A DNA stretch of 64,000 bases from Sphingopyxis macrogoltabida. GTDB taxonomy: Bacteria; Pseudomonadota; Alphaproteobacteria; Sphingomonadales; Sphingomonadaceae. The notes under the pieces are model-generated. The model worked only from the letters and a program-made list of their open reading frames with translations. It was not told where the DNA came from and did no database searches. Positions 1 through 64,000 of this stretch are shown here, one piece after another (position 1 is the first letter of the stretch; every line of letters starts with the position of its first letter). The DNA lies in contig NZ_CP012700.1 of assembly GCF_001307295.1 (NCBI RefSeq), positions 3,227,001-3,291,000 of the forward strand, read 5' to 3'. Both the position numbers and the translations under genes were made by a program.

Positions 1-1
1 G

Positions 2-1153
2 ATCAAGATCGAAAGCCAGGCCTTCCCCGACGGCAGCCGCCAATCCTATCTGGAGCACGGCATGTCGGTCAGCTTCGCCGCCGGCCATCGCAACAAGCGC
101 AGCCTGGGGCTGGACCTGCGCAGCGAGGCCGGGCGCGGATTGTTCCTCGACCTCGTGAAACAGGCCGACGTCGTCTGCTCGAATTTCAAACCCGGCACGA
201 TGGAGAAGCTGGGCCTCGGCGAGGCCGAACTGCGCGCGATCAACCCGCGGATCGTCGTTTCCGAAAGCTCGGCCTTCGGCGACACCGGACCCTGGAGCGG
301 GCGCATGGGCTATGGTCCGCTCGTCCGTGCATCGACCGGGCTGACGCTTGCCTGGCGCTACCCCGACGACCCGCAGAGCTTCAGCGATTCGATCACAGTC
401 TATCCCGATCATGTCGCAGGCCGCATCTGCGCGATCGGCGTTGCGGCGCTATTGATCCGCCGGCTGCGCACCGGGCTGGGCGGAGTTGCCAAGGTCGCGC
501 AGTCCGAGGTGATGATCGGCCATTTCGCCGCCGACGTCGTGCGCGGCACGCCGGCGGGCGGTGCCCCGACCGACTGGCCGTGGGCCGCCTATCGCAGTGC
601 GGGCGATGATGAATGGTGCGTGATCACCGTCGAGTCCGACGCCGACTGGGCGCGATTGTGCGACACCATCGGCTATGTCGAGGGCACGGCGTTCGATACG
701 GCGGCCAAGCGGCTTGCCGCGCGCCCCGCGATCGATGAGCGGATCGAGGCCTGGCTGGCCGACCGCACGCCATATGACGCAGCCGAGATACTGCAGGCGG
801 CGGGGATCGCCGCCGCCCCGATGCTGCGCCTCTCCGAACTTCCCGATTTTCCCTATTATCGCGAACGCGGCTTCTACCGGATCGAAGGTCACCCCTGGTT
901 GCAGGAAGACGTGTTCGGCGATGCCTATATCGCGCGGACCGGCGACCTGCCCGCGCCGCCCCTGCGGCCCGCGCCGCTGAGCGGCGAGCAGAGCGCGGAG
1001 GTCATCGCCGACTGGCTCGGGGTCGACCCAGAGGGCATCGACGCACTCAAGGACAATGCCGTCCTCGAGCCGCTCACCGAACTGACCCGGCAACAGGCGG
1101 AGGCGCATATGGCAAGCCGCCAACCCGTGACCGCGACGGGGCGTCCCAAATAG
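2..1153 (+). CDS. CaiB/BaiF family CoA-transferase (class III), 5' truncated by window edge
   Basis: Class III CoA-transferases move CoA from one acyl-CoA to another carboxylic acid in the cytosol, through an aspartyl-CoA intermediate. The reading frame is open from base 2, with no start visible, so the N-terminus (perhaps 40 residues) lies outside the window; 383 residues remain. Family hallmarks seen are the early stretch SNFKPGTMEKLGLG, then SAFGDTGPW and a GYGPLVRASTG segment. The Asp of YPDHVAG (about base 409) sits where the catalytic aspartate of the family is expected. The C-terminal half has the usual ERGFY and PAPPL segments. It is followed by a convergent EthD-like gene. An acid-activating role in the neighbouring catabolic cluster is inferred; the substrate is unknown. 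Confidence 0.9.
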   Translation: MKIESQAFPDGSRQSYLEHGMSVSFAAGHRNKRSLGLDLRSEAGRGLFLDLVKQADVVCSNFKPGTMEKLGLGEAELRAINPRIVVSESSAFGDTGPWSGRMGYGPLVRASTGLTLAWRYPDDPQSFSDSITVYPDHVAGRICAIGVAALLIRRLRTGLGGVAKVAQSEVMIGHFAADVVRGTPAGGAPTDWPWAAYRSAGDDEWCVITVESDADWARLCDTIGYVEGTAFDTAAKRLAARPAIDERIEAWLADRTPYDAAEILQAAGIAAAPMLRLSELPDFPYYRERGFYRIEGHPWLQEDVFGDAYIARTGDLPAPPLRPAPLSGEQSAEVIADWLGVDPEGIDALKDNAVLEPLTELTRQQAEAHMASRQPVTATGRPK

Positions 1154-1168
1154 GGCTCCCCGTCCCGT

Positions 1169-1543
1169 CTAACCGATGACGTGATAATCGTCCGACAGGA
1201 AGATCGGCGAATTGGGCAGGTCGATGAACTTTTTCTCGTCGGCGAGCAGCAGCGCACCCGCAACGCGCCCCGCCTCGGTCGTCCCGGCCGCAGTAAAGCT
1301 TGCCATATCGTCCCACCAGAGCTGCGCGACGCCGTCGAAATCGAGGCCCGATGAGCCCCTTACATCGGCCAGCGGAAAGGCGCCGGGCAGGGTCAGGCTG
1401 TGCGACTGGACATATTTGCGAATGCCGAGCGCCGCGGCATGTTCCCGGACCAGCGGGGCATGGCGGTTCCGCCAATAATCCTGAAACTGCGCGCGCGTCA
1501 GCCCGGGCAGCCGCTTCAGGCAGAAGGTTACTCGCAGCATCAT
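1169..1543 (-). CDS. EthD-domain protein (small alpha+beta barrel protein)
   Basis: A 124-residue protein of the EthD/dimeric alpha-beta-barrel type. Members are found beside P450 or ring-degrading genes and usually have unassigned roles; some are small lyases or decarboxylases. Seen here: an N-terminal strand LRVTFCLKR followed by LTRAQFQDYWRNRHAPLV, the typical EthD opening (the F-x-x-Y-W-x-x-x-H-x-P-L pattern), and FDGVAQLWWDD further on. An in-frame ATG exists 12 bases upstream, but the bases after it (GGAGAG) form a good ribosome site for ATG at 1543, so the shorter start is chosen. It is divergent from the DUF35 gene, with a short shared promoter region. Family assignment is firm; the reaction is unknown. 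Confidence 0.85.
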   Translation of the reverse strand: MMLRVTFCLKRLPGLTRAQFQDYWRNRHAPLVREHAAALGIRKYVQSHSLTLPGAFPLADVRGSSGLDFDGVAQLWWDDMASFTAAGTTEAGRVAGALLLADEKKFIDLPNSPIFLSDDYHVIG

Positions 1544-1608
1544 CGTCTCTCCCATTCGCGCGGGCTTTATCCCGTCCCGCGCACTTCACCATTGCACGTC
1601 GGCATCGA

Positions 1609-1625
1609 ATCTATATAGTGTAGAT
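1609..1625. promoter_or_regulatory. Inverted repeat in divergent EthD / DUF35 promoter
   Basis: ATCTA-N7-TAGAT, a short perfect inverted repeat in an AT-rich patch of the intergenic region 1544-1673. It is followed at 1628 by ATGATGC, which pairs loosely with GCATC at 1602. It could be an operator or simply include a -10 element. It does not match the three repeated motifs found elsewhere in the window. Confidence 0.3.
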
Positions 1626-1673
1626 AAATGATGCAATGGCCGCTGGAAAGCGGCGGGAAAGGATGCGGGGCGA

Positions 1674-2084
1674 ATGACCTATCATTCAGCAACGGGGCCG
1701 ATCGGCGCCGAAGGGCGCTATTGGGATGCGCTTCTGGAAGGGCGGCTCGAATTGCCGCGCTGCACGGGTTGCGGCGAATGGCACTGGCCTGCGGTGTGGC
1801 GGTGCGGCAGCTGTGGCGGCTGGGACCATAAGTGGGTCGAGCAGCCGCTGACGGGCACGGTCTTCACCTACACCCGCACGCACCACCCGTTCGGCGGCAC
1901 CGAATCCTTCGCCAAACCCTTTTCGACGCTCGTCGTCACCCTCGATACCGTGCCGGTGCGTCTGGTCGGCGTGCTCGAAGGCGACGAGGCGGGGCTGAAA
2001 ATCGGCGCCCCCGTCACCGGCACCATCGCGCGCACCGCCTTCGGTGACGCAGAAATCCCTGCGCTGCGCTGGAGGCTTGCATGA
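1674..2084 (+). CDS. DUF35 OB-fold / zinc-ribbon acyl-CoA-binding protein (ChsH2-like C-terminal type)
   Basis: A 136-residue protein with an N-terminal rubredoxin-like zinc ribbon, CTGCGEWHWPAVWRCGSCGG (two C-x-x-C pairs), then an OB-fold segment (GTVFTYTRTHHPF, RLVGVLEGDEAGLKIGAPVTG). Proteins of this kind bind the acyl-CoA for a partner thiolase-like enzyme. In steroid degraders the DUF35 part of ChsH2 assembles with the aldolase Ltp2. The gene overlaps the next one, thiolase-like, by four bases (ATGA), a typical coupling for subunits of one complex. A role in a retro-aldol or thiolytic C-C cleavage of an acyl-CoA is inferred from this pairing. It could instead serve a true thiolase in another pathway. 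Confidence 0.88.
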   Translation: MTYHSATGPIGAEGRYWDALLEGRLELPRCTGCGEWHWPAVWRCGSCGGWDHKWVEQPLTGTVFTYTRTHHPFGGTESFAKPFSTLVVTLDTVPVRLVGVLEGDEAGLKIGAPVTGTIARTAFGDAEIPALRWRLA

Positions 2085-3244
2085 CCCCCAACCTGTCCGG
2101 CCTGACGGCCGCCGCCGGCGTCGGCTATCGCCAGTATAAGCGCGGCACCGCGCCCCTGCCCGAGCGCGGCGTGCTCGTCCACGCGATCGTAGATGCGTGC
2201 AAGGATGCGGGCTTCGACCCTGCCGACGTCGACGGCTTCGTCTCCTATGGCGACGACAAGAACGAGCCGGTGCGGCTGATGCCCGACCTCGGTACCAAGG
2301 CGATCAATTGGTCGGCGCAGGTGTGGGGCGGCGGCGGCGGCGGTATCGCGGGCGCCTTCGGCATCGCTGCCTCGGCGATCCTGACCGGCCAGGCGCGCGC
2401 GGTCGTCGTCTTTCGCGCACTGGTCGAGGGCAATAGCGGGCGGCTGTCGGCGGCCGTGATGGCGCACCACCTCAACGACCATATGGTGTCGTCGGGCATC
2501 CTCGCGCCCGCGCAGGTCTGCGCGATGCGTGCGCAGCGGATGTTCGAATATCACGGCGTGCCGTACGAGCTGTGCGAGGAACTGGTCCGCGCTTCCTATT
2601 ACCACGGCAGCCGCAATCCTGACGCGGTCGCCTATGGCAAAGAGTTCGACCATGATGAGTATCGCGAGTCGCGGATCATCGCCGAACCCTTCCACCTCTT
2701 CGATTGCAGCCGCGAGAATGACGGCGCCGGGGCGATCCTGCTCGTGTCGACCGAGATGGCGCGCGACCTGAAGAAGAAACCGGTCAAATTGCTGTCGGTC
2801 GCGCAGGGCACCGAAGCAGGTTATGGCGACCTGCTCGAAAACGACGCGACCGACCTATACCCGACTGCGGGTTTCCGCGCCATCCGCGACCGGCTGTACG
2901 GCGCCGCCGGGCTGACCCCCGCCGATATCGACGTCGTCCAGCTTTATGAGAATTTCAGCGCGCAGGGCATCGCGTCGCTGATCGATCACGGTTTCTGCAC
3001 CTACGAGAATGTCGCCGAGGTCGTGCGCTTCGAGAATCTGATCGCGCCGTCGGGCAAGCTGCCGGTCAACACCTCGGGCGGGAACCTCGCGCATGGTTTC
3101 GTCCACGGCTTCGTCACCGCGGTCGAAGCGGTGCGCTGCCTGCGCGGCGAAAGCCCGAACCCCGTGCCGGACGCGCGGACCTGTCTGCTCGCCGGCGGCC
3201 CCGGCGCGCCGACGATCAGTTCGGCAATCTTCGGGGTGGATTAA
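2081..3244 (+). CDS. Thiolase-like protein (lipid-transfer / Ltp2-type aldolase family)
   Basis: A 387-residue thiolase-fold protein. Thiolases normally carry a nucleophilic Cys in the first half; here the matching helix start reads VWGGGGGGIAGAFGIAAS, with glycines and no Cys. The C-terminal GG-N-x-x-x-G-x-x-x-G element (SGGNLAHGFVHGF) is kept. Loss of the Cys with retention of the fold is what the Ltp2-type aldolases show: these cleave 17-hydroxy steroid side chains together with a DUF35 partner. The preceding gene is exactly such a DUF35 protein, overlapping by ATGA. I infer a C-C lyase acting on a beta-hydroxyacyl-CoA. The 3' end shares TTAA with the stop codon of the convergent SDR gene. 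Confidence 0.88.
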   Translation: MTPNLSGLTAAAGVGYRQYKRGTAPLPERGVLVHAIVDACKDAGFDPADVDGFVSYGDDKNEPVRLMPDLGTKAINWSAQVWGGGGGGIAGAFGIAASAILTGQARAVVVFRALVEGNSGRLSAAVMAHHLNDHMVSSGILAPAQVCAMRAQRMFEYHGVPYELCEELVRASYYHGSRNPDAVAYGKEFDHDEYRESRIIAEPFHLFDCSRENDGAGAILLVSTEMARDLKKKPVKLLSVAQGTEAGYGDLLENDATDLYPTAGFRAIRDRLYGAAGLTPADIDVVQLYENFSAQGIASLIDHGFCTYENVAEVVRFENLIAPSGKLPVNTSGGNLAHGFVHGFVTAVEAVRCLRGESPNPVPDARTCLLAGGPGAPTISSAIFGVD

Positions 3245-4026
3245 CTGACGGTCGAGATGCCGCCACTGACCGGGAGCAGCACGCCGGTCACCCAGGCGCC
3301 CGCGCGCGACGAAAGATAGATCACCGCGCCCGCGATATCGTCCATCTCGCCCGCCCGTGCACCGAGCGGCGAAACGAATGCCTTGGGGACCTCGTCCGCC
3401 TCCCCCATACCGAGAAATTGCTCGGTCAGGCGCGAGGGGAACAGGCCCGGTGCGATCGCGTTGCAACTGATGTTGCGCTTGGCGAGATGGCGGCCGAGAT
3501 GGCGCGACATCATCGCGACCCCGCTCTTGCTCGACGCATAGGCGAAATTTTCGAGATGGCCGGGGTTGAGCGCGGCGATCGACGCGATGTTGATCACGCG
3601 CGCCGGGTCGCCGGGGCTGGCGGCGCCTTCGAGCTGCGAGAGCAACTTGCGCGTCAGCAGGAAGGGCGTGGTGAGGTTGAGCCCGAGCACCGCGTCGAAA
3701 TCCTCGCGCCCCTCGGCGTCGAGCGGGGTCGGGCGATCGGTCCCCGCATTGTTGACGAGGATATGAAGCGGCCGGTCGCCGAGCGCCTCGGCGATGCGCG
3801 CGATGCCGTCCTCGGTCGCGATATCCGCCACGACACCCTGCGCTTTGCCGCCCAATTCCCCGACAATCGCATCGACGTCGTCGGCGCCGCGCGCGACGAC
3901 CCACACTTCGGCACCCGCCTGCGCCAGCCCACGCGCGATCATCCGGCCGATGCCCGAGGTCGCGCCGGTCACCAGCGCCCGCTTGCCCGCGACGTCGAAC
4001 AGTCCGGCGGTGTAGTCGGCGCTCAT
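3241..4026 (-). CDS. Short-chain dehydrogenase/reductase
   Basis: Classical SDR of 261 residues, cytosolic and NAD(P)-dependent, expected to oxidise an alcohol or reduce a ketone. Seen: the nucleotide-binding TGATSGIG near residue 20, the NNAG motif near residue 92, and the catalytic YASSKSG (Y-x-x-x-K). It closes with a glycine-rich VTGVLLPVSGG segment, usual for the family. Its start codon overlaps the stop of the upstream aldehyde dehydrogenase (ATGA), and it is the last gene of a five-gene minus-strand operon that begins with the GMC oxidoreductase at 8702. In context it would handle a hydroxyl intermediate of beta-oxidation or an alcohol made by the GMC or oxygenase steps; the substrate is unknown. 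Confidence 0.92.
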   Translation of the reverse strand: MSADYTAGLFDVAGKRALVTGATSGIGRMIARGLAQAGAEVWVVARGADDVDAIVGELGGKAQGVVADIATEDGIARIAEALGDRPLHILVNNAGTDRPTPLDAEGREDFDAVLGLNLTTPFLLTRKLLSQLEGAASPGDPARVINIASIAALNPGHLENFAYASSKSGVAMMSRHLGRHLAKRNISCNAIAPGLFPSRLTEQFLGMGEADEVPKAFVSPLGARAGEMDDIAGAVIYLSSRAGAWVTGVLLPVSGGISTVS

Positions 4027-5507
4027 GCGAGCGTGCCGGGCGCCTGCGGCAGGAAAACGGTCTTGACCTCGGTAAAGGGTTCGATCCCCTCGGGTCCGCC
4101 CTCGCGTCCGACGCCCGATTTCTTGAAGCCGCCGAACGGGTTGGTCAGGTCGAAATCGCGGCCGTTCTGGGTGAAATGGCCGGTGCGGATGCGCCGCGCG
4201 ACGCCATAGGCGCGGTCGGTGTCGTGGGTGTAGACGCCGCCCGACAGGCCGAACGGACTGTCGTTGGCGATGGCGATCGCTTCCTCGACGCTGTCATAGG
4301 GGATGACCGCAGTGACAGGGCCGAAGATTTCCTCCTGTGCGATCGCCATGTCGTTGGTCGCGTCGGCGAACACCGTCGGTTCGACATAATAGCCGCTGTT
4401 GAGCGCGGGCGGGCGGCGGCCGCCGGTCGCGATGCGCGCACCCTCGGCAACGCCCTTGTCGAAATAGCTCGACACCTTGGCATGGTGCCGTGCCATCGCG
4501 AGCGGGCCCATCATCGTGTTCGCGTCGAGTGGGTCGCCGATGCTGGTCGCTGCCATCGCGGCGGCAAGGCTTTCGACGTAGGCATCCTTGCGTGCGCGCG
4601 GGACGAGCACGCGGCTGAAATTGATGCACACCTGGCCGCACAGCAGGGTGATCATCGGCGCGAGCGCGGGACCCATCGCCTCGGGCTCGAAATCGTCGAG
4701 CACGATCGCCGCCGACTTGCCGCCGAGCTCCATCGTGAAGCGCGCCATGCGCCCGGCGCAGACCTGGGCGATATGCAGCCCTACCTCGGTCGAGCCCGTG
4801 AAGGCGACTTTATCGATGCCGGGATGGCGGACGAGCAGGTCCGATGCCTCGCGGTCGGCGGGCAGCAGGTTGATTACCCCCTCAGGGAAACCCGCCTCCT
4901 CGGCGGCTTCGGCGAGCATGAACGCCTCCAGCGGGGTTTCGGGGGCGGGCTTCAGGATGACAGTGCATCCGGTCGCGAGCGCGGGCGCCAGCTTGATCAG
5001 CAACGAAGCGAGCGGCCCGTTCCACGGCGCGATCGCAGCGACGACGCCGACCGGCTCGCGCACCACCACCGCAACCTTCGACATCATGCCGTTCGACGGA
5101 CGCACATCCTCGAACGGATATGCCTCGGCGAGCCCGGCATAATAGTCGAGCAGCCCTGCCGTGCCCGCACCCGAGCCCTGCGCCATCCAGATCGGCACCC
5201 CGACCTGCGATATCCACGCGCTGTCGAGCGCGGCGCCGCGACGCTGCAGTGCCTGCGACAGCGCGCGCATATAGGTCGCGCGTTCGGCGGCCGACATCCG
5301 CGGCCAGGGTCCCTCGTCGAACGCCTTGCGTGCCGCAGCGACGGCGCGTTCGACCTCGGGCGCGCCGGCAGCGACGACTTCGCCGAAGGCTTCCTCGGTC
5401 GCGGGGTTGGTCACCGTGAAGCGCCCGCTGCCCTCGACGGGAATCCAGCGTCCGCCGATGAAAAGCCGGTCGGGATGCGCCACCTGCGCGTTGGCTTGGC
5501 CGATCAT
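4023..5507 (-). CDS. NAD(P)-dependent aldehyde dehydrogenase
   Basis: ALDH superfamily enzyme of 494 residues, oxidising an aldehyde to an acid in the cytosol. Seen: the cofactor-binding FTGSTEVG, the general base in MELGGKSAAIVL, and the catalytic Cys in LLCGQVCINFSR. The C-terminal NPFGGFKKSGVGREGG element is standard. The ribosome site AGGAG lies about 10 bases before the start. It is the fourth gene of the operon GMC oxidoreductase, hydratase, hydratase, ALDH, SDR. With the GMC oxidoreductase at the head of the operon it forms the usual alcohol-to-aldehyde-to-acid pair. The reaction class is firm; the substrate is not known. Confidence 0.93.
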   Translation of the reverse strand: MIGQANAQVAHPDRLFIGGRWIPVEGSGRFTVTNPATEEAFGEVVAAGAPEVERAVAAARKAFDEGPWPRMSAAERATYMRALSQALQRRGAALDSAWISQVGVPIWMAQGSGAGTAGLLDYYAGLAEAYPFEDVRPSNGMMSKVAVVVREPVGVVAAIAPWNGPLASLLIKLAPALATGCTVILKPAPETPLEAFMLAEAAEEAGFPEGVINLLPADREASDLLVRHPGIDKVAFTGSTEVGLHIAQVCAGRMARFTMELGGKSAAIVLDDFEPEAMGPALAPMITLLCGQVCINFSRVLVPRARKDAYVESLAAAMAATSIGDPLDANTMMGPLAMARHHAKVSSYFDKGVAEGARIATGGRRPPALNSGYYVEPTVFADATNDMAIAQEEIFGPVTAVIPYDSVEEAIAIANDSPFGLSGGVYTHDTDRAYGVARRIRTGHFTQNGRDFDLTNPFGGFKKSGVGREGGPEGIEPFTEVKTVFLPQAPGTLA

Positions 5508-5528
5508 TCTACTCTCCTGATCTCGTGT

Positions 5529-6305
5529 TCAGCGTTTGTGGTCGTCGTGCTCGGACAGGAATTTTCCGAAAGTCTCGCCGCCGCCGGGGGCGTCGGTCAT
5601 GCTGGCGATCATCCAGTCATATTCGGCCTGCCAGCCCTCGATCGGTGTGCGCGTCAGGCTGCCGTCGACGAGCGTCTTGATGCCCTTGATCCCCTGCGGC
5701 GGATGCGCGGCGATGGCCGAGGCAAGCGCGATGGCGTGCGCGTCGAGGTCCGACGCCTCGACGACCGCATTGACCAGCCCGATGCGCTCTGCCTCCTCGG
5801 CTCCGACGACCTGCCCGGTCATCAGGATCGCCTTGGCGCGTGGTGCGCCAACCGCACGCGGCAGCGACCAGGTGGCATTGGCGCAGCCATAGCCGACGGC
5901 GGTGACCTTGAAGCGAAAGCCGGGGGTCGCGATGCGCATGTCGCAGGCGAGCGCGAGCAGCGCGCCCGCGCCGAAGCAGATGCCGTCGATCGCGGCGATG
6001 ATCGGCAAAGGATGCGTGGCGACGCGCCCGAACACCGGATCGCGCCTCTCGAAGGCGCGGCGCATCGTCGCGGCATCGAAGCCGGCCATTTCATGGATGT
6101 CGAAGCCGGCGCTGAACGCCTTGCCCCCGCGCGCGCTTATTACAATGGCGCGGATATCGGGGTCGCTCGCGGCGCGGTCGAGCTGTTCGGCAAAGGCCGT
6201 AAAGGTCGGCGTGTCGTAGGCGTTGTGCACATCCGGCCGGTTGAAAATCAGGTGCAGCACGCCCGGCGCGGGGGTCGCGACGATCAGCGTCGGTTCGGTG
6301 GTCAT
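5529..6305 (-). CDS. Enoyl-CoA hydratase/isomerase family protein (1)
   Basis: Crotonase-fold protein of 258 residues. The family hydrates or isomerises enoyl-CoA esters, among other acyl-CoA reactions. Seen: LIFNRPDVHNAYD near the N-terminus, the oxyanion-hole segment ARGGKAFSAGFDIHEMAG, and AAIDGICFGAGALLALACDMRI, the second oxyanion element. The start is placed at 6305 (MTTEPTLI), because the open frame further upstream overlaps the 3' end of the preceding hydratase gene and adds no family sequence. Only about 10 bases separate it from that gene, and about 20 from the ALDH that follows, so the genes are very likely co-transcribed. Which crotonase reaction it performs cannot be told from the motif. 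Confidence 0.9.
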   Translation of the reverse strand: MTTEPTLIVATPAPGVLHLIFNRPDVHNAYDTPTFTAFAEQLDRAASDPDIRAIVISARGGKAFSAGFDIHEMAGFDAATMRRAFERRDPVFGRVATHPLPIIAAIDGICFGAGALLALACDMRIATPGFRFKVTAVGYGCANATWSLPRAVGAPRAKAILMTGQVVGAEEAERIGLVNAVVEASDLDAHAIALASAIAAHPPQGIKGIKTLVDGSLTRTPIEGWQAEYDWMIASMTDAPGGGETFGKFLSEHDDHKR

Positions 6306-6315
6306 CACTATATCC

Positions 6316-7089
6316 TCAGTTCCTGGACGGCACATGCGCCGTCTGGTCGGGGTCGAAGGCGGTCACCATCTCGTAACCCAGCGACGCTTCGAAAATCGGC
6401 ATCGCATCGCGCAGCCAATGGTTGAGCGCGCGCTTGCTGAGCTCGACCGCGAGCGGCGAGCGCTCGGCGAGCGTCGCGGCATAACGCAGCGCGAGCGGCA
6501 GCACGTCGGCCGCGGGCACCGCGTCGGAAACGAGCCCGACGCGCTCCGCCTCGCGGCCGTTCAATTTGTCGCCGGTGAGCAGATAGCGCTTCGCCTTCGC
6601 CATCGAACAGAGCAAGGGCCAGACCATCGCAGCATGATCGCCCGCGGCGAGCCCGATGCGCAGATGGCCGTCCGAGAGGTTGGCCTCTTCGTTCACCACC
6701 GAAATATCGGCGAGCAGCCCGAGCGCGAGCCCGATCCCCGCCGCCGGGCCGTTGATTGCCGAGACGAGCGGTTTGCGCATCTCGATCAGTGCGGTCAGTA
6801 TCTGCGACGTTTCGCGCATCATCCGGATCTTGTTGGCATAATCGTTGCCGTCGCCCGCGATGTCGGCCCAGTCGCCGCCGACGCAAAAGGCGCTCCCCGC
6901 CCCAGTCACGACCGCGGCGCGGGCATCCGGGTCGGCATCGATCAGCGCGGGTAGCCGCACGAGTTCGCTGTGCAGCACGTCGTTGGTCGCATTCATCCGC
7001 TCGGGCCGGTTGAGCGTCAACAGGACAATGCCGGGCGCCGGCCGCTCGACCGTTATGTACTCGAAGTCGTAGGCAGCGGTAGTGCTCAT
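6316..7089 (-). CDS. Enoyl-CoA hydratase/isomerase family protein (2)
   Basis: A second crotonase-fold protein, 257 residues. Seen: LLTLNRPERMNATND, the first oxyanion-hole segment GAGSAFCVGGDWADIAG, and SAINGPAAGIGLALGLLADISV. The frame stays open upstream into the GMC gene, but the crotonase sequence begins at MSTTAAYDFEY, whose ATG overlaps the stop codon of the GMC oxidoreductase (ATGA); that start is used. It is the second gene of the five-gene operon. Two crotonases in one operon suggest different steps, for example hydration and a ring- or side-chain lyase or isomerase step, but the sequence alone does not separate them. Confidence 0.9.
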   Translation of the reverse strand: MSTTAAYDFEYITVERPAPGIVLLTLNRPERMNATNDVLHSELVRLPALIDADPDARAAVVTGAGSAFCVGGDWADIAGDGNDYANKIRMMRETSQILTALIEMRKPLVSAINGPAAGIGLALGLLADISVVNEEANLSDGHLRIGLAAGDHAAMVWPLLCSMAKAKRYLLTGDKLNGREAERVGLVSDAVPAADVLPLALRYAATLAERSPLAVELSKRALNHWLRDAMPIFEASLGYEMVTAFDPDQTAHVPSRN

Positions 7090-8702
7090 GCGTTGGTGCG
7101 GATCATCTCGGCGGCCTTTTCGCCGATCATGATCGTTGCGGCATTGGTGTTGCCGCTGGTGATCTGCGGCATGATCGAGGCGTCGGCGACGCGTAGCCGC
7201 CCGACCCCGCGCACGCGGCACTCGGGATCGACGACCGAGCCGGCGTCCGACCCCATGCGGCAGCTGCCGACGGGGTGATAGGTGATCATCGTCTTGGCGC
7301 GGACATAGGCCTCCCAGCCGGCATCGTCGGCCGGCACCGGGTCGGGCGAGCGGTCGCCGAGCGTGATCGCGCTCAGCGCGGGCATCGCGAACAGCCGGTC
7401 GACCAGCTTCATCGCGCCGATCAGCGTGTCGACGTCGGCACGCTCGCCGAGCAACTGGTGGTTGATCACCGGCTCGAGCGCATCGCCCAGCTCGACGCGG
7501 CCGCGTGACTTCGGCCGCGTCAGCGAGACGTTGATGCTGATGCACGGTTCCTTGGGCATCACCGCCTCGGCCGACGACACCGTCTCGGGCTCGACATTAT
7601 AGGCAAGCGGCATGAAATGGAGCTGTACGTCGGGTTCGTCGAGCCCGTCGCGCGTCCGTGCGAGGCCCATCGCCTGTACCGCGGGGGCGCCCATCGGCCC
7701 CGTCTTGTTCCAGAAGAATTTGGTGAGGTGGCGGACCATGTCGAGCGGGCCGACCTGACTGTTGAGCGTCGGCACGCTGACGAACTTGTTCTGGGTGATG
7801 CCGGGATGTTCCTGCAGGTTGTGGCCGACCTCGGGCCGGTCGGCCTGCACCGCAATCCCGCGCGATTGCAGATAGTCGCCGGCACCGATCCCCGAGCGCA
7901 ACAGCAGCGCCGGCGATCCCATCGACCCCGACGAGACGATCACTTCGCGGCGCGCGCGCAGCACCTTGGCATCGCCGCCCTGCCGGTAGCGGATGCCGAC
8001 CGCCTCGCCATTTTCGAGAATGATCGTTTCGACATGCGCATGGGTCACGGTCGTCAGATTGGGCCGCTTCCGCGCGTCGCGAAGATAGGCCTTTTCGGTG
8101 CTGCAGCGCCAGCCGTCGCGCTGCGTCGCCTGCGTGAGATAGGCCCCCTCCATCTGCCCGCCGTTATAATCGTCGAGCCGCGCAAGGCCATATTGCTCGC
8201 AGGCGCGGAGGAAGAGATCGCACAGCGGATGCGGGTCGCGCATCGGCGACACCGACAGCGGCCCCTGCGATCCGTGACTCTGGTTCGGTGCGCCGTTCCA
8301 GCTCTCGCTGCGCAGGAAATAGGGAAAGACGCTGTCGAAATTCCACCCCGTCGCACCCAGCCGTTCCCACGCGTCGAAATCGGCGCGCGTTCCGCGGATA
8401 TAGACCTGGCCGTTGATCGCGCTGCCGCCGCCGAGCATCCGCCCGCCCGACCAGATGAAGCGCCGCCCGTTGATCGATTCGTCGGGGAGCTGCCAATATT
8501 TCCAGTCGTATCGGTCGTCGACTAGCATCTTGGCGAAGCCGACGGGCATCTGGACCATCAAACCGGTCGATTCGCCGCCCGCCTCGACCAGCGCGACGCG
8601 GACGCCCGGATTCTCGCTGAGCCGGGCCGCCAGGACGCAACCCGCACTGCCGCCGCCCACGACGATATAGTCCGCTTCATAGTCCGCTTCCTCGCCCGCC
8701 AT
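7086..8702 (-). CDS. GMC-family FAD-dependent alcohol oxidoreductase (1)
   Basis: Glucose-methanol-choline oxidoreductase of 538 residues, which oxidises primary or secondary alcohols with FAD. Seen: the dinucleotide-binding motif VVGGGSAGCVLAARL at the N-terminus, the signature around SGGRMLGGGSAINGQVYIRG, and SSGSMGSPALLLRSGIG. The C-terminal block YHPVGSCRMGSD contains the catalytic His. No signal peptide or cytochrome domain is present, so it is probably cytosolic, with an unknown electron acceptor. It heads a minus-strand operon with two crotonases, an ALDH and an SDR. Its promoter region, shared with the divergent ferredoxin gene, contains two copies of the motif 1 operator. A homologous GMC gene lies at 50082. 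Confidence 0.93.
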   Translation of the reverse strand: MAGEEADYEADYIVVGGGSAGCVLAARLSENPGVRVALVEAGGESTGLMVQMPVGFAKMLVDDRYDWKYWQLPDESINGRRFIWSGGRMLGGGSAINGQVYIRGTRADFDAWERLGATGWNFDSVFPYFLRSESWNGAPNQSHGSQGPLSVSPMRDPHPLCDLFLRACEQYGLARLDDYNGGQMEGAYLTQATQRDGWRCSTEKAYLRDARKRPNLTTVTHAHVETIILENGEAVGIRYRQGGDAKVLRARREVIVSSGSMGSPALLLRSGIGAGDYLQSRGIAVQADRPEVGHNLQEHPGITQNKFVSVPTLNSQVGPLDMVRHLTKFFWNKTGPMGAPAVQAMGLARTRDGLDEPDVQLHFMPLAYNVEPETVSSAEAVMPKEPCISINVSLTRPKSRGRVELGDALEPVINHQLLGERADVDTLIGAMKLVDRLFAMPALSAITLGDRSPDPVPADDAGWEAYVRAKTMITYHPVGSCRMGSDAGSVVDPECRVRGVGRLRVADASIMPQITSGNTNAATIMIGEKAAEMIRTNA

Positions 8703-8711
8703 GACCTCTCC

Positions 8712-8730
8712 ATCAATCGACTAATTAATT
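8712..8730 (-). promoter_or_regulatory. Motif 1 operator-like site A (GMC operon promoter)
   Basis: On the minus strand the site reads AATTAATTAGTCGATTGAT. It shares the TTAATT-N2-TCGATTGA arrangement with site B, which lies 60 bases away, and with sites at 11980, 12102, 20083 and 60268. It lies only about 10 bases upstream of the GMC start codon, a place where a bound repressor would block transcription. The TetR encoded at 9178 is the nearest candidate regulator; this is an inference. Confidence 0.6.
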
Positions 8731-8772
8731 TTTCTCTGCATAAGCGCATTCATTGACACCGTCACCATGCAA

Positions 8773-8792
8773 TATTAATTGATCGATTGAAA
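8773..8792 (+). promoter_or_regulatory. Motif 1 operator-like site B (ferredoxin promoter)
   Basis: ATTAATTGATCGATTGA lies 40 bases upstream of the ferredoxin start. A TTGACA box at 8753-8758 with a 17-base spacer puts the -10 region inside this site, which fits a repressor operator. It closely matches the reverse complement of site A. Binding protein inferred, not shown: the TetR at 9178 or the one at 19431. Confidence 0.6.
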
Positions 8793-8830
8793 GTGGATTG
8801 ATCCACCATGGCCGGGACGGGGAAAAGCAT

Positions 8831-9151
8831 ATGCCGAGCGTGAATTTCCATGCAGCGGACGGAAGCGTCGAGACGATCGAGATCGAGGTCGGCGATTCCG
8901 TCATGCGCGGCGCGCGTGACAATATGGTCGAGGGGATCGAGGCCGATTGCGGCGGGGTCTGCGCCTGTGCGACCTGCCACATCTACATCGCCCCCGACTG
9001 GCTAGAGCGTGTCGGCCCCGCCGGCGCCGACGAAAGCGAGATGCTCGACTGCGTCAACGACCCGCGCCCGAACAGCCGCCTTTCGTGCCAGATCGCGATG
9101 ACCGACGATCTGGAGGGCTTGACAGTCTTCCTTCCCGAGTCCCAACGGTAG
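8831..9151 (+). CDS. [2Fe-2S] ferredoxin (adrenodoxin/putidaredoxin type)
   Basis: A 106-residue electron carrier. The cluster ligands are Cys40, Cys46, Cys49 and Cys86 (DCGGVCACATCHIYI and RLSCQI), the same spacing as putidaredoxin, the partner of class I bacterial P450s. An extra Cys44 lies between the first two ligands. The start is chosen at MPSVNF because the upstream in-frame codons look non-coding. The gene is followed after 26 bases by a TetR regulator. It is the only ferredoxin in the window and probably serves the P450 at 12196, which is under the same motif 1 operator, and possibly the second P450 or the Rieske oxygenases. No ferredoxin reductase gene is present in the window. Confidence 0.93.
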   Translation: MPSVNFHAADGSVETIEIEVGDSVMRGARDNMVEGIEADCGGVCACATCHIYIAPDWLERVGPAGADESEMLDCVNDPRPNSRLSCQIAMTDDLEGLTVFLPESQR

Positions 9152-9177
9152 GCGGGGCGGAGACAACGGACATCAGC

Positions 9178-9822
9178 ATGGACAAAGACAGCGGCTTGAC
9201 GATCAAGGCAGCCCGGCGCGAGGAACGTTCGGCATCGGCCGAGGCGCTTTTGAACGCGACGGCGCAGCTGCTGTCCGAGGCGACGACGATCGACGTGTCG
9301 CTGAACGAGATTTCGCAGCGTGCGTCCGTGAACAGCGCGATGATCAAATATTATTTCGGCAACAAGGAAGGGCTGCTGCTCGCGGTGCTCGAACGCGACG
9401 CCGAGACTGCGATGACCGCGCTCAAAGCGCTCAGCGAAATGGACATTCCGGCGCAAAAGAAGCTGAAGATCCACATCAACGGCATCATCAACGCCTATTA
9501 TCGCTCGCCCTACATCAACCGGCTGATCCACTATATGGTCGAGTCCGGCAGCCCCGCGGCGAGCAAGCGCGTCGCGCAAATCTTCATCGAGCCGATGATC
9601 GAGGTCTATCGCGACATCGTCGCGCAGGGGGTGCGCGAAGGCGTGCTGAAGGACGTCGATCCCGGACTGCTCTATTATTGCCTCGTCGGCGCGGCAGACC
9701 ATATTTTCCACGCCGGCTATTCGGTGCCGTCGACCTTGGGGGTCGCGAAGCTCGACGATGGGATCAAGCAGAAATATGCCGAGATGGTCTGCGACATCTA
9801 TCTGCGCGGCCTCGCGCCCTAA
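9178..9822 (+). CDS. TetR-family transcriptional regulator (1)
   Basis: A 214-residue TetR-type regulator. The N-terminal helix-turn-helix covers about residues 20-65 (SLNEISQRASVNSAMIKYYF, then GNKEGLL); the rest is a helical ligand-binding domain. The HTH opening (AEALLNATAQLL) is typical. It lies directly downstream of the ferredoxin gene on the same transcript, so it is under the control of motif 1 sites A and B. Autoregulation of the ferredoxin and GMC promoters is therefore the simplest inference. TetR proteins of this type often respond to acyl-CoA or hydrophobic ligands, but the inducer here is not known. It ends 12 bases from the convergent molybdopterin oxidoreductase gene. Confidence 0.92.
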   Translation: MDKDSGLTIKAARREERSASAEALLNATAQLLSEATTIDVSLNEISQRASVNSAMIKYYFGNKEGLLLAVLERDAETAMTALKALSEMDIPAQKKLKIHINGIINAYYRSPYINRLIHYMVESGSPAASKRVAQIFIEPMIEVYRDIVAQGVREGVLKDVDPGLLYYCLVGAADHIFHAGYSVPSTLGVAKLDDGIKQKYAEMVCDIYLRGLAP

Positions 9823-9833
9823 AGCCACCGCGT

Positions 9834-11969
9834 TCACGCCGGCTGTAGCGCGGTCACCTCGACCGCGATCCCGTCCATCAGCGTCGTCCCCGACACCGCC
9901 TCGACGACATCGGGGCCGTGCCCGAGCAGGATGTTGACGTTTGCGCCGCCGGCCCGGTTCGCGCGCTGCCAGCCGCCCGTGTCATGCCCGAAGCAATGCG
10001 GATAGGAAACGGTGCCGCGCCGGTGATCGTCATTGAGTTCGACCTCGACCTCGATCGCGCCGAAACGGTTCGACAAGGTCGCGCGGTCGCCGTCGGCGAG
10101 GCCGCGCTCGGCGGCATCGTCGGGATGGATATGCAAGGTCGGCTTCTGCGAGCGGATCAGCCGGTCGACATTGTGGAGCCAGCCATTGTGCGAGCGCATG
10201 TCGCGCCGCGACAGCAGCTTCAGCCCCTCGACCGGCGCCGCGGCGAACAGGCGGCCGAGTTCTGCGGCGACCATATCATCCCACAGATGGATACGGCCGT
10301 CGGCGTGCGCGATCTTCTCCTGATTGCCCCAGGGGATCGGGATATCGAGCATCACGCCGTGCGGATGCTCGCGCAATTTGTCGATCGACCAGTCGCCATG
10401 TACGCCCGCCGGCCCCTGCCGGATCGCGCCGTCGAGCACTTCGAGCGGGCGCATCTGCCCGCCCGCCGCCTGCGCCGCCACCTCATCGGGCGACGAAGCG
10501 GGCATGCGCAGCCCCATCCGCGCTAAAATCTCGCAAAAGGTGTCGAACTCGCTCCGCGCCTCGCCGACCGGCGCGATCACCGGCTCGGCATATTGCAGGA
10601 AGGGCTGCACCATGCTCATGAACGGCACCATCGGCAGGTCGGCACGCTCGTAGAAGGTCAGGCCGGGTAATACATAATCGGCGTAGGACCCTGCCTCGTT
10701 GATATAGAGGTCGAAGGACACCGATAGCTCGAGCTGTTCGAGCCCGCGCCGCAACCGGTCACCCCCCGGCGCCGCGAGCAGCACATTGCCGCCAAGCGAC
10801 AGGAGCGCGCGGACCTTGCCCGGTCCGGGTTCGAGAATGTCGTCGGGCATCACCGCCGAGGGCAGGAATTGCGTCACGCTGGGGAAATTGCCGACGCGAC
10901 TGCGCACCTCGTCATAGCCGCCAGCGGTAGCACGGTCGCTGCCCGCAAGCACCGGCGTCGCGAACGTGCTACCCCCTTCGTGTCCGAAGGTTCCGCCGAC
11001 CATGTTGAGCGCCGACAGCAGGAAGTTCGCGAGCGTCGCATGCGGCCCGCGGCAGATGCCGACGCGGCCGTAGCACACCGACTTCGGGCTGGCGGTCAGC
11101 CGCCGCGCGAGGGTCTTGATCGTTTCGACATCGATGCCCGTGCGCTGCGCGGCATCGGCATAATCGATACCCGCAAGCGCCACCTGCAACTCGCCCCAAC
11201 CCGCGCAGCGTTCGGCGAGGAACGCCTCATCGGCCAGCCCCTCGTCGGCGAGCGTCTTGAGCATCGCCAGCATCAGCCAGCAATCCGAATTGGGCTCGAT
11301 CGCGACATGTTCGTAGCGCGCCGCGGTCTCGCTGCGCCGCGGATCGACAACGACGACCCCGCCGCGCGCCGCGACCGCGTCGAGCTGGTGCCGGACGCGC
11401 GGGGTGAAGATCAGCGAGCCGTGCGAGATCAGCGGGTTGGCGCCGAAGATCAGCATGAAGTCGGCATTGTTGACGTCGGGCACGTCGATCGTCAGCGGGC
11501 TGCCGTAAAGTATCCAGTTCGCGGTAAAGCGCGCGTTGGTGTCCTGCGACCCCGCGCCATAAATCTTGGTCGTTCCCAGCGCCTTCAGGAACATGCGGAA
11601 GCCCGTCATGCCGTCGGTGGCATAGGCGGGCGGATTGCCCTGATAGCTCGCCACCGCATCGGGACCATGTTCGGCGATGATCGCCGAAAGCCGCGCGGCG
11701 ATATCGCCCAGCGCCTCGTCCCAACTCACCGGCTCGAAACGCCCCGGCGCGACACGCTTCATCGGCCGCGTCACGCGGTCGGGGTCGTGGGTCACGCCAT
11801 GATAGGCGATACCCTTCACGCAGGCATGACCCTGTGACGACGGGTTGTCGGGGTCGGGCCGCGCGCGCACCACCTTGCCGTCCTCGACCGTCGCCACCAG
11901 CCCGCACACCGCCGTGCAGATGCGGCAGAAGGTGATATGGTCGCCGTCCTCGCCCGTCGCTGGCCGCAT
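9834..11969 (-). CDS. Molybdopterin-dependent oxidoreductase (1), DMSO-reductase superfamily, stand-alone
   Basis: A 711-residue catalytic subunit of the bis-molybdopterin (formate dehydrogenase/BisC-like) superfamily. An N-terminal [4Fe-4S] site is visible: Cys15, Cys18, Cys22 (FCRICTAVC) and Cys50 (HACVKG). The Mo-pterin domains follow (VDPRRSETA, FGANPLISHGS), then the C-terminal cap domain (SNRFGAIEVEVELNDD, YPHCFGHDTGGW). By hand alignment, the position of the Cys/Sec metal ligand in formate dehydrogenase (ARxCH) reads NARFTA, so the usual ligand seems absent. There is no Tat signal, so the enzyme is cytosolic, and no small subunits are encoded nearby. Electron partner and substrate are unknown. 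Two close relatives lie at 17232 and 38177. Motif 1 site C lies just before its start. Confidence 0.9.
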   Translation of the reverse strand: MRPATGEDGDHITFCRICTAVCGLVATVEDGKVVRARPDPDNPSSQGHACVKGIAYHGVTHDPDRVTRPMKRVAPGRFEPVSWDEALGDIAARLSAIIAEHGPDAVASYQGNPPAYATDGMTGFRMFLKALGTTKIYGAGSQDTNARFTANWILYGSPLTIDVPDVNNADFMLIFGANPLISHGSLIFTPRVRHQLDAVAARGGVVVVDPRRSETAARYEHVAIEPNSDCWLMLAMLKTLADEGLADEAFLAERCAGWGELQVALAGIDYADAAQRTGIDVETIKTLARRLTASPKSVCYGRVGICRGPHATLANFLLSALNMVGGTFGHEGGSTFATPVLAGSDRATAGGYDEVRSRVGNFPSVTQFLPSAVMPDDILEPGPGKVRALLSLGGNVLLAAPGGDRLRRGLEQLELSVSFDLYINEAGSYADYVLPGLTFYERADLPMVPFMSMVQPFLQYAEPVIAPVGEARSEFDTFCEILARMGLRMPASSPDEVAAQAAGGQMRPLEVLDGAIRQGPAGVHGDWSIDKLREHPHGVMLDIPIPWGNQEKIAHADGRIHLWDDMVAAELGRLFAAAPVEGLKLLSRRDMRSHNGWLHNVDRLIRSQKPTLHIHPDDAAERGLADGDRATLSNRFGAIEVEVELNDDHRRGTVSYPHCFGHDTGGWQRANRAGGANVNILLGHGPDVVEAVSGTTLMDGIAVEVTALQPA

Positions 11970-11979
11970 GATTCGCTCC

Positions 11980-11998
11980 AGTTAGTTGATCGGTTAGA
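11980..11998 (+). promoter_or_regulatory. Motif 1 operator-like site C (molybdopterin oxidoreductase 1 promoter)
   Basis: AGTTAGTTGATCGGTTAGA aligns with site B at most positions (TTAATTGATCGATTGA). It starts about 10 bases upstream of the start codon of the minus-strand oxidoreductase gene, in the 226-base divergent region shared with the P450 gene. Confidence 0.5.
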
Positions 11999-12101
11999 AC
12001 CTCTCATCCTTTTCGCCGACTGTCCATATTCTTCGAAATGTAAAGTCGCCACAGATCGATGAAATAGCCGAAAAGTGCCGTTTTTCTGTTAGCGCGCCCC
12101 G

Positions 12102-12126
12102 AAAACAATTAATCGATTGGTTGACA
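12102..12126 (+). promoter_or_regulatory. Motif 1 operator-like site D with -35 box (P450 promoter)
   Basis: CAATTAATCGATTGG at 12106-12120 is followed directly by TTGACA (12121-12126), a consensus -35 hexamer, about 70 bases before the P450 start. A regulator bound at the site would overlap the -35 box. The -10 region is not clear. The site shares the core TTAATCGATTG with sites E and F. Confidence 0.6.
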
Positions 12127-12195
12127 CGGCTTGCCGTTTGATCGAAATTGCATCGCGAAAAGGCCCGCGGGTGGCACAGGCGAGAGGATCGATCG

Positions 12196-13392
12196 ATGGC
12201 GGACGTCAAAGACTATGCGGTGGAAGAATTCAGCCAGCACGACCGCACGCTGATGCAGCGCCCTTATGACTTCTATGACAAGGTCCGCGCCGGCGGCTGT
12301 CCGGTCGCCCGGTCGGAACAGCTCGGCGGCTTCTGGTACACCACCAACTATGCCGCAACGCGCCGCGTCTATGACGATTTCCGGACCTTCAGTTCGGCCG
12401 ACGGCACTGCTCTCCCCAAGCAGCCGCTGGCACTTTATCCCATCGACCTCGATCCGCCGCAGCAGACGCGGATGCGCAAGCTGCTCAACCCGATCTTCCT
12501 GCCCGACGCGATCCAGAAATATCGCCCGCGTTTCGAGGCGATCATCACCGAGCTGCTCGACGCGATCGTCCCGGTCGGCGAGGCCGAATTGCAGGAACAG
12601 CTTGTCCGCCCGACGCTCGCGACGGTGATCATGCCCTTCCTCGGCGTACCCCGCGCGGACTGGGAAACATTGTCGCACAAGATCGACTTCCTCACCCGCA
12701 TGCGCGTCGAGGATCCCGAAACCTGCGGCCAATATGGCCTCGAACTCAGCCAGTATCTGTATGAATTTGCCGCGCGGCGGCGGCAGTCGCCGCCCGAGGA
12801 CGATCTGATGCAGACGCTGATCGACGCCGAAATCGGCGGAGAAAAGCTGACCGATGACGAAATCGTCGGCATTGCGACGCTGGTGCTGTTCGGCGGGCTC
12901 GACACGACCAGCGCGGTCGCCGGCATGTCGCTCTGGTACCTGATCGAACATCCCGAGGAGCGCGCAAAGCTGCTGAACGGCGAGATCGATTTCCCGACCG
13001 CGCTGCAGGAATTCGTGCGCTATGCCTCGCCGATCCAGGGCCTCCGCCGCACCGTCACGCGCGACACCGAGCTCGAGGGCTGTCCGCTCAAGGCCGGCGA
13101 CTATATCATGGCGATGAACGGCGCCGCGAACCACGACCCAGGCCATTTCGCCGACCCCAACGAGGTCCGCTTCGACCGCGCGGTGCGCAGCGAGCATGAC
13201 CATCTGGGCTTCGGCGGCGGCGCGCATATCTGCATCGGCCAGCATTTCGCCAAGGCGCTGCTCGAAATGATGATCCGCTCGATCTTCGAGCGCCTGCCCG
13301 ACCTCAAGATCCGCTCCGATTTCCAGCCCGATTTCGCGGTCGGGGAATCGCGGGTGCTCAAAACGCTGCCGGTCACCTTCCGCGCGTCCTGA
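12196..13392 (+). CDS. Cytochrome P450 (1)
   Basis: Soluble class I bacterial P450 of 398 residues, expected to hydroxylate a hydrophobic substrate using electrons from a ferredoxin. Seen: the I-helix oxygen-activation motif GGLDTTSA (about residues 233-240), the ExxR-type EFVR in the K-helix, and the heme-binding loop LGFGGGAHICIG with the ligand Cys346. The start MADVKDY follows GAGAGG; in-frame codons upstream are not family-like. Two acyl-CoA dehydrogenase genes follow on the same strand. The ferredoxin at 8831 has the same operator motif and is the natural electron donor, though no reductase is seen. A hydroxylated alkyl or alicyclic product entering beta-oxidation is inferred. Confidence 0.93.
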   Translation: MADVKDYAVEEFSQHDRTLMQRPYDFYDKVRAGGCPVARSEQLGGFWYTTNYAATRRVYDDFRTFSSADGTALPKQPLALYPIDLDPPQQTRMRKLLNPIFLPDAIQKYRPRFEAIITELLDAIVPVGEAELQEQLVRPTLATVIMPFLGVPRADWETLSHKIDFLTRMRVEDPETCGQYGLELSQYLYEFAARRRQSPPEDDLMQTLIDAEIGGEKLTDDEIVGIATLVLFGGLDTTSAVAGMSLWYLIEHPEERAKLLNGEIDFPTALQEFVRYASPIQGLRRTVTRDTELEGCPLKAGDYIMAMNGAANHDPGHFADPNEVRFDRAVRSEHDHLGFGGGAHICIGQHFAKALLEMMIRSIFERLPDLKIRSDFQPDFAVGESRVLKTLPVTFRAS

Positions 13393-13401
13393 CCATGTTC
13401 T

Positions 13402-13432
13402 AGGGTGGGGCCGTAACCCGCTGTCCCACCCT
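13402..13432. terminator. Inverted repeat between P450 and acyl-CoA dehydrogenase genes
   Basis: AGGGTGGG (13402-13409) pairs with CCCACCCT (13425-13432) across a 15-base loop in the 57-base gap. There is no T-run after it, so it may be a weak or Rho-assisted terminator or an RNA-processing hairpin that sets expression of the P450 apart from the two dehydrogenases. Confidence 0.35.
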
Positions 13433-13449
13433 GTCGACAGGATCCCGAC

Positions 13450-14640
13450 GTGCTCAAACTGACTGCCGAAGAAGCCGAATTTCGCGATGCCGTGCGGACG
13501 TTTTTCGCACGTGACTATCCCGCGCACGTCATCGCCAGGAACAAGGCGGGGCAGCGGCTTACCAAGCAGGATCATATCGACGCGCAGCGCGCGCTGAATG
13601 CGCGCGGCTGGCTCGGCGTCGGCTGGCCGCGCGAGGTCGGCGGCACCGGCTGGACGCCGACCGAACGCTATATCTTCGATCAGGAACTCGAACTCGCGCA
13701 CGCCGCCGCGATCATTCCGATGGCGGTGATCTATATCGGGCCGATCATCGCGGCGTTCGGATCGGAACAGCAGAAGGCTGAATGGCTGCCCGCGATCCTC
13801 GAATCGCGCAGTTTCTGGGCGCAGGGCTATTCGGAACCCGAAGCCGGGTCCGATCTCGCTTCGTTGCGCTTTTCGGCGGTGCGCGACGGCGACGATTATA
13901 TCCTCAACGGCACGAAGATCTGGACGTCGGGCGCGCAGTGGGCCGACTGGATCTTCTGCCTCGCGCGCACCAGCCGCGAGGAGCGCAAGCAGCAGGGCAT
14001 TTCGCTGATCTGCGCGCCGCTCGATCTGCCCGGGATCAGCGTCCACCCGATCCGGTTGATCGACGGGTCGGACGAGCTCAATCGCATCGAATTCGACAAT
14101 GTCCGCGTGCCGGTCACCAACCGCATCGGCGACGAGGGTCAGGCCTGGCACTATGCCAATGTGCTGCTCAAGAACGAGCGACTGTCCTACGCGCATATCG
14201 GATCGAAGAAGCGCGATCTCGCCAAGCTGCTCGAAGAAGCGGCGCGGCTGCCCGCGAACGGCGGCGGCACGATGGACCGTGACGCCGCTTTCCGCCTCGC
14301 CCATGCCCGCGTCGAGGCGCGGCTCGCGGCGATCGAAGCCTCGATCCTGCGCGCGCTGCGCGGCGAGATTTCGATGGCGACCGCGGCGGCGCTCAAGATC
14401 GCCTGCACCGAATGCGCGCAGGCGATCACCGAACTGGCCATCGACCTCGCCGGCCGTAACCGGCTGCCGATGCTCGATCGCGGCGGCGCCGACTGGGCAG
14501 CGGCAGCACCCGCGACCTCGCCATTCGGCCCGGTGGCGGTGCAATCCTATCTCTTCGAGCGCGCCCAAACGATCTACGGCGGCTCGACCGAAGTGCAGAA
14601 GAATATCATCTGGCGCTCGCTGGCGGGGATGGCACGATGA
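13450..14640 (+). CDS. Acyl-CoA dehydrogenase, subunit 1
   Basis: FAD-dependent acyl-CoA dehydrogenase of 396 residues with a GTG start. Seen: the central-domain motif YSEPEAGSDLASL, followed by LNGTKIWTSGAQWADW, and the C-terminal IYGGSTEVQKNIIW. The catalytic Glu of medium-chain dehydrogenases lies immediately before the GT of YEGT; here that place is Gly, as in several steroid and branched-chain enzymes. It overlaps the next dehydrogenase gene by ATGA. Pairs of one long and one short acyl-CoA dehydrogenase with coupled genes form alpha2-beta2 enzymes in steroid side-chain degradation (the FadE28/FadE29 or ChsE1/ChsE2 type). The same is inferred here: alpha,beta-desaturation of a bulky or branched acyl-CoA. 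Confidence 0.93.
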   Translation: MLKLTAEEAEFRDAVRTFFARDYPAHVIARNKAGQRLTKQDHIDAQRALNARGWLGVGWPREVGGTGWTPTERYIFDQELELAHAAAIIPMAVIYIGPIIAAFGSEQQKAEWLPAILESRSFWAQGYSEPEAGSDLASLRFSAVRDGDDYILNGTKIWTSGAQWADWIFCLARTSREERKQQGISLICAPLDLPGISVHPIRLIDGSDELNRIEFDNVRVPVTNRIGDEGQAWHYANVLLKNERLSYAHIGSKKRDLAKLLEEAARLPANGGGTMDRDAAFRLAHARVEARLAAIEASILRALRGEISMATAAALKIACTECAQAITELAIDLAGRNRLPMLDRGGADWAAAAPATSPFGPVAVQSYLFERAQTIYGGSTEVQKNIIWRSLAGMAR

Positions 14641-15653
14641 GCGCGCCGCTATCCGAAACCGAACAGACGATGCTGCGGGACGCGGTGCGGGGGTATCTCA
14701 GCAGGGACGAAGCTCCTCGCTGGCCCGATTTCGCCGAACGGCTCGGCATCGGCGACGCGCTGCTCGACACGCGGCAGGGTGCGATTATCGCCGAAGAGAT
14801 CGGCCGCACCTGCGCGCATCTGCCCTTCGCCGACGCGGCAACGGCGGCGTGGCTGCTCGATCGCTGCAACGCCCCGGCCTTGCCCGCCGCAGTAATCGCG
14901 ACCCTCGCCTGGGCCGAGCCCGCTATGCGCTACGATTTTGCAGGCATCGAGACGCACGCACGGCGCGACGGCGACGGCTGGCGTCTCGACGGGACCAAGG
15001 CGGTCGTCGGCTGGGCGGCCGAAACCGATGTCCTATTGGTCGCCGCGCGCACCGGTGGCGACGCGCTGTCGCTCTTCCGGATCGACCCCGCGCGGACCGC
15101 AGGCCTCCGGCTGTCGCCCTATCGGACGATCGATCGCCACCCCGCCGCCGATCTGATTTTCGAGGGCCAAGCCCTCCCCGCCGAAGCCCTGATCGGCCCC
15201 GAAGGCGGCGCGCTCGACCTGCTCGAAGAAGCCCGCGACCGCGCGCTCGCGCTGCTCGCCGCCGAGGCGGTAGGCCTGCTCGACAGCCTGCTCGAACAGA
15301 CGATCGCCTACACCGGCCAGCGGCGCCAGTTCGGCCAGCCGATCGCCGGCTTTCAGGCGCTCCAGCACCGCATGGTCGACATGTATCTCGAATGCGAGCT
15401 GGTGCGCTCGTCGGCCTGGCTCGCGGTCGAGGCACTCGGGGAAGCCGCTCCCGATCGCGCCCGAGCGGTGTCGAGCGCGATGGTCAATGTCGCCCGCGCC
15501 TGCCGCTTTGTCGGGCAGCAGGCGATCCAGCTTCACGGCGGCATGGGAATGACGGACGAGCTGCCGGTCGGCCATTATGTGAAGCGCGCGATGGCGATCG
15601 AGGTGCTGTGGGCGGATAGCGACTGGCACCTCGCCCGGATCGCCGGGATCTAG
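14637..15653 (+). CDS. Acyl-CoA dehydrogenase, subunit 2 (short form)
   Basis: A 338-residue acyl-CoA dehydrogenase homologue, shorter than the usual 380-400. Seen: TGQRRQFGQPIAGFQALQH near residue 225, the Arg-containing FAD-binding segment of the family, and QLHGGMGMTDELPVGHYVKR near the C-terminus. The central domain is weak: the typical SEP-x-x-GSD motif is not found. The start overlaps the stop of subunit 1. These features match the partner subunits of heteromeric acyl-CoA dehydrogenases, where each chain supplies part of the FAD site or the active site. I infer one alpha2-beta2 enzyme made of both chains. An independent enzyme cannot be excluded. Confidence 0.9.
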   Translation: MSAPLSETEQTMLRDAVRGYLSRDEAPRWPDFAERLGIGDALLDTRQGAIIAEEIGRTCAHLPFADAATAAWLLDRCNAPALPAAVIATLAWAEPAMRYDFAGIETHARRDGDGWRLDGTKAVVGWAAETDVLLVAARTGGDALSLFRIDPARTAGLRLSPYRTIDRHPAADLIFEGQALPAEALIGPEGGALDLLEEARDRALALLAAEAVGLLDSLLEQTIAYTGQRRQFGQPIAGFQALQHRMVDMYLECELVRSSAWLAVEALGEAAPDRARAVSSAMVNVARACRFVGQQAIQLHGGMGMTDELPVGHYVKRAMAIEVLWADSDWHLARIAGI

Positions 15654-15694
15654 GCCGGGCGCGCATGCCGGAACCGCCGATGCGCCCTCGCCCG

Positions 15695-17119
15695 TCAGGC
15701 CGGTTTCTTCGGTACGAAGATCACCTTCGGAAAGGTGAATTCGCGCAGGCCATCGGCGCCATTCTCGACCCCGAAGCCCGACTGCTTCGCGCCGGCGAAG
15801 GGGATATGCGGGCCGTTCTGGAAATTGTCGTTGATCCAGACGGTGCCGGTTTCGATCCGATCGGCGAGTGCGACCGCCGCGTCGATATCCTTCGACCAGA
15901 CCGCGCCCGCGAGCCCGTAATCGCAATCATTGGCGCGCGCGACGACATCGTCGATGTCGGAGAAGCGCAGCAGCGGCAGCACCGGGCCGAACGCCTCCTC
16001 GGTCACCACCGCAGCGTCCTCGGGCGGGTTGTCGACGAGGGTGATCGGGATGAAATAGCCGTCGCCCTCGGGCACGTCGGCGCCCTGCAGCAAGCTCAGC
16101 CCCTCGGCACGCGCGCTGTCGATCAGGCTGCGGACGCGGTCATATTGGGCGCGGTTCTGGACCGGACCATATTGCACCCCCTGCTGCGCCCCGTCGCCGA
16201 CCACCGCGTCCTTCGCGAGCCGGTGGAAGGCGGCCAGCATCTCGTCATAGATATCGTCGTGGATATACATGCGCTTGGTCGCGATGCAGACCTGCGCGGT
16301 GTTGTAGAAGGACCCGAAGAACAGCTTCGGCGCGACCTCGGCGACGTCTACGTCGGGCAGCACGATCGCGGCATCGTTGCCGCCGAGTTCGAGCGTGATG
16401 CGCTTGAGGTCGCGCGATGCCGCCTCCATCACCCGCTTGCCCGTCGCGGTCGAGCCGGTGAAGCTGATCTTCGCAAAGCCCGGATGCGCGGTCATCAGCG
16501 GACCGAGCGCATCATCGCCCGAGATGACGTTATAGACCCCGGCGGGCAGGATATCGCGCCACAGTTCGGCGAGCTTCAGCGAACAGAGCGGCGTGTAGGG
16601 CGAGGGCTTCAGCACCATCGTGTTACCCGCGAGCAAGGCCGGCGCGATTTTCCACATCGCGAGCAGGAACGGAAAATTCCACGGTACGATCGCGGCGACG
16701 ACGCCCAGCGGCTCGTGCTTGACGATCACCTGCCGCGTGTCGCTGTCCTCGACCACTTCGTTGGGCAGGTCCTGCCGCGCGACCGACTTCAGCCACCAGG
16801 CGCCCATCTGCACCTCACCCTTGGCAAGCGCGGTCGGCCGCCCCTGTTCGGCGACGAACAAGGCGGCAAACTGATCAAGGTGCGGCTCGATCGCCTTCGC
16901 CGCTTTGACCAGCAGTTCGCGCCGTCCCTCCCAGCCGAGCGCCGTCCACGCCGGCAGCGCGCGCTTCGCCGCGGCGACCGCGAGGTCAAGTTCGGCCTGC
17001 CCCGCCGCGGGAGCCGAAGCAAAGGCCTTGCCCGTCGCGGGATTGATCACGTCGACGCGCTCCGCAGTGTCGACCGCAGCGCCATCGATGGTCAGCGTGT
17101 AGTTGGTGGTGAAGTCCAT
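15695..17119 (-). CDS. Aldehyde dehydrogenase family protein (2)
   Basis: ALDH of 474 residues when begun at MDFTTNY; the open frame upstream (24 codons) has no family sequence. Seen: the nucleotide-binding FTGSTATGK, the base Glu in LELGGNDAAIVL, the catalytic Cys in AQVCIATKRMYIH, and the C-terminal FAGAKQSGFGVENG. It oxidises an aldehyde to an acid. It is transcribed alone on the minus strand, convergent with the acyl-CoA dehydrogenase pair and divergent from molybdopterin oxidoreductase 2, with which it shares a promoter region of about 110 bases. The substrate is not known; sequential oxidation of a P450- or GMC-derived alcohol is plausible. Confidence 0.92.
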   Translation of the reverse strand: MDFTTNYTLTIDGAAVDTAERVDVINPATGKAFASAPAAGQAELDLAVAAAKRALPAWTALGWEGRRELLVKAAKAIEPHLDQFAALFVAEQGRPTALAKGEVQMGAWWLKSVARQDLPNEVVEDSDTRQVIVKHEPLGVVAAIVPWNFPFLLAMWKIAPALLAGNTMVLKPSPYTPLCSLKLAELWRDILPAGVYNVISGDDALGPLMTAHPGFAKISFTGSTATGKRVMEAASRDLKRITLELGGNDAAIVLPDVDVAEVAPKLFFGSFYNTAQVCIATKRMYIHDDIYDEMLAAFHRLAKDAVVGDGAQQGVQYGPVQNRAQYDRVRSLIDSARAEGLSLLQGADVPEGDGYFIPITLVDNPPEDAAVVTEEAFGPVLPLLRFSDIDDVVARANDCDYGLAGAVWSKDIDAAVALADRIETGTVWINDNFQNGPHIPFAGAKQSGFGVENGADGLREFTFPKVIFVPKKPA

Positions 17120-17193
17120 TTTAGTCTCGCCCATTTCGTTCGGAAATCCGGTTCTCGTCCCCGGATTTGCAGCATTTGCGGCGATAATCAAAT

Positions 17194-17207
17194 GATATTA
17201 GATATTA
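17194..17207. promoter_or_regulatory. Tandem GATATTA repeat in ALDH / molybdopterin oxidoreductase 2 promoter
   Basis: GATATTA occurs twice with no spacer in the AT-rich end of the divergent region 17120-17231. On the minus strand it reads as two CTAATATC-like steps beginning ACCTAAT, which partly resembles motif 3 (ACCTAAYGWC). It may be a regulator site or the -10 region of the oxidoreductase gene. Confidence 0.3.
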
Positions 17208-17231
17208 GGTTCAATTCATGAGGAGCAGGCG

Positions 17232-19346
17232 ATGACCGAGAGCCAGCCGAAGCGGCTCCAGCCCGGCGAGGACGGGGTGCATGTCACCTTCTGCCGCCTC
17301 TGCGAAGCGCATTGCGGACTTGCTGCCAAGGTCGAGGGCGGCCGCATCACCGACGTCCAGCCCGACAAGGAAAATCCCCATTCGTTGGGCCATGTCTGCC
17401 TGAAAGGCATCGCCTTCCACAATGTCACCTACGACCCCGACCGCATCCTGACCCCGCTGAAGCGCGTCGGCGGCCCGGGCGAGTTCGCGCCGGTTGGCTG
17501 GGATGAGGCGCTGGACGATATCGCAGTACGGCTCGGCCAGGTGATCGAAACCCACGGCCCCGACGCGGTGGCATCGTACAAGGGCAATCCGATCGCCTTC
17601 GGCATCGACGTATCTTTCAGCCTGAAAGCCTTTCTCAAGACGCTGGGTATCACCAAATATTATGGCGCGGGGTCGCAGGATACCAACGCACGGCTGACCG
17701 CCTGTTATCTCGCTTTCGGGTCGGCGGTGACCTATGACATCCCCGACCTGCCGCATACCGATATGCTGCTCATGTTCGGCGCCAATCCGCTGGTTTCCAA
17801 TGGATCGATGGTCTGGTCGCCGCGCGTGCGCCACGACCTCGACGCGATCGCCGAACGCGGACGCGTCGTCGTCGTCGACCCCCGCCGCACCGAGACTGCG
17901 CGCCGCTACCAACATGTCGCGGTGCGCGCCAATGGCGACATCTGGCTGCTGCTCGCGCTGCTCCGGGTCCTGATCGACGAAGAATTGTACGATGCCGACT
18001 ATGTCGCCGCGCATACCGATGGCTTCGCGGACTTGGCAGCCGCCGTCGCGCGGAACGACCTCACCGACTGTGCCGAGCGTGCGGGCGTCGATGTCGACAC
18101 GATCCGCGATCTCGCGCGCAGCTTCGCCGCGACGCCGCGCGCGGTCGCCTATGGCCGTCTCGGCGTGTGCCGCGGGCCGCATGCGACGCTCGAGAATTTC
18201 CTGCTGATCGCGCTCAACCTGCTCGGCGGCAAATTGGGCCGTCAGGGCGGCGCGATCTTCAGCCGCACGATCCTCGGCGGATCGCAGAAGGTGCTGACCG
18301 GCGGCTATGGCGACACACGCAGCCGCGTCGGCGACTTCCCCAGCGTCGCGCAGTTCCTCGCCTCGGCAATGCTGCCCGCCGACATACTGGAACCCGGCCC
18401 CGGACAGGTGCGCGCGATGATCCTGACCGGCGGCAACATGGTGATGTCGGCGCCAGGCGGGCAGGCGCTGGTCGATGCGCTTGGGCAACTCGACCTGATC
18501 GTCGCGCTCGACCTCTACCAGACCGAAAGCAACCGCTACGCCGACTATATCCTGCCCGTCCCGACCTTTTTCGAGCGCGACGATTATCCGATGGCGGGGC
18601 TCGGCTCGATGATCCGCCCCTTCGTGCAGGTCACCGATGCGGTCATCCCCCCGGTGGGCGAGGCGCGTTCCGAATGGGAGATTTTCAACGCGATCCTGAC
18701 CCGCATGGGCAAGCCGACGCACGGCCGGCCGATGGACGATCTCGACAAGGCCTTCCGCCTCGGCCCCGCCGGCGACGACATGGGCGCGCGCGACGGATGG
18801 AGCTTCGACAAGCTCCGCGACGTGCCGCACGGCGTGATGGTCGACCTGCCCGATCCCTATGCTCCATGGCCGCGCATCGCCGACGGGCGCGCGAAGCTGT
18901 GGCATGCGATGATCGCCGACGAGTTCGCGCGGCTGACGCCCGCACCGACCGATACGCTGCGCCTGATCACGCACCGCGACATCCGCTCGCTCAACAGCTG
19001 GCTGCACAATGTACCGCGTCTCGTCCGCAGCCAGCATCCCGAATTGCTGATGCATCCCGACGATGCCGCGCGGCTGGGCGTGAGCAATGGCGAGGCCGTC
19101 GACCTGTCGACCGGCGCCGCCACGGTCATCGTCTGCATCGCGGTCACCGATGACATGCGCCCCGGCACTGTCAGCTATCCGCACGGTTGGGGCCACCACG
19201 GCGGCTGGCAGCATGCCAATGCGCAGGGCGGCAGCAACATCAACTGGCTGCTCCCGGTCGGTCCGGAGGCGGTCGAGGCGATCTCGGGCACGACGATCAT
19301 GGACGGACTGGAGGTATCGATCCGCAAGATCGCCGACGCAGCGTGA
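17232..19346 (+). CDS. Molybdopterin-dependent oxidoreductase (2), DMSO-reductase superfamily, stand-alone
   Basis: A 704-residue relative of the enzyme at 9834. The [4Fe-4S] ligands are Cys21, Cys24, Cys28 (FCRLCEAHC) and Cys56 (HVCLKG). Other shared segments are YGAGSQDTNARLTACY, MFGANPLVSNGS, VDPRRTETARRY and the C-terminal YPHGWGHHGGW. As in enzyme 1, the residue expected to be Cys or Sec in formate dehydrogenases seems to be Thr. No Tat signal and no electron-transfer subunits are encoded beside it. The ribosome site AGGAG precedes the start. A TetR gene follows 84 bases later on the same strand. The reaction is unknown: candidates are hydroxylation with water, hydration or oxygen-atom transfer on a cluster intermediate. 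Confidence 0.9.
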   Translation: MTESQPKRLQPGEDGVHVTFCRLCEAHCGLAAKVEGGRITDVQPDKENPHSLGHVCLKGIAFHNVTYDPDRILTPLKRVGGPGEFAPVGWDEALDDIAVRLGQVIETHGPDAVASYKGNPIAFGIDVSFSLKAFLKTLGITKYYGAGSQDTNARLTACYLAFGSAVTYDIPDLPHTDMLLMFGANPLVSNGSMVWSPRVRHDLDAIAERGRVVVVDPRRTETARRYQHVAVRANGDIWLLLALLRVLIDEELYDADYVAAHTDGFADLAAAVARNDLTDCAERAGVDVDTIRDLARSFAATPRAVAYGRLGVCRGPHATLENFLLIALNLLGGKLGRQGGAIFSRTILGGSQKVLTGGYGDTRSRVGDFPSVAQFLASAMLPADILEPGPGQVRAMILTGGNMVMSAPGGQALVDALGQLDLIVALDLYQTESNRYADYILPVPTFFERDDYPMAGLGSMIRPFVQVTDAVIPPVGEARSEWEIFNAILTRMGKPTHGRPMDDLDKAFRLGPAGDDMGARDGWSFDKLRDVPHGVMVDLPDPYAPWPRIADGRAKLWHAMIADEFARLTPAPTDTLRLITHRDIRSLNSWLHNVPRLVRSQHPELLMHPDDAARLGVSNGEAVDLSTGAATVIVCIAVTDDMRPGTVSYPHGWGHHGGWQHANAQGGSNINWLLPVGPEAVEAISGTTIMDGLEVSIRKIADAA

Positions 19347-19430
19347 CGAATTTGCGACTTGTTCGCACTGCCAGCCTTGCTAACGACGACGCGATGCAGC
19401 ATTCCCCGTCGCGGGGCAGGAGATCAGGTG

Positions 19431-20039
19431 ATGGACAGCGGCCCGGTGGCAGCCCGGACGGACGACAATTCGACGCAGGAGCGCATCCTGCGCGCCGCCT
19501 ATGATTGTTTCGAGCAATATGGGATCGGCAAGACGACGATCGAGAATATCGCGAGCCGTGCCAAGGTGTCGCGTCCAACCGTCTATAAATATTATCCGAG
19601 CAAGGATGCGATCCTCGACGAGATTTCAGTGCGAGAGACGTGGCGGGTCAACAGCGAAGTGCGGCGGCGGCTGGTGCGCTCGGACGATTTCGCCGATTTC
19701 CTGTCCGACACGCTGCTGCTCGTCATCCGGCTGGCGAACGAGAATATCTATATTCGCCGCATGGTCGAAAGCATCGAATTTCAGGAATCGGTAATCTCGC
19801 CGAGCAGCCTGATGCAGCAGTTGCAGCGCACCTGGTGGGCGAACATGTTCGAACAGGCGCGCGCCCGCGGCGACATCGCAACCGACCTCGAGATCGACGA
19901 ATGCATCTACTGGCTCGCGCGGGCACAAGCGATGCTGATGCTGCAGGTCGCTTCGCCACAGATCGACGATGCCGAAAAGCGCCGCTTTATCCGGCGTTTC
20001 ATCGTCCAACCCCTGCTCGCGGGCAGCGAAATCCGCTGA
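19431..20039 (+). CDS. TetR-family transcriptional regulator (2)
   Basis: A 202-residue TetR-type protein. Its HTH spans about residues 15-60 (ERILRAAYDCFEQYGIGKTT, IENIASRAKVSRPTVYKYYP) and is clearly related to the HTH of the TetR at 30350, so the two may recognise similar DNA. The start MDSGPVAA is preceded by AGGAG; the upstream open frame is not TetR-like. It lies between molybdopterin oxidoreductase 2 and the DUF2889/ligase operon, whose promoter holds the best palindrome of motif 1 (20083). It is thus a candidate regulator of motif 1, in competition with the TetR at 9178. The ligand is unknown. Confidence 0.92.
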   Translation: MDSGPVAARTDDNSTQERILRAAYDCFEQYGIGKTTIENIASRAKVSRPTVYKYYPSKDAILDEISVRETWRVNSEVRRRLVRSDDFADFLSDTLLLVIRLANENIYIRRMVESIEFQESVISPSSLMQQLQRTWWANMFEQARARGDIATDLEIDECIYWLARAQAMLMLQVASPQIDDAEKRRFIRRFIVQPLLAGSEIR

Positions 20040-20082
20040 GGTCATCACAGGCGGCTTGACGCCTCCTCTCCAAGCTGACACA

Positions 20083-20108
20083 GCTATTTAATCAATCGAT
20101 TAAATAGC
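20083..20108. promoter_or_regulatory. Motif 1 operator-like site E: perfect 11-bp inverted repeat
   Basis: GCTATTTAATC, a 4-base spacer AATC, then GATTAAATAGC: two perfect 11-base arms. The minus strand reads TTTAATCGATTGATTAAA, which contains the core of motif 1. It lies 40 bases upstream of the DUF2889 gene; a CTGACA box at 20075 with a 17-base spacer places the -10 inside the palindrome. It is the most symmetrical copy in the window and so the best guide to the operator of the motif 1 regulator. Confidence 0.7.
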
Positions 20109-20148
20109 CGCGAAAATCGCGACAGAGCATGGGAGGCCCGATCGAGCG

Positions 20149-20940
20149 ATGACCGACGATCCGGGGCACCCAAGGCCCGCCAATCCCACCTATGGCGACG
20201 GCTATTTCGTCCGGACGACACGCTTCCGCCGCCTCGCTCCCGACCGGATCGAAGCGGTGCTGGAGGATCCGTTTCACGCTCTCGCGCTGCGGATCCAACA
20301 CGACGACCGCGCGCTGACCGCCATCGAAGGACGCTGGGAGCGCCATCCGCTGACGAGCTGCGCGGGCGCGGGTAGCGCGCTCGCCGGCCTCGCGGGCCTG
20401 CGGCTGATCGGCGACCTCCGCACCCGCTGGTTGCAGGCCGAACCCACACTGCACTGTACGCATATGTTCGACACGCTGCGCCTCGCGGCGGTGCATATCG
20501 CGCAGGCGCGCGACGACCGGCGGCATGACGTCATCCTGCCCGATTCCGACGCCGACAAACAGCCGGTGCAGCTCCTTCAGGACGGCGCGCTTGTGCTGGA
20601 AATCATGATCGACGCCGATTTTCATATCACCGCGCCCGCCGCCTATGCGGGAGCGCCCCTATTGAAAGGCTTCGCGCGCTGGGCCGCCGAGCGACTGTCG
20701 GCGGTGGAATTCGAACGCCTGTTCCTGATCCAGCGCGGCGCCTTCGTCGGGCGCGGCCGGCGCATGGACATCGCCCAATATTATGGCCGCGACGGCGCGC
20801 TGTCGGGCCCGTTGCCCGCGACCTGCTTCGGCTCGCAGCCCGAACGCTACCCCACCTCGCTCCGCCTCGCCAACGCGCGCGCCGGTCTCCGCCGCAAGGA
20901 TGCCGCGCTTTTTCCCTTCACCCGTGCACAGCAGGAATGA
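20149..20940 (+). CDS. DUF2889 domain protein of unknown function
   Basis: A 263-residue protein that matches the DUF2889 family by its arrangement: an N-terminal RTTRFRRLAPDRIEAVLED strand pair, LRIQHDDRALTAIEGRWERH, then the conserved LTSCAGAGSALAGLAGL with a Cys, and an LLKGFARWA helix later. No catalytic motif, signal peptide or membrane segment is seen. The family has no assigned activity that I know of. The last bases overlap the start of the CoA-ligase gene (ATGA), so the two are translated together, which suggests a shared substrate, for example binding or processing of the acid that the ligase activates. This is inference from coupling only. Confidence 0.82.
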   Translation: MTDDPGHPRPANPTYGDGYFVRTTRFRRLAPDRIEAVLEDPFHALALRIQHDDRALTAIEGRWERHPLTSCAGAGSALAGLAGLRLIGDLRTRWLQAEPTLHCTHMFDTLRLAAVHIAQARDDRRHDVILPDSDADKQPVQLLQDGALVLEIMIDADFHITAPAAYAGAPLLKGFARWAAERLSAVEFERLFLIQRGAFVGRGRRMDIAQYYGRDGALSGPLPATCFGSQPERYPTSLRLANARAGLRRKDAALFPFTRAQQE

Positions 20941-22547
20941 CGCCGATGTCTGACATGCCCTTCCCCACGCCAGACCAGGCCGTCACCCGCCATCTGCTCG
21001 AGCGGCAGGCGCGCGAGCATCCGGACGATCTCTACATGCGCTTTCAAGACGGCAGCGAATGGACCTTCGCCGAGGCACTGGAACAGGGACACCGCGCCGC
21101 GGCGGCCCTGAAGAAACTGGGCGTCGAACAAGGCGACCATGTCTTCAACTGGCTGCCCAATGGCAAGGCCGCAGTGCGCGCCTGGCTCGGCACGCATATG
21201 CTCGGCGCCGTGTTTGTGCCTGCGAACCTCGCCTATCGCGGCAGCCTGCTCCGGCATGTGCTGTGGCTCGCCGATGCCCGGGTCGGGCTGGTCCATCGCG
21301 ACCTCATGCCCCGTCTCGCCGAGGTCGAGCGCGGCATGCTCGAGAAGGTCATCGTCATCGGCGGCGAGGCGGATCCGGTCGACGGCCTCACCCTCCACGG
21401 CGAGGCGATGCTCGACGAGCCCGGACATGCCGGCGACCTCGCGAGGCCGCTCGCGCCCTGGGACAATATGACGATCATCTTCACGTCGGGTACCACCGGC
21501 CCGTCGAAGGCGGTGATGTGCTCCTATGCGCATATGTGGACCTTCTATCACGCCGCGATGCCGGCGATGATCGGCCGCGAGTACCGTCATCTCGCGCATC
21601 TGCCGATCTTCCACTCGGGTGGCTTCGGCTGCCTTTACGGCCAGCTCTCGAACGCCGGATCGGTCGTGCTCGTCGAATCGTTCAAGACCGACCAGTTCTG
21701 GCAGATTGTCCGCGAGCATGGCGCGAACACCACAACGCTGCTCGGCGCGATGATCCCCTTCCTGCTCAGCGCGCCGCCGTCGGACGACGACCGCGACCAC
21801 AGCCTGAGATCGGTGAGCGCGGTGCCCTACACCGCCGACGTCAAGGCTTTCACCGCGCGTTTCGGGGTCGGCGCCTTCGCCGCCTATAGCATGACCGAAC
21901 TCGCCAACCCGGTGCAGAGCCCGCTCAACCCCGATAAGATCGGCGTCGCCGGCCGGCTGCGCGCCGGGCAGCATATCCGGCTGGTCGACGAGCATGACAT
22001 CGAGGTGCCCGAGGGGGCGGTCGGCGAGGCGATATTGCGCTGCGACCAGCCCTGGACGATGTTCACCGAATATTACAAGAATCCCGAAGCGACCGCCGAA
22101 ACCTGGCGCAACGGCTGGCTGCACACCGGCGACCTGCTGCGCCGCGATGCCGACGGCGATTATTTCTTCGTCGACCGACGCAAGGACGCGATCCGCCGGC
22201 GCGGCGAGAATATCTCGGCCTATGAGGTCGAGCAGGAAATCCGTGCCTTCAACGGGGTACGGGAGGCGGCGGTGATCGGGGTCGCGAGCGACAAGACCGA
22301 GGATGAGGTGATGGCGTGCGTCATGCCCTCGGACGGCGCCGACATCGACCTCAAGGCGCTGACCGATTTCCTCGCGACGCGCCTGCCGCACTATATGGTG
22401 CCGCGCTATTTCCGCCTGATGCCCGACCTGCCGCGCACCCCGACGCAGAAGATCCAGAAATATGCGTTGCGCGACGACGGGGTGACCGCCGACACCTGGG
22501 ACCGCGAGGCGGCGGGGATCAGGTTGCGGCGGGAACGGATCGGCTGA
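20937..22547 (+). CDS. AMP-dependent acyl-CoA synthetase/ligase (1)
   Basis: ANL-superfamily enzyme of 536 residues, expected to activate a carboxylic acid to its CoA thioester with ATP. Seen: the phosphate-binding loop FTSGTTGPSKAVM, TEYYKNPEATAETWRNGWLHTGD, and the C-terminal domain with DRRKDAIRRRGENIS and the lysine of PRTPTQKIQKY. It resembles crotonobetaine/carnitine-CoA ligases more than long-chain ligases. It starts within the stop of the DUF2889 gene; an internal ATG nine bases later (MSDMPF) is also possible. Its 3' end overlaps that of the convergent ligase 2 by 29 bases. Motif 1 site E lies upstream of the operon. Confidence 0.93.
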   Translation: MTPMSDMPFPTPDQAVTRHLLERQAREHPDDLYMRFQDGSEWTFAEALEQGHRAAAALKKLGVEQGDHVFNWLPNGKAAVRAWLGTHMLGAVFVPANLAYRGSLLRHVLWLADARVGLVHRDLMPRLAEVERGMLEKVIVIGGEADPVDGLTLHGEAMLDEPGHAGDLARPLAPWDNMTIIFTSGTTGPSKAVMCSYAHMWTFYHAAMPAMIGREYRHLAHLPIFHSGGFGCLYGQLSNAGSVVLVESFKTDQFWQIVREHGANTTTLLGAMIPFLLSAPPSDDDRDHSLRSVSAVPYTADVKAFTARFGVGAFAAYSMTELANPVQSPLNPDKIGVAGRLRAGQHIRLVDEHDIEVPEGAVGEAILRCDQPWTMFTEYYKNPEATAETWRNGWLHTGDLLRRDADGDYFFVDRRKDAIRRRGENISAYEVEQEIRAFNGVREAAVIGVASDKTEDEVMACVMPSDGADIDLKALTDFLATRLPHYMVPRYFRLMPDLPRTPTQKIQKYALRDDGVTADTWDREAAGIRLRRERIG

Positions 22548-24126
22548 GCCGGTCCCACGTCGCGTCGTTGACCGGCGCCTCGCGCAGCCCCGCCTTGCGG
22601 ATCTTGCCCGTCGGGGTGCGCGGCAGCTCGGCAACGAACTCGACGAAGCGGGGGACCATGTAGCGCGGCAGCCGCTCGGCGAGATAATCGACAAGATCTC
22701 CCTCGGCGAGCGACGCCGAGCCGTTGAGTTGCACGGCGATCTTGATCTCGTCCTCGCTGGCGCGGGCGTTACCGGACAGCGCCGGAACGTCAGCCGCCTT
22801 CACCGCGATCGCTGCTGCCTCGGCAACCGCCGGATGTCCGCGCACCTCGCCTTCGAGTTCGAGCGACGAGACATTGTTGCCGCGCACGCGCAGATAGTCG
22901 TTGGCGCGGTCGAGGAAGTAGAAATAACCGTCGGCATCGCGGCGCAGGATGTCGCCCGTCGCATACCAGCCGTCGTGCCATGCCTTCCGGTTCGCCTCGG
23001 GCTTGTTCAGATAGCCCTGCGTGATCAGGAAGGGCGCCTTGCCGCGGATCAGCAATTCGCCCGCCTGCCCGTCGGGAAGGTCGCGGCCCTCGCTGTCTAC
23101 GATGCGCACCTCATAGAGCGGCGACAGCTTGCCGCAGGTCTGCGCATTGGGAAGGTTCGACGCGTTCAATGGAAAGCCGATTTCGGTCATGCCCCAGCCG
23201 GTGCACACCTTCACCCCAAAGCGCGCCTCGAAATCGCGATAATTGGGGAGCACCGGGTTCATCAGCACCCACTGCAACGGATTGTCGGCGTCGTCCGACC
23301 GCCGCTCGACGTTCATCAGGAAGCCCGCGATCCCCATCAACTGCGTATGGGTACAGCCATGTGCCCGCACATCGGCCCAGTAATGGCTGACCGAAAAGCG
23401 GCTGCGAAACACCATATGCCCGCCACGCACCGCCGCGAAGACAAAGCCGACACGCCCCGAAGAATGAAAGGTCGGCCACGGCGAATAATAGACCGGCACC
23501 TGTTCGGGATCGATCACCTCACCGCTGAAATTATGCTGGACCTGCTGGATCGAACCCCACGCCTGCAACACACCCTTCGACGGGCCCGTGGTGCCCGAGG
23601 TGTAGATAACGGCATTGGTGTCGGTGAGTGTCGGTTCCGCATGCTCGAGCCGCGGCGCACCCGCCTCGACCGATGCCAGCGTCGCGAGCGGAATTTGGCT
23701 GACGTACGCTGCATCATCGATCGTGATAATGCGTTCGAGCGTCTCCAACCGATCGCGGATCGCATTGACCTGATCGATGCAGCCATTGCTGGTGATCAGC
23801 ACCCGCGCACGGCAATCGTTCAGTGCATAGGCGAGCAGATTGCCCTTATATTCGGGATTGATCGGCACCTCGAGCGCGCCGCGCCAGCTCAGCCCGATCC
23901 ACGCCGTATAAGCGGTCAGGCACGGATCGAGCATCGTCGCGACGCATTCGCCGGGCTCGATCCCGATTGCCGCCATGGCATCGGCAATACGCAGCGCCGC
24001 CTCGTGAAACGCGCCGCCGGTCATCGTGCCGCCCGCGACGTCGGTGAGGAACGGCGCCGACGGATCGCGCGCCGCGCGTTCGCGGATCAGCACCGGGACC
24101 GAGGGCATCTTCAGCGTGTCGACCAT
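22519..24126 (-). CDS. AMP-dependent acyl-CoA synthetase/ligase (2)
   Basis: A second ANL-type ligase, 535 residues. Seen: IYTSGTTGPSKGVLQ, the A5-type GWGMTEIGFP, the hinge DRANDYLRVRGNNVS and the catalytic Lys region PRTPTGKIRKAGLR. It activates an acid to acyl-CoA. It is divergent from a Rieske oxygenase gene at 24276, with the motif 2 operator (TTTACA-N12-TGTAAA) between them. The same ligase/Rieske pairing occurs twice more in the window (32977/34593 and 47248/48785), so it belongs to a repeated functional module in which an acid or its CoA ester is the Rieske substrate or product. The substrate is not known. Confidence 0.93.
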   Translation of the reverse strand: MVDTLKMPSVPVLIRERAARDPSAPFLTDVAGGTMTGGAFHEAALRIADAMAAIGIEPGECVATMLDPCLTAYTAWIGLSWRGALEVPINPEYKGNLLAYALNDCRARVLITSNGCIDQVNAIRDRLETLERIITIDDAAYVSQIPLATLASVEAGAPRLEHAEPTLTDTNAVIYTSGTTGPSKGVLQAWGSIQQVQHNFSGEVIDPEQVPVYYSPWPTFHSSGRVGFVFAAVRGGHMVFRSRFSVSHYWADVRAHGCTHTQLMGIAGFLMNVERRSDDADNPLQWVLMNPVLPNYRDFEARFGVKVCTGWGMTEIGFPLNASNLPNAQTCGKLSPLYEVRIVDSEGRDLPDGQAGELLIRGKAPFLITQGYLNKPEANRKAWHDGWYATGDILRRDADGYFYFLDRANDYLRVRGNNVSSLELEGEVRGHPAVAEAAAIAVKAADVPALSGNARASEDEIKIAVQLNGSASLAEGDLVDYLAERLPRYMVPRFVEFVAELPRTPTGKIRKAGLREAPVNDATWDRLSRSVPAAT

Positions 24127-24211
24127 AACTCTCCCCGCGCTTTGCCTTGCCGATTCACGGCTGCGTAAAGTCGCATTTTTTGCAAAGCCCTTTTTATATA
24201 GGTTTTTTCCA

Positions 24212-24235
24212 TTTACAATGCTACATATGTGTAAA
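24212..24235. promoter_or_regulatory. Motif 2 operator-like site (ligase 2 / Rieske 1 promoter)
   Basis: TTTACA (24212-24217), 12 bases, TGTAAA (24230-24235): a perfect 6-base inverted repeat. Sites with the same half-sites and exactly the same 12-base spacer occur at 31076 and 35767, and a weaker one at 30147. The proposed regulator is the TetR at 30350, which has such a site beside its own start. Confidence 0.6.
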
Positions 24236-24275
24236 GGCGATCGCTCCCGTCGCGGGCGCCCCCACGGAGAGACGA

Positions 24276-25481
24276 ATGTATTTGAGCCCCGAACATAACC
24301 GGCAGGTCGCGGAGAAACTGTTCCGCCATATCCGCGACAACAGCACCGACATGATCGAGGAAACCTACGAATATCCGCTCTCGGTCTATTCGGACCCCAA
24401 TATCGCGGTCGCCGAGCGCGAGAAGATCTTCGAACATTATCCGATGATGGCGCTGCACAGCAGCCAGCTTCCCGAATCGGGCAGCTATGTCACCGTCAAA
24501 CTCAACCGCAGCGAAGCGCTCGTCACGCGCGGCAAGGACGGGCAGGTCCGCGCCTTCCTCAACATGTGCCGCCACCGCGGCGCGACTTTGGTAGCAGAGG
24601 CCGAGGGCAAGCAGGGGCGCTTTTCCTGCCCCTATCATGGCTGGACCTATACCAATGAGGGCGAACTGATCGGCCTCACCTTCAAGCAGACGCTCGGCCT
24701 CACCCTGCCGTGTCGCGAGCGCAACCTGATCGCGCTGCCGTGCGAGGAACGCCACGGCTTTGTCTGGATCGTCGAAAATCCCGAAGGCTCGATCGACGTC
24801 GCTGCGCATCTCGGCCCGGTGATGGACGGCGTGCTCGCCAATTACGGCCTCGACCGGCAATATTTCTATCGCGAGGCGTTTTTCGAGTTCGACCAGAACT
24901 GGAAGATCATGGTCGACGGACTGACCGACGGCTATCATGTCCAATGGGTCCACGGCCCGACGATCCGGCCCTATTTCTACATGAACATGATGGCGCGCGT
25001 CGAAGGCACCGGCGATCATGCGGTGACGACGACGCCGCGGCGCAAGATTGACGAAATCCTCGATAGCGAGCCGGGCGAGCACGACCTCGATCCTTATGTG
25101 GTCTATGGCAATATGGTTTTCCCCAATGTCAGCATCCAGTTGCACCCGCATCACGCCGAATTCTGGACCATGTATCAGGACGTCCACGATCCCGGCCGCT
25201 CGCGCGTCCACCTGCGCTTCCTGACCCCGAAGGCGCCGGGCGATTACGACGAGAAAGGCCAGACGATCCTCGCCAAGAATTGGGACATCGCCGAGGCCGC
25301 GATCCTCAACGAGGACGTGCCGATCGGCGACAGCATCCAGCGCTCGGCGAACATGCCGAACACCGGCACGATGCTGCTCGCGCACAACGAGGTCATCAAC
25401 CAGCAGTTTCACCGCAGCTATGACCGGGTGATGGCGGGGCCCAGCGTCGTTCCGATACAGGCGCGCGCCGCGCGCGGCTGA
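24276..25481 (+). CDS. Rieske non-heme iron ring-hydroxylating oxygenase, alpha subunit (1)
   Basis: A 401-residue oxygenase component. The Rieske [2Fe-2S] site is visible as CRHRG and, 18-20 residues later, CPYHGWTY (C-x-H and C-x-x-H), about residues 96-120. The mononuclear iron site is in DGLTDGYHVQWVH (Asp bridge, two His). The start MYLSPEH follows CGGAGAGACG; upstream codons are not family-like. Such enzymes dihydroxylate or mono-oxygenate aromatic or alicyclic substrates. No beta subunit gene is adjacent, so it is likely an alpha3-type enzyme, and no reductase is in the window. It is controlled by the motif 2 region shared with ligase 2. The substrate cannot be read from the sequence. 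Confidence 0.93.
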   Translation: MYLSPEHNRQVAEKLFRHIRDNSTDMIEETYEYPLSVYSDPNIAVAEREKIFEHYPMMALHSSQLPESGSYVTVKLNRSEALVTRGKDGQVRAFLNMCRHRGATLVAEAEGKQGRFSCPYHGWTYTNEGELIGLTFKQTLGLTLPCRERNLIALPCEERHGFVWIVENPEGSIDVAAHLGPVMDGVLANYGLDRQYFYREAFFEFDQNWKIMVDGLTDGYHVQWVHGPTIRPYFYMNMMARVEGTGDHAVTTTPRRKIDEILDSEPGEHDLDPYVVYGNMVFPNVSIQLHPHHAEFWTMYQDVHDPGRSRVHLRFLTPKAPGDYDEKGQTILAKNWDIAEAAILNEDVPIGDSIQRSANMPNTGTMLLAHNEVINQQFHRSYDRVMAGPSVVPIQARAARG

Positions 25482-25517
25482 ACGGCCGCTGTGGGGTAGA
25501 GAACTGTCGCTTGTTAA

Positions 25518-25611
25518 GTCGTCATCCCGGGCTTGACCCGGGACCCGCCTTTCTTCTTTCGTCGCCGCATCAAAGAAAAGGCAGGCCCCGGGTCAAGCCC
25601 GGGGTGACGAC
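25518..25611. repeat. REP-like inverted repeat between convergent genes
   Basis: GTCGTCATCCCGGGCTTGAC at 25518 is repeated in inverted form, ending GGGGTGACGAC at 25611; the arms are about 40 bases long with few mismatches. Each arm also contains its own small CCCGGG-xx-TTGA-CCCGGG hairpin. It fills most of the gap between the Rieske gene and the CaiB gene. This kind of REP/BIME element is common between convergent genes in sphingomonads and may act as a bidirectional terminator. Confidence 0.75.
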
Positions 25612-25643
25612 AAAGAAAAGTCCGCTTCCGACCAAAAGCCGCC

Positions 25644-26825
25644 CTACTCCCTGTCCCCGCCGAGTCCGAATTCGGCGCGGATCGCGGCGCTATCCTCGCC
25701 GGCTTCGGGAGCAAGCGGCATGCCGAAATGCTGCCCCGCGACGTGGATCGCGGTCGACGTCAGCGTCAGTTTCCGCCCATCGGATAGCGTCGCCTGATAG
25801 ACGTTGTCGCGTGCGCGGAAATGCGGGTCGGCGATGACGTCGGCGAAACTGTTCACCGGCATTGCGGCGACATTGTCGCGCTCGAAATCGGCGAGCCATT
25901 CGGCGCGCGGGCGCGAGGCGAAGATCGGGATCAGCGCGGCATTAACCTCGGCATCCTCGGTCCCGGTCTGCGCCGCGCGCGTGTAGATGCCATCGAGATC
26001 GGGGCGGCCGATCAGCTTCAGCAGCGCGTGCCAACTCTTGGCGGTAAAGGTCATCAGGAAAATGAGCTTGCCGTCGGCGCAGCGATAATTCTCCATCCGC
26101 GCCCAGAAGCGCATCTTGCCGCTCGCGTCGAGGAAGCCCGGCCGCGCAAAGGTCGTGTCGGGATTGAGCAGCGGGTCGAGCGCCTCGGGCATCCAGTGCG
26201 CCGAGCAATCGGCGGCGGCGACCTCGATCGCTGCGCCCTCGCCCGTCCGGCGCGCGCGATGCACCGCCGCGACGACCGCAAAGGCTGCCTCCAACCCATA
26301 AGCATACATGCCGATTGACGGCGCCTGCGGCCCGTCGTAGCGCGAGATGCTCTCGCCCACCGGCGTGCCGAGCCCGCCATAGGCGTCGAACGACGGGCCG
26401 TGCGAAGCAAGCTTAGCGTAAGGACCCGTCTCACCGAGCCCCGACAGCGAGCAAAAGACAATCGCGGGATTGGCAGCCTTCAGCACCTCGTACCCGAGGC
26501 CGAGCCGCGCCATCACGCCCGCGCGCATTCCTTCGATCACGACGTCGGCTTTTTCCGTCAGCGTCAAGAAGTCGGCCCGGCCCTGGTCGGTCGCAAGGTC
26601 GATGATCACGCTTTCCTTGCCGCGATTCCAGCGGAGGTGGAGATAGGAGAAGCCATGTTCCTCACCCACCGACCACGGCCCGGCGCGGCGCACCGGATCG
26701 CCGCCGTCGGGGTCCTCGACCTTGATCACCCGGGCGCCCATGTCGGCAAGCCGGCCGCCAAGCGCATCGGGGCCGAAATGCGAAACCTCGATCACAAGCA
26801 GATCGGTCAGGAAATCATAGGGCAT
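25644..26825 (-). CDS. CaiB/BaiF family CoA-transferase (2)
   Basis: Class III CoA-transferase of 393 residues, complete, beginning MPYDFLTDLLVIEVSHFG. Seen: GGRLADMGARVIKVEDPDGGDPVR, the RGKESVIIDLATDQGRADF element, VIEGMRAGVMARLGLGYE, and GLGETGPYAKLASHGPSFDAYGG split over two segments. The family Asp may lie in ISRYDGPQA; I am not sure of this. It accepts CoA from one acyl-CoA and passes it to another acid. Its start overlaps the end of the upstream cysteine hydrolase by 11 bases, so the two genes are coupled. It is convergent with Rieske 1 across a REP-like repeat. Confidence 0.9.
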   Translation of the reverse strand: MPYDFLTDLLVIEVSHFGPDALGGRLADMGARVIKVEDPDGGDPVRRAGPWSVGEEHGFSYLHLRWNRGKESVIIDLATDQGRADFLTLTEKADVVIEGMRAGVMARLGLGYEVLKAANPAIVFCSLSGLGETGPYAKLASHGPSFDAYGGLGTPVGESISRYDGPQAPSIGMYAYGLEAAFAVVAAVHRARRTGEGAAIEVAAADCSAHWMPEALDPLLNPDTTFARPGFLDASGKMRFWARMENYRCADGKLIFLMTFTAKSWHALLKLIGRPDLDGIYTRAAQTGTEDAEVNAALIPIFASRPRAEWLADFERDNVAAMPVNSFADVIADPHFRARDNVYQATLSDGRKLTLTSTAIHVAGQHFGMPLAPEAGEDSAAIRAEFGLGGDRE

Positions 26826-27555
26826 CGCTGTGTTTCTCCATCGCCGCCACGGCATCGGCGGCGGTCACGATTTCGGCGAGATAATTGCCGATCAGCCGTT
26901 CAGCATCCTCCTGATCGCGCGCCGACAGGGTGCCGGTGCAATCGGCGACCAGATATTGCCGGTATCCAAGGTCGAACCCCGCGGCAACGCTGAGCAGCAC
27001 GCACGCCGTCGTCACCACCCCGGCATAGAGGATCGTGTCGATGCCTTCGCGGCGGAGCAGGAAGTCGAGCTCGGTTCCGCCGAAGGCGCCCGACCCTCGC
27101 TTGACGATCGACAGGTCGCCGGGTTCGTCGCCGACCTCGGCGATCGGCGCCGCGGCGAGCGATCCGTCACGGGCCTCGGCCGCCTTCACATAGGGGCGCA
27201 GCGCCGGAACAATGTCGGCATAGTCCGGATGCCGGCTGGCGAGCCGCGCGTGAACGACGCGGACGCCCGCGCGGCGCGCTGCAGACAACAGCAGCTTGAG
27301 ATTGGGTGCGATGGTGCCCGCGAAGCGATCGAGCAGATGGTCGGCGCGCTCGGGGTGTCCGGCTGCGCGGATCGCGGCGATCGAACGGCCGCCGGGATCG
27401 ACCTGCCAGTTAATGAGGTCAACGAGGACCAGCGCGGTCCGGCGGGGATCGAACGCCCTCCACGGCTCGCCCGGCGCGAAATCGTCGGCATTATACCAAT
27501 GCGCCGAAAGATCGGGCGGCAGCATCCCGCCCGCGGCCCCCGGGGAAGTAGCCAC
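26815..27555 (-). CDS. Isochorismatase-like cysteine hydrolase
   Basis: A 246-residue protein of the isochorismatase/nicotinamidase fold. The catalytic triad is visible: Asp in LVLVDLINWQVDPGG, Lys in LSIVKRGSGAF and Cys in AGVVTTACVLLS. Members hydrolyse amides (N-carbamoyl compounds, nicotinamide, biuret) or vinyl ethers; the substrate here is not predicted. No ATG fits the family start. A GTG at 27555 (VATSPGAAGG) is preceded by GAGGAG seven bases upstream and is chosen; the frame is open further upstream but runs into the terminator of TonB receptor 1. It overlaps the CaiB gene by 11 bases. Transcription may come from read-through of the receptor gene. Confidence 0.88.
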   Translation of the reverse strand: MATSPGAAGGMLPPDLSAHWYNADDFAPGEPWRAFDPRRTALVLVDLINWQVDPGGRSIAAIRAAGHPERADHLLDRFAGTIAPNLKLLLSAARRAGVRVVHARLASRHPDYADIVPALRPYVKAAEARDGSLAAAPIAEVGDEPGDLSIVKRGSGAFGGTELDFLLRREGIDTILYAGVVTTACVLLSVAAGFDLGYRQYLVADCTGTLSARDQEDAERLIGNYLAEIVTAADAVAAMEKHSDAL

Positions 27556-27568
27556 GTCGTTCTCCTCG

Positions 27569-27617
27569 AAAAACGCGGCCGCCGACAGTGCCCCCGCCGG
27601 CGGCCGTGCCCCTTTTT
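27569..27617. terminator. Rho-independent terminator downstream of TonB receptor 1
   Basis: GGCCGCCG (27577-27584) and CGGCGGCC (27598-27605) form a perfect 8-bp stem. On the minus strand it is followed by TTTTT (27569-27573), the usual terminator shape for the receptor gene. On the plus strand a T6 run follows at 27612-27617, so it could work both ways. The ribosome site of the cysteine hydrolase lies directly downstream, so incomplete termination could feed that gene. Confidence 0.7.
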
Positions 27618-30004
27618 TAGCGCTGCGATCCGAACTTCGTCCCGATCGTGACGCCGCCCGTGATCCCACGCGACAGCACCGAATAATAGCCGAAGGATGT
27701 CGTCGACACGTTGCGGAAGACGTCGTTCTGGTTGAACAGATCCTTGCCCCACACCGACACATAGAAGGCGTCGTCGGGCGCATGGAAGGTCGCGGACAGG
27801 TTCAGCGTTTCCGTCGCCTTCTGGACCGGCGCGCGTCCGATGCCGGCCGGATAGGCGCCGGCACCCGTGCCGCCCGCCGGATAGGCGCCGTAGGTTGCGT
27901 GATCGAATTCATCGACATAGCTGAACAGGCCGCTGAGTTCGAACTTCCCGCCATTGGCCAGCGGAATGTCGTAATTGGCCTGGAGGCTGAAGGTGACGTC
28001 AGGCGTTGCCGGCAGGTCGAAGCCCGAACAATCCGCATTGGGGGGGACCGCAAGCCCCGATGCCCGGCGGCGGTAGATGGCGCAGTTGTTGAAGCTGTCA
28101 TATTCCGATTTGAAGAAGGTCGCGAAGCCGGCCGAAAGCGAGAAGCGATCATTCGGGCGGTAGGCCGCTTCGATTTCAAGACCGGAAATCGTCGCCTTCG
28201 CCGCATTGATCGACTGCTGCGTGTTGGTTACCGGATCGACCACCGGAACCTGCAGATTGTCGTATTTATAATAATAGGCGGCGGCGTTGAAGGTCACCTT
28301 GCGATCGAACAGGCTGGTCTTGAGACCCGCTTCGAACGCATCGATCGTCTCCGGCTGCGTCGGGATGACGTTCGGGATCGACGAAATATTATAGACGCCG
28401 CTCTTGAAGCCGCGGTTGTAGCTCAGATAACCCATGACATCGTCGCTGAACTTATAGTCGAAAACCGCACGATAGGTCAGCTCGGAGAAGGGCGCGCTGA
28501 GGCCCTTGCACGCCGGGTTTGCGGCGCAGATCGCGGCGGAACTGCTCGCGATCGCAATGACCCCGCCGGTGCCGTCGGGCACATAGGTCGTGCCGGCATT
28601 ATCCTTGTCGAGCACATGCTTCTCGTCGGTGTAGCGCAGCCCCAGCGTCAGCTTGGCGGCGTCGCTGAACTCATAAGATGCTTCACCGAACACCCCCAGC
28701 GACTTGACCGTCACAAAGGCGCTTTGATCGATGTAAGCGAGGCCCGAGGTCGGACCAGCGCCCGCAGCCGAGCGATCGAGCAGCGCCTGCGGGATGGTGT
28801 GCGGCCGCAGCGTCGCCGGAACCGGCAGGCCGACATATTGATCGAGCCCCGCATAGCCATCGCGGTAGTTGAGATAGAAACCGCCAAGGATCCACTGGAA
28901 CGGGCCGTCGTTCTGCGAAGTGATGTCGATTTCCTGCTGGTAGCTCCGCCCCTTGAGCGCGGTATCGAACCAGAAGACCGACGCGGGCGAGCCGTCGAGA
29001 TCATATTCGACGCCCGAAGTGCTGTGGCTGTAGGCCGAAATCGACTTGATGTTAACCGCGCCGACATCGGCGTCGAGGGTCAGCGATGCACCATAGCCCT
29101 GAAAGCGAACCTCGGGATCGATTTCGCCGTAATAGGAACGTTCGGGCCGCGAGATGTCGATACCCGATGCGACCTGACCGGTCGTGGTGGTTTCTCCAAG
29201 GATCGGCTGCAAAGCCACCACGGCGTTCGTTTCGCCCTTGGAATAATAGCCCGATAGCGTCGCCGTGAAATCGGGGGTCGCTTCCCACAGGAGCGACCCG
29301 CGAAAGCCGAAGCTCTGGTCGCCGCCGACATATTTTCCGGCGCCGTTCAGGGCCTGGGTCCGGTTGCGGATATAGGGACGCTCGTTGCGGTAGAAGCCAC
29401 TGACGCTGACCGCCAGCGTGTCCGACAGGCCGCCGGTCAGGAAGCCGCGCGCGCCCTCCTCGTCGGTGCCATAGGTGCCTTCGAGCATGCCGCCGAATTC
29501 GGTGTCGGGCTTCAGGGTGGTGACGAGGATCGCGCCCGAGGTCGCGTTACGGCCGAACAGCGTGCCTTGCGGACCGCGCAGCACCTGCACCGACTGCACA
29601 TCGGGGAAACCCTGCAACAGGATACCGGTCTTGTCGGTCTGATAGACACCATCGACATAAACCGCGGTCGTGGCTTCGTTGCCGGGCGTGATGTTCCGGC
29701 CGCCGACGCCGCGAATATAGGGTTGCGCCGCGCTCGATCCTTCGGTGATCAACAGCGACGGGGTAACCGCGGCCAGTTCCAGAACGTCGGAGATGCCGCT
29801 TTGCTGGAGTTGGTCGGGCGTGAAGGCAGTGACGGCGATCGGCACGTCCTGAAGGCGCTCGTCGCGCTTCTGCGCGGTCACGACGATTTCATTGGCGCCC
29901 GAGCTGTCGTCGGCGGCGTCGGCGGTCTGTGCCATCGCCGCCGTCGAGACGGTCGAAACCGCAATTGCCAGCGAGCAGGTGGCGAGCTTGTAAGAAAAGC
30001 GCAT
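27617..30004 (-). CDS. TonB-dependent outer-membrane receptor (1)
   Basis: A 795-residue TonB-dependent receptor for active uptake across the outer membrane. Seen: an N-terminal signal peptide ending about AAMAQ, a TonB-box-like EIVVTAQKRDERLQDVP, the plug domain (YIRGVGGRNITPG, VLRGPQGTLFGRNATSGAI) and a long beta-barrel ending in an aromatic-rich segment. The RBS GGGAGG is six bases from the start. It is a close paralogue of receptor 3 at 51760: long stretches match, such as VYQTDKTGILLQ and GPTSGLAYID. The upstream region carries a weaker motif 2 site. A terminator follows. Import of a hydrophobic or aromatic substrate of the cluster is inferred; siderophore transport is less likely in this context. 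Confidence 0.95.
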   Translation of the reverse strand: MRFSYKLATCSLAIAVSTVSTAAMAQTADAADDSSGANEIVVTAQKRDERLQDVPIAVTAFTPDQLQQSGISDVLELAAVTPSLLITEGSSAAQPYIRGVGGRNITPGNEATTAVYVDGVYQTDKTGILLQGFPDVQSVQVLRGPQGTLFGRNATSGAILVTTLKPDTEFGGMLEGTYGTDEEGARGFLTGGLSDTLAVSVSGFYRNERPYIRNRTQALNGAGKYVGGDQSFGFRGSLLWEATPDFTATLSGYYSKGETNAVVALQPILGETTTTGQVASGIDISRPERSYYGEIDPEVRFQGYGASLTLDADVGAVNIKSISAYSHSTSGVEYDLDGSPASVFWFDTALKGRSYQQEIDITSQNDGPFQWILGGFYLNYRDGYAGLDQYVGLPVPATLRPHTIPQALLDRSAAGAGPTSGLAYIDQSAFVTVKSLGVFGEASYEFSDAAKLTLGLRYTDEKHVLDKDNAGTTYVPDGTGGVIAIASSSAAICAANPACKGLSAPFSELTYRAVFDYKFSDDVMGYLSYNRGFKSGVYNISSIPNVIPTQPETIDAFEAGLKTSLFDRKVTFNAAAYYYKYDNLQVPVVDPVTNTQQSINAAKATISGLEIEAAYRPNDRFSLSAGFATFFKSEYDSFNNCAIYRRRASGLAVPPNADCSGFDLPATPDVTFSLQANYDIPLANGGKFELSGLFSYVDEFDHATYGAYPAGGTGAGAYPAGIGRAPVQKATETLNLSATFHAPDDAFYVSVWGKDLFNQNDVFRNVSTTSFGYYSVLSRGITGGVTIGTKFGSQR

Positions 30005-30349
30005 TGCATCCTCCCATTTGCGGTGCCCGCCATTCGTGGAGGCGAGCCCGCGCAGTCCAAAATCGTGGGAGGCGCGCTGCTCGACGCGATCAGGGCAGAT
30101 CGTGTCGGCCGGTCCTGTTGCCGTGCATCACTCCCAAAACTTACAGACAACAGATTCGATAAAATGTCAACTGTGTCGCCAAACGCAGAAACGACGCTGC
30201 AGCGCACAATCTATGATATGTAGTTTAATGCGCAGAAAAGCTTGATATTCTTGGGCCGGATCGGCCGTTACCCTCGAAATTTCGATCGCGGCCCAGGATA
30301 TGGCAGATGTCGGGCGCACGGCGAATCGGGCCCGTGCCGTCCAAAAGAG
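30005..30349. other. 345-bp intergenic region upstream of TonB receptor 1
   Basis: The stretch between the receptor gene and the 3' end of the TetR gene on the same strand. It contains the receptor's ribosome site (GGGAGG, about 30010), an AT-richer patch at 30130-30240 with a motif 2-like site at 30147, and no convincing open reading frame of biased codon use. The rest (30240-30349) shows nothing I can name. Confidence 0.6.
30147..30170. promoter_or_regulatory. Motif 2 operator-like site, weak (TonB receptor 1 promoter)
   Basis: ACAACA-N12-TGTCAA, with the same spacing as the other motif 2 sites and the inner ACA/TGT kept. On the minus strand TTGACA is also a -35-like hexamer for the receptor gene, about 140 bases before its start. 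One half-site is weak, so confidence is low. Confidence 0.4.
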
Positions 30350-30976
30350 TCAGCTTGACGTGATCGCCCGATTGGCAAGCAGGGGCTCGACAACGAAGCG
30401 GCGGACGATGTGGCGTAGCTTGTCCTCGTCCCCACGAAACTGGTCGAGCACGCGCAGCAGCATGACTTGGTTGCGCGACAGCCAGTTGACGACGTCGGCG
30501 GGATCCAGATCGGCCGCAAGTTCGCCGCTCGCCTGCGCGCGTTTCATCACCGACTCCCAGCGATGCCGCGCCTGTTCCTGATAGGGGCTGGTGGGGAGCT
30601 GGCTCTGCGCCGACACTTCCAGATCCTCGACGAAGCGCCGGATATAGGGATTGCCGCTCGCCACCTGCACCGACGCAACGATCGCCTCGGTGGTCGTGTC
30701 GGCGAAATTCCGGTGGCGCTGGATGCGCGCGCGGACAAGCTCCTGAATCTTGTCGAGCTCGGCGAAACCGATGTAATCGACGATATCCATCTTGCCGCCG
30801 AAGAATTTATAGACCGTCGGGCGCGAGACGCCGGCGGCGCGCGCAATATCCTCGATCGTCGTCTTCTCGATACCGTAACGTTCGAAGCAGCGCCGCGCGC
30901 CGTCGACGATCCTCGCGCCGGTCTTGCCGATATCGGGCATGGCCTGTTGTGCCGGATCGTCCAATGCCTCTCCCAT
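30350..30976 (-). CDS. TetR-family transcriptional regulator (3)
   Basis: A 208-residue TetR-type regulator. The HTH is at about residues 25-70 (CFERYGIEKTTIEDIARAAG, VSRPTVYKFFGGKMDIVDYI) and is closely related to that of the TetR at 19431. The remaining helices form the ligand-binding domain. It is divergent from the tannase-like esterase, and the 180-base region between them contains a motif 2 site. Three further sites of the same spacing lie upstream of ligase 2/Rieske 1, TonB receptor 1 and Rieske 2/arylsulfatase. I therefore propose it as the motif 2 regulator, autoregulated. The inducer is unknown. Confidence 0.92.
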   Translation of the reverse strand: MGEALDDPAQQAMPDIGKTGARIVDGARRCFERYGIEKTTIEDIARAAGVSRPTVYKFFGGKMDIVDYIGFAELDKIQELVRARIQRHRNFADTTTEAIVASVQVASGNPYIRRFVEDLEVSAQSQLPTSPYQEQARHRWESVMKRAQASGELAADLDPADVVNWLSRNQVMLLRVLDQFRGDEDKLRHIVRRFVVEPLLANRAITSS

Positions 30977-31075
30977 CCTTCCCCCTGCCTAGCTTTCCGC
31001 CGCGCTTTTGACCAGCGCAGCCGCCCGCGAACCCGACAGCCGACTCCGCGTCCGGTTCCGAGCATAGCATCGTTA

Positions 31076-31099
31076 TTTACATTTTCCATTTTTTGTTAT
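31076..31099. promoter_or_regulatory. Motif 2 operator-like site (TetR 3 / tannase promoter)
   Basis: TTTACA (31076-31081), 12 bases, TGTTAT (31094-31099). It lies in the divergent region between TetR 3 and the esterase, about 60 bases upstream of the esterase start, in an AT-rich patch likely to be the promoter. Confidence 0.55.
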
Positions 31100-31156
31100 T
31101 TGATGCCTCAACGGATTCTCGATCCGTCAAAATCACATTGGGTGGAGGAAAAAGAC

Positions 31157-32776
31157 ATGCTGTATCGGGCGATGTTGATGGCGGCTGGCATGATAGCGGC
31201 AACATCGGCAACTGCGGCGCAGGATGGAGCCCCCGTCGCAATCCCCGGCACGGCCGCGGCGGCCTGCTCGGCCGACGTGATGACCTGGGCCGGCAAGGAT
31301 GTCGAAATCCGGTCGGCGCAATGGCTCTCCGATCCCGCGCCCTATTGCCGCGTCGACGGCATCGTGCGCACCGACAAGCCCGGGCCGAACAGCGTCGGCT
31401 TCATGATCGCGCTGCCGCAGAGCTGGAACGGCCGCTACCTGATGGTCATTCCCGGCGGGTCGGCCGGATACATTGTCAACCCGTCGCGCGAGCATATCAC
31501 CGCGGGCTACGCCGTCGCATCGACCGACAAGGGGTCGCATTCGACCGGCGCGCTCGACATGTCGTTCCGCGCCGACCCCGGAAAGTCGGAGGATTATGCC
31601 CATCGCGGCGCGCATGTCGCGGCGCTGGCGACGCAGGCGATCGCGCGCGGCTATTACGACCGGCCGCGCATGCCGCGTTATATCATGGGTTGCTCGGGCG
31701 GCGGCGTCAGCACGCTGATGGAGGCCGAGCGCTATCCGGGCGACGCCGACGGTTTCATTGCCGGCGGCGCGCCCACCAGCGCCTATATCCAGACCTTCTG
31801 GGCCTATATCGCGCAGCATGTCGCGCGCGATCCGAAGCGGTGGATTTCCCCGGCGGATATGGCCCGCGTCGGACAGGTGTTCATGGACCGGTTCGACGAA
31901 AGCGACGGCGCGCGCGACGGCCTGATCTGGGACCCGACGCGCATCGAGCTGTCGCGCACCCTCTTCCCATTCCTCAGCGACGCGCAATATTCCACGCTCG
32001 AACGGCTCGCGGGCGGGCTGCCCGCGATCAAGGGATCGGCGGTATCGGCGCCCGGCTACTGGCTCGCGAACCCCGCGCTGCTCGGCCCGATCGGATTGGG
32101 AACCGCCGCGCCGCCGTGGACCGACGCGACACGCTCGCCCTTGTTCGGATCGACCGTGCTCAGCATGAAGGCGCTGCGCGGCACCGGCTATGACGCGCTG
32201 ACCCAAATGAATTTCGCCGATCCGCGCCAGCGCAACGCCGAAGCGGCGATCTGGGACAAGGTCGGCGGCTATGGCTATGCCCCCGGAAAACTCGCCGGCA
32301 TGACCCGGACCGGCGGCAAGCTGATCATGTGGACCGGGGCATCCGACGAAGCGGTCCCGCCCGCCTATACCGCCAATTACAGCGCCGGCGTCCGCCAGCA
32401 ATACGGCGCCGCGAGCGAAGACTTTTTCCAGAGCTTCTTCGTCCCCGGCATGTATCATTGCCGCGGCGGCGAAGGCACCCCGACCGACAGCTCGCGCGCG
32501 CTGCTCGAGACGATGCAGCGGTGGGTCGAGGGCGGCCACCGCCCGACCGAAATCCTGATGACCAACGCCCCGCGCGAACTCGAGCTCAACTCGACCTCGA
32601 ACACCGCCATGTATGTGTCGGGGATGAGCAAGGAAAAACCGGCGGTGGTCGAGGCCCCGCCCGCGCGTACGTACCGCATCTGCGCCTTTCCGAAGGTGGC
32701 GCAGTTTACGGGTGCGGCGGGCAGCGACATCAATGATGCGCGCAACTGGAGTTGTACGGGCACGATGACGCCGTAG
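31157..32776 (+). CDS. Tannase/feruloyl esterase family hydrolase, exported
   Basis: A 539-residue secreted or periplasmic esterase. The start ATG at 31157 follows GGAGGAAAAAGAC; the open frame further upstream is antisense to the TetR gene and is ignored. Seen: a signal peptide (about residues 1-22, ending SATAAQDG), the nucleophile motif MGCSGGGVSTLMEAE with Cys179-Ser180, and GMYHCRGGEG with the His-Cys pair. This is the CS-D-HC arrangement of the tannase/feruloyl esterase family, where a disulfide links the Cys residues next to Ser and His. It cleaves aromatic esters such as gallates, ferulates or phthalate monoesters. It is divergent from TetR 3, with a motif 2 operator between. It would release an acid or alcohol for the cytosolic enzymes. 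Confidence 0.92.
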   Translation: MLYRAMLMAAGMIAATSATAAQDGAPVAIPGTAAAACSADVMTWAGKDVEIRSAQWLSDPAPYCRVDGIVRTDKPGPNSVGFMIALPQSWNGRYLMVIPGGSAGYIVNPSREHITAGYAVASTDKGSHSTGALDMSFRADPGKSEDYAHRGAHVAALATQAIARGYYDRPRMPRYIMGCSGGGVSTLMEAERYPGDADGFIAGGAPTSAYIQTFWAYIAQHVARDPKRWISPADMARVGQVFMDRFDESDGARDGLIWDPTRIELSRTLFPFLSDAQYSTLERLAGGLPAIKGSAVSAPGYWLANPALLGPIGLGTAAPPWTDATRSPLFGSTVLSMKALRGTGYDALTQMNFADPRQRNAEAAIWDKVGGYGYAPGKLAGMTRTGGKLIMWTGASDEAVPPAYTANYSAGVRQQYGAASEDFFQSFFVPGMYHCRGGEGTPTDSSRALLETMQRWVEGGHRPTEILMTNAPRELELNSTSNTAMYVSGMSKEKPAVVEAPPARTYRICAFPKVAQFTGAAGSDINDARNWSCTGTMTP

Positions 32777-32835
32777 AGACCTTACCGGGGCGTGGCGAAT
32801 GTCCGCTTTGGGGGTGGGGAGCTGCCCTTCAAATC

Positions 32836-32940
32836 TCGTCATGCTGAACTCGTTTCAGCATCTATGGCCCGAACTCGAATTTGGCGCAGCGCCGAAGTAA
32901 ACGACAGACAATGGATCCTGAAACAAGTTCAGGATGACGA
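32836..32940. repeat. REP-like inverted repeat between convergent esterase and ligase genes
   Basis: TCGTCATGCTGAACTCGTTT (27-base arm at 32836-32862) is repeated in inverted orientation at 32914-32940 with four mismatches. Each arm forms its own small hairpin (GCTGAA-TTCAGC type). The 200-base gap 32777-32976 between the convergent esterase and ligase genes holds nothing else that I can see. Confidence 0.75.
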
Positions 32941-32976
32941 TGAAAGAGACGGCAGCTTTCGGCCGAAACCCGCCGC

Positions 32977-34512
32977 TTATTTCCCGAACAGCGCCCTCGC
33001 CCCCTCGGGCACCGCCGGGAACAGCCCGCGCAGCGTCGGTTTGGAAATCTTGCCCGACAGCGTACGCGGCAGCGGTTCGTCGATGAACACCACGCGGCGC
33101 GGACGCTTGAACGGCGCGAGCTGCGCCGACCCGTCGCATTCGAAGACCGACAGCGCCGCGCCCTCGTCCTTCACGCCGCTCGCGACGATCATCGGCACTT
33201 CGCCCCAGTCGCTGTCCGGAACCCCGATCACCGCCAGTTCAGGGACATGCGGGTTGGCCGACAGGATCTTTTCGATCTCGGCCGGATAGACGTTGATGCC
33301 GCCCGAAATGATCATGTCCTTCGACCGGTCGACGACCTTCACGAAACCTTCGTCGTTCATCATGCCGGTGTCGCCGGTACGCAGCCAGTCGCCCGCGAAG
33401 GTCGCCGCGGTGGCTTCCGGATTGCGCCAATATTCGCGCATGACATGCGGCCCGCGCACCATGATCTCGCCGACCTCGCCATTGGCGAGCGCGTTGCCGT
33501 CGGCATCGCCGATCTTCATCTCGCTGCCGACAATCGGGCGCCCGGCCCAGCCGATATGCGCGATTGCATCCTCGCCATGCATCGTCGCGGCCAGCCCCGA
33601 AGCTTCCGTCAGGCCGTAGGACTGGATCAGCGAAATGCCCTTGGCGCGATAGGCCTCGATCAGGTCGACGCTGACCGGCGCGCCGCCCGCGGCGGCCGAA
33701 ATCATGCTCGACAGATCGGCCTTGTCGAACCCCGGCGAGCGCATCAGCCGTTCCCATACCACCGGCACCGTCGTCGCCGCACTGACGCGGTGACGCTGGA
33801 TCACGTCGAGGTAACGGTCGATGTCGAAATCGGATTCGAGCACCATCGTGCCGCCGGCATTGACCGCGAACTGGATGAAGCAGGAGACGATCGCACCGGT
33901 GAAGACGAAAGGCACTGCGACCATGATCGAATCGCGCCAGGTCAGCCCCTCGGCGATATTCTTGGCGAGCCCCGGATACATGGCGCCGCCATGCGTCAGC
34001 AGCGCGCCCTTCTGCCGCCCCGTCGTGCCCGAGGTGTAGCAGAGAAAACCCGCATCGTTCAGCCCGATCGCCTCGACCGGCGCCGGACCGCTGTCGATCA
34101 GCAGCGAAGAGAAGCTCGGCACATCGTTGCCGTCGAGGCTATAGATCGCAAACGGCAGCTTCGCCGCGGCCAGTTCGAGCCGGTCCAGATGCTTCGCCTG
34201 GGTGACGACGAGCTTGCAGTCGGCATCCTCAAGCAGCGGCAGGATTTCGCTCGCCGTCAGCTTGAAATTAAGCGGCACGATCATCGCGCCGAGCTTCAGG
34301 CAGGCGACGGTGAGCAGCGGCGCCTCAATCCGGTTGTCGAGGTGCATGCCGACGCGGTCGCCCTTGACCACGCCGGCAGCGCGCAACCCGCGCGCGATCG
34401 CATCGCTGCGCGCGTCGAACTCGGCCCAACTCGTGCGGACGTCGTCGGTGATCACCGCGGTGTGCCCCGGCCTCCAGCGCGCCCAATAGCGAACGAGTTC
34501 GGCGATATTCAT
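32977..34512 (-). CDS. AMP-dependent acyl-CoA synthetase/ligase (3)
   Basis: ANL-type ligase of 511 residues. Seen: CYTSGTTGRQKGALL, QSYGLTEASGL, the hinge DRSKDMIISGGINVYPAEIE and the catalytic Lys in PRTLSGKISKPTLR. DMIISGGINVYP is typical of the medium-chain/aryl acid ligases. It activates a carboxylic acid to a CoA ester in the cytosol. It lies downstream of the Rieske oxygenase 34593 on the same strand with an 80-base gap, so the two are likely one operon, controlled by the motif 2 region at 35767. It is convergent with the tannase-like esterase, whose released acid could be its substrate; this is only inference. Confidence 0.93.
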   Translation of the reverse strand: MNIAELVRYWARWRPGHTAVITDDVRTSWAEFDARSDAIARGLRAAGVVKGDRVGMHLDNRIEAPLLTVACLKLGAMIVPLNFKLTASEILPLLEDADCKLVVTQAKHLDRLELAAAKLPFAIYSLDGNDVPSFSSLLIDSGPAPVEAIGLNDAGFLCYTSGTTGRQKGALLTHGGAMYPGLAKNIAEGLTWRDSIMVAVPFVFTGAIVSCFIQFAVNAGGTMVLESDFDIDRYLDVIQRHRVSAATTVPVVWERLMRSPGFDKADLSSMISAAAGGAPVSVDLIEAYRAKGISLIQSYGLTEASGLAATMHGEDAIAHIGWAGRPIVGSEMKIGDADGNALANGEVGEIMVRGPHVMREYWRNPEATAATFAGDWLRTGDTGMMNDEGFVKVVDRSKDMIISGGINVYPAEIEKILSANPHVPELAVIGVPDSDWGEVPMIVASGVKDEGAALSVFECDGSAQLAPFKRPRRVVFIDEPLPRTLSGKISKPTLRGLFPAVPEGARALFGK

Positions 34513-34592
34513 GCAGTCTCTCCCGAGGGGTTTGTCGCGGAGCCCGGCTCTTCGTCCGGTCGTTTCATTCGATCATCGGCGCGGCGCGCTCG

Positions 34593-35741
34593 TCAGGTCA
34601 ACGCCTCGAACTCGCGCGCCATCTGCAGGTGCAAATGCTGCGTCGGCACCTCGTTCGCGCCATAGAGGAAATCGGTCGTCGGCAGCGCCGCGGCATTGGC
34701 CTGGATCATCTCCTCCATCGGGAAATCCTCCTCCGTCGCCGCCTGCCGCAATATGTCCCAGCTCCGGTTGATCCGCGCCGCGACCTCGTCGGTCAGCTTG
34801 GCCGGATCGGTCAGGAAGCGAATATGGACATGGCATTTGCCGGGGTCGGTCAGGTGCGGCCACACCGTCCAATGCTCGATATGGTCGGGTGTTGGGATCA
34901 CGCTCATGTTCGGGAAGATCATCAGGTTGCCGGTCAGATAGCGGAATCCCTTGTCGATCGGCTCGCCCGCCTTGAGCTTGCGCGCCAACCGCTTGCGCGC
35001 CGAATAGGATTGGCCGTGCCGCCCGAGGTCGAGCCACACCGCGGCGCCGGTCTGGATCAGCTTGCCGACCCCTTCGGCGTGCAGAAATTGCGGGTGCAGC
35101 ACGTCGATCGCACCGTCCATCACCAGCTTCCAGTTGATATCGAGGTCGATCTTCTGGTCCATGAACACGGTGAGCAGGTCGATGTCATAGGCTGCGAGCC
35201 GCTCGTCGGCCTCGCCCAGATAGTCGGCAAGCGACAAGTCCTGCGGCGCCTGTGGCAGCTTGATCCAGATCAGGCCATGGCGTTCCTCGGCCTCGACCGA
35301 GAAGAGGTTGCGGCACCCCTTGTCGAGCGTGCCATATTGATCCTCGAACGGAATACCGCGCAGGCTCCCGTCGCCCTTAAAACTCCAGCCATGATAGGCG
35401 CAGACGAAAAAGGGCTTCTTCCCCTTCTCGCTTTGCTCGACCTTGCCGCCGCGGTGGCGGCACATGTTGCGAAACACCCCGACGCTGCCGTCCTTCTGGC
35501 GCACGATCAGCAGCGGCACGCCCAATATGTCGCGCGTCACGAAGCTGCCCGGCTCGGGCACCTCCATGCTCGTTGCGGCGGCGAGCGGCTGGCGGCGGAA
35601 CACCTCCAGCTCACGCGCCAGATGATCGGTATCGGTGAAATGCGCGGCGGGGACCTCGATCGAATCGGCGGCCATGTCGGTCGTGCCGTTTTCCAGATGG
35701 TCGACGATGCGGCGATAGATCGTATCCAGCTCGATTTTCAT
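34593..35741 (-). CDS. Rieske non-heme iron oxygenase, alpha subunit (2)
   Basis: A 382-residue Rieske oxygenase. The cluster site is CRHRGGK and CAYHGWSF (C-x-H, C-x-x-H), about residues 86-112; the mononuclear site reads MDGAIDVLHPQFLHAEG (Asp, two His). An ATG 24 bases upstream is possible, but MKIELDTIYRR at 35741 begins the family-like sequence and has a GGACA-type ribosome site. No beta subunit is adjacent. It is the first gene of an operon with ligase 3 and is divergent from the arylsulfatase gene, with a motif 2 operator in the 105-base gap. A mono-oxygenase or demethylase role is also possible, since single-subunit members of this size include O-demethylases. The substrate is unknown. 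Confidence 0.92.
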   Translation of the reverse strand: MKIELDTIYRRIVDHLENGTTDMAADSIEVPAAHFTDTDHLARELEVFRRQPLAAATSMEVPEPGSFVTRDILGVPLLIVRQKDGSVGVFRNMCRHRGGKVEQSEKGKKPFFVCAYHGWSFKGDGSLRGIPFEDQYGTLDKGCRNLFSVEAEERHGLIWIKLPQAPQDLSLADYLGEADERLAAYDIDLLTVFMDQKIDLDINWKLVMDGAIDVLHPQFLHAEGVGKLIQTGAAVWLDLGRHGQSYSARKRLARKLKAGEPIDKGFRYLTGNLMIFPNMSVIPTPDHIEHWTVWPHLTDPGKCHVHIRFLTDPAKLTDEVAARINRSWDILRQAATEEDFPMEEMIQANAAALPTTDFLYGANEVPTQHLHLQMAREFEALT

Positions 35742-35766
35742 GTCCTGTCCCTCGCCATCCTGCATG

Positions 35767-35801
35767 TTTACACTTTACGAAGATTGTAATTCATCTATAG
35801 T
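35767..35801 (+). promoter_or_regulatory. Motif 2 operator-like site and promoter (Rieske 2 / arylsulfatase)
   Basis: TTTACA (35767-35772), 12 bases, TGTAAT (35785-35790). It overlaps a possible sulfatase promoter: TTTACG (35774) as -35, a 16-base spacer and TATAGT (35796-35801) as -10, about 45 bases before the sulfatase start. A bound repressor would cover the -35 box. Confidence 0.58.
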
Positions 35802-35846
35802 GCGGCGTCAAGCATCCGGCGATCGACAGACACGAGGTGTACGGGA

Positions 35847-38159
35847 ATGAGGAACTACCGCTTTTTCAACATGGCGAGCGCCTGCGCGATCGCAGCGGCG
35901 GCGGCCATGCCGGCATCGGCGGCGCCCGGCGACCAGCCGAAGATCGGCAAGACCTTCGCCGATTCGGCGCCCGGCAAAATCGCTCGGACCGTTGCCCCCG
36001 CAGGCTCCCCCAATGTCCTCGTCTGGGTGATCGACGACATGGGCTTCGGCCAGCTCGGCAGCTATGGCGGCCTCGTCGAAACCCCCAACATCGACCGCGT
36101 CGCGCAGCGGGGCCTGCGCTACACCAATTACCATACGACCCCCATCTGCTCCGCCAGCCGCGCCGCGCTGCTCACCGGGCGCAATTCGCACCGCGTCCAT
36201 ATCGGCGGCCATTCGGCGATCGCGGTCGGCTTTCCCGGGCAGGACGCGCTCGTCCCGCGGAGCGCGGGCACCGTCGCCGAGAATCTGCGCCAGTCGGGCT
36301 ATCTCACCTATGCGATCGGCAAATGGGACCATCTGCCGCAAACCGATGCCTCGGCTGCGGGGCCCTTCACCTATTGGCCGAGCGGCCAAGGGTTCGACCG
36401 CTATTATGGCTTCCTCGCCTTCGACGCCGACAACTTCGACCCGAAGCTTTGGTCGGACCATGATCCGGTCACGCTGTCGCCGCGCCCCGACTATCATCTC
36501 AGCGCCGACATGGCCAACAAGGCGATCGGCTGGATCGGTGCGCGCGACGCCACCGATCCGAAGCGGCCATTCATGATGTATTGGGCGACCGGCGCGGTTC
36601 ATGCCCCGCACCACGCGCCGCAGCGCTGGCTCGACCATTATAAGGGCCGCTTCGACGCGGGCTGGGACGTCGCGGCGCAACAGGTGCTCGATCGCCAGAA
36701 GAAACTCGGCCTCGTCCCGTCCGACATGGCGCTCCCGCCGCTGCCCGCCGGGGTAAAACATTGGGCCGAGCTCAGCCGCGACGAGCAGCGCATGTTCGCG
36801 CGTCAGATGGAGGCCTTCGCGGCGCAACTCAGCCACGCCGACGAACAGTTCGGCCGCATCCTCGATGCGATCGAAGCGCGGGGCGAACTCGACAACACGG
36901 TCGTCGTGATCACCGCCGATAATGGCGCCAGTGCCGAGGGCGCACCGCAGGGCACCTTCAGCGAACATTATTTCGCCAACGCCTATTTCGCGACGCTCGC
37001 TGAAAATCTGCGCCACTATGACGATTGGGGCGGCCCCTCGACCTATCCGCACTACGCCAATGGCTGGGCGGTCGCGGGCAACACGCCGTTCCGCTATTAC
37101 AAGCAGACGGCCTATGAGGGCGGCACCCGCGTCCCGCTGATCCTGTCGTGGCCCGGCGGCATCGCGGCGCGCGGCGAGCTGCGCGGTCAGTATCAGCATG
37201 TCACCGACATCACTCCGACGATCCTCGACGCCGCCGGCATCGCCCCCGCGGCGATGGTCAACGGCCAGCGGCAGATGGCGTTCGACGGCGTCAGCATGAA
37301 ATACAGCTTCGCCGCCCCCGCCGCGCCGACGCGCCATGCGACGCAATATTACGAGATGTACGGCAACCGGTCGATCTATGCGAACGGCTGGAAAGCCGTC
37401 GTGCCGCACCGGCTCGACGTGTGGGATTTCATGAACCGGCCGACATTTAGCGACGACAAGTGGGAACTCTATAACGTCGCGGCCGATCCCGGCGAACAGC
37501 GCAACGTCGCCGCCGCAAACCCGCGCAAGCTTGCCGAAATGAAGGCATTGTTCGATCGCGAGGCAAAGGCGAACAACGTCTATCCGCTGACCAACACCAG
37601 CGACGCATGGGGCTATGTCCGCAAGATCATGGCGGCGGATATGGCGCGCCGCGGCTATCTGTGGACCTACACCGGCGCCACTGCGCGCATCCCCGAAGCG
37701 CTCGCCCCGCCTGTCCCGTCGACGAGCTTCACGATCGAGGCAGCGCTCGATCTCGATGCCGACGCCAATGGCACCATCGCCGCGATCGGTGGCCGTCACG
37801 GCGGCTTCGCACTCCATATGCGCAAGGGCCGTCCGGTCTTCACCTATCGCAGCCTCGACATGAAGCTGAGCGAGGTCGCCGCCGACCGCGTGCTTCGCCG
37901 CGGTGCCGCCAATGTGCTGCTCCGCTTCGAACGACGCGGCGAAAGCGAGGCGCTTGTCCACATCCTCGCCGACGGCGCCGAAGTCGCGAGCGGCACGATC
38001 AAAGGCGCCCTGCCCCGCCTGTCCTTCTCGCCGAGCGAAACCTTCGACCTCGGACAGGACAGCGGATCGGGCCCGCTTGCCGATGGCAAGACCGCGGGCG
38101 TGCTCGATGGCCGCATCCGTACCGTCAATATCCGGATCACCCCGCCAAGGGCGCAGTGA
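35847..38159 (+). CDS. Type I arylsulfatase, exported
   Basis: A 770-residue sulfatase of the alkaline-phosphatase superfamily. Seen: a signal peptide (MRNYRFF to PASAAPG), the metal-binding WVIDDMGFGQLGSYGG, and the catalytic CSASR with Cys101, which becomes formylglycine (type I pattern C-x-A/P-x-R), followed by AALLTGR. ITADNGAS supplies further metal ligands. Beyond about residue 590 an extra beta-rich C-terminal domain follows, so the protein is longer than short sulfatases (500-550). It removes sulfate from aryl or alkyl sulfate esters, probably in the periplasm. It is followed by molybdopterin oxidoreductase 3, 17 bases downstream, and an MFS gene. The maturase for formylglycine is not in the window. 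Confidence 0.94.
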   Translation: MRNYRFFNMASACAIAAAAAMPASAAPGDQPKIGKTFADSAPGKIARTVAPAGSPNVLVWVIDDMGFGQLGSYGGLVETPNIDRVAQRGLRYTNYHTTPICSASRAALLTGRNSHRVHIGGHSAIAVGFPGQDALVPRSAGTVAENLRQSGYLTYAIGKWDHLPQTDASAAGPFTYWPSGQGFDRYYGFLAFDADNFDPKLWSDHDPVTLSPRPDYHLSADMANKAIGWIGARDATDPKRPFMMYWATGAVHAPHHAPQRWLDHYKGRFDAGWDVAAQQVLDRQKKLGLVPSDMALPPLPAGVKHWAELSRDEQRMFARQMEAFAAQLSHADEQFGRILDAIEARGELDNTVVVITADNGASAEGAPQGTFSEHYFANAYFATLAENLRHYDDWGGPSTYPHYANGWAVAGNTPFRYYKQTAYEGGTRVPLILSWPGGIAARGELRGQYQHVTDITPTILDAAGIAPAAMVNGQRQMAFDGVSMKYSFAAPAAPTRHATQYYEMYGNRSIYANGWKAVVPHRLDVWDFMNRPTFSDDKWELYNVAADPGEQRNVAAANPRKLAEMKALFDREAKANNVYPLTNTSDAWGYVRKIMAADMARRGYLWTYTGATARIPEALAPPVPSTSFTIEAALDLDADANGTIAAIGGRHGGFALHMRKGRPVFTYRSLDMKLSEVAADRVLRRGAANVLLRFERRGESEALVHILADGAEVASGTIKGALPRLSFSPSETFDLGQDSGSGPLADGKTAGVLDGRIRTVNIRITPPRAQ

Positions 38160-38176
38160 CAGAAGGAGGAAGTCGC

Positions 38177-40285
38177 ATGGCCTTCACCACCATCCCCGGC
38201 GCCGATGGCGACCACATCACGTACTGCCGTGTCTGCGAGGCGCTGTGCGGCATGATCGCGACGGTCGCGGACGGCAAGATCGTCAAGGTCCGCCCCGACC
38301 GCGACAATCCCCATTCGCGCGGCCACATCTGCGTCAAGGGCCCGGCGCTCGCCGAGGTTACCTATGATCCCGACCGCGTCACCACGCCGCTGAAGCGCGT
38401 CGGCGGCCCCGGCGAGTTTGCGCCGGTCGGCTGGGACGAAGCGCTGAACGATATCGCCGCGCGCCTGTCGGCCTCGATCGACGCGCATGGCAGCCAGAGC
38501 TTTGCGATGAACACCGGCAACCCGCCGAGCATGGGCTGGCCCAGCTCAATGGGCAATTACCTCTTCAGCCGCGCCATGGACTGCACCAAGCTGTTCACGC
38601 CGTCCTCGGAGGATATCACATCGGTCGTGCTCGCGACCGAGTTGATCTTCGGCACCCACGGCTTCGTCTTCCCCGACCTCGCACAATGCGATCACCTGCT
38701 GATCTTCGGGTCGAACCCGCTGGTCAGCCATGGCTCCTTGCTCATCGCACCGCGCTTCAAGGAGGATCTGGTCGAGATCGCCGAGCGCGGCCGCGTCATC
38801 GTCGTCGATCCGCGGCGCAGCGAGACGGCGCGCAAGTTCGAACATGTCTCGATTATCCCCGCCGGCGACGTCTGGCTGCTCGGCGCCATGGTGCGGACCG
38901 TGCTTGTCGAAGGGCTGGCCGACATGGACTTTGTCGAACGCCATTGCACCGGTTTTGCCGAGCTGGCGGCGGCAATCGACTGGATCACCCCCGAACTGGC
39001 GGCGCCGCGCTGCGGCATCGAGGCCGACGAAATCCGGACCCTCGCGCGCGATTTCGTCGCCGCGCCGCGTGCCGCCGCGATGGGCCGCATCGGCATCTGC
39101 CGCGCCAGCTACTCGACGCTGACCAACTATTTCCTGCACCTGCTCAACGTCCTCGGCGGCAAGTTCCACAAGCCGGGCGGCGTCGGTTGGGGGCACGGCG
39201 GCACCGCGACCGAGGCGCAATCGACCGGGCCGGGGCACGCGCGCCACAAACGTCACAGTTCGCGCGTCAGCGGCCAGGCCTCGGTCTGGGGCACCCAGTC
39301 GAGCCTGACCTTCCTCGAAGAAATGACGACGCCCGGCGAGGGGCAGATCAGGACGCTGCTCACCGTCGGCGCCAATCCGGTGCTGTCGATGCCCGGCGGC
39401 CCGCGCCTGCCCAAAGGTTTCGCAGGGCTCGACCTGATGGTGTCGGTCGATCTCTACATGACCGAAACCTCGCGCCACGCACACTACATCCTTCCCGCTA
39501 CCACCGCGCTCGAACGTGAGGATATCAACCAGTTCTTCATGAACCACATGGTCCGCCCCTTCGCGCAATATGTCCCCGCGGTGGTCCCGCCGACCGGGCA
39601 GGCGCGCGGCGAATATGAAATTTTGCGCGACCTCGCCGCGCGGATGGACCGCGACGGCGCCTTCGGCAACATGACGCCGTTCGAGATGGCCGACGGCGCG
39701 CTGCAAGCGGGAATCGAGGGCCAGGACGGACTGTCGCTTGCCAAGCTGAAAGCCAACCCGCACGGTGTGATGATCGAACGCGGCCGCTGGGCCTTCGACT
39801 TCGAAAAGCGCATCGGCCACCCCGACGGCAAGATCCACTTGTGGGACGATATCGCGGGCGACGAGGTCGCGCGGCTCCGCGCCGAACCCGATCCCGACCC
39901 CAATATGCTCCGCCTGATCAACCTGCGCAAATTGCGCTCGATCAACAGCTGGATGCATAATGTCGACAAGCTCGTCCGCTCGGACTCGCCCGCGCTGCTG
40001 ATCAACCCGGCGGACGCCGCCGCGCGCGGCATCGACGACGGGATGGCGGTGAAGATTTCGACGCAGTGGGGCACGATCGAGGTCGTGGCCGAGGTAACCG
40101 ACGAGGTCCGCCCGGGCTGCGTCGCCTATCCGCACGGCTGGGGTCATCGCGGCGGCTGGCAGGGGGCCAATGCCCAACCGGGGCGCAACCTCAACGAGAT
40201 TACCCCGGCTACCCCCGATCAGGCCGAGCAGGTGTCGGGCATGAGCTGGCTCGAAGGCTTTGCGGTCGAGATTTGCGCGGCATGA
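38177..40285 (+). CDS. Molybdopterin-dependent oxidoreductase (3), DMSO-reductase superfamily, stand-alone
   Basis: A 702-residue enzyme of the same family as those at 9834 and 17232, but more divergent. The iron-sulfur ligands are Cys17, Cys20, Cys24 (YCRVCEALC) and Cys52 (HICVKG). Shared blocks are FGSNPLVSHGS, VDPRRSETARKF, MGRIGICRASYSTLTN and YPHGWGHRGGW. The stretch before the first pterin block reads SSEDITSVVLATELIFG, so the Cys/Sec ligand of formate dehydrogenases is again not seen. The start at 38177 is preceded by a strong AGAAGGAGGAAG site; in-frame codons upstream overlap the sulfatase gene. The stop overlaps the start of the MFS gene (ATGA). Co-transcription with a sulfatase and a transporter suggests work on the desulfated product. 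Confidence 0.9.
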   Translation: MAFTTIPGADGDHITYCRVCEALCGMIATVADGKIVKVRPDRDNPHSRGHICVKGPALAEVTYDPDRVTTPLKRVGGPGEFAPVGWDEALNDIAARLSASIDAHGSQSFAMNTGNPPSMGWPSSMGNYLFSRAMDCTKLFTPSSEDITSVVLATELIFGTHGFVFPDLAQCDHLLIFGSNPLVSHGSLLIAPRFKEDLVEIAERGRVIVVDPRRSETARKFEHVSIIPAGDVWLLGAMVRTVLVEGLADMDFVERHCTGFAELAAAIDWITPELAAPRCGIEADEIRTLARDFVAAPRAAAMGRIGICRASYSTLTNYFLHLLNVLGGKFHKPGGVGWGHGGTATEAQSTGPGHARHKRHSSRVSGQASVWGTQSSLTFLEEMTTPGEGQIRTLLTVGANPVLSMPGGPRLPKGFAGLDLMVSVDLYMTETSRHAHYILPATTALEREDINQFFMNHMVRPFAQYVPAVVPPTGQARGEYEILRDLAARMDRDGAFGNMTPFEMADGALQAGIEGQDGLSLAKLKANPHGVMIERGRWAFDFEKRIGHPDGKIHLWDDIAGDEVARLRAEPDPDPNMLRLINLRKLRSINSWMHNVDKLVRSDSPALLINPADAAARGIDDGMAVKISTQWGTIEVVAEVTDEVRPGCVAYPHGWGHRGGWQGANAQPGRNLNEITPATPDQAEQVSGMSWLEGFAVEICAA

Positions 40286-41577
40286 CGGAGACCGCATGGC
40301 CGTCGCTCCGCCGCGCCTGGTATGTCGCGGCGCTGCTCTGCATGATCGCGGCGCTCTCCTATCTCGACCGTTATATCATCGCGCTGCTCGCCGATCCCAT
40401 CATCAGGGATATGGGCATCGATGCAACCGCGATCGGCCTGCTCATTGGGCTCGGGTTCGGATTGCTCTACGCGCTGTCGGGCGTCCCCGTCGCCTATCTG
40501 ATCGACCGCGGCACGCGCGTGCGCATCGTCGGAATCGGCGTCATCGTCTGGAGCCTGTCGACGGTCGCCTCGGGCTTCGCGCCCAATTTCGAGATATTGC
40601 TGGGAACACGGGCGGGAGTCGCGATTGGCGAAGCAGTGCTGGTGCCCGCGACGGTCTCGATCGTCGCCGACTTGTTCCCGCCCGAAAAGCGAGCACTGCC
40701 GATCGGGCTGTTCATGGCGGTATCAACCCTCATGGCATCGGGCGCCTTCCTGATCGGTGCCTGGGCTTTCGAGCTGGCGACGGTCCTGTCGCCCGACCTC
40801 GGGCTCAGCCCGTGGCGGCTGACGCTCGTTATCGTCGGCGTGCCGGGACTGCTCCTCGGCCCGCTCTGGCTGATCAGCGTCGCCGAACCTCAGCGCATCG
40901 AGGAGCCGGGACAGGCCGACCAGACCAGTATCGCAGTCGCCTTCGCCTATCTCCGCCGCCACTGGCGCTTCTATCTCCCCTTCTATCTGAGCTTCGGCGT
41001 GTCGGCGCTCGCGAGCTACAGCTTCATCGCCTGGACCGCGACGATGCTGACGCGCAGCTATAGGCAGAGCGTCGCCGAGGCCGGTGCGATCTTCGGACTG
41101 GTGGGCGTGATCGCAGCGGCCGTCGCCGCGATTTTCTGGCCAGCCATCAGCGCCTGGGTGCTGAAGCGCGGCCGCGCCGAGTTGGCAGTGCTCGCGCTCG
41201 CTATCGGCCTGGGCATCGGTCACGCCGCGGTTGCGGCTTTCCTGCTCGCAAGCGATATCGACGGCGCGATTGCGCTCATCGCCATCGCAACCTTCGGCTA
41301 TGGCGCGGCGGGCGGGCTTGCGGTGCTGATCATCCAGCACATCGCCCCGCCGCGCATGCGCGCCAAGATCACCTCGCTCTATGTGCTCGTCGGCAATCTC
41401 GTCGGTCTGACCTGTGGCCCGGCACTGTCGGCGTGGCTGTCCGATGCGGTGTTCACCGACGACGACGCGCTGCGCCAGAGCCTGTCGGTGCTGGCCCTGA
41501 TCATGCTGCCGCTCACCGTCGGCCTGATCCTGCTCGCCACGATGGCGCACCGCCGCGTCGCCGATGAGGGGTACTGA
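40282..41577 (+). CDS. Major facilitator superfamily transporter
   Basis: A 431-residue inner-membrane transporter with about 12 hydrophobic segments. Seen: the first helix AALLCMIAALSYLDRYIIALL, with the SYLDR stretch typical of the anion/aromatic acid and hexuronate-type MFS groups. The loop 2-3 segment YLIDRGTRVRIVGIG is the MFS motif A region. LLGTRAGVAIGEAVLVPATVS follows in helix 4-5. The start overlaps the stop of molybdopterin oxidoreductase 3 (ATGA). It would carry a substrate or product of the sulfatase/oxidoreductase pair across the inner membrane, perhaps as an organic acid with protons. The substrate is not predictable. Confidence 0.93.
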   Translation: MTETAWPSLRRAWYVAALLCMIAALSYLDRYIIALLADPIIRDMGIDATAIGLLIGLGFGLLYALSGVPVAYLIDRGTRVRIVGIGVIVWSLSTVASGFAPNFEILLGTRAGVAIGEAVLVPATVSIVADLFPPEKRALPIGLFMAVSTLMASGAFLIGAWAFELATVLSPDLGLSPWRLTLVIVGVPGLLLGPLWLISVAEPQRIEEPGQADQTSIAVAFAYLRRHWRFYLPFYLSFGVSALASYSFIAWTATMLTRSYRQSVAEAGAIFGLVGVIAAAVAAIFWPAISAWVLKRGRAELAVLALAIGLGIGHAAVAAFLLASDIDGAIALIAIATFGYGAAGGLAVLIIQHIAPPRMRAKITSLYVLVGNLVGLTCGPALSAWLSDAVFTDDDALRQSLSVLALIMLPLTVGLILLATMAHRRVADEGY

Positions 41578-41582
41578 CCCGG

Positions 41583-41725
41583 CTACGGCTTGCAGGTCGC
41601 CGCGAGCGGCCGCCTTCGTTCGGCAAAGCGCCGGACCAGCGATAGAAGGACGGCACGCCGCCGTCGCCGACATCGGACGGCTTGGCCGCTGCCGGAACCG
41701 TCGTGGCCAACAATAGCAACAGCAT
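41583..41725 (-). pseudogene. Possible remnant of a secreted lipase gene
   Basis: On the minus strand an ATG at 41725 begins a signal-peptide-like sequence, MLLLLLATTVPAAAKPSDVG, followed by GDGGVPSFYRWSGALP. This looks like the N-terminus of an exported lipase-type hydrolase of sphingomonads. The family sequence stops after about 35 codons. In another frame the next bases read RRPLAATCKP and end in a stop at 41583, which could be the old C-terminus after a large internal deletion. It fills the gap between the convergent MFS and TonB receptor 2 genes. Only about 140 bases remain, so this reading is tentative. Confidence 0.35.
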
Positions 41726-41771
41726 GAGCCCGGCCGCTTACGCGGTGCCGGGCTCCATGTCGTTCCGGACA

Positions 41772-44219
41772 TCAGAATTTCACGGATGCTTCGATGTAAA
41801 ATTCGCGCGGATTATCGACGAAGGCCGACAGGTCGCTGAGCACGCCCGGTCCTGCGGTGCCCGTGCCGGTCCCCCCGGTGAACGGGATTTCCGAACCGCC
41901 GGTCACGACATATTTGTTGCTGAGGTTACGGCCGATGAGTGCGAGGGTCCAACGATCCTCGGGGCCTTTCAGCCGCAACGACGCATCGAACTTGGTGAAA
42001 CTCGGCTGGATTGCGTCGGGGCGCAGCGTGTCCGAGAAATTATATTTGGACGAATAGCTCATGTCGCCGCTCGCCTCGAGCCGCAGTCCCGAACCCGACA
42101 GCTCGACCTCATAGCTTGCGCCGAGACGGCCGGCGAAGCGCGGCGCCTTGGGCGGGGTCAGTCCGTCATAATCCTGACTGGTGAAAGCAGCCCCGGGCGC
42201 CGGTGCGAGCAGGTTGCAGCCCTGTGCGATCGTCTGGCCGCCATAGCATTGGCCGACATAATCCTTGTAGGTCGCATTGTTGTACGCCGCCGCGCCGCGC
42301 AGCGAGAAGCCGCCCGAACGCCAGTTAAAATCGCCCTCGATGCCCTTGACGCGCAGCGTGCCGGCGTTCGCCACCACCTGCCCGATCGTCACCGGATCGA
42401 AATTCTGCACCTGCAGGTCGAGATAGTCGTAATAATAAGCGGTGGCGTTGAGCGACAGCGCGCCGCCCATCAGAATTGCGCGCGCGCCGACTTCGCCGCC
42501 GCGGGCGCGCTCCGCGCCGAACTCGCCGGCCGCGACCGTTGCGGCGGGGGTCAGCGTCTGCGAGATATTGAACCCGCCTGATTTGAAGCCTTCCTTATAG
42601 GCGGCATAAAAGGTCAGGTCGCGCGACGGCTTGTAGCGCAGCGTCACCTGCGGCGACACGTCGGACTCCCGATAACGATCGTCGAGCCGCAGCCCACCCG
42701 GGAAGGCGGCGCCAAACGCCGGATTGGCGGCAAGCGACTGCTGGAAGCTGTCGCGCGATTCATAGCTGTAGCGCGCACCCGCCGCCAGCTCGATCGCATC
42801 GGACAGATTCGCCGTCACTTCGCCGAACGCCGACATCGAACTGCCCTTGAAACCATTGTCGCGCTTGAAGGTCACATAGGTCGTGCCTGCCGCGACCGCC
42901 GGCAGCGGGAAGATATAGGCGTCGGTGTTGAAGATGAACTTGTTGCTCGACGCGAACAGCCCGAACAGCACATTGACCGGCCCGTCCCATTTCGACTGGA
43001 AGCGCAGTTCCTCCGATGTCTGGCGATAATCGGCGAGCTGCGAGAAGGTGGCCGGATAGGCCTCGCCCGACACATTGTTGAGGTCGGTCTGCTTGAAGCG
43101 GTAATAGGAGGTGATCGAGGTCACGTCGAACACGTCGCTGGTCAGCGTCGCCGTCAGGATACCGAAGCCCGATTTCAGCCGCGAATACATGCGCCCGTCG
43201 CCGGCGTAGCGGTAATCGAGTTCTGCCACCTCGACCGGGATCGTCGAGCTGTCCGACCGGCCGTTGATGACGCAATCGGCGTTGGGGCTCGGCGGGATGC
43301 CGTTCGCGGCGAAGGGCACGGTGCGGCCGCCGCCGCAGATGCGTTCGATGATGTCGGTCGGGCCGCCGTCCTTCTGGTCGGTATATCCGGTCTTGACCTG
43401 GAAGGTCAGATTGTCGGTCGCGTCCCATTCGATCGTCGCACGGCTGCTGTAGGTCCGCCCATAGCCGCGATTCTTGCTGTTGCGATGGCGTTCGAGCCCG
43501 AACGGATCGATATAGGTTTCGCCCGCGGTGTTGGTGAAGGCGCCCTCGCTGTCCGAAATGCGGAAGGCCAGCCGTGCGCGCAGCCCTTCGGCGAGCGGGC
43601 CCGAGATATAGCCCTCGCCATATTTCTCTTTCGCCTCGAAGCCGTAGCCGAGCTTGAGCCCCGCCTCGAATACGTCGCGCGGGTTGTTGGTGGTGACCGA
43701 GATCAGGCCGGCCGTCGCATTCTTGCCGAAGAACAGCGCCTGCGGACCCTTGAGCACCTCGACGCGCTGGACGTCATACTGGCTGAGCCCGATCTCGCGG
43801 CCGCGGCTCATCGGCATGCCGTCGACGACGAAGGACACCGATTGGTCGAACCCGGCGCTGAGCGCGGTCGATCCGACGCCGCGCAGGAAGATGCTTGCCG
43901 ACGAACCCGACGCCGCCTTGCCTGCCACCATCGTCGGCACAAGCTGCGCGATATCGTTGAATTCGGTAACCGCATAATTGTCGAGCGCCGCGCCGCCGAG
44001 CGCGGTGATCGCCACCGGCGCGTCGATCAGACGCTCATCGCGGCGGCGGGCGGTGACGATGATTTCGCTGTCGGCCATGCTGCCGGTCGTCGCCTCGTCA
44101 GCCGGCGCCTGAGCAGCCGGATCGTCTTGGGCAGAAGCCGGTGCGGCGACCGCCGCGAGCGCGATAACCGATGCCAGGCAAGCGTAGCGAATTGCAGGAC
44201 GCGAAAATGTGCGATCCAT
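41772..44219 (-). CDS. TonB-dependent outer-membrane receptor (2)
   Basis: A 815-residue TonB-dependent receptor. Seen: a signal peptide (MDRTFSRPAIRY to APASAQ), a TonB-box-like EIIVTARRRDERLIDAPVAI, the plug block IFLRGVGSTALSAGF and VEVLKGPQALFFGKNATAGLI, and a beta-barrel ending FYIEASVKF with the terminal Phe. It is of the same broad type as receptors 1 and 3 but clearly more divergent from both. The start MDRTFSR is preferred over an ATG 30 bases upstream, because GAGGAGACGGTC precedes it. A motif 3 site lies about 45 bases upstream of the start, so it probably belongs to the sub-regulon of the 44-51 kb region. Confidence 0.95.
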   Translation of the reverse strand: MDRTFSRPAIRYACLASVIALAAVAAPASAQDDPAAQAPADEATTGSMADSEIIVTARRRDERLIDAPVAITALGGAALDNYAVTEFNDIAQLVPTMVAGKAASGSSASIFLRGVGSTALSAGFDQSVSFVVDGMPMSRGREIGLSQYDVQRVEVLKGPQALFFGKNATAGLISVTTNNPRDVFEAGLKLGYGFEAKEKYGEGYISGPLAEGLRARLAFRISDSEGAFTNTAGETYIDPFGLERHRNSKNRGYGRTYSSRATIEWDATDNLTFQVKTGYTDQKDGGPTDIIERICGGGRTVPFAANGIPPSPNADCVINGRSDSSTIPVEVAELDYRYAGDGRMYSRLKSGFGILTATLTSDVFDVTSITSYYRFKQTDLNNVSGEAYPATFSQLADYRQTSEELRFQSKWDGPVNVLFGLFASSNKFIFNTDAYIFPLPAVAAGTTYVTFKRDNGFKGSSMSAFGEVTANLSDAIELAAGARYSYESRDSFQQSLAANPAFGAAFPGGLRLDDRYRESDVSPQVTLRYKPSRDLTFYAAYKEGFKSGGFNISQTLTPAATVAAGEFGAERARGGEVGARAILMGGALSLNATAYYYDYLDLQVQNFDPVTIGQVVANAGTLRVKGIEGDFNWRSGGFSLRGAAAYNNATYKDYVGQCYGGQTIAQGCNLLAPAPGAAFTSQDYDGLTPPKAPRFAGRLGASYEVELSGSGLRLEASGDMSYSSKYNFSDTLRPDAIQPSFTKFDASLRLKGPEDRWTLALIGRNLSNKYVVTGGSEIPFTGGTGTGTAGPGVLSDLSAFVDNPREFYIEASVKF

Positions 44220-44264
44220 GACCGTCTCCTCCCAAGATGAGGCCATCATCTGCGGCCTTGGGAA

Positions 44265-44286
44265 TTAACCTACAGTCATTAGATTT
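44265..44286. promoter_or_regulatory. Motif 3 operator-like site (TonB receptor 2 promoter)
   Basis: TTAACCTACAGTCATTAGAT aligns with CTTACCTAACGTCAATAGAT (45268) and TTTACCTAATGACAATAGTT (50007). The three share ACCTA, a central G-N-C and the trailing A-N-TAG-N-TT. It lies 46 bases upstream of the receptor start. Confidence 0.5.
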
Positions 44287-44357
44287 AAAGTCAATCGCAA
44301 ATTTAACGCCATAAGGTTTTTGAAAATGGCGGCGTATATCGTTTTAAATCAGTATCT

Positions 44358-44373
44358 TACCTCTATTGAGGTA
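44358..44373. terminator. Hairpin directly after the alpha/beta hydrolase stop codon
   Basis: TACCTC-TATT-GAGGTA, a perfect 6-bp stem with a 4-base loop, abuts the stop codon of the minus-strand hydrolase. No T-run follows closely, so termination is uncertain. The sequence also resembles a shortened motif 3 (TTACCTC, CAATAG), so it may be an operator for the receptor gene instead. Confidence 0.35.
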
Positions 44374-45231
44374 TCAGTCAGCAGGCACGAGCAGCCGCTT
44401 CGCAAAGGCAATCACGCCGTCATTAAAGGCATCGTTGCGATCGCCCGCAACCATGTGCCCTGCGCCCTGCACATCAAGGATTTCGAGACGCGGCACCTGT
44501 CGCCGGAAGGCGGCGATCCCGGCATCGCTCACCACGTCGCTCGACAGGCCCCGAACCAGCAGGACCGGGATGTTGACCAACGCGCCCAACGTCTCGGTCG
44601 CGCGTTCGACGACAATATGATGCGTCGTCGGCGCGGTATCGAGGATGCGCGGATCCCAGTGCCAATAGAGGCGCCCGTCGTCGCGCGGACGCAGATTCTT
44701 CATCAAGCCGCCGGCATCGGCCGGGCGAGCGCGCTGCGGATTATAGGCCGCGACCGCCGCCGCCGCCTCGTCGATGCTCGCAAAGCCGCCGCTGTTCCCG
44801 TGCATGAAACCGACGATGCGTTCGATCCCGCGCGGATCTGGCTCGGGCACGATATCGACAAGTACCACCCCCGCCGGCCGCAGCCCCTCGTGCACCGCCT
44901 GGATCGCGGTCGCGCCGCCGAGCGATGCGCCGACGAGCACGAACGGCACGCAAAGGTCCGCGACCACCGCGCGAAGGTCGGCCGCCCGGTCGCTCAATGC
45001 ATAAGCGCCGCTCGGCGACCAATCGCTGTCGCCATGTCCGCGCGCGTCGAAATTGATCACCTGCAGCCCCGCCCCGATCAGACTGTCGACCGCGCGACTC
45101 CAGCTGTGCCGCGTCTGCCCGCCGCCGTGCAACAACACGACGCACGGCGCGTCGGCGTCACCGCCCCGATCGCCGACCAGCTTGACGCCGTCGGCCGATA
45201 CGAAAACGCTGCGCTTCAGACGATCTGCCAT
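44374..45231 (-). CDS. Alpha/beta-hydrolase fold protein
   Basis: A 285-residue alpha/beta hydrolase. Seen: the oxyanion segment LLHGGGQTRHSW, the nucleophile elbow LVGASLGGATA (G-x-S-x-G), the acid region VLLVRGLSSDVVSD and the late His of GAGHMVAGDRND. Members include esterases, C-C bond (meta-cleavage product) hydrolases and epoxide hydrolases; the sequence here does not single out one. The start MADRLKRS follows GAGGAGAG; the open frame upstream enters the regulator promoter. It is divergent from TetR 4, with a motif 3 site between. It has no signal peptide, so it acts in the cytosol, probably on an ester or ring-cleavage intermediate. Confidence 0.9.
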   Translation of the reverse strand: MADRLKRSVFVSADGVKLVGDRGGDADAPCVVLLHGGGQTRHSWSRAVDSLIGAGLQVINFDARGHGDSDWSPSGAYALSDRAADLRAVVADLCVPFVLVGASLGGATAIQAVHEGLRPAGVVLVDIVPEPDPRGIERIVGFMHGNSGGFASIDEAAAAVAAYNPQRARPADAGGLMKNLRPRDDGRLYWHWDPRILDTAPTTHHIVVERATETLGALVNIPVLLVRGLSSDVVSDAGIAAFRRQVPRLEILDVQGAGHMVAGDRNDAFNDGVIAFAKRLLVPAD

Positions 45232-45267
45232 CGCTTTTCTCTCCTCAGTCTCGACAATGACCCCGCG

Positions 45268-45289
45268 CTTACCTAACGTCAATAGATTG
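45268..45289. promoter_or_regulatory. Motif 3 operator-like site (alpha/beta hydrolase / TetR 4 promoter)
   Basis: CTTACCTAACGTCAATAGAT lies in the region between the divergent hydrolase and TetR 4 genes, 37 bases from the hydrolase start. It is nearly the same as the site at 50007. Its place beside TetR 4 points to that protein as the motif 3 regulator, with autoregulation. Confidence 0.58.
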
Positions 45290-45373
45290 AACATGTGCAA
45301 CCGGACGACGGCTTTAGCACTGGCGCTAGCCGCGCCTCACTGCCATGAGCAACCGGGCAAGGGGAAACAATCT

Positions 45374-46015
45374 TTGGCACGACCATCCAAACCGCTGATA
45401 TCGCGCGCCAATGCGGCCGAGGCCGCGCTGGAAGTCATCGACGAGGCCGGGCTCGAAGAGTTGAGCCTCAATCTCGTGGCGCAAAAGCTCGGCGTGCGTC
45501 CGCCCTCGCTCTATCACCATTTCAAGGACAAGTCGGAGCTGTTGCAGGAAGTCGCGCGCATGATGTTCGTGCGCATCCCGACCGTGAACGATCCGTCCCA
45601 ATCCTTCGAGGAACAGATCATCGCGCGCTGCGTCGTCACCCGCCGCGCCTTGCTCAAGCACCCCAATGCCGCGCCGCTGATGCTCCGCTATTTCCCGCGC
45701 CATTTGTTGCTCGCCGCCTATGAGCGGGCGGCATCCGAGGAACCCTATCCCCCCTCAATCCACCTGACGGTGATCGACGCGATCGAGAAGTACACTTTCG
45801 GCACCGCGCTGTTCGAGGCGTCGGCGCAGGTGCGCGGTATCCCGGTGATTCCGCCGGTCGACGCCGCCAAATATCCGAATTTTGCGAAGGCCGTCGATGA
45901 CAATCCCTTCGGCGACGAAGAGATGTTCGTCGAGGCGCTGCGGATGTTTCTCGTCGGGGTGCGTCGCCGGCTCGGCACCGATACGATCGGCGCGCCGCTC
46001 GGCGAGACCGACTAG
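45374..46015 (+). CDS. TetR-family transcriptional regulator (4)
   Basis: A TetR-type regulator, 213 residues if begun at the TTG at 45374, which follows AGGGGAAACAA. An in-frame ATG at 45293 would add 27 residues unlike the family and overlap the promoter, so the TTG start is preferred, but it is not certain. The HTH is at about residues 15-60 (AAEAALEVIDEAGLEELSLN, LVAQKLGVRPPSLYHHFKDK). The C-terminal ligand domain follows. It is divergent from the alpha/beta hydrolase with a motif 3 site between, and convergent with P450 2. It is the likely regulator of the motif 3 set: TonB receptor 2, hydrolase, the Rieske/ligase/P450 operon and GMC 2. Confidence 0.88.
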   Translation: MARPSKPLISRANAAEAALEVIDEAGLEELSLNLVAQKLGVRPPSLYHHFKDKSELLQEVARMMFVRIPTVNDPSQSFEEQIIARCVVTRRALLKHPNAAPLMLRYFPRHLLLAAYERAASEEPYPPSIHLTVIDAIEKYTFGTALFEASAQVRGIPVIPPVDAAKYPNFAKAVDDNPFGDEEMFVEALRMFLVGVRRRLGTDTIGAPLGETD

Positions 46016-46016
46016 C

Positions 46017-47237
46017 TCAGTCCGCGATATCCCATTCGACCGGCAGCGATTCGAGCGCCATCACCGTCCCGATGCGAAAGCCGTGCTTCTCGCCGGGAAC
46101 CGCACGAAAAGCGGGGACGCGTTTCACCCATTCTTCGGTCAGGATACGCAGTTCGGCGCGGCCGAGGACATGGCCGACGCACAGATGCGGCCCCGACGAA
46201 AAGGTCAGATGCGCGGTCTTCTTGCGGTCGAGATCGAAGATGTTCGGCTGCTCGAACTTCGCCGGGTCGCGGCTGCCGAGACAGAGGACATTGAGCACCA
46301 TCTCGCCGTCGCGAAACCGGGCCTCGCCGATCTGCTGGTCCTGCACCACTAGTCGCGGCGTGTTGACGACGCCATAGAGCCGCACCGCCTCGTCGGCGAA
46401 GGCCGGAATCAGCGACGGGTCGGCGGCGAGCCGTGCCTGAACCTCGGGCATCTGCGCGAGCTGCTGAAAGGCGAAACCGGTGACATTGGTCACCGTATCC
46501 ATGCCGCCGAGGAAGAGCACGAAGCTCATCGCCAATATCTCGTCGTCGCTCATCGTGCGCCCGTCGACATCGACGGTGATGAAGTGCGACATCAGCTTGC
46601 CGTCGGGAACCGCACGCTTCTCCGCGATCAGCCCCTTGAGCTCGCCGAGGATCAGCGCGCTCAGCCGCCCAAGCTCGGCCTCGTCATTCTGCGCCGAGAA
46701 GAAATCCTCGGCGAGATGACGGAAATCCTGCAACCGCGCGAGGTCCATGCCCATCAGTTCCATGAACACGCTGACCGGAAACACCTTCGACACATCGGCC
46801 TGGAAGTCGCAGGCGCCCTTGTCGGCGACCGCCTCGACAAATTCGGCAGCCCATTCGCGGATCCGCGGTTCGAGCGCCTTGATCGCGGCGGGTCCGAACA
46901 TCGGCATCATCGCACGGCGATAGGGCAGGTTTTTGGGCGGATCGAGGCTCAGCGGGATCATGAAGGGCGGGTTCTGGACGCGCGGAATCTGCATCTCGCG
47001 CACCGAAAAATGCTCGGGATCGAGTACGATCTGGCTGATCGCGTCGAAGCTCTTGACGATCCAGTGTCCGCCGTTGAGCCGCGTCCAGAAAATGCCCGGT
47101 GCGTCCTCGAGTGCGGCCGCATAGGTTCCCTGCACATCCTCGCCGATGCGCGGGTCGGCATAGATGTCGAAATCGAACACCAGATGCGCCGGGATATGCG
47201 GCGGCACCGGCGCGGCGGCGAGCTGGGCAGCAGTCAT
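46017..47237 (-). CDS. Cytochrome P450 (2)
   Basis: A soluble bacterial P450 of 406 residues. Seen: the I-helix FLGGMDTVTNVTGF, the K-helix EAVRLYG (E-x-x-R), and the heme loop LTFSSGPHLCVGHVLGR with the ligand Cys. The start MTAAQL is chosen; the upstream frame overlaps the ligase gene. It is the last of the operon Rieske, ligase, P450, 10 bases after the ligase. It would hydroxylate or demethylate a hydrophobic compound using electrons from a ferredoxin; none is encoded next to it, and the only ferredoxin in the window is at 8831. The heme region differs from P450 1 (LGFGGGAHICIG), so the two belong to different families. Confidence 0.93.
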   Translation of the reverse strand: MTAAQLAAAPVPPHIPAHLVFDFDIYADPRIGEDVQGTYAAALEDAPGIFWTRLNGGHWIVKSFDAISQIVLDPEHFSVREMQIPRVQNPPFMIPLSLDPPKNLPYRRAMMPMFGPAAIKALEPRIREWAAEFVEAVADKGACDFQADVSKVFPVSVFMELMGMDLARLQDFRHLAEDFFSAQNDEAELGRLSALILGELKGLIAEKRAVPDGKLMSHFITVDVDGRTMSDDEILAMSFVLFLGGMDTVTNVTGFAFQQLAQMPEVQARLAADPSLIPAFADEAVRLYGVVNTPRLVVQDQQIGEARFRDGEMVLNVLCLGSRDPAKFEQPNIFDLDRKKTAHLTFSSGPHLCVGHVLGRAELRILTEEWVKRVPAFRAVPGEKHGFRIGTVMALESLPVEWDIAD

Positions 47238-47247
47238 CCTTGGCTCC

Positions 47248-48747
47248 TCATCTGACGCGCTCCATCCTTTCATGCGCGCCGGCATAGGCTTCGCGCACCG
47301 CGGGCTTCGACAATTTGCCGGTCGCGAGCCGCGGCAGCGGTTCGGCCGAAAAAGCGACGTAGCGCGGCACCTTGTAATTGGAGAGATTGGTGTTGCAGTG
47401 CGCGATCAGCGCCGCGACATCGACCTCGGCGGCCGCGTGGTAGACGACGAAAGGCGTCTCGCCGAACTTGGGATCGGGCGCAGCAATGGCAAGCGCCTCG
47501 ATCACGCCGGGGAATTCGCACACCACCCGCTCGACCTCGGCCGCCGAGATGTTGAGCCCGCCCGAGATGATCAGATCCTTCATCCGGTCGACGAAGGTCA
47601 GAAGCCCGCGCTCGTCGAGCGTGCCGATGTCACCCGAATGGAGCCAGCCATCGCGGATCGCCTTCGCCGTTTCCTCCGGGTTGCGCCAATAGCCCTGCAT
47701 CATCCCGGGCGAGCGCATCAATATCTCGCCGGGTTCGCCCGGATCGCAATCGCTGCCGTCGGGGCGTACGACGCGCAGATCCATGAAGACGCCGCCCCAA
47801 CCGCATTTCTCGGGCTCTTCGATCGCCAGATGTTCGGGCATCATCGTCGCGTTGCCGCCGACTTCGGTCTGGCCGTAAATCTGCCGGATCGTGATCCCCT
47901 TTGCCTTCCACGTGTCGAGCAATTTCCGGCTCACCCGCGCGCCGCCCGCGGTCGCGAGGCGGATCGACGACAGGTCGGCGTCGGCGAAACCCGGACAGCG
48001 CGTGATCGCCTCGAAGAAGGTCGGTACACCGCCGAAACAGCTGATCTTCTCGTCCTGGATCAGTTGCAGGATCGCGTCGGGAACGAAAGCCGGCTCCATA
48101 TAAACGGTGCAGCCCTGCACCGTATAATGGACGAGCTGGACGAAGCCCGCCGAAGTATTGAGCGGCGCGAGCGTAATAACGCGCGACCCCGGCGACGAGG
48201 ACGTCTCCTCGACCGCCCAGCAGGCGGCATAGGCGGTCATCGAGCGGTTGGTGAAGACGACGCCCTTGGGCTTGGCGGTCGATCCGCTCGTCGCGATGAT
48301 GACCACGGGCGCATCGGGAAGCGGATCGTGCGCGGGCAAGGCGGGTGCAGCATGACGCAAGGCTTCGACCTCTGCCATCGGACGCGGGGTTAGCCCTGCC
48401 GCCTCGACATTCGCCGCAAACTCGGGCGCGGCGAAAGCGAAGCGCGGCTCGGTCGTCTCGCACAGCTCGCGGATTTCGCGCGGGGTGAAGCGGAAGTTGA
48501 CCGGGTTGACGATGCCGCCGGTGCGGATGATCCCCATGATCAGCGCGCAATAAGCGAGACTGTTGGTCGAGCAGATCGCGACGCGATCGCCGGGCTGCAA
48601 CCCGTCGGCCTCGAGCATGGCGGCAACGCGGTCGGACCAATCCTTATAGTCGGCAAAGCTCAGCCGGTCGCCGCCGAGCACCACAGCAGGCTGCTCCGGC
48701 CGCATCCGCGCCCACCAATCCATTGCGCCCGGCAAAGTCTGCGCCAT
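47248..48747 (-). CDS. AMP-dependent acyl-CoA synthetase/ligase (4)
   Basis: ANL-type ligase of 499 residues. Seen: IIATSGSTAKPKGVVF (A3 motif with Ser in place of one Thr), QIYGQTEVGGN, the hinge DRMKDLIISGGLNISAAEVE, and the catalytic Lys in PRLATGKLSKPAVR. It resembles ligase 3 in the IISGG hinge and so probably acts on a related small or aryl acid. It is the middle gene of the operon Rieske 3, ligase 4, P450 2, with gaps of 37 and 10 bases. Acid activation to CoA esters is firm as a class; the acid is unknown. Confidence 0.93.
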   Translation of the reverse strand: MAQTLPGAMDWWARMRPEQPAVVLGGDRLSFADYKDWSDRVAAMLEADGLQPGDRVAICSTNSLAYCALIMGIIRTGGIVNPVNFRFTPREIRELCETTEPRFAFAAPEFAANVEAAGLTPRPMAEVEALRHAAPALPAHDPLPDAPVVIIATSGSTAKPKGVVFTNRSMTAYAACWAVEETSSSPGSRVITLAPLNTSAGFVQLVHYTVQGCTVYMEPAFVPDAILQLIQDEKISCFGGVPTFFEAITRCPGFADADLSSIRLATAGGARVSRKLLDTWKAKGITIRQIYGQTEVGGNATMMPEHLAIEEPEKCGWGGVFMDLRVVRPDGSDCDPGEPGEILMRSPGMMQGYWRNPEETAKAIRDGWLHSGDIGTLDERGLLTFVDRMKDLIISGGLNISAAEVERVVCEFPGVIEALAIAAPDPKFGETPFVVYHAAAEVDVAALIAHCNTNLSNYKVPRYVAFSAEPLPRLATGKLSKPAVREAYAGAHERMERVR

Positions 48748-48784
48748 TCAGTCCCTCTCCATCCGGTCTTTGCCGGCTTATCGT

Positions 48785-49963
48785 TCAAAGAAGCGCTTCG
48801 ATCGCTTCATAATAGCGGATGATATTGGTCTCGAGCCCGCAATAGATCGTCTCTTCGGGCACACCCGCGTTCAGCCCCTGTTGGCTGATCTCGGCAGCGC
48901 GGAAATCCTCGCCCCCGAACACACCGAGGATCAGTTCGTAGGAGCGCGCGAACACCTCCTCGGCCTTAGGCGTCGCCGCGGCTTCAGGTGTCAGCATGAA
49001 ATATTCGACCGTCGTGCGATCGGGGCCGCGCGGCATCAGGAGCATGACGCTGGTATAATACTGGCTGGTCACCACGACGCAGTTGGGGAAGGCCGTATAG
49101 GCATGGGTGACGAGCTTGTGGACGTTCGCCGCCGGGTCCTCGTCGAGCATTTCGGGGACATAGCCGATCCGCCCCGACACCTGCCGGATGTTGGGGCCGA
49201 ACATGTCGACGATGTTCGGCGCGTCCTGGAAGCGGTCGCCGATCGATGCGGCGTGGAGCCGCTGGACATGATAGCCCTCGAGGAAGGGTTCGAGCACGAC
49301 CTTCCAGTTCGCCTTGAGGTCGAATGTCTTGCGACCATAGACATGCGCCGATCCGATCCCGAGCGCGTCGAAATCGTCGGCGACCTGCTGCGACAGGTTC
49401 GACCAGTCGGCGGCGATGTCGCGGTTGAGCTGGACATAGACGATGCCGCCCCATTCGCGCGCCTCAAGCTCGATCAGCCCACGCTGGCTCTTGTCGAGTC
49501 CCTGAAAGGCCTCGCTGCGCGACACGCCGATCAGCTTGCCGTCGATGCCATAGGTCCAGGCGTGATAGGGACAGGTCATGCGGCCCTGCTTGTGGAGCGC
49601 GCAATCCTCGATGATCTTCGCCCCCTTGTGCTGGCACGCGTTGATAAATGCCTTGATCGTGCCGTCGCGGGTGCGCGACACGAGCATCGGGAAGCCATAG
49701 CTGTCGTTGGCGACGATGCTGCCGGGTTCGAGCAGCGCCGAGACGGTGACGGGAACCGGATAGCGGCGGAAAATCCGCTCCTGCTCGCGGTCGTAACGCG
49801 CCTGACCCGTGAAGATATCGTGGGGGCGCGTCGACCCGAAGGGGACGACCACCGCATCCTTTTCGGCGGGGATCTTGCGGATCGCCTCGATCTGGCTCGG
49901 CGTCAGGTCGGCGAGCGTCGTCAGCTTGCGGGCTGGGCGTGCAACGTCTGCAACGTCACTCAT
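48785..49963 (-). CDS. Rieske non-heme iron oxygenase, alpha subunit (3)
   Basis: A 392-residue Rieske oxygenase. The cluster ligands are in CQHKGAK and CPYHAWTYG, separated by about 18 residues. The mononuclear iron site reads LEPFLEGYHVQRLHAAS (two His). No beta subunit gene follows. The start MSDVADVARPARK has GGAGAGGATCG before it. It heads the operon with ligase 4 and P450 2 and is divergent from GMC 2, with a motif 3 site in the 118-base gap. Its sequence differs from Rieske 1 and 2, so it was not made by a recent local duplication. It needs an external reductase, which is not seen in the window. Confidence 0.92.
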   Translation of the reverse strand: MSDVADVARPARKLTTLADLTPSQIEAIRKIPAEKDAVVVPFGSTRPHDIFTGQARYDREQERIFRRYPVPVTVSALLEPGSIVANDSYGFPMLVSRTRDGTIKAFINACQHKGAKIIEDCALHKQGRMTCPYHAWTYGIDGKLIGVSRSEAFQGLDKSQRGLIELEAREWGGIVYVQLNRDIAADWSNLSQQVADDFDALGIGSAHVYGRKTFDLKANWKVVLEPFLEGYHVQRLHAASIGDRFQDAPNIVDMFGPNIRQVSGRIGYVPEMLDEDPAANVHKLVTHAYTAFPNCVVVTSQYYTSVMLLMPRGPDRTTVEYFMLTPEAAATPKAEEVFARSYELILGVFGGEDFRAAEISQQGLNAGVPEETIYCGLETNIIRYYEAIEALL

Positions 49964-50006
49964 ATCGCGATCCTCTCCTTTTCGTTGGCCTCAGCCTATT
50001 CGACCC

Positions 50007-50028
50007 TTTACCTAATGACAATAGTTTT
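50007..50028. promoter_or_regulatory. Motif 3 operator-like site (Rieske 3 / GMC 2 promoter)
   Basis: TTTACCTAATGACAATAGTT in the divergent region between Rieske 3 and GMC 2. It lies 44 bases upstream of the Rieske start and 54 bases upstream of the GMC start. It is very close to the site at 45268. Confidence 0.58.
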
Positions 50029-50081
50029 TTATGATGAGGATGAGAGTGCCGTAAAAACGGCCAAATCGAGGGGATTGCGGC

Positions 50082-51689
50082 ATGAGTTTCGACTATATTA
50101 TCTGCGGCGCCGGCGCCGCCGGCTGCGTCCTCGCTTACCGCCTGTCCGAGAATCCGCATCTGAAGATCGCGCTAATCGAAGCGGGGCCGCGCGACCGCCA
50201 TCCCTTCATCTCGATGCCCAAGGGGCTCGCCAAGGTGATGCAGGATCCGAAGCATCTGTGGGTGCATATGAGCGAGCCGGAGGCGTCGACCGCGGGCCAG
50301 TCCGAGGCGTGGGTGCGCGGACGCGTGCTCGGCGGATCGTCGTCGGTCAACGGCATGATGTATGTCCGCGGCCAGCCTGCCGATTTCGACGCGATCGCGG
50401 AGAAATCGAGTGACGACTGGAGCTGGGCGCGTATCGGCGCCGCCTATCGCGCCTTCGAAAATCACGAGCTGGGCGCCGCCGAGACGCGCGGCGATGCGGG
50501 GCCGATGAAGATTTCGATGCCGACGCAGCGCCTGCCGGTCAGCGACGCACAGGTCGCGGCGGGCGAAGCAATGGGCTGGGCGAAAAAGACCGACATCAAC
50601 GCGCCCGACGATCAGGTCGCGATCGGCTATGCGCCGCGGACGATCTGGAAAGGCAAGCGGCAGAGCGCCGCGCAAGCCTTTCTGCGCCCCGCCGAAAAGC
50701 GCCCCAACCTTACCGTCCTGACCGAACGCACCGTCGACCGCGTGATCTTCGACGGCACTCGCGCGGTCGGGGTCGAAGTCGTCCACAACGGCGTGCGCGA
50801 GCGGATCGATGCGCAGCATGAGGTCATCCTCTCCGGCGGCGCGATGGCGAGCCCGGCGATCCTCGAACGCTCGGGCGTGGGCGATGCGAGCCGCCTCGCC
50901 GCGCTCGACATCCCGCTCGTCCACCATAGCCCCGAGGTCGGCGAAGGGCTGATCGAGCATCGCGGGATCATCATGCAGTGGAAGCTGACGAAAGCGGCGC
51001 TGTCGCAGAACCGCGTCTTCGGCGGCTGGCGCCTGCTGCTCGCCACGCTCAAATATTATCTCACCGGCGACGGGCCGATGTCGGCCGCCGCCTATGAAAT
51101 CGGCGGCTGGTTCAAATCGCGTCCGGGGCTCAACCGCCCCGACGTCCAGATGCTGATCGCGCCGTTCAGCTTCGACATGGAAAAGCAGCGCACCGCGCTC
51201 GAAAAGCATCCCGGGATCAATGCGGTGATCTATCCGCTGCGTCCGACCTCGCGCGGCAGCATCCATATCGCGACGCGCGATCCAGACGCCGCGGCCAGCT
51301 TCAGACCCAATTACCGCGACACCGAGGAGGATCGCGCCGCGATGACCGGCGCCGTGCGCGTGATGCGCGAATATGCACGGCAGGAACCGCTGGCCAGCAT
51401 GATCGCCGAGGAAACGCTGCCCGGTCCCGCCTTTGCGACCGACGCCGAAATTCTCGATGCCTATGACCGGTTCGGCACCTGCGGTTATCATGCCGTGGGC
51501 AGTTGCCGGATGGGCAAGGACGAGGCTTCGGTCGTGGATCCGGCCCTCCGCGTCCGCGGCGTCGCGGGCCTGCGCATTATCGATACCTCGATCATGCCGG
51601 TGATCCCGTCGGGCAACACCAACGGCCCGACGATGGCGATGGCCTGGCGCGGCGCCGACATCATCCTGCGCGATGCGCCTGCGGCCTGA
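50082..51689 (+). CDS. GMC-family FAD-dependent alcohol oxidoreductase (2)
   Basis: GMC oxidoreductase of 535 residues. Seen: the FAD-binding IICGAGAAGCVLAYRLSE at the N-terminus, RGRVLGGSSSVNGMMYVRG, the GGAMASPAILERSGVG signature, and the C-terminal CGYHAVGSCRMGKDEASVVD with the catalytic His, then PSGNTNGPTMAMA. It oxidises an alcohol with FAD. It has no signal peptide and is probably cytosolic or peripheral. The length and type match polyethylene-glycol and choline-type dehydrogenases, but the neighbours are not those of the peg operon. It is divergent from Rieske 3 and convergent with TonB receptor 3. The acceptor is not known. Confidence 0.93.
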   Translation: MSFDYIICGAGAAGCVLAYRLSENPHLKIALIEAGPRDRHPFISMPKGLAKVMQDPKHLWVHMSEPEASTAGQSEAWVRGRVLGGSSSVNGMMYVRGQPADFDAIAEKSSDDWSWARIGAAYRAFENHELGAAETRGDAGPMKISMPTQRLPVSDAQVAAGEAMGWAKKTDINAPDDQVAIGYAPRTIWKGKRQSAAQAFLRPAEKRPNLTVLTERTVDRVIFDGTRAVGVEVVHNGVRERIDAQHEVILSGGAMASPAILERSGVGDASRLAALDIPLVHHSPEVGEGLIEHRGIIMQWKLTKAALSQNRVFGGWRLLLATLKYYLTGDGPMSAAAYEIGGWFKSRPGLNRPDVQMLIAPFSFDMEKQRTALEKHPGINAVIYPLRPTSRGSIHIATRDPDAAASFRPNYRDTEEDRAAMTGAVRVMREYARQEPLASMIAEETLPGPAFATDAEILDAYDRFGTCGYHAVGSCRMGKDEASVVDPALRVRGVAGLRIIDTSIMPVIPSGNTNGPTMAMAWRGADIILRDAPAA

Positions 51690-51696
51690 CGACTAA

Positions 51697-51748
51697 GGCG
51701 GCGGGACGGCCGGCGATGCCCTTACCGCCTCATCGCCGCCCCGCCGCC
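51697..51748. terminator. Inverted repeat between convergent GMC 2 and TonB receptor 3
   Basis: GGCGGCGGG (51697-51705) pairs with CCCGCCGCC (51740-51748) across a 34-base loop in the 70-base gap between convergent genes. There is no clear T-run; it may stop both transcripts by Rho-assisted or structural means. Confidence 0.45.
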
Positions 51749-51759
51749 TCGTCACGCCG

Positions 51760-54150
51760 TCACGAACCGAATTTGAAGCCGATCGTGACGCCCCCGGTGA
51801 TCCCGCGGCCGAGCGCCGTCGAATAGCCGAATGTCGTCGTCTGCATGTTGCGGAATACGCGGTCGCCCTGGTTGAGGAGGTCGCGGCCCCAGACGGTGAC
51901 GTAGAAATTATCCTTCAGCGGCCGGAAGGTCGCCGAGAGGTTGAGCGTCGTCAGCGCTTTCTGGACCGGCGCCCTGCCCTCTCCCGCCGGATAGGGGTTG
52001 CCGCCGGCATCGACCCCCGCGGGATAGAAACCGTGCGTCGCATGGTCGAACTTGTCGGTATAGCTGAGCAGCCCCGCCAGTTCGAGCTCGCCCGCGGCGC
52101 CCAGCGGCAGCTTGTAGTTCGCTGACACGCTGGCCATGATATTCGGCGTGACGGGCAGATCCTCGCCCGAACAATCGGCGTTGGTCGCCAGCGCCAGGCC
52201 GACCCCCGCAGGGCGATAGATTTCGCAATTCGGGAAGCTGTCATATTCCGATTTGAAATAGGTCGAGAAGCTGGTGTTCAGCGTCAGCCGGTCATCGGGC
52301 CGGAACGACATTTCAGCTTCCAGCCCCGAAATCGTCGCCTTCGCCGCGTTGATCGAAATCTGCGTGTTGGTCGCCGGGTCGACGACCGGCACCTGCAGAT
52401 TGTCATATTTATAATAATAGCCCGCGAGATTGAGGGTCAGCTTGCGGTCGAACAATTGCGACTTCAGTCCGACCTCGAAAGCATCGATCGTCTCGGGCTC
52501 GGTCGCGCGCGCCGACAGCGAGGAGATATTGTAGACCCCGCTCTTGAAGCCGCGGTTGTAGCTCGCATAAACGAGGAAATCGTCCGAGAATTTATGGTCG
52601 AGCACGAGGCGATAGGTCAGTTCCGAGAAGCCGGTGCTCAGCCCGTCGCACAGCGGATCGGCAGTGCAGACGTCGCCGATCGTCTGCGGGATCGCGATGA
52701 CCCCGCCGGTGCCGTCGGGGACATAGGTGACCTTGCCATTATCCTCGTCGAGCGTCGCGGTCTCGTCGGTGTAACGCAGTCCGGCGGTGATCTTCGTCCC
52801 CTGCCCGAACTCATAGGACGCCTCGCCGAACAGGCCGACCGATTCGATTCTCACGAAAGTGCTGAGGTCGATATAGGCGAGCCCCGACGTCGGCCCGAGG
52901 CCGAGCGCCGACAGTTCGAGCAGCCGCTGCGGGATGGCATGCGGCTGGAGTTTGGTCGGGACCGGCAGGCCGACATATTGGTCGAGTTGCGTATAGCCGT
53001 CGCGATAATTGATATAGAAACCGCCGAGCAGCCACTGGAAGGGCGAGCTGCCTTTCGACGACACAAGCAATTCCTGTTGCCAGGTGCGGCCCTTGAGGTC
53101 GGTGTCGAACCAGAAGACCGGGGCGGGCGACAGGTCGAGGTCGAGCTGAACCCCCGAACCGCTGCGCGTATAGGCGCTGGTCGAGCTGATCGCGACGTCG
53201 CCGAGATCATAGTCGAGGTGGAGCGACATGCCCCAGCTATCGTAACGCACCTCGGGCGGCACCTCACCATAATAGGCGCGCTTCGGATTGCGGATATCGA
53301 CCCCCGATACCGCCTCGCCGACCGAGAGGGACGATCCCGGCGCGGGCTGCATCGCCATGATCGGGGTGGTATAGCCATTGATGTAATTGCCCTGTAGCTG
53401 TGCCGAGAAATCGCCGCTTTCAAAGAGCAAATTGGCCCGGAAACCATAGGTTTCCTCCTCGCCAGTACCCTTGCCGATGCCGTTCGACGGGTTGCGGTTG
53501 GTGATATAGGGCGTCTCGTAGCGATAGAAGCCGCTGACGCTGAACGCCAGATTTTCGCCGAGCCCGGTGGTGATATAGGCGCGCGCGCCGCGATCATCGG
53601 TGCCGAAGGTCCCTTCGACCATGCCGCCGAAGTCCTGGCTCGGCTTTTTCGTCGAGATCAGGATCGCGCCCGAGGTCGCGTTGCGCCCGAACAAAGTCCC
53701 CTGCGGCCCGCGCAGCACCTGGATCGATTCGACCTCGGGAAAGGTCTGAAGCAATATCCCCGTCTTGTCGGTCTGATAGACGCCGTCGATATAGACCGCC
53801 GCGCTGGACTCATTGCCCGGGGTGATGTTGCGGCTGCCGACACCGCGGATATAGGGCACCGACTGGCTGCCGCCCTCGGGCACCACCAGCGAGGGCGCCA
53901 TCTGCGACAATTGGCGCAGGCCATCGATCCCGGTCGACTGAAGCTGCTCGCCCTGGAACGCCGAGACCGCGATCGGCACGTCTTGCAGCGCTTCTTCGCG
54001 CCGCTGCGCGGTGACGACGATAACGCCGTCGCCGCCGTCATTCTCCTCGGCGGCGGGCGCCGCCGCGTCGGTCTGCGCCGCGGCGGGCACCGCGGCCATC
54101 GCGATCAGCATCGCGGTCGAACCATATAAGATTTTGTGTGAAACAATCAT
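51760..54150 (-). CDS. TonB-dependent outer-membrane receptor (3)
   Basis: A 796-residue TonB-dependent receptor. Seen: a signal peptide ending about PAAAQ, a TonB-box-like VIVVTAQRREEALQDVPIAV, the plug blocks YIRGVGSRNITPG and VLRGPQGTLFGRNATSGAI, and a barrel ending GGVTIGFKFGS. Long stretches match receptor 1 (27617) closely, so both probably import related compounds. The start MIVSHKI at 54150 has AGAGAGAAG before it; a more upstream ATG lies inside that ribosome site and is rejected. It follows the DUF1214 gene on the same strand after 70 bases and seems to be the last gene of the cysD to sulfotransferase operon, although the gap could hold its own promoter. Confidence 0.95.
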   Translation of the reverse strand: MIVSHKILYGSTAMLIAMAAVPAAAQTDAAAPAAEENDGGDGVIVVTAQRREEALQDVPIAVSAFQGEQLQSTGIDGLRQLSQMAPSLVVPEGGSQSVPYIRGVGSRNITPGNESSAAVYIDGVYQTDKTGILLQTFPEVESIQVLRGPQGTLFGRNATSGAILISTKKPSQDFGGMVEGTFGTDDRGARAYITTGLGENLAFSVSGFYRYETPYITNRNPSNGIGKGTGEEETYGFRANLLFESGDFSAQLQGNYINGYTTPIMAMQPAPGSSLSVGEAVSGVDIRNPKRAYYGEVPPEVRYDSWGMSLHLDYDLGDVAISSTSAYTRSGSGVQLDLDLSPAPVFWFDTDLKGRTWQQELLVSSKGSSPFQWLLGGFYINYRDGYTQLDQYVGLPVPTKLQPHAIPQRLLELSALGLGPTSGLAYIDLSTFVRIESVGLFGEASYEFGQGTKITAGLRYTDETATLDEDNGKVTYVPDGTGGVIAIPQTIGDVCTADPLCDGLSTGFSELTYRLVLDHKFSDDFLVYASYNRGFKSGVYNISSLSARATEPETIDAFEVGLKSQLFDRKLTLNLAGYYYKYDNLQVPVVDPATNTQISINAAKATISGLEAEMSFRPDDRLTLNTSFSTYFKSEYDSFPNCEIYRPAGVGLALATNADCSGEDLPVTPNIMASVSANYKLPLGAAGELELAGLLSYTDKFDHATHGFYPAGVDAGGNPYPAGEGRAPVQKALTTLNLSATFRPLKDNFYVTVWGRDLLNQGDRVFRNMQTTTFGYSTALGRGITGGVTIGFKFGS

Positions 54151-54220
54151 CTTCTCTCTCCCCATATCTGTCTGTTATAAATCGACATTCTACGGTCCGG
54201 ACGCTGTGCCCGGCGGTCCT

Positions 54221-55405
54221 TCAAAAATAGCGGCGGTCGGCGGCGAGGCGGCGGAGGCGCGCGGTCGCAAGACGCTCCTCGGGCGTGACACGCGGTTCGT
54301 CGGCGGGAAATTCGTCCTTCACCGCGGCGAGCGGCACGAGCTTGGTCAGCGGCTTCTTCGGCGGCACGCCCGAGGCGAGTTGCTGGAAGCGCATGAAGAT
54401 GAAGCCCGATTCCACGCCCGTCGTGTCGAGCCAGTTCCACACCCCCGGATCCTCGCCCGCGAGCACATAGCGAAAGCGCCCATCGCTCGACACGCGCGAC
54501 TGGGCACCGGTGATGCTCGACTGCACCGAACGCGGGATGAAGCTGTTGAACCAGCGCGGATGCGCGAGCGCGAGGCTCTGATATTTGGCGTCGCAGGGAT
54601 CGATCGTGATGACCAGCGCTTGTCCCGCAGGGACTTCCCAGCGGCCCTTGGTGTTGAACTGCCCCGGGAAATAGCCGGCATCGGCCGGGCCGACGGTCGG
54701 CGCGGGATAATCGTTGAGCGGCAGTACCTTGGTCCAGTTGCGGGCGAAATCGTCGAGGAATTTCACCTGGTCGACCATGTTGCGCGCGGCGACGGCATAG
54801 AGTTGCTGCACATCGGCGAGTGTGGGGCGGCGAGATACCGGCACCGGCTGGTCCATGCGCTCGATCAGCATCGGGGTCGGCTGTTCGGTCAGCCAGTCGT
54901 TCACCGTCTGGCGCACGAACAGGCAGCGCGCGCGATCGTCGCTCTTCATCCAGTTGCCGGGGCGTTCGGGGCCGCCGATCCACAGCTCGAAACGCCCGTC
55001 GGCCTCGATCTCGAGCCGGCTCGATTCGAGCGCGCCGATGCGGTCGCCGACCACGCCGTCGTCGCCCGCGAGGCCCGACACCAGCTCGAAGCAATAGTCG
55101 ACGGTGTTGCCGCGATGCCCCAGCACGCGATAGACGCCGCCGCCGTCGATCTGGGCGCTGTAATAATGATGATCGGGGGTCGGCAGCCCCCAGGTGCGGA
55201 CATTGTCCATGTCGCGCACGAAAGCAGGGCGGTCGAGATCGTAACTTTTGAACGCGCGCTCGACGTGGAAAATCCACATGCCGGCGAGATACTGATACCC
55301 CTCCGCCAGATCGGCGTTGGTGGTGCCGGGATGGGCGCGAATGATCGCTTCGACCTCGCGGGCCGCATCGATGAACTGGGCATAGCCGCTTGCAATATCA
55401 GACAT
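54221..55405 (-). CDS. DUF1214 domain protein of unknown function
   Basis: A 394-residue protein with a DUF1214-like region (RFELWIGGPERPGNWMKSDD, RARCLFVRQTVNDW) near residues 135-165, preceded by HHYYSAQIDGGGVYRVLGHR. The C-terminal half has WEVPAGQALVITIDPCDAKY and FIFMRFQQLASG. No catalytic motif, signal peptide or membrane helix is evident. The start MSDIASGY overlaps the end of the sulfotransferase gene by 8 bases, so translation is coupled. DUF1214 proteins have no established activity that I know of. Its place after the sulfotransferase and before a TonB receptor suggests that it binds or handles the sulfated compound or its precursor. This is inference from position only. Confidence 0.8.
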   Translation of the reverse strand: MSDIASGYAQFIDAAREVEAIIRAHPGTTNADLAEGYQYLAGMWIFHVERAFKSYDLDRPAFVRDMDNVRTWGLPTPDHHYYSAQIDGGGVYRVLGHRGNTVDYCFELVSGLAGDDGVVGDRIGALESSRLEIEADGRFELWIGGPERPGNWMKSDDRARCLFVRQTVNDWLTEQPTPMLIERMDQPVPVSRRPTLADVQQLYAVAARNMVDQVKFLDDFARNWTKVLPLNDYPAPTVGPADAGYFPGQFNTKGRWEVPAGQALVITIDPCDAKYQSLALAHPRWFNSFIPRSVQSSITGAQSRVSSDGRFRYVLAGEDPGVWNWLDTTGVESGFIFMRFQQLASGVPPKKPLTKLVPLAAVKDEFPADEPRVTPEERLATARLRRLAADRRYF

Positions 55406-56576
55406 GTAGCTGGGTCTCCGTGCTCGGGTTGGCGTCGAGGAAGCCGAAGGCATCGTCGACCATCGCCTCGGTCAGTTCGTACCGTTCGAGCGAATATTGG
55501 TTTATGCCGTGCTTGCCGGCGGGATTGTCGGCGATCCACGTCCGGATCGCGGTCTCGCCCGTATCGGACAAGGCGAGGCCGGCCTGTTCGTAGAAGCTGC
55601 GGATATGTCGGATCGGGTCGGCGAGCATATCGCGATAATCGACCTCGATCATCTTGAGCCGGTTGCCCAGCCGGGCGCGCGCCTGCTGGAAGCGGTGCAT
55701 TTCGGGCACCCAATATTCGAGCGCGATGCGCCCGATCGCGGCGGGCTGGCGCGTCAGATACGGCTGCTGCGCGGCCTCGAGCGCGTTGCAGAAGGAGGCG
55801 ACGACGGTGCGAAAATCGCGGCGCGGATAGACGAAGGTCGCGCCGGGGTGAAAGGCCAGCATCTCCTCGAGATGGCCGACATGAACCGGGCTTTTCAGAA
55901 TCCATTTGCGGCCGCGGCGCCCGCCGTCCTGCCATTGCAGATAGCGCAGCAGGTCGGCGACATAGGCATAGCTCGGACGGCGCGGCAGGGTGCGCAGATA
56001 TTCGAGATAATCGGCGTCGGGCACGCCGGTGTAGATATGGCCGACATGCTGGAAGCTCAGATGGTGGAGGTTCCAGTCCTCGTCGGCATCGTCGGCGACC
56101 GCGGGGTGCGCGGCGTGGAGTGCGGGATTGCCGATGCGGATCGCATCGGCGACAGCTTCGGCGAAAACCAGTCGCCCGCCGGGTTCGTGCGGCGCCTCGC
56201 CCGGGAAGGGAGCAGGGTTGAGCAGGCGCCAGAATTTGAGCGACTGCATCGCGGGGTCGGCCGACATCATGCGCTGCAGCACGGTGGTGCCGCTGCGCGG
56301 GAAACCAATGACGACGATCGGGTCGGCAACATTCTCGTCGAGGATCTCGGGGTGGCGCGCGAGATCGTCGGCGAAGCGCAGCCGGTTGACGAGGAGGCGC
56401 TGTGCCATCGCGTCGAGCTGCGCGAAGCCGGCTTCGTCCGGGGTGCCCCGGCGCGCGAAATGATAGAAGGCATCGAGCGCGGCGACGAACTCCTCGGGCT
56501 CGCGGCGGTCGATACCGCTTGTTGCACGCGCTTCCGCCAACGCGCGCGCGCCGTCCGCCGTATCAAAACCGGTCAT
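55398..56576 (-). CDS. PAPS-dependent sulfotransferase
   Basis: A 392-residue sulfotransferase that transfers a sulfuryl group from PAPS to a hydroxyl or amine. Seen: the 5'-phosphosulfate loop VVIGFPRSGTTVLQRMM with GFPRSGTT at residues 91-98. The 3'-phosphate-binding element is WILKSPVHVGHLEEML then FVYPRRDFRTVVASFCN (R-R-D and the later Ser). It is of the bacterial Sulfotransfer_3-like type, cytosolic. The start ATG overlaps the stop of the cysQ-like gene (ATGA); upstream in-frame codons belong to that gene's antisense. The genes before it (cysD, cysNC, cysQ) make PAPS and remove PAP, so it has a dedicated cofactor supply. The acceptor is unknown; an alcohol or phenol intermediate of the cluster is likely. 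Confidence 0.93.
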   Translation of the reverse strand: MTGFDTADGARALAEARATSGIDRREPEEFVAALDAFYHFARRGTPDEAGFAQLDAMAQRLLVNRLRFADDLARHPEILDENVADPIVVIGFPRSGTTVLQRMMSADPAMQSLKFWRLLNPAPFPGEAPHEPGGRLVFAEAVADAIRIGNPALHAAHPAVADDADEDWNLHHLSFQHVGHIYTGVPDADYLEYLRTLPRRPSYAYVADLLRYLQWQDGGRRGRKWILKSPVHVGHLEEMLAFHPGATFVYPRRDFRTVVASFCNALEAAQQPYLTRQPAAIGRIALEYWVPEMHRFQQARARLGNRLKMIEVDYRDMLADPIRHIRSFYEQAGLALSDTGETAIRTWIADNPAGKHGINQYSLERYELTEAMVDDAFGFLDANPSTETQLHV

Positions 56577-57334
56577 TCGTCTCTCCCCTTGGTGTCTGGA
56601 TTGCGGCACGCCGCGATGAGGCTGTCCGCCATCTCCTTGCGGCAGATCAGCAGGTCGGGCATCGCGACGTCTTGCTGGTTGTAGACGAGCGGCGCACCGT
56701 CGATGCGCGAGGCGTGGAGGCCGTGCGCGAGCGCCACCGCCGCGGGCGCGGCACTGTCCCACTCATATTGACCGCCGGTGTGGAGATAGATATCGGCCTC
56801 GCCGCGCACCACCGCCATCGCCTTGGCCCCCGCCGAGCCCATCGGCACGAGTTCGGCACCGAAGCTTTCGGCAACGGCCAGCGCTTCGGCAGCAGGGCGC
56901 GTGCGGCTGACCAGCATTTTCGGCGGCGTATTAGCGGGCTGGAGCGCGACGGGAGCCCCTGACGTCAGCGTTACATCGAGGCCGGGCAAGGCGACCGCAC
57001 CGATGACCGGTTCGCCGTCGATCGCGAGTGCGACATGGACGGCCCAATCGCTGCGGCCCTCGCCATATTCACGGGTGCCATCGAGCGGGTCGACGATCCA
57101 GACGCGGCTTTTGGTAAGGCGATCAGGGGTGTCCTTGCTCTCCTCCGACAGGATGCCATCATCGGGGCGCTGTTCGCGGAGCGCATGGATCAGGAACTGG
57201 TTCGCGACCTGATCGCCGGCCCTGCCGAGCGCCTTGCCGGCGAAGAGGCCGGACTCCCGCACGGTGAGCAGGATGCGCCCCGCGGTCTCGGCGAGATGCG
57301 CGGCCAGCGCGGCGTCGTCGAGCGCGGCGCTCAT
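56573..57334 (-). CDS. cysQ: 3'(2'),5'-bisphosphate nucleotidase (CysQ-like, inositol monophosphatase fold)
   Basis: A 253-residue phosphatase of the inositol-monophosphatase fold. CysQ hydrolyses PAP, the by-product of PAPS use, to AMP and phosphate. Seen: the metal site SEESKD, then [20 protein letters not shown] (D-P-L-D-G-T), and the late [16 protein letters not shown] motif (W-D-x-x-A). The start overlaps the end of cysNC by ATGA, and its stop overlaps the sulfotransferase start. The assignment to CysQ rather than inositol monophosphatase rests on the TREYGEGR stretch and on the operon position between cysNC and a sulfotransferase, which produces PAP at each turnover. Confidence 0.9.
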
Positions 57335-59259
57335 CCCAGCAGCCTGTCGACGATGATGTCGGCGGCCTCATCGGGTGTCATGTTGGTTGTATCGATGCGG
57401 ATTTCGGGGTTTTCGGGTGCCTCATAGGGGCTGTCGATGCCGGTGAAGTTCTTGAGCTGTCCGGCGCGGGCCTTTTTGTAGAGGCCCTTGACGTCGCGGT
57501 GTTCGGCTTCGGCGAGCGGGGTGTCGACGAAGATTTCGATGAACTCGCCCTCGGGCAGCATCGCGCGGACCATCTCGCGCTCGGCCTTGAACGGCGAGAT
57601 GAAGGCGGTGATGACGATCAGCCCTGCGTCGGTCATCAGCTTCGCGACCTCGCCGACGCGGCGGATATTCTCGATCCGGTCGGCCTCGGTGAAGCCGAGA
57701 TCGCGGTTCAGCCCGTGGCGGACATTGTCGCCGTCGAGCAGGAAGCTGTGCCGGTTCATCCGGTGCAGCTTCTTCTCGACGAGGTTGGCGATCGTCGACT
57801 TGCCCGAGCCCGAGAGGCCGGTGAACCATAGTAGCGCGGGACGCTGGTTCTTGAGGCCCGCGCGCATGTCGCGGTCGATGTCGGTCGCCTGCCAGTGGAC
57901 ATTCTGCGCGCGGCGCAGGCTGAAGTGCAGCATGCCCGCCGCGACCGTCGCATTGGTCAGCTTGTCGATCAGGATGAACCCGCCCAACACCTTGTTTGGG
58001 CTTGTGCGATTGTCGCCATAGGCCTCGAAGGTGATCGGCTTGTCGGTCGACAGCTCGACAACCCCGATGCCGTTGAGGTCGAGCGTCTTCGCCGCGAGAT
58101 GGTCGAGCGTGTTGACGTTGATCTCGTACTTCGGTGCCTGCACCGTCGCCGACACGCTCTGCGTCGCCAGCTTCAGCCAATAGGCGCGCCCCGGGATCAT
58201 CGCCTCGTCGGCCATCCACACCAAAGTCGCCTCGAACTGGTCGGCCGCCTCGGGCGGATTGTCGGCCGCCGCGATGACGTCGCCGCGCGAGCAGTCGACC
58301 TCGTCGGCCAGCGTCAGCGTCACCGACTGGCCCGCGACGGCCTCGTCGAGGTCGCCATCGAGGGTGACAATGCGGGCAACCGCCGTCGTCTTGCCGCTCG
58401 GCAGAATACGCACCGCGTCGCCCGGCCTGACCTTGCCGCTCGCAAGCTGGCCCGAGAAGCCGCGGAAGTCGAGGTTGGGCCGGTTGACCCACTGCACCGC
58501 CATGCGGAAGGGCTTCGCCTCGTCGGCGGCGCTGCCGACCTCGACGCCTTCCAGATGCTCGATCAGCGCCGGGCCCTTGTACCAGGGCATGTTGTCCGAC
58601 AGCGCGGTGATATTGTCGCCCTTGAACCCCGAGATCGGGATGGCGGTGAAGTTCGTGATGCCGATCTCGCTCGCAAAGGCGCGGTAGCTGAGCAGGATGC
58701 GCTCGAACACCGTCTTGTCGTAATCGACAAGGTCCATCTTGTTCACCGCGAGCACGATATGCTTGATGCCGATCAGATGCGCGAGGAAGCTGTGGCGCCG
58801 CGTCTGGGTGAGCACGCCCTTGCGCGCATCGATCAGGATGACGGCGAGGTCGGCGGTCGAGGCGCCGGTGACCATGTTGCGCGTGTACTGTTCGTGCCCC
58901 GGGGTGTCGGCGACGATGAACTTGCGCTTTTCCGTCGTGAAAAAGCGATAGGCGACGTCGATCGTGATCCCCTGCTCGCGCTCGGCGGCGAGGCCGTCGA
59001 CGAGCAGCGCGAAGTCGATCTCCTGCCCCTGCGTGCCGACGCGCTTCGAGTCCGCCTCCAAGGCCGCCAGCTGGTCCTCGAAGATCATCTTCGAGTCATA
59101 GAGCAGGCGCCCGATCAGCGTCGATTTGCCGTCGTCGACCGAGCCGCAGGTGATGAAGCGCAGCAGCGACTTTTGCTGATGCTGTTCGAGATAGGCGTCG
59201 ATATCCTCGGCGATCAGCGCGTCGGTGACATAGACGGGGGTGTCGGAGGGAGCCGGCAT
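57331..59259 (-). CDS. cysNC: Bifunctional sulfate adenylyltransferase large subunit / adenylylsulfate kinase (CysN-CysC)
   Basis: A 642-residue fusion. The N-terminal part is the CysN GTPase of ATP sulfurylase: GSVDDGKST (residues 39-47), [11 protein letters not shown] and NKMD, then the elongation-factor-like beta domains. The C-terminal part is APS kinase Cys[16 protein letters not shown] (P-loop, near residue 468), [15 protein letters not shown] and AFISPF. Together with CysD it turns sulfate and ATP into APS and then PAPS. The start overlaps the cysD stop by one base (TGATG), and the stop overlaps cysQ by ATGA. In most proteobacteria this fusion serves cysteine synthesis; here the next genes consume PAPS for sulfonation. 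Confidence 0.96.
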
Positions 59260-60173
59260 CAGAAGTACCCCTCCTGCTTCTTCTTCTCCATGCTGGCGTC
59301 GCCGCCGTCCTTGTCGATGATGCGGCCCTGCCGCTCGCTGGTGGTGGTGAGGAGCATTTCCTGGATGACTTCGCTGAGCGTCGTCGCTTCGCTTTCGACC
59401 GCGCCGGTCAGCGGATAACAGCCGAGCGTGCGGAAGCGCACCGAGCGCTGAACCGGCACCTCGCCTTCTTTCAGCGGGAAGCGATCGTCGTCGACCATCA
59501 GCAACAGGCCGTCACGCTCCACCGTCGGGCGCGGGGCGGCGAAGTAGAGCGGTACGATCGGGATATTCTCGCGCGCGATATATTGCCAGATGTCGAGCTC
59601 GGTCCAGTTCGAGATCGGGAACACCCGGATACTCTCCCCCTTCGCCTTCCGGGCGTTGTAGAGGTTCCACAGTTCGGGCCGCTGCTTCTTCGGATCCCAG
59701 CCGTGGCTTGCGGTGCGGAAGGAGAAGATGCGTTCTTTCGCGCGGCTCTTTTCCTCGTCGCGCCGCGCGCCGCCGAAAGCGACGTCGAAGCCATGGAGGT
59801 CGAGCGCCTGCTTCAGCCCCTCGGTCTTCCACATGTCGGTGTGCAGCGGGCCATGGTCGAACGGGTTGATCCCCCGCGCCTTCGCCTCGGGGTTCTGGTA
59901 GACAATGAGCTCCATGCCGCTCTCCGCCGCCATGCGGTCGCGCAGCGCGTACATCGCCTGGAACTTCCACGTCGTGTCGACGTGCAGTAGCGGAAACGGC
60001 GGCGGCGAAGGATAAAAGGCCTTGCGCGCCAGATGCAGCATCACCGCACTGTCCTTGCCAACACTGTAAAGCATCACGGGCTTGGCCGCATCCGCCAGCA
60101 CCTCGCGCATAATGTGAATGCTCTCCGCCTCAAGACGGTCGAGATGGTTGTGCATTTTCGGGGCCGCAGGCAT
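59259..60173 (-). CDS. cysD: Sulfate adenylyltransferase small subunit (ATP sulfurylase)
   Basis: The catalytic small subunit of ATP sulfurylase, which adenylylates sulfate to APS together with the CysN GTPase. Seen: [20 protein letters not shown], the PP-loop [23 protein letters not shown], and [32 protein letters not shown] follows, and the C-terminus has [16 protein letters not shown]. Three in-frame ATG codons are possible (60203, 60173, 60155), none with a good ribosome site; 60173 gives 304 residues, close to the 302 of the E. coli protein. It is the first gene of the operon cysD, cysNC, cysQ, sulfotransferase, DUF1214, TonB receptor. A motif 1 site and a direct repeat lie upstream. Confidence 0.95.
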
Positions 60174-60241
60174 GCGTGGGGAATGGAAGTTCGCCGGTCT
60201 CATAGCCGGTTCTTAGGCAGGCTCCGCGTTCGGCTCTTGAC

Positions 60242-60270
60242 GAATCCTGCTATTTTGTAGAATCCTGCTA
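60242..60270. promoter_or_regulatory. GAATCCTGCTA direct repeat, probable AraC-family site
   Basis: GAATCCTGCTA at 60242-60252 is repeated exactly at 60260-60270, an 18-base period. Direct repeats about two helical turns apart are the usual target of AraC-type activators. An AraC gene starts 96 bases to the right, and cysD starts 69 bases to the left on the opposite strand. Activation of the cysD operon by that AraC protein is inferred. Confidence 0.6.
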
Positions 60271-60287
60271 ATTAATCGACTGACTAG
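60268..60287 (+). promoter_or_regulatory. Motif 1 operator-like site F (cysD operon / AraC promoter)
   Basis: CTAATTAATCGACTGACTAG carries the motif 1 core TTAATCGAYTGA and abuts the AraC-type direct repeat. It ties the sulfonation operon to the same control as the ferredoxin/GMC, molybdopterin oxidoreductase 1/P450 and DUF2889 promoters, 40-50 kb away. Confidence 0.55.
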
Positions 60288-60365
60288 ATATCTTCGCGCT
60301 GAAGGAATGGCGCGATGGCTGGATCGGGGACCGCGCGGTAAAGCGCGGCCTCACGGGAGGTGAGG

Positions 60366-61238
60366 ATGCTGGGAAGCTTCTTTAAAAGCGATCGCGCCAT
60401 TTATGCGCGGCACCAGTCGGATCTGGTCGTCGAACGCTGTTCGGCGCAGAAGGGCTGGCGCGGGCTGCATCTCGAGGTGGGTCACAATCGCGGCTGCGAC
60501 GTCCGCTCGCTGATGCTGCAGGGTCATCTGATCGGTATGCAAATCACCGGCCAGCCGATCGCAGTCGAAATCCATGAAAATGGCCGGTGGGTTCCGACCG
60601 CGCTGCCCTCGCATCAACTGTTCATCCACCCGGCGGGAACGCCGCTCAATATCCGGCACGATCTGTGGACCCGCTGGGCATTTGCGATCATCGACCATCC
60701 GGCGCTGGCGACAAGGCGGGGGCCCGATGACACCTTGGGCTGGTCGGATCACGACCAGATGCTGACCTTGTTGTTCCAGGCGCTGATCGAACAGCTCTGC
60801 TACGAGCGGCGCGACACCAGCGGCGACCGGGCGCTCGCCCAGTCGCTGATCGACAGCTTCATCCTCGCGCTGCACCAGCGCGCGCCGGCTTCATCCACCG
60901 CTTCGGCGCGCGGCGGCATCGCGCCCTATATGGTCGCCGACCTGCGCGCCTGGATCGAGCGCAATCTGGAGCAGAAGATCGGGGTGCAGGACATGGCCGA
61001 CCGGCTCGGCTATTCCTGCGCCCACTTCGCGCGCGAGTTCAAGCGCGAGGTCGGCCTCACCCCGCATGGCTTCCTGCACGACATCCGCCTGTCGACGGCG
61101 ATGGACCTCGCGCGCCGCGGCACGCCGCTGGTCGACATCGCCCACCGGTGCGGCTTTGCCGATCAGGCCCATCTTTCGAACGCTTTCAAGAGCCGCTTCG
61201 GCTTTTCACCTGCGAGTCTTCGCCAGCGCAGCAACTAG
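60366..61238 (+). CDS. AraC-family transcriptional regulator
   Basis: A 290-residue AraC-type regulator. The two C-terminal helix-turn-helix motifs are at about residues 200-285: LEQKIGVQDMADRLGYSCAH followed by FAREFKREVGLTPHGFLHDI, and then LVDIAHRCGFADQAHLSNAF with FKSRFGFSPASLRQ. The N-terminal domain is of the short, ligand-binding type without a clear cupin signature. The start ATG at 60366 follows GGAGGTGAGG, a strong ribosome site; a GTG six bases earlier is less likely. It is divergent from the cysD operon with an exact direct repeat in between. Control of that operon is inferred, and the signal is unknown. Confidence 0.93.
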   Translation: MLGSFFKSDRAIYARHQSDLVVERCSAQKGWRGLHLEVGHNRGCDVRSLMLQGHLIGMQITGQPIAVEIHENGRWVPTALPSHQLFIHPAGTPLNIRHDLWTRWAFAIIDHPALATRRGPDDTLGWSDHDQMLTLLFQALIEQLCYERRDTSGDRALAQSLIDSFILALHQRAPASSTASARGGIAPYMVADLRAWIERNLEQKIGVQDMADRLGYSCAHFAREFKREVGLTPHGFLHDIRLSTAMDLARRGTPLVDIAHRCGFADQAHLSNAFKSRFGFSPASLRQRSN

Positions 61239-61250
61239 CCGCCGGCCAGC

Positions 61251-62189
61251 TCAGGGGATGGTCGCCAGGGTCGCAACCTTGTCTAGAACCTTGCGCCCGA
61301 ACAGGCTGGCGGTGAGGTCGGTGAGCAGGCGGGCGCTCTTGCCGCGCTCATCGAGATAGGGGTTGAGTTCGGCGAGATCCATCGACGTGGTCAGCCCGGA
61401 TTCGCAGAGCATCTCCATGACCAGATGCGCCTCGCGAAGACTGGCGCCGCCGCTCACCGTCGTGCCGACGCCGGGCGCGATGGCGGGGTCGAGGAAGTCG
61501 ACGTCAAGGCTGACGTGCAGCATGGCGCCGATTTTCCCGACCTGTGCCAGGATACGGCGGACGATCGCCGCAATGCCGAATTCGTCGATCGCCCGCATGT
61601 CGAAGACCTGCACGCCGCGCTCCGCGATCAACTGGCGCTCGCGGTCGTCGACCGACCGGATACCGAGCATGAAGACATTGGCGGGATCGACGGTGGCGCG
61701 ATCGTCGCCGAGAATGCCGTCGAAGCCCGGTTCGCCGCAATAATAGGCGACGGGCATCCCGTGCATATTGCCCGACTCCGACGTCATCGGCGTATTGAAG
61801 TCGGCGTGCGCGTCGAGCCAGATCACGCACAGCGGGCGCCCGACGTCGCGCGCATGGCGCGCCGCGCCCGAAACGGTACCCATGGCAAGCGCATGATCGC
61901 CGCCCATGAAGATCGGCAGGCGTCCCTCGCGCAAGGTCCGGTACGCGACCTCCCCGAGCGAGCGCGTCCACCCGGCGATATTGGGCGCGTGGCGCGCATT
62001 GCCGCCGAAGCCGACCCCGGACACCGCCGCCGCCATGGCGTCGCCATCGTCGACCACTTCGTGCCCGAGCGCCGCGAGCGCCGGCGCCAGTCCCGAAATC
62101 CGCATTGCCCCCGGCCCCATCGCGCAGCCGGGAAGTCCCGCGCCCAATTCGACCGGAGCCCCGATCAGGCTGATCCTTCGCCGTTCCAT
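61251..62189 (-). CDS. rocF: Arginase
   Basis: Arginase of 312 residues, a manganese enzyme that splits arginine to ornithine and urea. Seen: the metal-ligand motifs GGDHALAMGT, WLDAHADFNTP and SLDVDFLDPAIAPG. The substrate loop SGNMHGMPVAYY is characteristic of arginases rather than agmatinases. The C-terminal MDLAELNPYLDERGKSARL segment is also typical. It lies 36 bases downstream of the ornithine cyclodeaminase gene on the same strand, forming a two-gene operon for arginine to proline via ornithine. It is convergent with the AraC gene. It has no evident link to the catabolic cluster. Confidence 0.95.
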   Translation of the reverse strand: MERRRISLIGAPVELGAGLPGCAMGPGAMRISGLAPALAALGHEVVDDGDAMAAAVSGVGFGGNARHAPNIAGWTRSLGEVAYRTLREGRLPIFMGGDHALAMGTVSGAARHARDVGRPLCVIWLDAHADFNTPMTSESGNMHGMPVAYYCGEPGFDGILGDDRATVDPANVFMLGIRSVDDRERQLIAERGVQVFDMRAIDEFGIAAIVRRILAQVGKIGAMLHVSLDVDFLDPAIAPGVGTTVSGGASLREAHLVMEMLCESGLTTSMDLAELNPYLDERGKSARLLTDLTASLFGRKVLDKVATLATIP

Positions 62190-62225
62190 TCTCTCGTCCC
62201 CGTTCCTGATAAATTGTCGAGCGCG

Positions 62226-63272
62226 CTAGGCGGCGCGCTGGAGCATGCCGAACAGGTCGCGCGGATCGTCGGGGTCGGCGAGGATGTCGATCTGCTGGAA
62301 AAAATCGGTGCCCTGCAATTTCGAGTAGATGTAGCGGAGCGCCGAGAAATCCTCGGTAGCAAAGCCGACGCTGTCGAAAAGCGTGATTTGCCGGGCGTCG
62401 CGCCGGCCCTCGGCATCGCCGCTCAGGACCTGCCAGAATTCGGTCACCGGATAGCTCGCATCCATGTGCTGGATCTCGCCCTCGATCCGCGTTTGCGGTT
62501 CGAATTCGACGAAGGTGACGGCGCGCGACAAGATGTCCTTGTGCAATTCGGTCTTGCCCGGGCAATCGCCGCCGATCGCATTGATGTGGACGCCCGATCC
62601 AACCATATTGTCCGTCAGGATCGTCGCATAGGCCTTGTCGGCGGTGCAGGTAGTGATGATCTGCGCGCCTTCGATCGCGTCCTGCGCGCTGGTGCAGGAT
62701 ACGACCCGCAGGCCGCTATCGCCCAGATTGCGGTTGGCCTTGGCGGTGGCGCTCGCATCGATGTCGTAAAGCCGGACCTCCTCGATCCCGACGACTGCCT
62801 TCATCGCCAGTGCCTGAAACTCGGCCTGCGCGCCATTGCCGATCATCGCCATGACCTTTGCGTTACCCGGCGCGAGGTGGCGCGCCACCATCGCCGAGGT
62901 TGCGGCGGTGCGCAGCGCCGTCAGCAAGGTCATTTCGGTCAGCATGAGCGGATAGCCGGTGTCGACGCGTGCGAGCAGCCCGAAGGCGGCGACGGTCTGA
63001 AACCCCTTGGCGGTGTTGCTCGGATGGCCGTTCACATATTTGAAGCTGAAAGCTTCGCCGTCGGAAGTCGGCATCAGTTCGATCACGCCGTCGCGCGAAT
63101 GCGAGGCGAGGCGGGGAATTTTCTCGAAAAGATCCCACCGCCGATAGTCGGCCTCGATCGCGTCGGTGAGTTCGACGAGGATTTTTTCGATGCCGAAATG
63201 ATGGACGAAGCGCATCATGTTTTCGACGCTGACGAACGGGATATAAGCAAGCGGCGAAGGCGCGGTGGGCAT
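62226..63272 (-). CDS. Ornithine cyclodeaminase
   Basis: A 348-residue member of the ornithine cyclodeaminase/mu-crystallin family, which turns ornithine into proline and ammonia with NAD+. Seen: LMLTEMTLLTALRTAATSAM near residue 110, VMAMIGNGAQAEFQALAM (Rossmann G-x-G-x-x-x) near residue 135, and the VHINAIGGDCPGKTELH segment. The neighbour downstream is arginase, which makes ornithine, so the assignment to ornithine cyclodeaminase is well supported. It is divergent from an Lrp-type regulator, with an inverted repeat between them. Confidence 0.93.
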   Translation of the reverse strand: MPTAPSPLAYIPFVSVENMMRFVHHFGIEKILVELTDAIEADYRRWDLFEKIPRLASHSRDGVIELMPTSDGEAFSFKYVNGHPSNTAKGFQTVAAFGLLARVDTGYPLMLTEMTLLTALRTAATSAMVARHLAPGNAKVMAMIGNGAQAEFQALAMKAVVGIEEVRLYDIDASATAKANRNLGDSGLRVVSCTSAQDAIEGAQIITTCTADKAYATILTDNMVGSGVHINAIGGDCPGKTELHKDILSRAVTFVEFEPQTRIEGEIQHMDASYPVTEFWQVLSGDAEGRRDARQITLFDSVGFATEDFSALRYIYSKLQGTDFFQQIDILADPDDPRDLFGMLQRAA

Positions 63273-63348
63273 GGCACATCCTTTGAAATCGAGAACTTGC
63301 CCAGCCTAAAGCGGCATCCTGCCTGTCTAAATCGTCATCTCTACTTGA

Positions 63349-63372
63349 AAATTTATCGGATCTGGTAAATTT
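63349..63372. promoter_or_regulatory. Inverted repeat in Lrp / ornithine cyclodeaminase promoter
   Basis: AAATTTA (63349-63355), 10 bases, TAAATTT (63366-63372): a perfect 7-bp inverted repeat in the AT-rich divergent region, like many Lrp/AsnC targets. Control of the cyclodeaminase/arginase operon and of the regulator itself is inferred. Confidence 0.55.
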
Positions 63373-63414
63373 GAATAGCTCCACCATACAATTTGCCAAA
63401 ATCCGGGAATCCTG

Positions 63415-63852
63415 ATGGCCATCGCAAAATTCATCCCCGACGATCTCGACCGCCGCATCATCGCGCATCTGCGCGTCGATGGCCGTGCTTCGCTATCGAA
63501 ACTGGCCGGGGCGCTCGGGGTCGCCCGGGCGACCGTGCAGAACCGGTTGGACCGCTTGCTCGACACCGGAGCGTTGCTGGGCTTCACGGTGCGCGTGCGC
63601 GAGGATTATGACGATCTCGACATTCGCGCGGTCATGCTGATCGAGGTCAGCGGGCGATCGACCACCCAGGTCATCCAGAAACTGCGCGGCATTTCCGAAA
63701 TCCGAACGCTGCACACGACGAACGGCAATTGGGATCTCATCGCCGATATCAACGCGGGAAGCCTTTCGGACTTCGACCGCGTGTTGCGCGAGGTGCGCAT
63801 GATCGACGGCGTCGAGAACAGCGAAACCAGCCTGTTTCTCAGCACGATATAG
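63415..63852 (+). CDS. Lrp/AsnC-family transcriptional regulator
   Basis: A 145-residue Lrp/AsnC regulator. The N-terminal winged HTH is at residues 8-55 (LDRRIIAHLRVDGRASLSKL, AGALGVARATVQNRLDRL). The C-terminal RAM ligand-binding domain follows (VMLIEVSGRSTTQVIQKLRG, TTNGNWDLIADINAGSLSDF). It is divergent from the ornithine cyclodeaminase/arginase operon, which suggests that it senses arginine or ornithine, or a related amino acid, and controls that operon. The promoter has a perfect 7-bp inverted repeat. Confidence 0.95.
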   Translation: MAIAKFIPDDLDRRIIAHLRVDGRASLSKLAGALGVARATVQNRLDRLLDTGALLGFTVRVREDYDDLDIRAVMLIEVSGRSTTQVIQKLRGISEIRTLHTTNGNWDLIADINAGSLSDFDRVLREVRMIDGVENSETSLFLSTI

Positions 63853-63867
63853 TCGCGCGACGGCGCC

Positions 63868-64000
63868 CTATTGTTCGAGTGCGAGCAGGAACGCCTTCGC
63901 CTCCAGCCCGCCGGCAAAGCCGGTCAGCTTGCCGGTCGATCCGACGACGCGGTGGCACGGCGCGATGATCGAAATGGGATTGCGGCCATTGGCGGCGCCG
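63868..64000 (-). CDS. Methylated-DNA--protein-cysteine methyltransferase, C-terminal part (runs off the window)
   Basis: Only the last 43 codons lie in the window. They include [19 protein letters not shown], the active-site PCHRV motif of O6-alkylguanine-DNA alkyltransferases, followed by [14 protein letters not shown], the usual C-terminus. The Cys of PCHRV accepts the alkyl group from O6-alkylguanine, and the protein is then inactive. It is convergent with the Lrp gene, 15 bases apart. Whether it is a simple Ogt or an Ada-type fusion cannot be seen. Confidence 0.93.

Follow-up and report, generated by a model that had tools for sequence, protein, structure and literature searches.

The six abutting minus-strand genes described here, from a 64,000-nucleotide stretch of Sphingopyxis macrogoltabida DNA (hereafter the window), probably constitute a dedicated sulfonation module in which a DUF1214-like protein would be the functional partner of the sulfotransferase (ST). 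The best reading of its target is a hydroxylated catabolic intermediate. The genes encode CysD, CysNC, a CysQ-like protein, the ST, the DUF1214-like protein and a TonB-dependent receptor (Table 1).

Organization of the operon and PAPS supply

The gene order and junctions given in an earlier sequence-only reading of this DNA were confirmed by direct reading of the sequence. The longest open reading frame of cysD starts at 60203, with an alternative possible start at 60173. The cysD/cysNC junction is TGATG (59261-59257), the cysNC/cysQ and cysQ/ST junctions are both ATGA (57334-57331 and 56576-56573, respectively), and the ST stop (end 55398) overlaps the ATG of the DUF1214 gene (start 55405) by 8 bases. 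Seventy bases separate the DUF1214 stop (end 54221) from a receptor ATG at 54150, which is preceded by a purine-rich stretch; the longest receptor reading frame starts at 54165.

Table 1 Positions of the operon genes and associated features in the window
Feature	Position	Strand	Evidence or remark
cysD, sulfate adenylyltransferase small subunit	59259..60203	-	NF009214, 528.9 bits
cysNC, sulfate adenylyltransferase large subunit fused to APS kinase	57331..59259	-	NF004035, 1071.4 bits
cysQ-like PAP phosphatase	56573..57334	-	PF00459, 122.8 bits; TIGR01331, 115.9 bits, under cut-off
PAPS-type sulfotransferase, Sulfotransfer_3	55398..56576	-	PF13469, 118.8 bits; relative of PDB 2zq5 and 2z6v
DUF1214-like protein, conserved ST partner	54221..55405	-	Homologues; neighbourhood; profile match to PDB 6ans
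TonB-dependent receptor	51760..54165 (start 54165 or 54150)	-	PF00593/PF07715
AraC-family regulator, divergent from the operon	60360..61238	+	PF12833/PF00165
Tandem operator-like repeat, AGCAGGAT N10 AGCAGGAT	60244..60269	-	18-base spacing; candidate AraC site
Identical block shared with the second cysDNCQ operon (L012)	56772..60140	-	Putative recent gene-conversion tract; edges read from alignment
Arylsulfatase-family enzyme, signal-like N-terminus	35847..38159	+	PF00884, 201 bits; linked by co-occurrence

CysD and CysNC both scored above the curated cut-offs of their models and belong to the sulfate-activation families. The best NCBIfam match of the third protein was TIGR01331 (CysQ), below its cut-off of 228.8 bits, so CysQ is a likely rather than a certain name.

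Among the window proteins scanned, none of the cysH, cysI or cysG type was linked to the operon, in agreement with the earlier claim, and the operon thus does not have the make-up of an assimilatory sulfate reduction operon. Genes of the cysH, sulfite/nitrite-reductase and cysG types lie elsewhere in the genome, approximately 1.8 Mb away, near C1:1.45 Mb. A genome holding no other cysDNC, which would have spoken for a housekeeping role, is not what was found: a second cysD-cysNC-cysQ operon (L012) is present and, together with the separate reductive genes, indicates that the operon in the window is not the sole supply.

Gene conversion between the two cysDNCQ copies

The two cysDNCQ copies of this genome are identical across 3,369 bp with sharp edges, and the starts of cysD and the tails of cysQ, outside the identical block, have diverged. 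In three genomes the two copies are more alike than either is to its orthologues, and in six the tail of cysQ clusters with others from the same locus; together these patterns indicate that gene conversion acts between the accessory and the housekeeping cysDNCQ. A simple recent duplication was rejected on account of the diverged cysQ tails and cysD starts and the grouping of the tail by locus. Assembly collapse as the sole cause of the identity was likewise rejected as improbable, judging from the assemblies, because the flanks of the two copies in the genome of the window differ and because in G423 and G463 both copies are on one contig, with 98.6 % within-genome identity.

Sulfotransferase and DUF1214-like protein

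The ST has the sequence motifs of the PAPS-dependent Sulfotransfer_3/Stf1-like family, with PF13469 above its cut-off, and its activity is predicted on this basis. Such enzymes have a 5'-phosphosulfate loop and a 3'-phosphate motif; the GFPRSGTT region of the ST is conserved, and R253 and S261 are invariant in 29 sequences. Its profile matches PDB 2zq5 (Stf1; E 1.2e-61). With the ST as query, 36 plasmid records were retrieved, none reaching 60 %.

The DUF1214-like protein of the window had no Pfam match even at E ≤ 10, including the PF06742 model. PF06742 is carried by 20 of its 57 database homologues (27-57 % identity) and is matched by the relative in Pseudomonas L108 (28.6 bits, cut-off 25), so membership of DUF1214 is by homology only: the label of the earlier reading holds through the homologues and not through a direct match of the protein itself. 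Its profile matches PDB 6ans (E 1.7e-103), and Y92, R165, D319, W325 and R339 are invariant residues of the protein. With dN/dS values of 0.07-0.21 in six genomes, both the ST and the DUF1214 gene look to be under purifying selection. We know of no activity for DUF1214, and no paper dealing with DUF1214 and a sulfotransferase together was found in the open-licence PMC literature.

Distribution of the ST-DUF1214 pair and origin of the operon

Among 80 Sphingopyxis genomes, 27 were ST-positive and 23 DUF1214-positive, all of the latter being within the former; the ST and DUF1214 of the operon itself were present in six. Sphingopyxis OPL5 is a strain that has the operon. In 15 ST-bearing genomes, mycobacteria included, 45 of 56 DUF1214 genes were located within 3 kb of an ST gene against 0.8 expected, which is far above chance, and the pairing also occurs in Gram-positive genomes. 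In all six operon genomes there is an extra cysNC, as well as a protein closely related to the putatively exported sulfatase described below. An extra cysNC was found in only two of the 38 other genomes examined (44 in total), and both of these (G422 and G489) also carry ST and DUF1214. Of the 22 ST-positive Sphingopyxis genomes surveyed, 14 have a single cysNC, and 10 of these also carry DUF1214, which suggests that the ordinary PAPS pool is usually enough.

The neighbourhood search suggested in the earlier reading found cysD-cysNC clustered with ST-DUF1214 at two of 59 loci outside Sphingopyxis, in Sphingomonas L095 and Pseudomonas L108; most of the pairs at these 59 loci have no cys genes close by. 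A Hydrocarboniphaga contig (L054) carries AraC, SDR, ST and DUF1214 genes and a tandem operator resembling that of the window, with no cys genes nearby, so that cysDNCQ was probably a later addition, placed in the Sphingopyxis lineage downstream of the AraC promoter and upstream of an older, AraC-controlled ST-DUF1214 unit.

Relatives of the AraC regulator adjoin cysD in G423 (98 %), G419 (89 %) and G463 (92 %), and one of 42 % is located beside the Hydrocarboniphaga SDR-ST-DUF1214 genes. The tandem repeat is unchanged in G423 and G419, differs by one base in the second half-site in G463, and has similar pairs in L054 and L059; neither the repeat nor an AraC gene was found upstream of the housekeeping cysD. 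In the window the repeat had two matches at ≤ 3 mismatches (0.43 expected). A relaxed pattern had two matches in the genome, as had a control pattern, and is thus not rarer than the control.

The proposal that PAPS is made here for sulfonation rather than for cysteine synthesis gains support from the second cysDNCQ and the separate cysH, sulfite/nitrite-reductase-type and cysG-type genes, from the AraC gene that the operon has to itself together with the conserved operator-like repeat, from the extra cysNC in six of six operon genomes versus two of 38 others, and from L095 and L108, where cysD-cysNC is beside ST-DUF1214 outside Sphingopyxis.

Catabolic island and alternative functions

The second, partly identical cysDNCQ copy and the sulfatase of the surrounding island are both additions to the earlier reading. 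The sulfatase belongs to the FGly sulfatases (PF00884), the active-site motif of which is C-x-[PA]-x-R; inspection by eye showed a CSASR sequence and a hydrophobic N-terminal stretch that ends in ASAA, and the protein matches PDB 1hdh (E 1.2e-67). No paper treating a sulfotransferase, a sulfatase and Sphingopyxis together was found in the open-licence PMC literature.

The sulfatase has a part in a possible, though rather unlikely, alternative, namely conjugation for retention or detoxification: sulfate would solubilise a lipophilic or toxic intermediate and lower its harm, and the ester would be held or exported and later recovered by the exported sulfatase and the TonB receptor. Relatives of the sulfatase (82-97 %) occur in all five other operon genomes, and in G457, G463 and G489 relatives of 39-42 % are located 6-13 kb away from other ST-DUF1214 pairs. 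In engineered E. coli, more of a sulfate ester was obtained once cysDNCQ had been added to a sulfotransferase, and sulfation reportedly makes phenolics less toxic (PMC6731281). However, conjugation leaves DUF1214 without a role, although it is paired with ST even in Gram-positive genomes. No match to the sulfatase was found in Hydrocarboniphaga at E ≤ 1e-40, the 40 % relative in G397 is 113 kb from its ST-DUF1214 pairs, and further relatives in G457 and G489 (39-57 %) are away from any ST. Moreover, the operon has no dedicated exporter, although the island has an MFS gene.

That the operon serves to make a sulfated compound for the cell surface or for secretion (a lipid, siderophore or signal), imported by the linked receptor and unrelated to catabolism, is improbable. 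The TonB receptor within the operon is consistent with it, as are the precedent of NodP-NodQ-NodH, a PAPS-sulfotransferase set dedicated to a signal, and the situation in G399, where the ST-DUF1214-receptor genes have no island beside them, so that the link of the operon to the pathway of the island is not obligatory. Nevertheless, the window proteins scanned (a subset of the open reading frames) included no NRPS, PKS or glycosyltransferase family, and in four other operon genomes the order of the oxygenase/acyl-CoA island is preserved over the stretch compared.

It is very improbable that cysDNC here is a spare housekeeping set that just happens to precede a sulfotransferase gene unrelated to it. 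In favour of this reading, gene conversion makes either copy able to replace the other, so that the one in the island could contribute to cysteine synthesis as well, and most ST-positive genomes manage without an extra copy. Against it, extra copies among the 44 genomes were seen only where the operon is present and in two further genomes with ST-DUF1214, AraC and the repeat are missing before the housekeeping copy, start and stop codons overlap down to DUF1214, and the L095 and L108 clusters exist.

An attempt to name the growth substrate of the island by protein family failed, no NCBIfam equivalog scoring above cut-off among the oxygenase, P450, CoA-enzyme, molybdopterin, GMC, sulfatase and tannase proteins scanned. 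Two adjacent acyl-CoA dehydrogenase genes (13450-15650) are reminiscent of steroid degraders.

Proposed mechanism and comparison with known systems

Sulfonation costs several ATP equivalents, so its presence in a breakdown pathway demands a reason. In the favoured reading, that of a self-sufficient, inducible sulfonation module acting on a hydroxylated catabolic intermediate, AraC would sense a lipophilic substrate or intermediate; CysD and CysNC, from their sequences, are predicted to make PAPS and the CysQ-like phosphatase to clear PAP. The ST would sulfonate a hydroxyl of an intermediate of the oxygenase/acyl-CoA pathway, and DUF1214 would then act on the resulting sulfate ester. We tentatively suggest, from the gene pairing and the invariant residues only, that DUF1214 may use the sulfate as a leaving group, by elimination or displacement, the net effect of which would be removal of a hydroxyl that is hard to remove. 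The exported sulfatase could recover ester that has leaked out or arrives already sulfated, and gene conversion would keep the PAPS genes of the island near-identical to the housekeeping copy.

The rhizobial NodP-NodQ genes with NodH are a PAPS-sulfotransferase set for Nod-factor biosynthesis. They resemble the present operon in that a second CysD/CysNC-type pair supplies PAPS to one sulfotransferase, and differ in serving biosynthesis; they are not known to be accompanied by DUF1214, an AraC operator or a catabolic island. The mycobacterial unit Rv3529c (Stf1)-Rv3530c-Rv3531c of the cholesterol gene region, in which Rv3531c is a putative DUF1214-like protein, has its counterpart in the gene order DUF1214-SDR-ST of three further mycobacteria and one Salinispora, and the profile of the window ST matches 2zq5 (Stf1); the ST of these triads is, however, only 28-31 % identical to the window ST, and the Rv unit is not known to contain PAPS genes. 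The three Rv genes appear among the cholesterol-catabolism gene tables of one source (PMC6429209). Sorghum LGS1 sulfonates a hydroxyl to give a better leaving group, a precedent for activation through sulfonation, but in a plant and a biosynthetic route described without DUF1214 (PMC8713700). The E. coli strain with cysDNCQ and SULT1A1 for zosteric acid has an equal functional parts list of PAPS synthesis, PAP removal and sulfotransferase, but is artificial, with a phenol substrate and a rat sulfotransferase (PMC6731281).

The cysDNCQ copies illustrate clearly how gene conversion can act between an accessory operon and its housekeeping counterpart. More speculatively, ST, SDR and DUF1214 could be a widespread, unrecognised module that, in the catabolism of sterols, terpenoids or aromatics, removes or rearranges hydroxyls by prior sulfonation; DUF1214 would then be a new family of sulfate-ester enzymes, and the Sphingopyxis version would be self-sufficient through its own PAPS supply. 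The conserved pairing with ST makes DUF1214 a testable enzyme hypothesis, which may extend to the mycobacterial sterol-gene regions.

Genes of the operon and sulfate supply

The six minus-strand genes proposed in the sequence-only reading (cysD, cysNC, cysQ, a sulfotransferase, DUF1214 and a TonB receptor) were found in the sequence at the positions and with the junctions described there. CysD and CysNC scored above the curated cut-offs in a model scan, and the sulfotransferase (ST) belongs to the Sulfotransfer_3 family. Two of the original labels held in part: the CysQ-like protein belongs to the inositol-phosphatase family and has CysQ as its best NCBIfam model but scores below the CysQ cut-off, and the fifth protein has no Pfam match of its own, whereas PF06742 (DUF1214) is found in 20 of 57 homologues.

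The window (G000:C1:3227001-3291000) comes from a 5.1 Mb genome, in which a search identified APS-kinase and cysD genes in two copies each. A housekeeping role had been envisaged for the case of no other cysDNC copy; a second cysDNCQ operon (L012, hereafter the housekeeping copy) is present. Since cysH, a sulfite/nitrite-reductase-type haemoprotein gene and a CysG-type methyltransferase gene are also grouped near 1.45 Mb, assimilation of sulfate does not have to rely on the island copy.

Features of the window and their coordinates
Feature	Strand	Position
Molybdopterin oxidoreductase		9837-11969
Second P450 gene of the island	plus	12148-13389
Two adjoining acyl-CoA dehydrogenase genes	plus	13450-15650
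Molybdopterin oxidoreductase		17232-19343
Sulfatase, signal-like N-terminus		35847-38159
Molybdopterin oxidoreductase		within 37607-40282
Region aligned with L012		60147-56624
Block identical to L012		60140-56772
Arginase, ornithine cyclodeaminase and Lrp/AsnC-type regulator, adjoining the AraC gene		61254-63852

Occurrence in Sphingopyxis

Orthologous ST and DUF1214 genes were found in six of 80 Sphingopyxis genomes. In the five besides the window's own genome, identity to the window was 87-98 % (ST) and 84-98 % (DUF1214); ST identity was 88-90 % at loci L051-L053 of the drafts GW247-27LB (G399), HIX (G419) and MAG-119 (G415). Outside the genus, the closest ST in the genome collection (60 %) was from Hydrocarboniphaga. 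Among 44 genus genomes (36 and 8 more), all six operon genomes had an extra cysNC, versus 2 of 38 others (Fisher 4e-6, kinship ignored); draft copies were counted from contig-end fragments (G399, one full gene and two fragments; G419, one and one; G415, two fragments only), a second match of 20 bits in G405 was left out, and the incomplete genomes G404, G409 and G418 gave no good cysNC match. The two exceptions, G422 and G489, also have ST and DUF1214. A simple rule that ST presence brings an extra cysNC is contradicted by the ST-positive genomes (n = 27), since 14 of the 22 examined had a single copy; DUF1214 was also present in 10 of these 14. In G463 (OPL5) there is a third cysDNCQ, of diverged sequence, at a distance of 3-7 kb from a further DUF1214 gene. 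In seven Sphingopyxis genomes (G384, G324, G417, G478, G480, G467 and G476) the alignment with a distant DUF1214 relative runs through one or two in-frame TGA stops.

Gene conversion between the cysDNCQ copies

Over the aligned region (60147-56624), the two copies in the window's genome match at 98.8 %; within it, 3,369 consecutive bp show no difference, and this identity breaks off abruptly in the cysD start and in the cysQ tail. Within the three genomes having both copies fully assembled, island and housekeeping cysNC were 100, 98.6 and 98.6 % identical, compared with 86.6-94.6 % between genomes (six comparisons), and the cysNC tree clusters copies by genome. The cysD-cysNC junction is likewise alike within each genome: the genes overlap in both G000 copies, and the spacing is about 120 bp in both copies of G423 and of G463. 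Over its last 75 codon columns, by contrast, cysQ clusters by locus, and the six island copies make up a single clade (support 0.986). Over the first 150, the housekeeping cysQ of G000 and that of G423 are grouped with the island type, suggesting that conversion ran from the island to the housekeeping copy in these genomes. Such recurrent gene conversion of cysDNCQ is new to us.

In the drafts GW247-27LB, HIX and MAG-119 the contig that carries the island ST stops within cysNC, the pattern that a collapsed repeat would give, so that a link between the cysD and ST sides was not observed in these three. In HIX, L152 (G419:C39) joins the AraC-cysD side to a housekeeping-type cysQ and the island cysQ-ST lies on a separate contig (L153, G419:C37); either the assembly crossed over in the repeat or recombination actually took place. 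The cysD of GW247-27LB (L144, G399:C12, 5767-6818) aligns as two pieces, both covering residues 135-183, an apparent internal duplication in a contig ending in the repeat.

The catabolic island

The island encodes two P450s, three Rieske oxygenases, acyl-CoA ligases and dehydrogenases, a thiolase-like protein and TonB receptors. Its gene order is the same in G423 and G415 and, for the stretch examined, in G419 and G463; in G415 and G419 one of the genes, for an aldehyde dehydrogenase, could not be located. In G399, cysQ, ST, DUF1214 and the receptor are present, but the adjoining 54 kb that was examined contains no island gene at more than 50 % identity.

The sulfatase, absent from the sequence-only reading, has a relative of 82-97 % identity in each of the other five operon genomes; the G399 copy is on a different contig. 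The closest in seven other genomes compared was 57 % (G489), and none passed E<=1e-40 in Hydrocarboniphaga. G457, G463 and G489 have ST-DUF1214 pairs with a 39-42 % sulfatase relative 6-13 kb away; G457 and G489 encode further relatives (39-57 %) with no ST nearby, and in G397 the relative is 113 kb from the pairs.

In Hydrocarboniphaga, three relatives of the molybdopterin oxidoreductases (best 52 %) surround the ST-DUF1214 unit of L239, on the contig of L054, so these enzymes may share its pathway. The arginase and ornithine cyclodeaminase genes beside the AraC gene are also kept in G423; this stretch is perhaps the island edge.

A conserved repeat in front of the operon

The gap between cysD and the divergent AraC gene holds a block conserved in all four readable genomes (G000, G423, G463 and G419), in which AGCAGGATTC is repeated at 18 bases, with one base different in G463. 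At Hydrocarboniphaga L054, which has no cys genes, AGCAGGATAC and AGCAGGATTA lie at 19-base spacing between a 42 % AraC and SDR-ST-DUF1214, and L059 has a related pair beside another 42 % AraC. A relaxed pattern found two sites genome-wide and its reversed control likewise two, so the case for an operator-like repeat rests on conservation, not rarity. Because a similar pair and an AraC gene precede an ST unit without cys genes in Hydrocarboniphaga, and the housekeeping cysD of G000 and G423 is without the repeat, the most likely origin of the arrangement is an insertion of cysDNCQ between the promoter and ST.

Association of ST with DUF1214

Around ST relatives, DUF1214 was within three genes at 24 of 53 loci and an SDR at 18; this set excludes the window and L218, omits loci with ST missed by ORF calling (e.g. 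L095) and includes some close kin. In 15 whole genomes selected for holding ST relatives (85 ST genes), 45 of 56 DUF1214 genes were within 3 kb of an ST (39 of them in the same orientation), whereas even placement would give 0.8; two of the 15 (G494, G503) have ST and no DUF1214. The Hydrocarboniphaga genome has 10 DUF1214 and 18 ST genes. The cysD-cysNC pair was joined to ST-DUF1214 in 2 of 59 loci outside Sphingopyxis, L095 (Sphingomonas sp. 35-24ZXX) and L108 (Pseudomonas nicosulfuronedens).

In three mycobacteria and a Salinispora an SDR sits between ST and DUF1214, the same order as the gene numbers among cholesterol genes in excerpts of PMC6429209 imply for Rv3531c-Rv3530c-Rv3529c; Rv3529c is named Stf1 in an excerpt of PMC8882603. 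Three database proteins of 656-661 residues have SDR domains, fused with a sulfotransferase domain (P0091, P0108) or DUF1214-like sequence (P0158), a further sign of what may be a three-enzyme module.

Discussion

Dedicated PAPS-sulfotransferase sets are known from NodPQ-NodH. What is new to us is the pairing of ST with DUF1214, the form of this pair that has AraC control and a PAPS supply, and the connection with a catabolic island bearing a sulfatase; a search of open-licence PMC literature found no paper joining the words DUF1214 and sulfotransferase.

From the protein families, the operon would synthesize PAPS, remove PAP and sulfonate an acceptor which, given the surrounding oxygenases, acyl-CoA enzymes, thiolase-like protein and TonB receptors, would be a lipophilic hydroxylated intermediate. 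The window DUF1214 appears soluble; its homologues P0132 and P0135 begin, by eye, with signal-like sequences. Residues invariant in 39 sequences (P60, Y92, G137, R165, D319, P320, W325 and R339) could make an anion-holding site.

The numerous paralogous ST-DUF1214 pairs per genome, as in Hydrocarboniphaga, suggest a general chemistry. For this reason we tentatively prefer sulfonation as a means of hydroxyl activation to sulfonation as detoxification, a serious and only somewhat less likely alternative.
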